Virus record (IMG/VR): IMGVR_UViG_3300027883_000030
Span: 1-22,160 of that record
Source of the DNA: a virus
DNA: 22,160 nt
Reading direction: 5' to 3' (one strand)
In this document: in pieces, positions 1 through 22,160 of the stretch
Layout: every line of letters begins with the position of its first letter
Position numbering within the stretch: position 1 is the stretch's first letter
Notes under the pieces: model-generated
What the model saw: only the letters and a program-made list of their open reading frames with translations
The model's database searches: none
Told to the model about the DNA's origin: nothing
Made by a program: the position numbers and the translations under genes

Positions 1-253
1 CCGCCAAGGGGGAGATGAGGAAATTGACTGCAAAGCCAAAGACGCAGACCCATCCTGTAGCGGGTCGCCAAGAACTTTGAAACCAGTTTCCTTTTGCTTC
101 TGCGGTGTTGAGCTTAATCTGAGCGACTGAGAGTTCCTGCGCGTGGCGTTCTGAGAGCGTTGCAATCTCATGCGCGAGTTTCTGCTTGGTGTCGGCATCA
201 GGTATAAAACGCTCCAGTAGGTTGGAAACAGGGGCAATTAAAGACTCTAACAT
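1..253 (-). CDS. Phage holin, 3-TM GTA-type, partial (C-terminus beyond window)
   Basis: The first 84 residues are visible; the gene runs off the left edge. It starts MLESLIAPVSNLLERFIPDA, continues with a charged, probably helical stretch (residues 21-50), and then has W57FQSSWRPATGW68 leading into a hydrophobic segment (about 67-84). This short amphipathic start plus SxRPxxGWV before the first membrane helix is the layout I know from the 'holin of 3TMs, for gene-transfer release' family (PF11351-like), which permeabilises the inner membrane for lysis. The family call is from recognition, not a search. The ATG overlaps the stop of the upstream 60-aa gene by one base (TAATG), so the two are probably translationally coupled. 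The remaining membrane helices should lie left of the window. Confidence 0.8.
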   Translation of the reverse strand, partial: MLESLIAPVSNLLERFIPDADTKQKLAHEIATLSERHAQELSVAQIKLNTAEAKGNWFQSSWRPATGWVCVFGFAVNFLISPLA

Positions 254-435
254 TATGCTAACCTTTCAATTAAAAACAATCCAATGATGAGTGGGTACAT
301 TCCCCACAACATCATCTCAGACTTTTTAAATCTTTCCGAACCATCATCAAGGCGTTTCTCAATGTTCTTCATTCTTACAGCGCACTCTCTTTCATGCGCT
401 TCAAGTTTTAACAACGCCTCTTTGACGGTAGCCAT
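253..435 (-). CDS. Small coiled-coil plus single-TM protein, lysis cassette (60 aa)
   Basis: The protein has a charged, heptad-like N-terminal half (residues 3-40, rich in E, K and R, with NIEKRLDDGSERFKK) and one hydrophobic segment near the C-terminus (about 43-58, MLWGMYPLIIGLFLIE). A soluble coiled coil followed by one C-terminal membrane anchor resembles XhlA-type haemolysin/holin-associated proteins, which act with a holin at the inner membrane. This resemblance is architectural only. It sits directly upstream of the holin with a one-base TAATG overlap, and the 82-aa gene overlaps its start in the same way, so the three form one translational unit. A role as holin partner or antiholin is inferred from position. 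Confidence 0.75.
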   Translation of the reverse strand: MATVKEALLKLEAHERECAVRMKNIEKRLDDGSERFKKSEMMLWGMYPLIIGLFLIERLA

Positions 436-683
436 TAGTTGATTTCTTCCACGGCTTCTTCTACTAATTCAGCGTCTTCAACTGGGCTTTCTAGTTGTTG
501 AGTCAGCATATTAATAAACGAATCTTTCGTCACATTGGCATGATCTGCGTCAAATTTAGCTTGCGCCAAACGCTGTTCAGCAACTTGAATGTGTTGAACC
601 ATCATTTGTTGCTCTTCGGTCATATCTTCTAAAATGTAATCTTTGTCATTAATCTTTAATTCAGTTTTCTTTTCTTCTGACAT
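435..683 (-). CDS. Small acidic hypothetical protein (82 aa), first gene of the lysis-side cassette
   Basis: The N-terminus reads KINDKDYILEDMTEEQQ, followed by a long predicted helix with Q/A/E-rich heptads (residues 22-66) and an acidic tail. A short beta-hairpin of type xINGKxYxLxDLSxE followed by a coiled-coil helix is common in small marine-phage proteins (DUF6447-like by my recollection); the function is unknown. The start is supported by an AGGAGA ribosome binding site 6-7 nt upstream and by the promoter-like TATAAT at 714-719. The stop overlaps the next start by one base. No transmembrane segment or catalytic motif is visible, so I assign no function. Confidence 0.8.
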   Translation of the reverse strand: MSEEKKTELKINDKDYILEDMTEEQQMMVQHIQVAEQRLAQAKFDADHANVTKDSFINMLTQQLESPVEDAELVEEAVEEIN

Positions 684-713
684 TTTTAACTCTCCTAAAG
701 TTTGTGAGTTTTT

Positions 714-743
714 ATTATAACTGATTTTTTTATTCTATTGCTA
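714..743 (-). promoter_or_regulatory. Probable sigma70-type promoter for the small lysis-side cassette
   Basis: The minus strand holds a perfect -10 hexamer TATAAT (714-719). Its best -35-like hexamer is TTAGCA (738-743), with a longer-than-ideal 18-19 nt spacer. Transcription would begin near 707, about 24 nt before the ATG of the 82-aa gene and just upstream of its AGGAGA site. The weak -35 suggests activator dependence; an inverted repeat lies immediately upstream (748-784). Confidence 0.5.
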
Positions 744-747
744 AAAC

Positions 748-784
748 TGTTTCTTATCCTGTACAAACGTCAACATAAGAAACA
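748..784. repeat. Perfect 10-bp inverted repeat in the intergenic region
   Basis: TGTTTCTTAT (748-757) and ATAAGAAACA (775-784) are exact reverse complements separated by 17 nt. The repeat lies between the stop of the 97-aa gene and the -35 region of the putative cassette promoter. It could bind a transcription activator or repressor. As RNA on the minus strand it could form an AT-rich hairpin, but no proper U-run follows, so a terminator reading is weaker. Confidence 0.5.
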
Positions 785-801
785 TTTATAAGCCAATAAA
801 A

Positions 802-1095
802 TTATTCTTTGTCTTTCTTGGGTGCTTTCTTAGATACCCAGATTCCCGCACATATATCTTGTACAATTTTAGCTTGACCAGTAACAACAGTTGGGTCGCC
901 ATTTTCATCGTAACGAGACAAATTAGTAACGTGGTTAGATACTGCGGGTAATTCAGCATCTTCGCTGTCATCAAACGTAATTTGAGTAACGACCATAAGA
1001 GTCGGATTACCTTCGTTAGTATCTGTTCCTGCCGTGGCATCCATAGGAACGTATACTTCTGTGCGTTGGTTTACTTCTGTCTTAGTTATTGCCAT
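802..1095 (-). CDS. Hypothetical protein downstream of the tail fibre (97 aa)
   Basis: This is a soluble protein with a beta-rich look: TEVYVPMDAT, PTLMVVTQITFDDSEDAELP, ENGDPTVVTGQAKIVQDICAGIW, then a lysine-rich C-terminus (KKAPKKDKE). I recognise the pattern 'EVY...MVVxxxTFDDSxDxELP...DGDxTVVTG...VQxIC' as a frequent unnamed protein beside tail-fibre genes in marine phages; no function is known to me. An AAGGGAGA site 6-7 nt upstream fixes the ATG. Only 28 nt separate it from the giant tip-fibre gene, so it is probably cotranscribed with it. A small tail accessory or assembly factor is a guess from position. Confidence 0.8.
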   Translation of the reverse strand: MAITKTEVNQRTEVYVPMDATAGTDTNEGNPTLMVVTQITFDDSEDAELPAVSNHVTNLSRYDENGDPTVVTGQAKIVQDICAGIWVSKKAPKKDKE

Positions 1096-1123
1096 TTTTT
1101 AATCTCCCTTAGAGATAGTTAAG

Positions 1124-4100
1124 TTATGCGCTTTCAAGCGCGGTAATTCTTGCTTCAAGTTCTTGAATTGTTTTGACCAACAAAGGTACTAGTTTGGCTT
1201 GATCTAATGCCTGTAAGCTGTCAACCGTAGTAGTAACATCATTATCGTCCGTTACTTCTTCTGTTGCATCTTTTTCGCCAACTACTGCGTCAGGAACAAG
1301 CTCTGCGACTTCGTGAGCAAAGAATCCATCAGTGCGTAAATCACTACCTTTCCACTGAAAGTTAATAGGACGTAAAGCCAGAAGTGTAGGCGTTGCCATT
1401 GACATAGGGCGCTCATCTTCTTTTACCCTGTAGTCAGATGTTGTTGTGTAGCTTGTAGCGAATCCATTGGATGTAATTCGCCCATCAACTGTCCCACTGC
1501 TATCGGTAAAGTTAATGTGATATTGGGCTGTTCCATTAGAGTTTCCTTGCGCCTTTGATTTAATATTTGGCGTGGTAGAACCTTGCGAGGTGCTTGCTAA
1601 TATCTCCATCCTTCGGTTAAGGACGGTTTTTGTATTGTTAAAGTAGGCGTAATTTGTTGTGCCGCCCTGCATATAACAGCCGTAGCTTGTAGAGTTAGCT
1701 TCTAATCCTACGTTTCCGTTAACGTATGGGCCGTTAATAACTCTAACTGTTGTGTTGCCTATTGATAAACTACTACCAGTTGATGTGATAGTGCCGCAGA
1801 AGATATTTCCTGCGCCATCAATAATTTGTGTAGCTGTAGCGGCTTCGGTTGTTTGAAAAGCAGAATCATTACTGTAGCCACTACCGTTGTGGCCGCGTAA
1901 CCACAATGAAGATACTTGTTTTTTACTTTTATAAAACCTATATCCGCAATACCTTGTAGTATTAGCGCCCGCGTTATAATTAAACAGGTTTAAAAAATCT
2001 AAGCTAGTGGCATCAGTTAATACGGTTCTAATTTGCGCTCCAGACATTACTCCCCGAATAAAACGCCAACCAGTGCCGTCATTTGCGTCTAATGAATCAC
2101 CGTTAGCGCCCCAATAACGCTGAGTGTTACCGTAAGAAGTTCCTGCGCTATTATGAAATTCTCCACCTGCGTAGAAGTTTCCCGCTGTATCGCCACCGCT
2201 AACGTATTTTGCCCAACACTCAAAAGTAATTTCTGTTTCGTCATCCATAGCAAAGCGGTTAAGGTTGTCGCCAAAATACACGTTTACATTACCTGCTACT
2301 TGGAAACAGCCTGACGCGGGAGCGGTCAGATCGGTTACTTTAGTAAACGCTGTGCTAGTAGTTTCAAACTTTGCTTTTACACTTGCAGTAGTATCTGAGT
2401 CGGTAATACAAAACAAAGTTTCGTCATCAATATCTTTGTTTTGCGCTGTAATTCTATTTGTAAAGTCGCCATTAAGTGCGCCAACATCGTTAACGCTAAG
2501 ACCTGCGCCAGTGATTGTACCACTAGCCCCTATAGTGCCTATGTTCGTTAGGTTTCTACTAGAGTCTATTACTGTAGTGCCGCCAACAGCATAATAAGAG
2601 CCTTTTATCTTTCCGTCACTTCCGTCAAGAGCAATAACATTAGTTCCATTATATGTCCCTCCATACATATACACTCTTGAGTTACTTGTCCCTCCGTTGC
2701 TCCCTGTGGCTATATACCTACTGTTTGAGTTTAGAATTTGTGAACTACCAAACCAACACCCACTTCCAAATTGAGCAGATTGATTTATTCGCAAATAGGT
2801 ATCTGTGCCTTGAGCCATTATTTTGCTGTCTAAATAATAATAATCATTAGCGAATATATTACGATTAGCGTCTATTACTGTAGTTCCTGCACCTGTTCCA
2901 GAAGAGGGCTTGAGATATAGCCCTTCTTTGAACATCAACTTACCGTCAGCCAGTATGGTTGTGGTGCTTTCTGTTGAATTGAATAAAAAAGCATTCCCAG
3001 AGCCGTAGCTTGCGGTGTCTGAATGTACATACCGCAAATAACCACTTTGCGCTCTGGATGTCTGGTCGCTGAAACGAATGTCTGCCCCTGCGCCATTGGT
3101 CGTCGTAAATATATTTAGCGCATCAGTGTCGGCTGTTGCTGTAATAGCCCCAGAACTGATTGTGCCGATGTTGGTCAGGTTTCTACTAGCGTCTATTACT
3201 GTGGTGTTGTTTATTCTGTAGCCACCTACAGGAACATTTACTCCATAACCAACAGTACCCCCATCTCCAATTTGAAATTGATCTGCAAGGCTAGATGCGT
3301 TTGTTGGTTTAACTTGGAATTTAATAAAACCAGATGAGCCGCCACCACCACGATAAAATGTCATGTTAGAAGTTTCAACACCGTTATACCCAGAAACTTT
3401 AGATACTCCGACATAACTTAAATCTTGACGGTTGTTGTATAGCTTTAGTTCATTGACCGCATTCTGAGTCTTGAACAGATTAATTAATCCGTAGCCTTCA
3501 CCTAACTGTAATTGTGACCCATTAACGTGAGGCTCTAAAGCGCGATATGAGCCTCCACCATAAATTCGGCTGTTGGCGTTAGGAAAATAAAGCCCACTAG
3601 AGAAAGTTCCTGTGGTAGTTGTCAATCCCCCTATTGGCGCAAGGTTTCCCGCTTGCGAAAGGGTCATTATTGTTGCGCCTGTGGAAAGCGTAAAGGAAGT
3701 TGTGGCTGTGCCTGTTCCTGCAACTTGTATATCCATATTAGCAGACGCGCCATTAGTAAGCGTTAACTTAGTCATGGATAAGTTGCCGATACCAACATTA
3801 GTCAACGCTCTAGACGCAGTGATTACCTCAACTCCACCGACAGAAATACCACCGCTTGTAATATTTATAGCACCACTAGAGATTGTGCCTATGTTTAATA
3901 GGTTTCTACTAGCGTCTATTACAGTGGTAGCGCCTATTTGATAGCTTCCTGCTCTAAAAGTACCATTAGCAGAAGGTACTCCAGAACTAGAATAACTACC
4001 ATAGGCTAACTGACCACTTGCGTTCATCCATAACGAATTTGAAACTCTAGCACCCCAGTGAAAATTTAAATTAGGAGCATCTCTATCTTCGCCATCTCCT

Positions 4101-7100
4101 GCACCTGCAATTCCTCTTTCACGAATAGATATGGGTGAGTTATTCCAGTCATCTTGTGATGACATATTTGTAGCAAATTCACTCATTCCTGTTGCTGTAG
4201 CAGTAATTTTTGGTGCTGTAATAGCTCCACTAGAGATTGTGCCAACAGTAAGATTTCTTGATGTATCCAAGAACTGAGTGCCCGCCATTCTTAATGGTTT
4301 ACCGCTAAAATCAATTCCACTGGCTGAAAACGATATTAAATTACCATTCTTATCGCTGTATAGATTTAAATCACCAGACTGGTTTGTTCCAATATAGGCA
4401 TCTCTACTGCCATCTCTTCCATAGTAACTTATATAGTTCCAATCATTGCCATCGGAGCTATTAACATATAATCTTAACTTGTCATCTGTTGTGGAGTTAA
4501 TTGTAATATCACCAGTAGCGTTAACAGCCCCACTAGAGATTGTCCCTGCAAAGGTAGCCGCATTATTTCCATCTAGCCTTAAAGCAGTTGATGCGGTTGA
4601 ACCATCATAAGTCTGAAAAGATAGAGAGTAGTTATTAACTAATCCCTCGACAATCCTTGCGTCACCGTTAGCCCAATCAAGCATCGCTCCGCTTGGTAAA
4701 TCATATTCAGTTGCATATATCGCCCCACTAGATGTAATAGCCCCACTATCAATAGTGCCAATAGTTAGGTTTCTTGCCGCACTAACGATCTCTTGACCGC
4801 CCATACTTAACGTCCCTGCAAAGACATTTGTACCTGTAGCAGTTACTTGTAATTTAGTCGCGCCACCGACAGCAAGCAAGGTCGATGTAGATGAGTTTAA
4901 GACGGCTTGGCTTGTAGATGGAAAGCTAAGATAACTATTGTTCGTGTCCTTGCTGTAATAAACTCTGGCTTTTACGTCAGTTGCGGTTTCAAAGTTACTA
5001 TTGCTAGTAATCGCGCCTGTCATCGCCCCGCCCGATAGAGGCAAAAAAGAACCTGTTGCGGCTATGGGTTGAATAATGGATGACAGTGTTGGCTCTGAAC
5101 CATCAACAACGTAGAACATGGGTTTAGCCCATGACAATGATGCCGCGCTTGCTGTTGAATAGTAAAGATAGGTTCTGTGTTGCTGTATTGTAGAACCACT
5201 TTTCATTCTAAAGTCAGCATAAGTTGAACTAACTTTAACACCTGTATCACACCTATAAGTGCCACCTACACTGTTAGCCGTGCCAGTGTCAGAGTTTGCC
5301 CTAATAAATCCTATAGACACACACCAAACATCTTGAGGCAAAGTACCTATAACGAAAGGGCCAAAATATGGATTGGTGTTTGCAGTTCCATTTAAATTTA
5401 ATGTATGACTACCATTGCATCCGTGATAAAAAGTTCCACTTGTTGATGCACCATTTCTTCGCACATAGACTACAGATATATATGAATTATTATCTGTTAT
5501 TCCTGTTATTGTCTTGTTCCAACCACCGTCATCATTGCTTTGAGTGTCATTTGATGGGGTATGCCAAACTAAACCTCTACTACCATCAGGCAACGTGCTA
5601 TGTATAATTTGGTTTTCTGCCTGAGTGCCATTTCTTGTAAAGTTGCCACCGTAGTACCCTGTTTGTGAATCGAATCCATTTGTATCTAAAACCCAAGCCG
5701 ACGAATCTGCATAATTTAGTGCTATCCCTCTTGGTAAAGTGTCAACATAAAGCCTACCGTCTGATAAGGATGATGTTCCTCCAGAGTTAAGAGCCGCAAC
5801 CGTAAGGTTGTTTGAGGGGTCAAGAAAGGTAGTCCCACCACGCTTATACGCTGTTCCATCAAAGCTACCACTAGCAAAAATCGTACCCTCTACAGAAATA
5901 GCCGTCCCAGAAGATGCTCGGCTTTTTAGGAAATACGTAGAATTGCTTGCGTCTGTTGTGAAAATTGTTCCTTTGACTGTTCCAGTAGAGTTAATAGCCC
6001 CACTACCAATAGTTCCAATATTGAGTAGGTTTCTACTACCGTCTATAAATTGAGACCCTGCAAGGTAGAGGCCGTTTGTAGACCTAAAGTAAATGCCAAG
6101 CCAATCTAGACTAGCATCAGCCGCACCAATGTAGAGGGCTTTGTCTCCGTCAGTAGATGGGCGAATATAACTTGCCCCTCTATTCATCACTAAGCCGTAC
6201 CCCTCAAGGGTCATATAGCTTCCGTCTGAATAGTGAGAACGCAATAATCCTGCTGTAGAACTATCGCCTGAGATTACGGAAGTTGCTGTAATAGCCCCAC
6301 TAGAGATTGTGCCTAAAGTTGTATTGCCAAAGCTGTTAGAGTTTCCAGATGCTGTAATACTTCCACTGGCTGTCACTGTAGTAGCTGACAAGTTACTTAT
6401 TGTTGTATTACCAAAATTATTAGAATTTCCTGACGCTGTAATACTTGCACTACTTGTAATAGCCCCACTAGAGATTGTTGTGGTTGTCAAACCACCTGCC
6501 GTAGTTAAATCTCCAGTTTGAGATAACGTCATGCTGTCAGAACTAGCGTTAGATAACCTAAAGCTAGTCGTGGCCGTTCCTGTTCCTACAACGGATATTT
6601 CCATGTTGGCAGAAGCACCATTGGTAAGCGTCAACTTAGTCATTGAAAGGTTGCCAATGCCTACGTTAGTCAATGCCCTAGCGGAAGTGATTACTTCTAC
6701 TCCCCCTACAGAAATACCACCGCTTGCTACGTTAATAGCACCACTAGAGATAGTGCCTGAGCTAGTAATCGCATTGCCACCCATTGCAAGAGTGCCAGAC
6801 ATTGTTCCACCTGCTTTAGGCAAAGCCGCATTTGCTACCGTATAAGCTGTGTTCCAGTTAGATGAGTTACCGCCTGTGGCTGTAATAGTCCCAGTGACAG
6901 ATAATGCTTGGTCAGAAATGGTAGTTCCTGCGGTTATTCGCAATCTAGCAGTTGTGCTTGCGGCTCTACGCAACTGTAAATCTTCATCATAAGAATCTAC
7001 AATTCCTTCATTAACCGTAATTTTCTTATTAAAATAGAAAGAGTTTCTGTCTGTACTGAAATGCATCCAACTTGAATTGTCTGGGCCGATAGCAACGTAT

Positions 7101-10100
7101 CCGCCAGTAGTTTGAATTTTTAACTGGCTACCATCACCACTGAGGGTCGGTTGAGTATCAGCACCTAATTGAAGTGAAGGTGCTTTTACTTTATGGCTGA
7201 AATCAAACTTGTCGTTAGTTGAGTCCCACAAAATAGTCGCGTTAGTTGTAGAATTAACCGCATCCTGAATGGTTATTCCTGCACCGTTAGCATTCCCTGA
7301 CGAATCGCCAGTTGAATAATTTAAGGTAATGTTTTTATCTTTTACATTTAAATCATCAGTATCAACAGTTGTGGTTGTTCCTTGTACAGTCAGATTACCC
7401 CCAATAATTAAATTATTGCTAAAGGTATGATCGCCTGTGATTGTGCTGTCAAGGTTAAGGATTACGTCACCAGACGCACCACCGCCATTAAGATTAGTTC
7501 CTGCTTCTACGCCTGTAATGTCTCCAGATGCCGCGGCCTGAGTAATCTCGTTGGCGCTGATTACATTAAATCCAGTTGAGCCATTATCTTCTACGAGGAA
7601 TGATCTAGGCCATGTCGCCAGATTGTTTAATGAAGTGTCGTAACTGGTATCTGTAGTCGTTAGCTGAACCCTAAACCAGAAAATATCTTGAGCATAGGTT
7701 GCAGTATTTTCTAAAGTTCTGTCACCGTTTTCATCTAATCCAGTAACGCTTGCATGATTAGAAACGTCCACTTCTGCGGGTGTGGCAAAAGTAGTTGTCC
7801 CTGACGGCACAAATTGCGTAGACGTAGCGAGATAAGTAGTGGCAGATGTTGCATCTGTAACTTTTAAATATTGTTGTGAAGCAACATTGGTAAACCCTGA
7901 ACCTGCCGAGGTAGTGGATTTTTGAATAGTCAAAGTAAAGTTATCAGGTATGTCTGCCAAGGCGTTAGCCATTGACTGAGCCGAACCGATAGTTACTGAG
8001 GATAAGTCTAATCCAGAAAATAGGTTAGATGCTTTAATTCCAAGCGTTAAAGAGGTGCTTTGAATTAACGTCACTTTAACCGATTGCAGGTTGTAGACTA
8101 AATTACTTTCAAACTTGGAAACTCTGGATGCTGTGTTAGCCGCTATCTCAGAATAAGCAAGATCAGTAAATCCTTGCGGGCTGAAATAAGCGTTGGCGTT
8201 TCCATCTTGTAAATGCATACCTTTAGCGGTCAGCGTTCCATCTTTATGGACTGAAAACTTTGCATTCTCTGGCGTAGAACTGCCTACCCACATACGATAA
8301 TCAGACGCGGTACTGAGCGTGATCGTGTCGGCAGAATTAGTACCAATAGATATAAGCGGAGCAGTACCAGATACAGTTATTTTAGTTGCTTTTAACGCTC
8401 CCCCTTTAGTCACAAAGAAAGGTGCTGTAGCTCTGTTGGCAAACGTGTTGCCCGCCCAGAATCTAACGTCATCTGCACTAGATGCGACAGAAGACAAGCC
8501 CATAGTATTAGCGGCATCTTTTAGGTAAGTACCTGCAATGTCAAAGCCGCCAATCTCACCATCGTTTGCAATGATGCTTCCACGAATAGTTGCTTGCTCA
8601 AACTCAACTACTCCGCTTTTAAGTATCTTCCAACCTGCCGAACCAGAAACATAATTAGTAGATTGAAGACTAGCCGCAACCTTGGCAATAGTAACCGCGT
8701 CATTATCTATCTGGTCTGTCTCTACAGCAAGATTAGCAATCTGGTCTGTATCAACAGCATTATCAGCAATGCCACCAATAGGGACTTGCGTAGTAGTCGC
8801 ACTATCAACACCGCTAAAACCAGACGCATTACCAGTATAATCTACTGCTTTTAATTTGTAGTATCTTGTAACCCCTGTTCCAAGTTCAGGCTCTGTAAAG
8901 GTTGTTCCCGCGCTTGTTCCTATTAACGCAAAACCACTGCTTGACGAGTTTGAGCCATAAACATCAACATGACTAAAATCATCTACCGTTGGATTGACCC
9001 ATGAGATAGTCGCTTGCTCAAATTCATCTTTTGCAGAGACAGACGTTGGCGCACTTGGAGCAGTCGTATCAATCGCAGAAGTGGGGCTTGCAGAAAGGTA
9101 AGCACTGGCAACTCCAAGCTCATTAATCGCTTTGACCCTGACATTGTATGTCTCGTTATTCTGTAAATTCACAATGCTAAATGGGGTTGATTTAGTAGAC
9201 TGACTAAAATAATTAGATGCGCTTGCTAACTTCCACTCGACAATGTAATGATCTGTAAAAGCATCATTCGCGTCTGTCCAAGCAACATTAAAGGCAGAAT
9301 TAAAAGTTCCATCGTCACTTAGAAAAGAATCGCTTGTAATGTTTATGCTTGTAGGCGCAACTGAAACCGAACCATCATACAAAACAACTTCACCGCCACC
9401 CAAAAACACTTCTTCATCAGACGCTTGCCAATCCCAGATAGATGATGCTGTTTCTATTGCATCAACATTAACAACAATTTGGCCGTCAGAATTAAAATCC
9501 ATCGCATAGCCAACAACTTCAAACACTTTCCCGCTGTATCCAAGCCGCGTATTGGTGACGCTAATATTGTCCCCTATCTTAAATCTAAGCGCACTTAGGT
9601 TGCAGGGTATAGTTATGGCTTCTTGTTGCCTAGAACGGAACAGGGCGAGTTTAGCAAGCCTCTGAGCGCGTATATTGTTTGAGGTATACGGCAACGCCAT
9701 ATCAAGGTAGATTGGGTCGCCATCTTGCAAGGCATAAGCCGCTGAAATTTGTGCGGGGTAATCAGCTAAAATATAGTTGTCTTCTTCTGAGAGGAACACA
9801 CCCTTTACGCCATTAAAAGCGTTTCGTCTTGACTGCTTAGTCTGTACTGTAATCTCGCCAACAATTTGTGATTCATCAACGGTAACTGATGGAGCTATGT
9901 ACTCCCCTGCGTGAACTTCAAACTTGCCGCCAGAGTAGACCAACCGACCCGCCATTGAACCGACCATTGTTTCTATGTTGGCCTTGATGGAGTTATTGGT
10001 ATCCACTACACCGTCAATAGTGTATCTAGGCTGAGTTCCACCCGCTGAAAGGGTAATTGCTTCATCACAAACGCCCTTTGCAGTGTTTACAGAAGCGGTA

Positions 10101-10819
10101 AGAATGTTGGCCGCAGTTTCGCTCAAACCGTATTTTGTGTCGCGCAGATAATCATAGATGCAAAGCGCGGGGTTTTGTGACCATGCGGTTGAATTGTCGC
10201 TTGGGTTTAATACTTTTTTCCCGCGAACAATAGTAGAGATATTTGGCAGACCTTGAGCAAATTGGTCAGTGTCATGGGTCAGCTTAACAACCATATAGGC
10301 TGTATCAAGTAGCTTGTGGTTGGTTGTCCACTTTGTAGATGCGGCAACTAATCCGCTGTCAGCCGCTGTTTGATCTCCTTTATAAAAGGATATATCTACA
10401 TAGGGGGAAGTGCTTGAGTTTCCTACAGTTGCCCACCCAGATTGATAGACCCCTCCATCCCAAACTTTCTTGTCATTAAACCAGACGCTTTCATAAGCAT
10501 CAATCTCATGCCCTGCAACGGCTAAAACTAGATACAAATACTTATTGTCAGAACCAGTTGATTCTAAGTAAACAACATTGCCGCCAATACGCGCACGACC
10601 ATAAATAATCTTCCTGCTGTGCGCGGCCTCTCTGGTCATTACAGACTGACCGCCCATTTGCGTTCCAATATCAGGCTTTGGCATTAATGCGCGAGAAACT
10701 AACGATAAACCTGCGCCAATAGCAAACGCTCCAAAAGCCGCACCCCAAGCCATAGCGAAACCTGCGGCCGCCCAAGCCGACCCTGCGGCCGCTAAACCTG
10801 CTATTAATGTTATTGCCAT
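1124..10819 (-). CDS. Giant tail tip attachment/fibre protein (lambda J-like) with FN3 domains, fibre repeats and C-terminal S74 chaperone (3231 aa)
   Basis: Host-contacting protein at the tail end. An Ala/Gly-rich hydrophobic N-terminus (1-45) precedes a J-like tip region (about 50-480), with MTREAAHSRKIIYGRARIGG near 61-80. Two fibronectin type III-like domains follow (about 487-582 and 585-680), then long fibre modules. These include GDITGVEAGTNLNGGG near 1100, GNLTVQGTTTTVD near 1142 and many copies of SRNL..IGTISSGAI. Two jelly-roll-like inserts lie near 1690-1920 and 2785-3000. The C-terminus is a peptidase S74 intramolecular chaperone: SDYRVK gives the Ser3128/Lys3133 dyad, followed by HEVAEL and a final heptad helix. 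Known relatives trimerise and cleave just before that serine, so a 3127-residue mature chain is expected. AAGGG at the end of the GNAT gene serves as ribosome site. It is about three times the usual J length, evidently a tip and fibre merged in one gene. Confidence 0.93.
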   Translation of the reverse strand: MAITLIAGLAAAGSAWAAAGFAMAWGAAFGAFAIGAGLSLVSRALMPKPDIGTQMGGQSVMTREAAHSRKIIYGRARIGGNVVYLESTGSDNKYLYLVLAVAGHEIDAYESVWFNDKKVWDGGVYQSGWATVGNSSTSPYVDISFYKGDQTAADSGLVAASTKWTTNHKLLDTAYMVVKLTHDTDQFAQGLPNISTIVRGKKVLNPSDNSTAWSQNPALCIYDYLRDTKYGLSETAANILTASVNTAKGVCDEAITLSAGGTQPRYTIDGVVDTNNSIKANIETMVGSMAGRLVYSGGKFEVHAGEYIAPSVTVDESQIVGEITVQTKQSRRNAFNGVKGVFLSEEDNYILADYPAQISAAYALQDGDPIYLDMALPYTSNNIRAQRLAKLALFRSRQQEAITIPCNLSALRFKIGDNISVTNTRLGYSGKVFEVVGYAMDFNSDGQIVVNVDAIETASSIWDWQASDEEVFLGGGEVVLYDGSVSVAPTSINITSDSFLSDDGTFNSAFNVAWTDANDAFTDHYIVEWKLASASNYFSQSTKSTPFSIVNLQNNETYNVRVKAINELGVASAYLSASPTSAIDTTAPSAPTSVSAKDEFEQATISWVNPTVDDFSHVDVYGSNSSSSGFALIGTSAGTTFTEPELGTGVTRYYKLKAVDYTGNASGFSGVDSATTTQVPIGGIADNAVDTDQIANLAVETDQIDNDAVTIAKVAASLQSTNYVSGSAGWKILKSGVVEFEQATIRGSIIANDGEIGGFDIAGTYLKDAANTMGLSSVASSADDVRFWAGNTFANRATAPFFVTKGGALKATKITVSGTAPLISIGTNSADTITLSTASDYRMWVGSSTPENAKFSVHKDGTLTAKGMHLQDGNANAYFSPQGFTDLAYSEIAANTASRVSKFESNLVYNLQSVKVTLIQSTSLTLGIKASNLFSGLDLSSVTIGSAQSMANALADIPDNFTLTIQKSTTSAGSGFTNVASQQYLKVTDATSATTYLATSTQFVPSGTTTFATPAEVDVSNHASVTGLDENGDRTLENTATYAQDIFWFRVQLTTTDTSYDTSLNNLATWPRSFLVEDNGSTGFNVISANEITQAAASGDITGVEAGTNLNGGGASGDVILNLDSTITGDHTFSNNLIIGGNLTVQGTTTTVDTDDLNVKDKNITLNYSTGDSSGNANGAGITIQDAVNSTTNATILWDSTNDKFDFSHKVKAPSLQLGADTQPTLSGDGSQLKIQTTGGYVAIGPDNSSWMHFSTDRNSFYFNKKITVNEGIVDSYDEDLQLRRAASTTARLRITAGTTISDQALSVTGTITATGGNSSNWNTAYTVANAALPKAGGTMSGTLAMGGNAITSSGTISSGAINVASGGISVGGVEVITSARALTNVGIGNLSMTKLTLTNGASANMEISVVGTGTATTSFRLSNASSDSMTLSQTGDLTTAGGLTTTTISSGAITSSASITASGNSNNFGNTTISNLSATTVTASGSITASGNSNSFGNTTLGTISSGAITATSVISGDSSTAGLLRSHYSDGSYMTLEGYGLVMNRGASYIRPSTDGDKALYIGAADASLDWLGIYFRSTNGLYLAGSQFIDGSRNLLNIGTIGSGAINSTGTVKGTIFTTDASNSTYFLKSRASSGTAISVEGTIFASGSFDGTAYKRGGTTFLDPSNNLTVAALNSGGTSSLSDGRLYVDTLPRGIALNYADSSAWVLDTNGFDSQTGYYGGNFTRNGTQAENQIIHSTLPDGSRGLVWHTPSNDTQSNDDGGWNKTITGITDNNSYISVVYVRRNGASTSGTFYHGCNGSHTLNLNGTANTNPYFGPFVIGTLPQDVWCVSIGFIRANSDTGTANSVGGTYRCDTGVKVSSTYADFRMKSGSTIQQHRTYLYYSTASAASLSWAKPMFYVVDGSEPTLSSIIQPIAATGSFLPLSGGAMTGAITSNSNFETATDVKARVYYSKDTNNSYLSFPSTSQAVLNSSTSTLLAVGGATKLQVTATGTNVFAGTLSMGGQEIVSAARNLTIGTIDSGAITSSGAIYATEYDLPSGAMLDWANGDARIVEGLVNNYSLSFQTYDGSTASTALRLDGNNAATFAGTISSGAVNATGDITINSTTDDKLRLYVNSSDGNDWNYISYYGRDGSRDAYIGTNQSGDLNLYSDKNGNLISFSASGIDFSGKPLRMAGTQFLDTSRNLTVGTISSGAITAPKITATATGMSEFATNMSSQDDWNNSPISIRERGIAGAGDGEDRDAPNLNFHWGARVSNSLWMNASGQLAYGSYSSSGVPSANGTFRAGSYQIGATTVIDASRNLLNIGTISSGAINITSGGISVGGVEVITASRALTNVGIGNLSMTKLTLTNGASANMDIQVAGTGTATTSFTLSTGATIMTLSQAGNLAPIGGLTTTTGTFSSGLYFPNANSRIYGGGSYRALEPHVNGSQLQLGEGYGLINLFKTQNAVNELKLYNNRQDLSYVGVSKVSGYNGVETSNMTFYRGGGGSSGFIKFQVKPTNASSLADQFQIGDGGTVGYGVNVPVGGYRINNTTVIDASRNLTNIGTISSGAITATADTDALNIFTTTNGAGADIRFSDQTSRAQSGYLRYVHSDTASYGSGNAFLFNSTESTTTILADGKLMFKEGLYLKPSSGTGAGTTVIDANRNIFANDYYYLDSKIMAQGTDTYLRINQSAQFGSGCWFGSSQILNSNSRYIATGSNGGTSNSRVYMYGGTYNGTNVIALDGSDGKIKGSYYAVGGTTVIDSSRNLTNIGTIGASGTITGAGLSVNDVGALNGDFTNRITAQNKDIDDETLFCITDSDTTASVKAKFETTSTAFTKVTDLTAPASGCFQVAGNVNVYFGDNLNRFAMDDETEITFECWAKYVSGGDTAGNFYAGGEFHNSAGTSYGNTQRYWGANGDSLDANDGTGWRFIRGVMSGAQIRTVLTDATSLDFLNLFNYNAGANTTRYCGYRFYKSKKQVSSLWLRGHNGSGYSNDSAFQTTEAATATQIIDGAGNIFCGTITSTGSSLSIGNTTVRVINGPYVNGNVGLEANSTSYGCYMQGGTTNYAYFNNTKTVLNRRMEILASTSQGSTTPNIKSKAQGNSNGTAQYHINFTDSSGTVDGRITSNGFATSYTTTSDYRVKEDERPMSMATPTLLALRPINFQWKGSDLRTDGFFAHEVAELVPDAVVGEKDATEEVTDDNDVTTTVDSLQALDQAKLVPLLVKTIQELEARITALESA
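1127..1438 (-). other. Peptidase S74 intramolecular chaperone domain and autocleavage site
   Basis: Residues 3128-3231 of the tip-fibre. The DNA at 1421-1438 encodes SDYRVK; in endosialidase-type S74 domains the equivalent serine and the lysine five residues later form the catalytic dyad, and cleavage occurs N-terminal to the serine. Downstream are PINFQWKG, GFFAHEVAELVPDAV and a C-terminal coiled-coil helix, in the family's usual order. Cleavage is inferred, not observed. Confidence 0.88.
3615..3890 (-). repeat. Internal duplication of the fibre gene, copy B
   Basis: Encodes a block starting GTISSGAIN and containing SGGISVGGVEVITA, a run of 26 residues identical to copy A (6480-6758), and GTGTATTSFTLS. 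The distance between copies is 2868 nt at one end and 2865 at the other, both multiples of three, so the reading frame is kept. Confidence 0.85.
6480..6758 (-). repeat. Internal duplication of the fibre gene, copy A
   Basis: Matches copy B (3615-3890) over roughly 95 residues, including SGGISVGGVEVIT, a 26-residue identical run beginning RALTNVGIGNLS, and GTGTATTSF. The identity weakens toward the C-terminal end (GGLTTTT). Confidence 0.85.
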
Positions 10820-10822
10820 TTT

Positions 10823-11275
10823 TTAACCCTTAAAACATTTGGAGTAAATTCGCTCGATTAAAGTAAAACCCATGCCAAGCAAAAGGTTGTCGAACGGAAG
10901 GTGAACTTTGGTATTGACGTTTAATAAAGAAATGCCATTTTCCGCGCAATGTTCTTGAGCATAGTTTAACAGCTTATATCCTGTTGCGCCCGCCCTGTTA
11001 TCTGGCAACACAAAGGTAACATCATTGTTAGCAAAAATATGATCTTTGTAGTGCATAGACCGACTTACTACTAGAACGCAATAACCGACTAAATGCCCCG
11101 AATCTCTTGCAGTAAATACGCGCAGTATTCCTGCCGCATCTAGCTTTGCGTATTGTTCCCAATCAGGGTTTAGTTTTATAGTGCCTTGGTTTAAAGCAAC
11201 TAATTCCCAATGCTTTTCAATTAACGGCTTAATATCTTCTTTGACGGATGCCAGACATTCGTGTGCGATTTTCAT
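10823..11275 (-). CDS. GNAT-family N-acetyltransferase in the tail operon (150 aa)
   Basis: The length and order fit a compact GCN5-related acetyltransferase. GHLVGYCVLVVSRSMHYKD (60-78) supplies the central beta strands. DNRAGATGYKLLNYAQEHC (92-110) is the acetyl-CoA loop and helix, a variant of the R/Q-x-x-G-x-G/A signature. The C-terminus KVHLPFDNLLLGMGFTLIERIYSK (about 123-146) is the strand-helix-strand close seen in phage GNATs. It would move an acetyl group from acetyl-CoA to an amine; the substrate is unknown. It lies between a distal-tail gene and the tip gene. A GGGGA ribosome site overlaps the upstream stop, and its own end supplies the tip gene's site. That placement suggests modification of a tail protein or of a host factor. 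Confidence 0.85.
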   Translation of the reverse strand: MKIAHECLASVKEDIKPLIEKHWELVALNQGTIKLNPDWEQYAKLDAAGILRVFTARDSGHLVGYCVLVVSRSMHYKDHIFANNDVTFVLPDNRAGATGYKLLNYAQEHCAENGISLLNVNTKVHLPFDNLLLGMGFTLIERIYSKCFKG

Positions 11276-11284
11276 ACTTTCCCC

Positions 11285-11923
11285 TTAGTATCTTTGTGTA
11301 TTGCCACCGCCTTGGTCGCCTCTATTTCCACCTGCCCCACCAGTAGCAGGGGTTGGTCTTCCCCAGATTATTTCTTTTTGAACAATAGCAGTGACAAACT
11401 CAAAGCCCTTATCTGTCGGGTGATCTATTTTTTGATCTTCGGCTGTGTAACGCCTAACCTTAGTACGCTCAAACGCAATTAATTTATTCTCAACAGCGAT
11501 TGAGATAGTTGAATTAGCACCAGACTCAGAGATGGTCATGGTATCCATAAAGCCAGAGAATACGATTACAGGGTCAGCAATTAAATCTCCAGACGCATCA
11601 AACGCCCCAAGAGAAACGGTTAATGGTCTGCCTTGATATTCGTGATCTTTAGCAATGGCAATAAAAGACGTTTTAACGCCTGTTAAACTGACATTGATAC
11701 CAGTGGCCGCAATGTCTGAGGTTTCTGTTATTTGGCTTATTGAGAGAAGGTCGCCTGTACCTGTGTAGGTGTTGCCGCCAAAGGCTAGATCACCAACACC
11801 ATTCCAAATATTAAGAACATTAGGGGACTCACCTGAATCAAAAACCATGCGAACAAAATAAGCGGGGCGAACTATATCTGCTGTTGTTACTGCCGTCATT
11901 CCACTGGTTAAAGTTCTGCTCAT
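11285..11923 (-). CDS. Distal tail / baseplate hub-type tail protein (212 aa)
   Basis: This protein carries W40NGVGDLAFGGNTYTGTGDLLSIS, IAATGINVSLTGV, GRPLTVSLGAFD and VIVFSGFMDTMTIS. It then has RRYTAEDQKIDHPTDKGFEFV and KEIIWGRP before a Gly-rich tail (GGAGGNRGDQGGG). I recognise this strand pattern from phage proteins located just before the tip protein, which I take to be a DUF2163-like or lambda L-position hub component; the exact family is uncertain. In siphoviruses this position builds the ring joining the tube to the tip. It overlaps the upstream gene's stop by 4 bases (ATGA). The Gly-rich, low-complexity C-terminus probably protrudes from the ring. Confidence 0.75.
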   Translation of the reverse strand: MSRTLTSGMTAVTTADIVRPAYFVRMVFDSGESPNVLNIWNGVGDLAFGGNTYTGTGDLLSISQITETSDIAATGINVSLTGVKTSFIAIAKDHEYQGRPLTVSLGAFDASGDLIADPVIVFSGFMDTMTISESGANSTISIAVENKLIAFERTKVRRYTAEDQKIDHPTDKGFEFVTAIVQKEIIWGRPTPATGGAGGNRGDQGGGNTQRY

Positions 11924-12480
11924 AATGCCTCTTCACACGCAAAGGAAAAGCCGTAAATACTGGCCTCGTTAATTGACCAACCTACGTCATTGGATGCCAT
12001 ACGCCAAAGGCTTTTAGGCAACGTAAAATCACACGCCTGACCACTGGCAATAGTTTCTCTCAATGGCGGTTGAAAACTTAATGTTCCTGCTCCGCTTGAT
12101 TTATCTGCTGTTACTATATACAAATAAGAACCTAACTGGAAGTACGTTCCTGCGCTAACGGCAGAGCCTCCTGATGTGGTTGTCAAGGTTTCAGATCGGA
12201 TTGTTGCTTGTGCTGATAGAGTCGCGGTTGCTGTGCTTGTATGTAAAGGATTACCAAAAGTAAACGTCCCTTCTCGCCCTTTTAAGCCAACAATAAAACC
12301 TTCAACAGATCGTGCCTCTGCGTGGCTCAATGGCGGTAGACTTATCTCTGCTTCCCATCTAGCTCCTTGGTGAGTATATACCTGAGTATCTAAAGTAAAG
12401 GGCGATTCCGCAACTGCGACAACCCTCTTTAACCGCATAGACATATTCTGTATTCCGACACTTGGAAAAGCTAAAGGCAT
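11920..12480 (-). CDS. Distal tail protein (Dit/minor tail M-position-like, 186 aa)
   Basis: The protein begins MPLAFPSVGIQNMSMRLKRVVAVAESPFTLDTQ. It continues HQGARWEAEISLPPLSHAEARSVEGFIVGLKGREGTFTFGNP (from about 38), then a beta-rich half ending SINEASIYGFSFACEEAL. The block 'W-E-x-SLPPL-x-x-x-EA...GREGTF' recurs in phage distal-tail proteins immediately after the tape measure, and I call it on that pattern and position. It should sit where the tube ends and the tip begins. It starts on the tape-measure stop (TAATG, one-base overlap), and its own stop overlaps the next gene by four bases, which implies coupled translation and similar stoichiometry. Confidence 0.72.
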   Translation of the reverse strand: MPLAFPSVGIQNMSMRLKRVVAVAESPFTLDTQVYTHQGARWEAEISLPPLSHAEARSVEGFIVGLKGREGTFTFGNPLHTSTATATLSAQATIRSETLTTTSGGSAVSAGTYFQLGSYLYIVTADKSSGAGTLSFQPPLRETIASGQACDFTLPKSLWRMASNDVGWSINEASIYGFSFACEEAL

Positions 12481-14288
12481 TATGCGCCCCCCATTGCTTT
12501 AGAGAAGTTCCCACCGCGCAATCGTGCGTCAGCGACAGCACCTTTTGCGGCCTGTGCAATCTGAGGCATTAGCTGAACGATCTCAGCCCTTACAGTGGAT
12601 TGTATGCCTGTTGTGACATTGATTGTTTGGTTGACCACTACACCGCCACCACTACTTCCTAATTTGTTGTTAGGGACAATAGAGCCGCTTTGATTAGGCA
12701 CGAACATTTCCTGCCCGCGCTCTCCAACCATGTAAGGTTTTCCCGCCTGAACAGACCCGCCAATAGCTTTACCGCCAAGCGCGGCATTAGTGGCATCTAG
12801 ATTGCTCTGCATATTTGAAGAACCTGTGGTCAATGAGCCGCTAATCTTATTTGTAATAAACCCAAAGGCCGCGTCAACAATATACTTCTGAATCAGCATC
12901 TTGATCAGGCTATCAATAACTGACTTAGCCATTGATTTCATAGCATCGGCAAAACTAGCCGCGCCAGTAACACCCGCTGTCAAAGCATCGGTTAATCCGT
13001 TAAGTCCTTGATTAGTAAGGCTTTTAATGTTTTCTTCTGTGGACGGTAATGATTTATTCCACTCTGCAAACGTCTGGAATACAGTCCCAACTTGCTTGTC
13101 AATTTTGGGCAAAATTGCATCACTGACAACCGCGAAAGTTTCAAGCGATTTAATAGCGTCATCAAGTATTGCAATTAAAGGAGATGCAAAAGTAACATCC
13201 CCTATCTCTCTTTCCGAATCTTGAGCTTCTTGCATCAACGCTAAAGTTGTGCGGTATCTCTCATTTAACAAATCCATCACTGGAAGTTTTTGGTCAAACG
13301 TCATTGTCGGGTTATTAATTAACTTTTGTTGCAGGTCTTTTATGCTGTCTAACTCTTCTCTGTAACCTGCGGCATCTTTTTTCCCCAAAGAAAAGAAATT
13401 GTTAAACTTATTCTTGGCTCTTACTGCCTCATTGAAGACACTTATAACCCCATTGGTTAAATCTTCTAAACCTTGCAGGGTAACTCTCACTGCACCTAAA
13501 ATGTCAACAGCCAGTGCCTTAGCAAACTCTTTTACGCCACCCTTAGCTTTTATGCTACCCAATAGAAACTTTGTAAATGTTTCCGTCAAGAACCCGATAG
13601 CAGGAGCAAGCGCGGCCGTTACCTGTCTAGTTACTCCAGTAAACAAAGAGCCTAATTTAGTAAATTCATCATTAGCTTTTTCAACGCCTTTTGCCGCATC
13701 TCTAGATAATCCAAGACCAAGAGCCTTGGCCTCTCCTAGCATTTTAGCAAGCCCCTCTCGCCCTTGGCCTAAAGTATTAACAAGTGCCGCACCCTCACTG
13801 TCAAACAGCTTAAAAGCCAATCTAAGCCTGTCTGATTCATTTTCTACCCCTGCAAAAGCGTCTGCCAAAACAAGCATTCTTTCATCAAGGGACATTCTAT
13901 TTAACTTTTGCGCGTCAATGCCTAGCTCTTTAATTGCCGCCTTTGCTTCACCTGTACCCATAGCGGCTTCGGCAGTTCGTCTAGTGAACCGCTGTAAAGC
14001 CATATCCATTGTGTTAGTTGCTACACCAGTGAGTTCTGCCGCATACCTTAACCCCGCCAAAGCATCGGTTGTTGTACCTATTTTGCTTGCGGTTTTTATT
14101 AAAGCGTCTGAGGCAGTAAGTGACCGTTTAATTAAAAAGCCAAAACCTGCTAAACCTGCCGCACCGACTAAAGCAGTACGCATTGAGAAGACTGCACCAG
14201 TGATTTTCTTTAAACCAGAAGTAACAGTTCCAAAACCTTTCTTGGTCTTGTCAAACGCCTTGATCGTAATCTTTACATTTTCAGCCAT
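12480..14288 (-). CDS. Tail tape measure protein (602 aa)
   Basis: Long helical protein that sets tail length and is ejected ahead of DNA. The N-terminus ITIKAFDKTKKGFGTVTSGL is typical of tape measures, and a hydrophobic segment follows (about 30-50, TALVGAAGLAGFGFLI). The middle is heptad-rich helix with another hydrophobic stretch near 460-490. The C-terminus has GKPYMVGERGQEMFVPNQSG (about 516-535), a block common at the end of lambda H-like proteins, then a Gly/Asn-rich strand and a last helix. I start at the ATG (14288) rather than the GTG nine bases upstream because MAENVKITIKA fits the family; GAGTGAG provides a modest ribosome site. It overlaps the T gene by eight bases. By the usual 0.15 nm per residue this predicts a tail near 90 nm. 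Confidence 0.92.
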   Translation of the reverse strand: MAENVKITIKAFDKTKKGFGTVTSGLKKITGAVFSMRTALVGAAGLAGFGFLIKRSLTASDALIKTASKIGTTTDALAGLRYAAELTGVATNTMDMALQRFTRRTAEAAMGTGEAKAAIKELGIDAQKLNRMSLDERMLVLADAFAGVENESDRLRLAFKLFDSEGAALVNTLGQGREGLAKMLGEAKALGLGLSRDAAKGVEKANDEFTKLGSLFTGVTRQVTAALAPAIGFLTETFTKFLLGSIKAKGGVKEFAKALAVDILGAVRVTLQGLEDLTNGVISVFNEAVRAKNKFNNFFSLGKKDAAGYREELDSIKDLQQKLINNPTMTFDQKLPVMDLLNERYRTTLALMQEAQDSEREIGDVTFASPLIAILDDAIKSLETFAVVSDAILPKIDKQVGTVFQTFAEWNKSLPSTEENIKSLTNQGLNGLTDALTAGVTGAASFADAMKSMAKSVIDSLIKMLIQKYIVDAAFGFITNKISGSLTTGSSNMQSNLDATNAALGGKAIGGSVQAGKPYMVGERGQEMFVPNQSGSIVPNNKLGSSGGGVVVNQTINVTTGIQSTVRAEIVQLMPQIAQAAKGAVADARLRGGNFSKAMGGA

Positions 14289-14403
14289 TGTTCTCACTCA
14301 TTATCTGGAAATAGGCCAACCATTCGTTAAAGTGATTGACAGGCATTTGCTCTGCTTCTTCTATGGTGAGATGGAGGCGGTCAGCCAAGGAAAGCAGATT
14401 CAT
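14281..14403 (-). CDS. Tail assembly chaperone T-part (-1 frame), expressed as GT fusion
   Basis: A 40-codon ORF from ATG 14403: MNLLSLADRLHLTIEEAEQM, then PVNHFNEWLAYFQIMSENNG and TGA. The pattern 'L..L...L..T..E...M....F.EW.AYF' is that of T-type tail assembly chaperones (lambda gpT, DUF4035-like). It is in the -1 frame relative to gene G, and that frame is open without stops back past the end of G. Its ATG lies inside the 3' end of the hairpin's 5' arm and has no convincing free ribosome site. The main product is therefore probably the G-T fusion: 114 residues of G, then 47 from the -1 frame starting LKSDQSRMNLLS, 161 aa in all. The stop overlaps the tape-measure start, fitting its partner. 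Confidence 0.82.
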   Translation of the reverse strand: MNLLSLADRLHLTIEEAEQMPVNHFNEWLAYFQIMSENNG

Positions 14404-14417
14404 CCTTGACTGATCGC
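14377..14417 (-). promoter_or_regulatory. Frameshift-stimulating RNA hairpin
   Basis: On the minus-strand RNA, GCG + A + TCAGTCAAGGA (14417-14403) pairs with TCCTTGGCTGA + C + CGC (14391-14377): 11 consecutive pairs including one G-U, an A-C mismatch, then 3 more G-C pairs, with an 11-nt loop. It begins 6 nt after the slippery heptamer, within the usual 5-9 nt range for -1 frameshift stimulators. Confidence 0.82.
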
Positions 14418-14420
14418 TTT

Positions 14421-14765
14421 TTAGTTTCCCTCTAATGCCTCAACAGATTCAATCTCTGCAAACATCTGGTTTGCAATTTCCGATATAACATTAGTTTCTT
14501 CACCCATTAAGTCAATGCGATCAGCAGAAGTAAACAGCTTATCACCGCTTTCATCTGTTGCTTTCATTAATATCAAATCAACCATTGCACCGACTGTAGT
14601 GTTGTTGAGAAAGTTGGGGTGCTTCTTCTGCAACTGGTCTAAGTCATAGCAGGTAATACTTCTGCAATACAATTTAAACGCTCCAGATTCATCACCCCAT
14701 GCAGGTACTAGAACCTCTCTAGCTTCCAACTTTCTTCTTGCTCGTAACTCTTTTGCTAATCCCAT
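14421..14765 (-). CDS. Tail assembly chaperone G (114 aa; also N-terminal part of GT)
   Basis: Small mixed alpha/beta protein upstream of the tape measure in the slot of lambda gpG. It starts MGLAKELRARRKLEAREVLV with a basic helix. It then has strand-like GDESGAFKLYCRSITCYDL and helices through the acidic C-terminus ESVEALEGN, whose last two codons form the slippery sequence. Known G/GT proteins coat and protect the tape measure until tube assembly, and are absent from the virion. The ATG is preceded by AAGGGGA at good spacing. Terminating ribosomes give the 114-aa G; a minority slip to give the 161-aa GT. The call rests on position plus the frameshift architecture, since G sequences are poorly conserved. 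Confidence 0.85.
   Translation of the reverse strand: MGLAKELRARRKLEAREVLVPAWGDESGAFKLYCRSITCYDLDQLQKKHPNFLNNTTVGAMVDLILMKATDESGDKLFTSADRIDLMGEETNVISEIANQMFAEIESVEALEGN
14424..14430 (-). promoter_or_regulatory. Programmed -1 ribosomal frameshift slippery site GGGAAAC
   Basis: In gene G's frame the end reads GAG GGA AAC TAA, so the heptamer is G_GGA_AAC. This is a canonical X_XXY_YYZ site directly before the stop, and differs from lambda's G_GGA_AAG only in the last base. Slipping back one base reads GGG AAA then CTA in the open T frame. Confidence 0.88.
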
Positions 14766-14783
14766 AATTTTCCCCTTATGTTA

Positions 14784-15185
14784 TTAAACTTGCGCTTCTA
14801 CTACTGCCCCACTGCACTGAACGCTGAAACTAGCTTCAACCATTCCGTCAAACGCGCCAGTAATAGAGCGAGAGGTAACAATGCCGCCCCCAGTGAAGAA
14901 AGTTTCACCAGAGCCAGTTCCAGTAGGATAGATTTCAAAATCAACATCAGTACCTTCATCTAGGATTAATTGCTGTGCGTCAGCTTCATCCCAGTATACG
15001 TCTAATGAGACTGTGTTAGTTTTTAAGCCTTGTTTGTAGCTTCGTACTGAATCACCCATTACTGAGTCTTCAATAGTGTCTGCTGAACCTTCAAACGTGA
15101 ATGAACGTACTTCGCCAACCACGGCAACAGTCGTGCCTGAGACTTGTACTTTTACTACTCCAGATGCGCCTGTTTTAGTCGCCAT
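14784..15185 (-). CDS. Major tail tube protein (133 aa)
   Basis: Compact, almost all-beta protein: GVVKVQVSGTTVAVVGEVRSFTFE, EDSVMGDSVRSYKQGL (about 40-55), SLDVYWDEADAQQLIL, DVDFEIYPTGTGSGETFFTG and GMVEASFSVQCSG. The central loop with 'xDxxxMGDxxxSYKxGLK' before a strand 'xxxLDVYWDExDA' is characteristic of siphovirus tube subunits of about 130-150 residues, which stack as hexameric rings around the tape measure. It is in the expected place between the tail terminator and the G/T chaperones. AGAGGT lies 8 nt before the ATG. A high-copy product is expected. Confidence 0.88.
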   Translation of the reverse strand: MATKTGASGVVKVQVSGTTVAVVGEVRSFTFEGSADTIEDSVMGDSVRSYKQGLKTNTVSLDVYWDEADAQQLILDEGTDVDFEIYPTGTGSGETFFTGGGIVTSRSITGAFDGMVEASFSVQCSGAVVEAQV

Positions 15186-15206
15186 GATATTTACCTCTAA
15201 TTAAAG

Positions 15207-15641
15207 TTAAGTTGTGCCGCGAGTGTATTGATACAGTACGCGGATTGTCATAATAACCCCACCAATGGGGTCAATAGAACCTTCATCAATCTCAATGTTG
15301 ATAACTTGAGTATCAAGAGCGTTCCCACCCCTGTACCTATCAACGTCAAGACCTTCTTCAATCGCTTCTATTATATTGTTGCGGGCTGAATCTATACTTG
15401 CCCCCTTTACAAAGCAGATTAAATCATAATTTATAGTTGCCATTCGCTGAGTTATTGAGCCGCCCAATGAACTGTCTTCCCTGTCCTCTGTGCCGCTTCT
15501 AACCAAGATAGCGGGGAATTGTGCGTTTGATAGCTTATCAAAATCAAACGGTTCGCGAGTGACGTATTTAATGCTTATCGGTGACGTTATGTTTTGTAGC
15601 GTAGTCACCATGTTTTGTGCAATGCTTTCCCGAATACTCAT
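15207..15641 (-). CDS. Tail terminator protein (lambda U-position, 144 aa)
   Basis: An alpha/beta protein starting with an amphipathic helix MSIRESIAQNMVTTLQNI. It continues with YVTREPFDFDKLSNAQFPAILVRSGTEDREDS (about 26-57), MATINYDLICFVKGAS, a helix with NNIIEAIEEGLDVD, and a last strand IGGVIMTIRVLYQYTRG. This order, helix then 'F..L...QFPAI.V..G.E' then 'Y.L..FV.....', matches tail terminator/completion proteins that cap the finished tube and join it to the head. It overlaps the upstream gene by four bases (ATGA) and precedes the tube gene, the normal order. The name depends on layout and pattern rather than on a search. Confidence 0.78.
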   Translation of the reverse strand: MSIRESIAQNMVTTLQNITSPISIKYVTREPFDFDKLSNAQFPAILVRSGTEDREDSSLGGSITQRMATINYDLICFVKGASIDSARNNIIEAIEEGLDVDRYRGGNALDTQVINIEIDEGSIDPIGGVIMTIRVLYQYTRGTT

Positions 15642-16060
15642 TTCAGCGCCCTAAAAAATACTTGACCAAGCCTGTTTTCTTCTGATCTATTAAAGCCAAA
15701 GAACGGCCTTTTTTTGTCAACCATTGCCGCTTTCTTGGACTCAGTTGCTCTAGTAAAGAATATTTCAGCTTCTTTGCTGTTTGCTTTTACTGTCATTGCG
15801 CTAAACATCTGACCAGTAAATTGCAGGTCAGGTATGTTGCCCCGACCATTCTTACTTCTAAATGCAGAATAAGCACTTGAATAAGGTTTAAAAGCCGCGC
15901 CTTTATAGCTTTGACTTTTATTTGTTCTGTCTTGAATTATGTTTAGCCCTGTAAGGGCGGTTCTCAACAATGCTTTCTTTACGCTTGCTGAGAGTTCCTT
16001 GCCTTTCTTCCCAATCCTTCTGGATATCTCCTTTGAATTGGTTTGAATATTAACCTTCAT
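15638..16060 (-). CDS. Head-tail joining / tail completion protein (virion morphogenesis-like, 140 aa)
   Basis: Very basic N-terminal half (KKGKELSASVKKALLRTALTG, about 19-39) followed by AAFKPYSSAYSAFRSKNGRG and LQFTGQMFSAMTV (about 80-92). It ends with KKRPFFGFNRSEENRLGQVF. The combination 'F.PYS..Y...R...G......L..TG.M...M.V' and 'R.FFGF...E' is known from phage virion morphogenesis proteins (P2 S / Mu G type) and HK97 gp10-like neck proteins; I cannot separate these without a search. All act at the head-tail junction. ATGA overlaps occur on both sides, binding it to the connector and terminator genes in one coupled block. Confidence 0.75.
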   Translation of the reverse strand: MKVNIQTNSKEISRRIGKKGKELSASVKKALLRTALTGLNIIQDRTNKSQSYKGAAFKPYSSAYSAFRSKNGRGNIPDLQFTGQMFSAMTVKANSKEAEIFFTRATESKKAAMVDKKRPFFGFNRSEENRLGQVFFRALK

Positions 16061-16467
16061 CTATCGAGCCACTGACCGACAGGCTGTCTTTCTACCTGTG
16101 TAATCGTTCCATCACCATCAGCATCATACTCAACCCCATCACTCAAAACGGCTTCCAACTCTTCACCGTATCGGGCTTTGTAAAAGTCGATCATGTTTTG
16201 GAATCTGTCACCGTCAACCCAGTTTGTAAGCTGTGGCAAAGCATACCGCCACAATACTAGGTAAACAGAGGCCATTTTAAATTGAGCCGATGTTAGTTTG
16301 GCAATATTCATTTCACCAGACAAGCCTTTACGAGGCCACCACTTAATGCGTAACTCTCGATCTATATCTGATTTAGCTTTCGGGTGTTCATCAGTAAACT
16401 GAGTAATGCCCAAAGATAATATATCAGGTATAAGCTCAACTAAATCTGAATCGTTACTGTACGCCAT
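16057..16467 (-). CDS. Head-tail connector protein with EF-hand-like loop (136 aa)
   Basis: Mostly helical: MAYSNDSDLVELIPDILSLG, a helix rich in charged residues with DIDRELRIKWWPRKG (34-48), and QFKMASVYLVLWRYALPQL (62-80). Then come DRFQNMIDFYKARYGEELEAVL and DADGDGTITQVE (115-126). The four-helix plan and position after the capsid gene fit the DUF1320/gp6-like connectors that dock under the portal. Residues 115-126 match the 12-residue EF-hand consensus: D1, D3, D5, G6, I8 and E12. Calcium binding is therefore plausible, which is unusual for the family as I know it. AGGAAAGAG precedes the ATG, just after the terminator hairpin that follows the capsid gene. Confidence 0.8.
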   Translation of the reverse strand: MAYSNDSDLVELIPDILSLGITQFTDEHPKAKSDIDRELRIKWWPRKGLSGEMNIAKLTSAQFKMASVYLVLWRYALPQLTNWVDGDRFQNMIDFYKARYGEELEAVLSDGVEYDADGDGTITQVERQPVGQWLDR

Positions 16468-16484
16468 TCTCTTTCCTCAAATAA

Positions 16485-16508
16485 AAGCCCCCTCCTAAGA
16501 AGGGGCTT
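16485..16508 (-). terminator. Intrinsic terminator/attenuator after the major capsid gene
   Basis: On the minus strand, AAGCCCCTTC and GAGGGGGCTT form a 10-bp stem with one U-G pair and a TTAG loop, followed by TTATTT; it begins 5 nt after the capsid stop codon. Since downstream tail genes have no obvious promoter here, it probably terminates partially, lowering tail-gene transcription relative to capsid, or stabilises the capsid mRNA end. Confidence 0.8.
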
Positions 16509-16512
16509 AATC

Positions 16513-17346
16513 TTAAAGTGCCGCGTCAGCAGTAATCTTGACACCAAAGCTATCGTCCAACTCACCAACACCGTATACGGCAGTAGCGTTAAGTTCCCAA
16601 GCGCGTAATGACTCGTCACGTTGAGGAGCAAGGTTGAAGTCACGCTTGATTGCAATGGCAAGTGCTTCGGGAGCAAAAACAGCGGCTACAGCGTCATCAC
16701 TTCCATCAACAACGATGTTAGCAGACTCATAGACGTTCATCCCCGCGATAGTTCCGACATAACCGTTACGCATTGCTTCATTCTGCAAGTCGCCACCATT
16801 CGGGTTAGCAAAGGTGTTAGTTAGGTTAGCTTTCAACTGGTACGCTTGGAAAGGGTGTACAACAGCGTTGATAACGCCAGTAACCTTGTTAGCGCGTAGC
16901 TTAGCGGCCGCCTTGAATAAGTCAGCAACAGTGATTTCCGCACCTGCCGCACCTAGACCGAAAGAGAAACCTGAGAACAAAGCAAGAAGGTCTTGATCCA
17001 TCTTGGTAGCAATAGCGTTACCAAGTAGAGTACCCATTGCAGTTTCAGGGGAATCTGCTCCGTAAGTAGCCATATCGCTTAATAGAACCTGTGCGCCAAC
17101 TTCGCCAATGGTCACTTCGACCTTGGTAGTTGATACAGTGGTTGAACTAAGATCAGTTCCTTCCGCAATAGACGCGGCCGCAATAGCGGGGTATTTAGGA
17201 ATCTGAATAGTTTTTCCTGCTTGGCTCTGGATGTTGTACTGAGTAACTAGACCTAGCATTAAAGATTGCTCTTCTGCGGTAAAACGCGCTTGTGCAACAA
17301 TATTTACAAATAGATCGTCTAGGGTGGAACTGGTAGTAATAGCCAT
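16513..17346 (-). CDS. Major capsid protein, HK97-fold (277 aa)
   Basis: Coat protein that forms the head lattice. The start MAITTSSTLDDLFVNIVAQA is a helix, followed by TIQIPKYPAIAAASIAEGTDLSST (about 46-69). Then come VEVTIGEVGAQVLLSD, the long helix MGTLLGNAIATKMDQDLLALF (104-124) and FKAAAKLRANKVTGVINAVVHPFQAYQL (about 144-171). The C-terminus holds GYVGTIAGMNVYES, AIAIKRDFNLAPQRDES and the final strand ATAVYGVGELDDSFGVKI. This is the N-arm, spine helix, P-domain and A-domain order of HK97-type coats, in a compact version resembling N4 gp56-like proteins. It lies directly after the scaffold gene, with GAGG at 8-9 nt as ribosome site, and is followed at once by a terminator. High expression is expected. 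Confidence 0.92.
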   Translation of the reverse strand: MAITTSSTLDDLFVNIVAQARFTAEEQSLMLGLVTQYNIQSQAGKTIQIPKYPAIAAASIAEGTDLSSTTVSTTKVEVTIGEVGAQVLLSDMATYGADSPETAMGTLLGNAIATKMDQDLLALFSGFSFGLGAAGAEITVADLFKAAAKLRANKVTGVINAVVHPFQAYQLKANLTNTFANPNGGDLQNEAMRNGYVGTIAGMNVYESANIVVDGSDDAVAAVFAPEALAIAIKRDFNLAPQRDESLRAWELNATAVYGVGELDDSFGVKITADAAL

Positions 17347-17390
17347 GATAAATGCCTCAAAAATAAATTAATTAAAATGTGGTTTGTTGG

Positions 17391-18050
17391 TCACTTTTTT
17401 TTACTAGCGGCAAACGCTTCTTTACCGCCATTTTCCCAGTTAGCAACCATATCTGCCACAGATTGAGGCTTCTGTGTCGAGCCACCAGTATTTCCCTGCG
17501 AGCCTGTCCCACCTTGGGACGCTTTGACCATGTGAGGGTTTACTGTCAAGAATTCAGTTACCATCTCATTGACTGATAACAAATCACCGCTGTCATTGTA
17601 ACGTGGCGTTCCGTTATCGTCTAGCACCTCGACGCTACCGTTGTCGGATAGTCGGGTATTGCTTTTTAGTAACTGTGAAACTTGATTAGGATTTACAGCG
17701 TTATTGTTAGAAGCCGCTCCCAGTATTGCCCCATCAACTAGGGTTTGCTGTAGCTTGCTTTTATAACCTTGTATTTCCATCTCTTTCTTTTCGACTGTCT
17801 TTTTCAGGATAGCATCAAACTCACCACGCTCTTTCTGTCGCTCAAGTTCTGCGGCTTCTTTTTGTGCCAACAGTTCCCGCGCTTCATCAATGTCAACGCC
17901 CGATATTTTCTTATCAAACTTTCGTTGCTCTCTTGCAACACGATCAGCAACAATGCGATCAAGCTCTTCCTGTGTAAAAGTCTTTCCTTCCTGAGCTTTT
18001 ATTGCCGCTGTCTCAGTCTCAACTTCTGTTCCCATGATTTCATCGCTCAT
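17391..18050 (-). CDS. Capsid scaffolding protein (219 aa)
   Basis: Acidic N-terminus, then KTFTQEELDRIVADRVAREQRKF (23-45), the usual opening of phage scaffold helices. A long charged coiled coil follows (about 55-105, rich in E, K, Q and R), then DGAILGAASNNNAVNPNQVSQLL (about 109-131). That 'xxxAxAxNNAVNPxQVxxLL' block is shared by phage scaffolds next to the coat gene. A Gly/Ser/Thr/Gln linker and a basic C-terminus (SVADMVANW...SKKK) complete it; the latter is the usual coat-binding helix-turn-helix end. The protein fills the procapsid and leaves before maturation. It is the first gene after a strong leftward promoter. AAGAGG lies about 9 nt before the ATG. Confidence 0.88.
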   Translation of the reverse strand: MSDEIMGTEVETETAAIKAQEGKTFTQEELDRIVADRVAREQRKFDKKISGVDIDEARELLAQKEAAELERQKERGEFDAILKKTVEKKEMEIQGYKSKLQQTLVDGAILGAASNNNAVNPNQVSQLLKSNTRLSDNGSVEVLDDNGTPRYNDSGDLLSVNEMVTEFLTVNPHMVKASQGGTGSQGNTGGSTQKPQSVADMVANWENGGKEAFAASKKK

Positions 18051-18086
18051 GTGTACGTGCCTCTTAAAGAGTAGTTATGAGCTTAG

Positions 18087-18114
18087 ATTGTACCACAATT
18101 AAAATAATTGACAA
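18087..18114 (-). promoter_or_regulatory. Strong leftward promoter of the capsid operon
   Basis: Minus strand: TTGTCA (18109-18114), a 16-nt spacer, and TACAAT (18087-18092) preceded by TGG, giving an extended -10 (TGnTACAAT). Each hexamer matches 5 of 6 sigma70 consensus bases. Transcription would start near 18080, about 30 nt ahead of the scaffold ATG. Confidence 0.72.
18096..18110. promoter_or_regulatory. Operator-like palindrome inside the leftward promoter
   Basis: CAATTA and TAATTG are exact reverse complements around a central AAA. The palindrome spans the spacer and touches the -35 hexamer of the capsid promoter, where a bound repressor would block RNA polymerase. The sequence is AT-rich, so chance occurrence is possible. 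Confidence 0.4.
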
Positions 18115-18141
18115 AAAGAGTGATTATTTACCTCTAGAGTG

Positions 18142-18170
18142 TTTACATTTATGTTCATATAGTATTTAAT
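18142..18170 (+). promoter_or_regulatory. Rightward promoter of the four-gene island
   Basis: TTTACA (18142-18147), a 17-nt spacer, and TTTAAT (18165-18170), each 5 of 6 to the sigma70 consensus. The start would fall near 18177, a few bases before the AAGGGAGA ribosome site of the 52-aa gene. It diverges from the capsid promoter about 30 bp away. Confidence 0.68.
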
Positions 18171-18196
18171 GTAATCTCAATCAAGGGAGAAATAAA

Positions 18197-18355
18197 ATGG
18201 AATACAAAGTTGGTCAAGAAGTCTGGGTAAAGATTCCTCATGAAGAAGACGGTTATCACGCAGGAACAGTTGTAGGGTTTACTGCTAAAAGAATTAAAGC
18301 AAATACTGACAGAGGCATTGGTTACTACAAGCCAGAGCATGTTCAAGCCAAGTAA
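18197..18355 (+). CDS. Small SH3/KOW-like hypothetical protein (52 aa)
   Basis: The sequence reads MEYKVGQEVWVKIPHEEDGY, HAGTVVGFTAKRIKANTDRG, then IGYYKPEHVQAK. 'YKVGQxVWVKI...GTVVGFTAKRIKA...G.YKPEHV' is a five-strand pattern typical of small SH3-like or KOW-like barrels, often seen in tiny phage proteins; the function is unknown. The start is well supported: AAGGGAGA lies 6 nt upstream of the ATG, and a promoter sits at the expected distance. It is the first gene of the rightward island and is followed 7 nt later by a UUCG hairpin. At 52 residues it is easily missed by gene callers. An anti-host, regulatory or nucleic-acid-binding role would be guesswork. Confidence 0.78.
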   Translation: MEYKVGQEVWVKIPHEEDGYHAGTVVGFTAKRIKANTDRGIGYYKPEHVQAK

Positions 18356-18362
18356 ACTAACC

Positions 18363-18376
18363 GCCCCTTCGGGGGC
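18363..18376 (+). repeat. UUCG-tetraloop hairpin 1 of the island
   Basis: GCCCC-TTCG-GGGGC: a 5-bp all-GC stem with a UUCG loop, followed by AATCAATCAAAGG, which leads into the next ribosome site. There is no U-run, so it is more likely an mRNA stabiliser or processing element than a full terminator. Confidence 0.75.
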
Positions 18377-18399
18377 AATCAATCAAAGGAATAAAGACT

Positions 18400-18690
18400 A
18401 TGAAACGACAACTAACTAACGCAGAAGCCGTTACTAAATTCCGTAGTGCTAAGGCGATGGGTGACTTTAATACAGAACTGGCACTAGCCACTGATAATTC
18501 ACGTATTGCAAAAAGAGAGCTAGACGAAATTATATGCCAGTTTCAAGATTCAGGCGTAGCCGATTGGTCTGAGCGTATGTTTGAATCCAAGCTAGAAACA
18601 TTCCAGAAGCGCACACTCGATTATGCCACTGACATGTTAGCACTTAAAGTTTTGGAAAAGAAACGTGGCGAGATTTTAGCGAATGCCTAG
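18400..18690 (+). CDS. Hypothetical helical protein (96 aa)
   Basis: Almost entirely helical and charged: LTNAEAVTKFRSAKAMGDFN, ALATDNSRIAKRELDEIICQF, a break at DSGVADWSERMF, and a last helix ESKLETFQKRTLDYATDMLALKVLEKKRGEI (about 62-92) with heptad-like leucines. There is no membrane segment and no recognisable enzyme motif. AAAGGA lies about 10 nt upstream of the ATG. It is the second gene of the rightward island, between UUCG hairpins 1 and 2. Small helical proteins of this kind in phage islands can be binders of host factors, but nothing in the sequence shows that. Confidence 0.75.
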   Translation: MKRQLTNAEAVTKFRSAKAMGDFNTELALATDNSRIAKRELDEIICQFQDSGVADWSERMFESKLETFQKRTLDYATDMLALKVLEKKRGEILANA

Positions 18691-18716
18691 CAAGCAAATA
18701 CGACAGTCAATCAACA

Positions 18717-18730
18717 GCCCTTTCGGGGGC
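18717..18730 (+). repeat. UUCG-tetraloop hairpin 2 of the island
   Basis: GCCC-T-TTCG-G-GGGC with one U-G closing pair; the following AATCAATCAAA is the same as after hairpin 1. It lies between the 96-aa and 58-aa genes. Confidence 0.72.
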
Positions 18731-18738
18731 AATCAATC

Positions 18739-18762
18739 AAAAGCAAGGAGACAAGCAAATGA
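18739..18762 (+). repeat. 24-nt direct repeat over ribosome site and start codon, copy 1
   Basis: AAAAGCAAGGAGACAAGC followed by AAATGA; it covers the ribosome site and ATG of the 58-aa gene and is identical to 18912-18935. Confidence 0.9.
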
Positions 18763-18935
18763 TTGCACAAGTTAGATTCAAGGGTCAATGGGGTTCGCTG
18801 TGGCTTATTGCGGAAGTTGTAGAAAAGGTTGAAGGGGGCTACATCCTAAACTGCGGAGAAACAAAAGGCTTCTTTATAAAAGATATGCATGTGAGGCCAT
18901 ACGCTTTAAGAAAAAGCAAGGAGACAAGCAAATGA
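18759..18935 (+). CDS. Small SH3-like hypothetical protein (58 aa)
   Basis: The sequence reads MIAQVRFKGQWGSLWLIAEV, VEKVEGGYILNCGETKGFFI, then KDMHVRPYALRKSKETSK. Short beta strands (SLWLIAEVVEKV, GYILNC, GFFIKDMHVRPY) suggest a small barrel, somewhat like the 52-aa protein, whose C-terminus GIGYYKPEHVQ resembles GFFIKDMHVRP here; a common origin is only a possibility. AAGGAGA 9 nt upstream is a strong ribosome site and belongs to a 24-nt block repeated before the next gene. The stop overlaps the next start by four bases (ATGA), so the two are translated together. Function unknown. Confidence 0.75.
   Translation: MIAQVRFKGQWGSLWLIAEVVEKVEGGYILNCGETKGFFIKDMHVRPYALRKSKETSK
18912..18935 (+). 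repeat. 24-nt direct repeat over ribosome site and start codon, copy 2
   Basis: Identical to 18739-18762. Here it covers the last codons of the 58-aa gene and the ribosome site and ATG of the 81-aa gene, so the final residues SKETSK of the former are encoded by a repeated translation-start block. Confidence 0.9.
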
Positions 18936-19177
18936 GTGACGAAATTTCGATTAATCCAATAGACCCGAAAGTAATTGCAAGTGGAATTTACAAGCTGAAC
19001 AAACCTAAAACGAGCGAATGGCAGTGCTTTCTTTTTTGTGGTTCGCCTCTGGGGGGTTCGACTCATTTTATTTATAGACCCGACAAGGGACAAGAACCCA
19101 ACTGGTTTTGGCGAAAGATGCAATATTTAATTTTGGGCAATAAGTGGGTTAAAGACCCAAAGGAGGCAAGCGAATAA
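18932..19177 (+). CDS. Hypothetical protein, Trp/Lys-rich (81 aa)
   Basis: The N-terminal part is ISINPIDPKVIASGIYKLNK. Then come SEWQCFLFCGSPLGGSTHFIYRP (about 28-50) and an aromatic-rich C-terminal part PNWFWRKMQYLILGNKWVKD (about 56-75). The mixture of strands and a short amphipathic aromatic helix gives no known fold; the WFWRKMQYLILG segment could be membrane- or protein-facing. It starts within the stop of the 58-aa gene (ATGA) and ends about 14 nt before the third UUCG hairpin. It is the last gene of the rightward island. I do not recognise a function. Confidence 0.75.
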   Translation: MSDEISINPIDPKVIASGIYKLNKPKTSEWQCFLFCGSPLGGSTHFIYRPDKGQEPNWFWRKMQYLILGNKWVKDPKEASE

Positions 19178-19190
19178 CCATAATCCATCA

Positions 19191-19206
19191 AGCCCCTTCG
19201 GGGGCT
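19191..19206 (+). terminator. UUCG hairpin 3, probable terminator of the rightward island
   Basis: AGCCCC-TTCG-GGGGCT, a 6-bp stem followed by ATTTCTTTGGCTTC, the most U-rich tail of the three hairpins. It lies between the convergent 81-aa gene and the leftward 23-aa gene, whose stop codon overlaps the stem by two bases. Confidence 0.6.
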
Positions 19207-19276
19207 ATTTCTTTGGCTTCTTCTTCTTCTTGGGTCGGCCTACTTTACTACCGTATGTTCCTTTACCTTTTGGCAT
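19205..19276 (-). CDS. 23-aa Lys-rich peptide with AT-hook-like GRPKKK
   Basis: The sequence is MPKGKGTYGSKVGRPKKKKK then PKK. The opening MPKGKGTYGxKxGRPxKK recurs as a tiny gene near portal genes in many phages, in my experience, so conservation supports it being real. GRP flanked by lysines is the core of an AT-hook, which contacts the AT-rich minor groove. It may bind DNA during packaging or compensate charge in the head; this is inference. AGAGGA lies about 8 nt upstream. It is too short for most gene callers. Confidence 0.72.
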   Translation of the reverse strand: MPKGKGTYGSKVGRPKKKKKPKK

Positions 19277-19288
19277 GATCTGTTCCTC

Positions 19289-19480
19289 TTAAAAAAATAA
19301 TGTTCCGTTGTCGTACTGCTCTTGCTCTTCTGCTGAAAGGAGTTCGTATTGATCATACGGAACGCCCTTCTCAATAGCCTCTATAATTTCATCCATCAAC
19401 TTCTCTTGATCTTGAAACATACCAATGTTGTTTGGATATACGCCAAATATCTTAAAATGCTCTTCATCCAATTGTTCCAT
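19289..19480 (-). CDS. Small acidic hypothetical protein (63 aa)
   Basis: Acidic, helical protein: EEHFKIFGVYPNNIGMF, EKLMDEIIEAIEKGVPYDQY, LLSAEEQEQYDNGTLFF. The ending '(E)LLSxEEQExYDxGxLFF' is a pattern I know from small phage genes between portal/MuF and capsid genes; its role is not known to me. It overlaps the end of the MuF gene by 17 bases and has an AGAGGT site inside that gene, so it is probably cotranslated with it. The 23-aa peptide follows after 12 nt. Its strong acidity beside a highly basic peptide gene may hint at a pair, but that is speculation. Confidence 0.75.
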   Translation of the reverse strand: MEQLDEEHFKIFGVYPNNIGMFQDQEKLMDEIIEAIEKGVPYDQYELLSAEEQEQYDNGTLFF

Positions 19481-20960
19481 CTGACACCTCTTTTAGTAAT
19501 TTTTCAAACGCTTTTGACAATTCTGGGAAAAACTCTTTTGCTTTAACCCAAGACTGACCACCCTGAGAGTAAAGCTGAAACAAGTTAGCGAAATTCTCTG
19601 TAGCTTGCCAATGCAATCCTCTTGAATAATAGCTTTTGCCATGACCCCACAAATAGAATTTACCTTGCGCCCTTCCCCTGCTCATGCTGTCGATAATGTC
19701 ACTTATGGCGGGAATCCACGGCTCAGAGTAATCTAGAGTGTAGCCCCTTAATCTGCCCTTATTTCTTCCAGACTTGTAATAAATTGGGACTTTTTCAAAA
19801 TACTTGTCTCTAAATTCCTCAAGGTAGCTATCACCTACGAAAACTTCCCTTTTCCCATAACCTCTGGTTGCATATATTCCTAATTTCTCCGCATCCAATT
19901 TAGCCGTTTTTACTAACCTTGACGCAGATATATATTGTGTTCCCTCGCCCAACATATTATCAATATGGTGTCCGTACTCATGCATCAATGTTCTCTTGCT
20001 TTTTGCGGGTGTCACAATGGATTGAGTACCAGATTGATAATACCCCTTACTGCCTTGTGACCCGATAGATTTAGGCTTGGCAATCTTGTTGATTACAGTT
20101 GTTGCTAGTGGAGTAATGCCCCCATCCGTTTCAGCTAACTTTGTCCATTTCTCATCAGAGCCAAAATCTGGCTTTTGCGGGGTTGCTCTCTCCACTTCTT
20201 CTTCTTTCAGTTCTTCATCAAATACTGGCCTGAATTGGTGGCCGCAGTTGTAGCCGCCACGAACAATAAATGGGTCGCCTGACGCTTTACCCGCCCAAGA
20301 ACCTTCCCAAGTTAATGCAATCTCTTCCTCAGTAAATACCTTGCCCTCATGCTTTCGGCAAAATGGTCTGGTTGTTTCGATTAACCTACCAACATACTTC
20401 CAGTGAGTAGCCCCCGACTCCTTGCCTATGACAGCGTTTACAGATGCATCAAACTGCATTAGAGAATCATGTACCTGTTGCTTGGCATACTTAGCCAACC
20501 TTCCACCCTGAACAGCCTTAACAGCCGCGACACTGGACGCAAAAGATGCGCCTGTGAGAGTGTTCTGGTAAACCTCCCTTGATACAGTATCTAGATACTC
20601 TTGACCAATATCATCAAAGCCCTGAAAGCTCATTTTCTGTAATTGAGTTATGACACTAGAGTCAACGGTAGTAAACGCCCCATAAGTCGAAAGCATCTTA
20701 GCAGTTGATGCCGCAACCCCTTTATATTCTTTTATTAGGCCGTCTACAGTTTTTAAATAATCGTCTTCGATTATCTTCCGCAGTTCAGCCCTAGACTTAA
20801 CAGCCCACTCAAGATCAAACAGGTTTCCGTCTTTTAAAGGCGCAGTTGCCATAAGGTCGGCAATGCGGTCTTCAAGCGTCACTAGAGCATCAGACAGCCG
20901 TTCTTGGTGCTGTTCTGCTAATCTCGCCAACCCTTCAACGTAATCGCTGTCAGCCGCCAT
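19464..20960 (-). CDS. MuF-like head morphogenesis protein fused to an HExxH metallopeptidase-like domain (498 aa)
   Basis: Residues 1-250 form the MuF part: long helices, TLTGASFASSVAAVKAVQGGRL near 134-155, and the C-terminal MuF block TRPFCRKHEGKVFT (197-210) with GGYNCGHQFRPV (235-246). C201, H204, C239 and H241 may hold a metal. MuF proteins sit on the portal or inside the head. A charged linker (about 248-300) leads to a second domain, LMHEYGHHIDNM (325-336), an HExxH zinc motif with H327, E328 and H331. About 120 residues later ATENFANLF (453-461) offers E455 as a likely third ligand. MuF proteins with C-terminal enzymatic or toxin domains are known, mainly from Firmicutes prophages; activity and substrate here are inferred. 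The start overlaps the portal stop by one base (TAATG), and the end overlaps the 63-aa gene. Confidence 0.85.
   Translation of the reverse strand: MAADSDYVEGLARLAEQHQERLSDALVTLEDRIADLMATAPLKDGNLFDLEWAVKSRAELRKIIEDDYLKTVDGLIKEYKGVAASTAKMLSTYGAFTTVDSSVITQLQKMSFQGFDDIGQEYLDTVSREVYQNTLTGASFASSVAAVKAVQGGRLAKYAKQQVHDSLMQFDASVNAVIGKESGATHWKYVGRLIETTRPFCRKHEGKVFTEEEIALTWEGSWAGKASGDPFIVRGGYNCGHQFRPVFDEELKEEEVERATPQKPDFGSDEKWTKLAETDGGITPLATTVINKIAKPKSIGSQGSKGYYQSGTQSIVTPAKSKRTLMHEYGHHIDNMLGEGTQYISASRLVKTAKLDAEKLGIYATRGYGKREVFVGDSYLEEFRDKYFEKVPIYYKSGRNKGRLRGYTLDYSEPWIPAISDIIDSMSRGRAQGKFYLWGHGKSYYSRGLHWQATENFANLFQLYSQGGQSWVKAKEFFPELSKAFEKLLKEVSDGTIG
19968..19982 (-). other. HExxH zinc-binding/catalytic motif of the MuF fusion
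   Basis: Codons for H327-E328-Y329-G330-H331. In zincins the two histidines bind zinc and the glutamate activates water. The flanking LM..HID fits an alpha helix with the motif on one face. Confidence 0.82.
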
Positions 20961-22160
20961 TAGAACTGTCCTACGTTACCATCGCCAGAATCGTCATCTT
21001 TAGGTTCAATGAGAACGTCACCACCCTCAACATCCTCAAGGCCAATCTTTTCCCTGACCTCGTTGGCAGTAACAACACCCGCGTCAATGTGATAGCCGTA
21101 TATCTGAGTTTTATCTGAGAAGTCACCAAGTACAGATGCTTTCTCTTCAATCTCAGCGTGAGCCTTTGCAAGAGCCTCATCATCAAGCACTAGATCACTG
21201 ATCTTTTTATCTATCTCCATAGCAAGGGTTACTGATTTAACACCAGTAGAACGCAACTGCTGTAGGAACATAAGCTCTTTATCGTAATCTCTAAGGTCGA
21301 ACGCATCTGGGTAGAAGATTTCTATGTCATTAGTCACTTCCTGCCATTTACAAAATAGACCCCATAATTGTTCTTCCGCAAGCTCAAGAAGATCAGCTTT
21401 CTCTGACAGCTTCGCATTAAGCATCTGAAACTCTGTAGCCATTGCAACACCGCTCATAGTAACGGCCTCAGTGCCACGAACTGCGCCCATGTGAGACATA
21501 CGGTTAATTGATTGAATCTTGTCTTGAATTGATGCGCGTACAGCGTCTAAGTTCTGGCCGCTTGGCTGTAACTGGTAAGGCTTTAATGAAGAGTCCATAT
21601 CATCAGGCATATTAATGATCGCACCTGCGCCCGCTGATGCATCTGTTCCGAACGATTTAACCAAGGTCGGATGGTTGGATATCCTGATAAGCTGTTCCAC
21701 CTCAGACAACTCTTGATAGATAGCGCGTTGCATATAAGAAGCATCAGAGATGTCGCTGATACCAATGCCACGCACAACCGACCTGTTAGCGGGTAGAAAT
21801 ACTGCGGGAATATGACCAAGCACATTGTTGTCAATTTCAACTAACTTATCCAGATCGTTAGTTGACCGCCAAAGCTCAATCTTATCCTTATACCACGCCC
21901 TGTAGTATGACTCTGTAGTCGTATCATCCACGCGAATGACTGATTCCCTGACCTTTAAATAACATAGCTCAAATCGGCCGCTTGGGGTTCTTTCGTATTC
22001 CCAATCCAATACATTTTCTGGCGTAAACATAGTCACATAAGGACGGATTTCCTGATCTAATTCTTCGGCCTTTGTTCCCGCTGTAGACTTAGGCTTGTCC
22101 ATCATTATCCAAACGTGACCATACACGCTTGACCATATCTGGCATTCACGCATAAACGCA
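20960..22160 (-). CDS. Portal protein, partial (N-terminus beyond window)
   Basis: The frame stays open to the right edge (399 codons visible), so the ATG at 22153 is probably internal. Portal features are RYYRAWYKD-type strand-rich clip/wing sequence (ESYYRAWYKDKIELW near 82-96 counted from M22153). Then come HIPAVFLP, DISDASYMQRAIYQELSEVEQLIRISNHPTLV and LKPYQLQPSGQNLDAVRASIQDKIQSINRM with SGVAMATEFQMLNAKLSEKADLLELAEEQLW, the long crown/stem helices of phage portals. The C-terminus reads GYHIDAGVVTANEVREKIGL, then an acidic tail. Twelve copies form the DNA channel at the head vertex. It is the most upstream structural gene here and overlaps the MuF start by one base. A full-length protein of about 450-500 residues is expected. 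Confidence 0.88.
   Translation of the reverse strand, partial: AFMRECQIWSSVYGHVWIMMDKPKSTAGTKAEELDQEIRPYVTMFTPENVLDWEYERTPSGRFELCYLKVRESVIRVDDTTTESYYRAWYKDKIELWRSTNDLDKLVEIDNNVLGHIPAVFLPANRSVVRGIGISDISDASYMQRAIYQELSEVEQLIRISNHPTLVKSFGTDASAGAGAIINMPDDMDSSLKPYQLQPSGQNLDAVRASIQDKIQSINRMSHMGAVRGTEAVTMSGVAMATEFQMLNAKLSEKADLLELAEEQLWGLFCKWQEVTNDIEIFYPDAFDLRDYDKELMFLQQLRSTGVKSVTLAMEIDKKISDLVLDDEALAKAHAEIEEKASVLGDFSDKTQIYGYHIDAGVVTANEVREKIGLEDVEGGDVLIEPKDDDSGDGNVGQF

Follow-up and report, generated by a model that had tools for sequence, protein, structure and literature searches.

A very probable lambda-type −1 frameshift signal at an abutting stop codon between tail chaperone genes G and T of a virus record

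Tail chaperone genes G and T of a 22,160-base virus record, the whole of which we call the window, very probably meet at a programmed −1 ribosomal frameshift signal of the lambda G/GT class. The sequences directly show the elements of this signal and their conservation in relatives; they also show that T behaves as a coding segment and that the shift site is confined. G/GT frameshifting is established in lambda and many dsDNA phages (reviewed in PMC5009743), and a passage of PMC3711429 cites Xu et al. 2004 for its occurrence in lambda, HK97, and other dsDNA phages. All genes in the chaperone region of the window are encoded on the minus strand and run from capsid through tail terminator, major tail protein, G, T, and tape measure to distal tail. 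This order places G and T between the major tail (tube) protein and tape measure genes, as in the lambda-type pair. The features discussed here are as follows.

14784..15185, minus strand: major tail (tube) protein, upstream of G (PHROG 10528, E=9e-13).
14421..14765, minus strand: gene G, tail assembly chaperone, zero-frame product of 114 aa (open reading frame; PHROG 344; predicted fold).
14438..14441, minus strand: Shine-Dalgarno (SD)-like GAGG, proposed 5′ stimulator (conserved at the same spacing in two clades).
14424..14430, minus strand: slippery heptamer G_GGA_AAC (direct reading; X_XXA_AAN kept in relatives).
14421..14423, minus strand: zero-frame stop TAA, adjoining the heptamer (direct reading; same position in 178/189 distinct relatives).
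14377..14417, minus strand: proposed 3′ stimulatory hairpin of 14 bp with one A-C mismatch and an 11-nt loop (RNAfold; synonymous-codon null).
14281..14424, minus strand: T segment in the −1 frame, LKSDQSR...SENNG, 47 aa plus TGA (reading; codon-position bias; PHROG 337, E=4e-4).
12480..14286, minus strand: tape measure protein (Tape_meas_lam_C, E=9e-7; PHROG 9483, E=1e-57).

On the minus strand, the 3′ end of G reads GTT GAG GCA TTA GAG GGA AAC TAA. An in-frame X_XXY_YYZ heptamer, GGGAAAC (14430-14424), therefore stands at the end of G as in lambda-type pairs. The original prediction had described G as ending in G_GGA_AAC_TAA, with a 6-nt spacer, and direct reading found its coordinates and numbers correct to the base: the stop TAA lies at 14423-14421 and the spacer, TAAAAA, at 14423-14418. 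Framed X_XXY_YYZ heptamers occurred at 0.005 per codon in the genes of the window and were terminal in 2 of 17 genes, so the position of the heptamer alone was suggestive and comparative evidence was decisive. The other terminal heptamer, A_AAA_AAG_TGA, closes the gene before the capsid (17391-18050). There the −1 frame opens just 8 codons, and the motif is probably a Lys-rich end by chance.

Relatives were collected from three scans of viral contigs (240 loci) and one genome-contig scan (five loci), and eleven isolated-phage records matched. A profile search with all lineages pooled gave no usable conserved stretch, and single-lineage queries were therefore used instead. A DNA-level search of annotated phages returned zero matches, and an Rfam search returned nothing credible. 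In total, 249 loci were analysed, of which 189 were distinct over the compared stretch. Three clades were compared: the window clade, a Roseobacter-type clade, and a Pelagibacter-type clade.

Loss of the heptamer in close relatives had been named as grounds for abandoning the signal; an X_XXA_AAN heptamer was kept in essentially all of the 189 distinct relatives. It stood directly before the G stop in 178 of them, as GGGAAAC (58), AAAAAAC (111), AAAAAAT (7), or AAAAAAG (2), and the A-site codon was AAC in nearly all relatives, AAT in 7, and AAG in 2. Ten more kept an A-run heptamer with the stop 3 or 12 nt later. Three distant loci from Rickettsiales MAGs (L253-L255) carry GGGAAAC about 33 nt before the G stop, with a −1-frame TAA directly preceding the heptamer. 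A strict requirement for an abutting stop was rejected on these two sets of loci. In the one remaining distinct relative (L208), G and T share one frame after a deletion at the G end; its positions 1501-1920 are either a naturally fused gene or the product of a defective or chimeric contig. This locus is what one might expect if an indel had split a single chaperone gene, leaving an accidental signal. That reading is barely credible, since the same split recurs at the same place with an intact T in about 250 loci over deep divergence, and T shows coding constraint. Conservation refutes it.

In many relatives, the sequence around the heptamer confines the proposed shift to this one site. The base preceding GGAAAC was invariably G while the encoded amino acid varied (E, T, or Q). 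The heptamer is directly abutted by a −1-frame stop in 30 of 54 sequences of the window clade, in 10 of 62 of the Roseobacter type, and in 1 of 54 of the Pelagibacter type, namely HTVC112P. Where this stop ends right before the first G of GGGAAAC, only the heptamer is open to both readings, and the shift is confined to it. The last −1-frame stop in the window itself lies 9 nt further upstream than the abutting position.

Past the slip, the −1 frame continues for 47 codons before it meets TGA at 14283-14281, giving the 161-aa fusion that had been predicted. Reading in the −1 frame from the heptamer gives LKSDQSRMNLLSLADRLHLTIEEAEQMPVNHFNEWLAYFQIMSENNG, then the TGA at 14283-14281, which is overlapped by the tape measure gene with its ATG at 14286. 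Stops in the −1 frame of relatives, also named beforehand as evidence against the signal, were absent from the 38 T codons checked in 122 distinct sequences. Both other frames contained stops across these codons in all sequences. Variable columns of T fell at first, second, and third codon positions as 20/11/34 in the window clade and as 20/12/35 and 30/15/33 in the other two clades. The alignment of the GT fusion was unbroken across lineages that are 27-43% identical to the window. As judged from these alignments, T is under protein-coding constraint while lacking a conserved start codon, as in lambda-type G/GT pairs.

The only ATG of T had been described as covered by the hairpin. ATG 14411-14409 is the sole one near the T start, but later ATG codons exist. 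It does lie within the hairpin, at the apex, with its A in the closing pair and its T and G in the loop. If translation began at this ATG or at a nearby start codon, independently or coupled to G, T would be a separate short protein. An ATG at T codon 8, preceded by AAGG, is present in 53/54 window-clade sequences, which fits such initiation; however, the AAGG directly touches the ATG, so the SD spacing is wrong. One member of the clade (L043) has GTA in place of the ATG, and this ATG is missing from every Pelagibacter-type sequence and from nearly all of the Roseobacter type. No ATG, GTG, or TTG occurs within the first 16 codons of T in 53/54 Pelagibacter-type and 17/62 Roseobacter-type sequences, leaving most of the former and many of the latter without any start codon. 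Separate initiation would also leave the frozen heptamer bases unexplained, and we regard it as very improbable. The absence of start codons in many relatives and the GTA in L043 lend good support, at the sequence level, to the proposal that T is made solely as the GT fusion.

The hairpin was recovered exactly where it had been predicted. It spans 14417-14377 and comprises 3 bp, an A-C mismatch, and 11 bp with one U-G pair, closed by an 11-nt loop. RNAfold of the region contained the same stem (−24.3 kcal/mol, z −2.38 vs dinucleotide shuffles). Against a null of random synonymous recodings that keep the T peptide, the window hairpin gave z −3.4, and 1 of 200 recodings was as stable. By the same null, all 30 distinct window-clade members fell between z −2.0 and −4.6 (mean −3.4), compared with means of −0.5 and −0.4 in the other two clades. 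The window-clade hairpin is far more stable than T coding requires. As a signal element it held up in the window's clade but not outside, being specific to that clade. Stem pair cells were standard in 90.6% of cases within the clade, and sliding the register lowered this to 28-48%. The compensatory stem changes suggested as a check did appear, as one two-sided G-C to C-G pair in five sequences, but they involve 1 of 15 pairs. This covariation support is modest because the clade is closely related, and the synonymous test is stronger. The stem begins 6 nt downstream, within the 5-9 nt of dnaX-like signals.

A further element, absent from the original prediction, is a GAGG at 14441-14438 that ends exactly 7 nt upstream of the heptamer. 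The GAGG occurs at identical spacing in 52/54 window-clade and 62/62 Roseobacter-type sequences. Every sequence of the two clades (54/54 and 62/62) has GAG as codon −6, counts that ignore shared descent, and GAG makes up 48% (window clade) and 17% (Roseobacter-type) of the remaining Glu codons in those genes. The comparison indicates that the GAGG is frozen at a synonymous site. HTVC112P and a locus from a Phyllobacteriaceae bin (L252) share the same GAGG at the same spacing; other Pelagibacter-type sequences have no GAGG and carry a longer A run instead. Stimulation of −1 shifts has been reported for internal SDs located 8 to 11 nt upstream of a slippery site (PMC6321510), and the 7-nt spacing here is just under that range. 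We propose the GAGG as a candidate 5′ stimulator. A role as the ribosome-binding site of T was considered separately and rejected: the GAGG has no start codon at the right spacing, and many relatives have a −1-frame stop between it and T.

The A-rich runs raise transcriptional rather than ribosomal slippage as an explanation. Pelagibacter-type sequences (L171-L250) have runs of 8-9 A with little hairpin or SD, and polymerase slippage is plausible there. However, the window and its whole clade have only GGGAAAC, a run too short for known polymerase slippage, and their hairpin and SD-like element suit a ribosomal mechanism. Transcriptional slippage is thus highly unlikely to be the explanation.

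In the ribosomal mechanism that we favor, most ribosomes would translate G and stop at TAA. A minority would slow down as they meet the hairpin, probably helped by pairing of the GAGG with the 16S anti-SD, and would slip from GGA-AAC to GGG-AAA. These ribosomes would read on in the −1 frame to produce the 161-aa GT fusion. If assembly proceeds as in lambda, G would coat the tape measure protein, and tail-tube subunits would be recruited by the T portion of the fusion. We infer that slippage occurs, along with how efficient it is, what each stimulator contributes, and this assembly role. It is conceivable, though doubtful, that release-factor competition at the A-site stop, with E/P-site slippage, sets the G to GT ratio. 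If so, the signal would be responsive to host termination capacity.

Protein comparisons agreed with the predicted identities. G matched PHROG 344, tail assembly chaperone (E 8e-5), and T matched PHROG 337, tail protein (E 4e-4); some relatives scored stronger than the window proteins against these two families. The AlphaFold model of G, with a mean pLDDT of 66, had the HK97 tail assembly chaperone 2OB9 as its best solved-structure match (prob 1.00, TM 0.54-0.58, E 5e-3), and its top viral structure matches include annotated tail assembly chaperones. The PHROG 344 match and the HK97 fold match of the model support a resemblance of G to known tail assembly chaperones. Pfam assigned neither G nor T of the window to a family; among the wider collection of G sequences, 10 had a doubtful MKRN1_C match and 2 matched Phage_TAC_13. 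A sequence search of solved structures found no match.

Other parts of the window were also compared. The nearest isolates for its capsid and portal (16513-17346 and 20960-22153) are Pelagibacter phages HTVC111P/112P/026P/202P and DSL-LC06, and those for the tail chaperone (14421-14765) are Roseobacter CRP-822-type phages, pointing to a mosaic genome. Positions 1124-10819 form a single 3,231-aa ORF with many repeat-like segments, probably a tail fibre or tip protein, whose C-terminus resembles, by eye, an intramolecular chaperone domain. A small protein at 10823-11275, acetyltransferase-like by eye, lies within the tail module.

The slippery heptamer of lambda is GGGAAAG. The window locus shares with lambda gpG/gpGT the site before the tape measure gene, a heptamer near the G end, a short −1-frame T, and, as predicted here, a fusion product. 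In lambda-type systems the GT fusion amounts to a few percent of G and is required for tail assembly. It differs in having GGGAAAC, a stop directly after the heptamer, and both an SD-like GAGG and a hairpin. The heptamers do differ in the last base only, as had been pointed out, but exchanging AAG for AAC is no minor matter, as shifting by E. coli ribosomes is reduced at AAC. In E. coli, heptamers with AAG as the second codon are far shiftier than those with AAC (PMC5009743; PMC4066793). With a strong stimulator, 61 of 64 motifs were active in E. coli, and GGGAAAC is outside the three inactive ones. The g-t sites of haloviruses HCTV-1 and HCTV-2 are G_GGA_AAC and A_AAA_AAC (PMC5009743), heptamers identical to those found here in the same gene pair, although these viruses have archaeal hosts and the isolated relatives here infect alphaproteobacteria. 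E. coli dnaX (A_AAA_AAG) shares the layout of 5′ SD-like element, heptamer, and 3′ hairpin, but it is a different gene, and here the SD lies 7 nt upstream and the stop abuts the heptamer. In two phage sets, the stop lay on average 26 and 36 nt downstream of the heptamer (PMC10885494), and a stop directly after the slippery site is known elsewhere, e.g., in Rous sarcoma virus (PMC4373837). CRP-822-type roseophages (PMC12629253) and Pelagibacter phages HTVC111P/112P/026P/202P have homologous G and T with X_XXA_AAN followed by the stop. The locus is an ordinary member of the lambda G/GT class in which every single element was already known; the combination and its clade-wise turnover are new detail. 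What is notable is the AAC slippery codon abutting the stop, the turnover of stimulators between clades, and the unannotated T.

T had been expected to escape routine gene calling, and it was unannotated in all nine isolate records examined. An antisense hypothetical gene is annotated over T in HTVC112P (L085 1846-1992) and HTVC111P (L089 1550-1702), and both calls are likely spurious. In CRP-406, G is labelled hypothetical. The word frameshift is absent from the text of the paper on the CRP-822-type family, which reports the chaperone as restricted to some subgroups (PMC12629253). Incomplete annotation may in part lie behind this reported restriction.

Our findings supply the missing half of a gene in an abundant marine phage group that is annotated without T. 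They also provide a natural series in which the heptamer is kept and the stimulators turn over, from SD-like element with hairpin, to SD-like element alone, to a longer A run. That these relatives of alphaproteobacteria phages consistently use AAC offers an exception, open to testing, to the rules established in E. coli.
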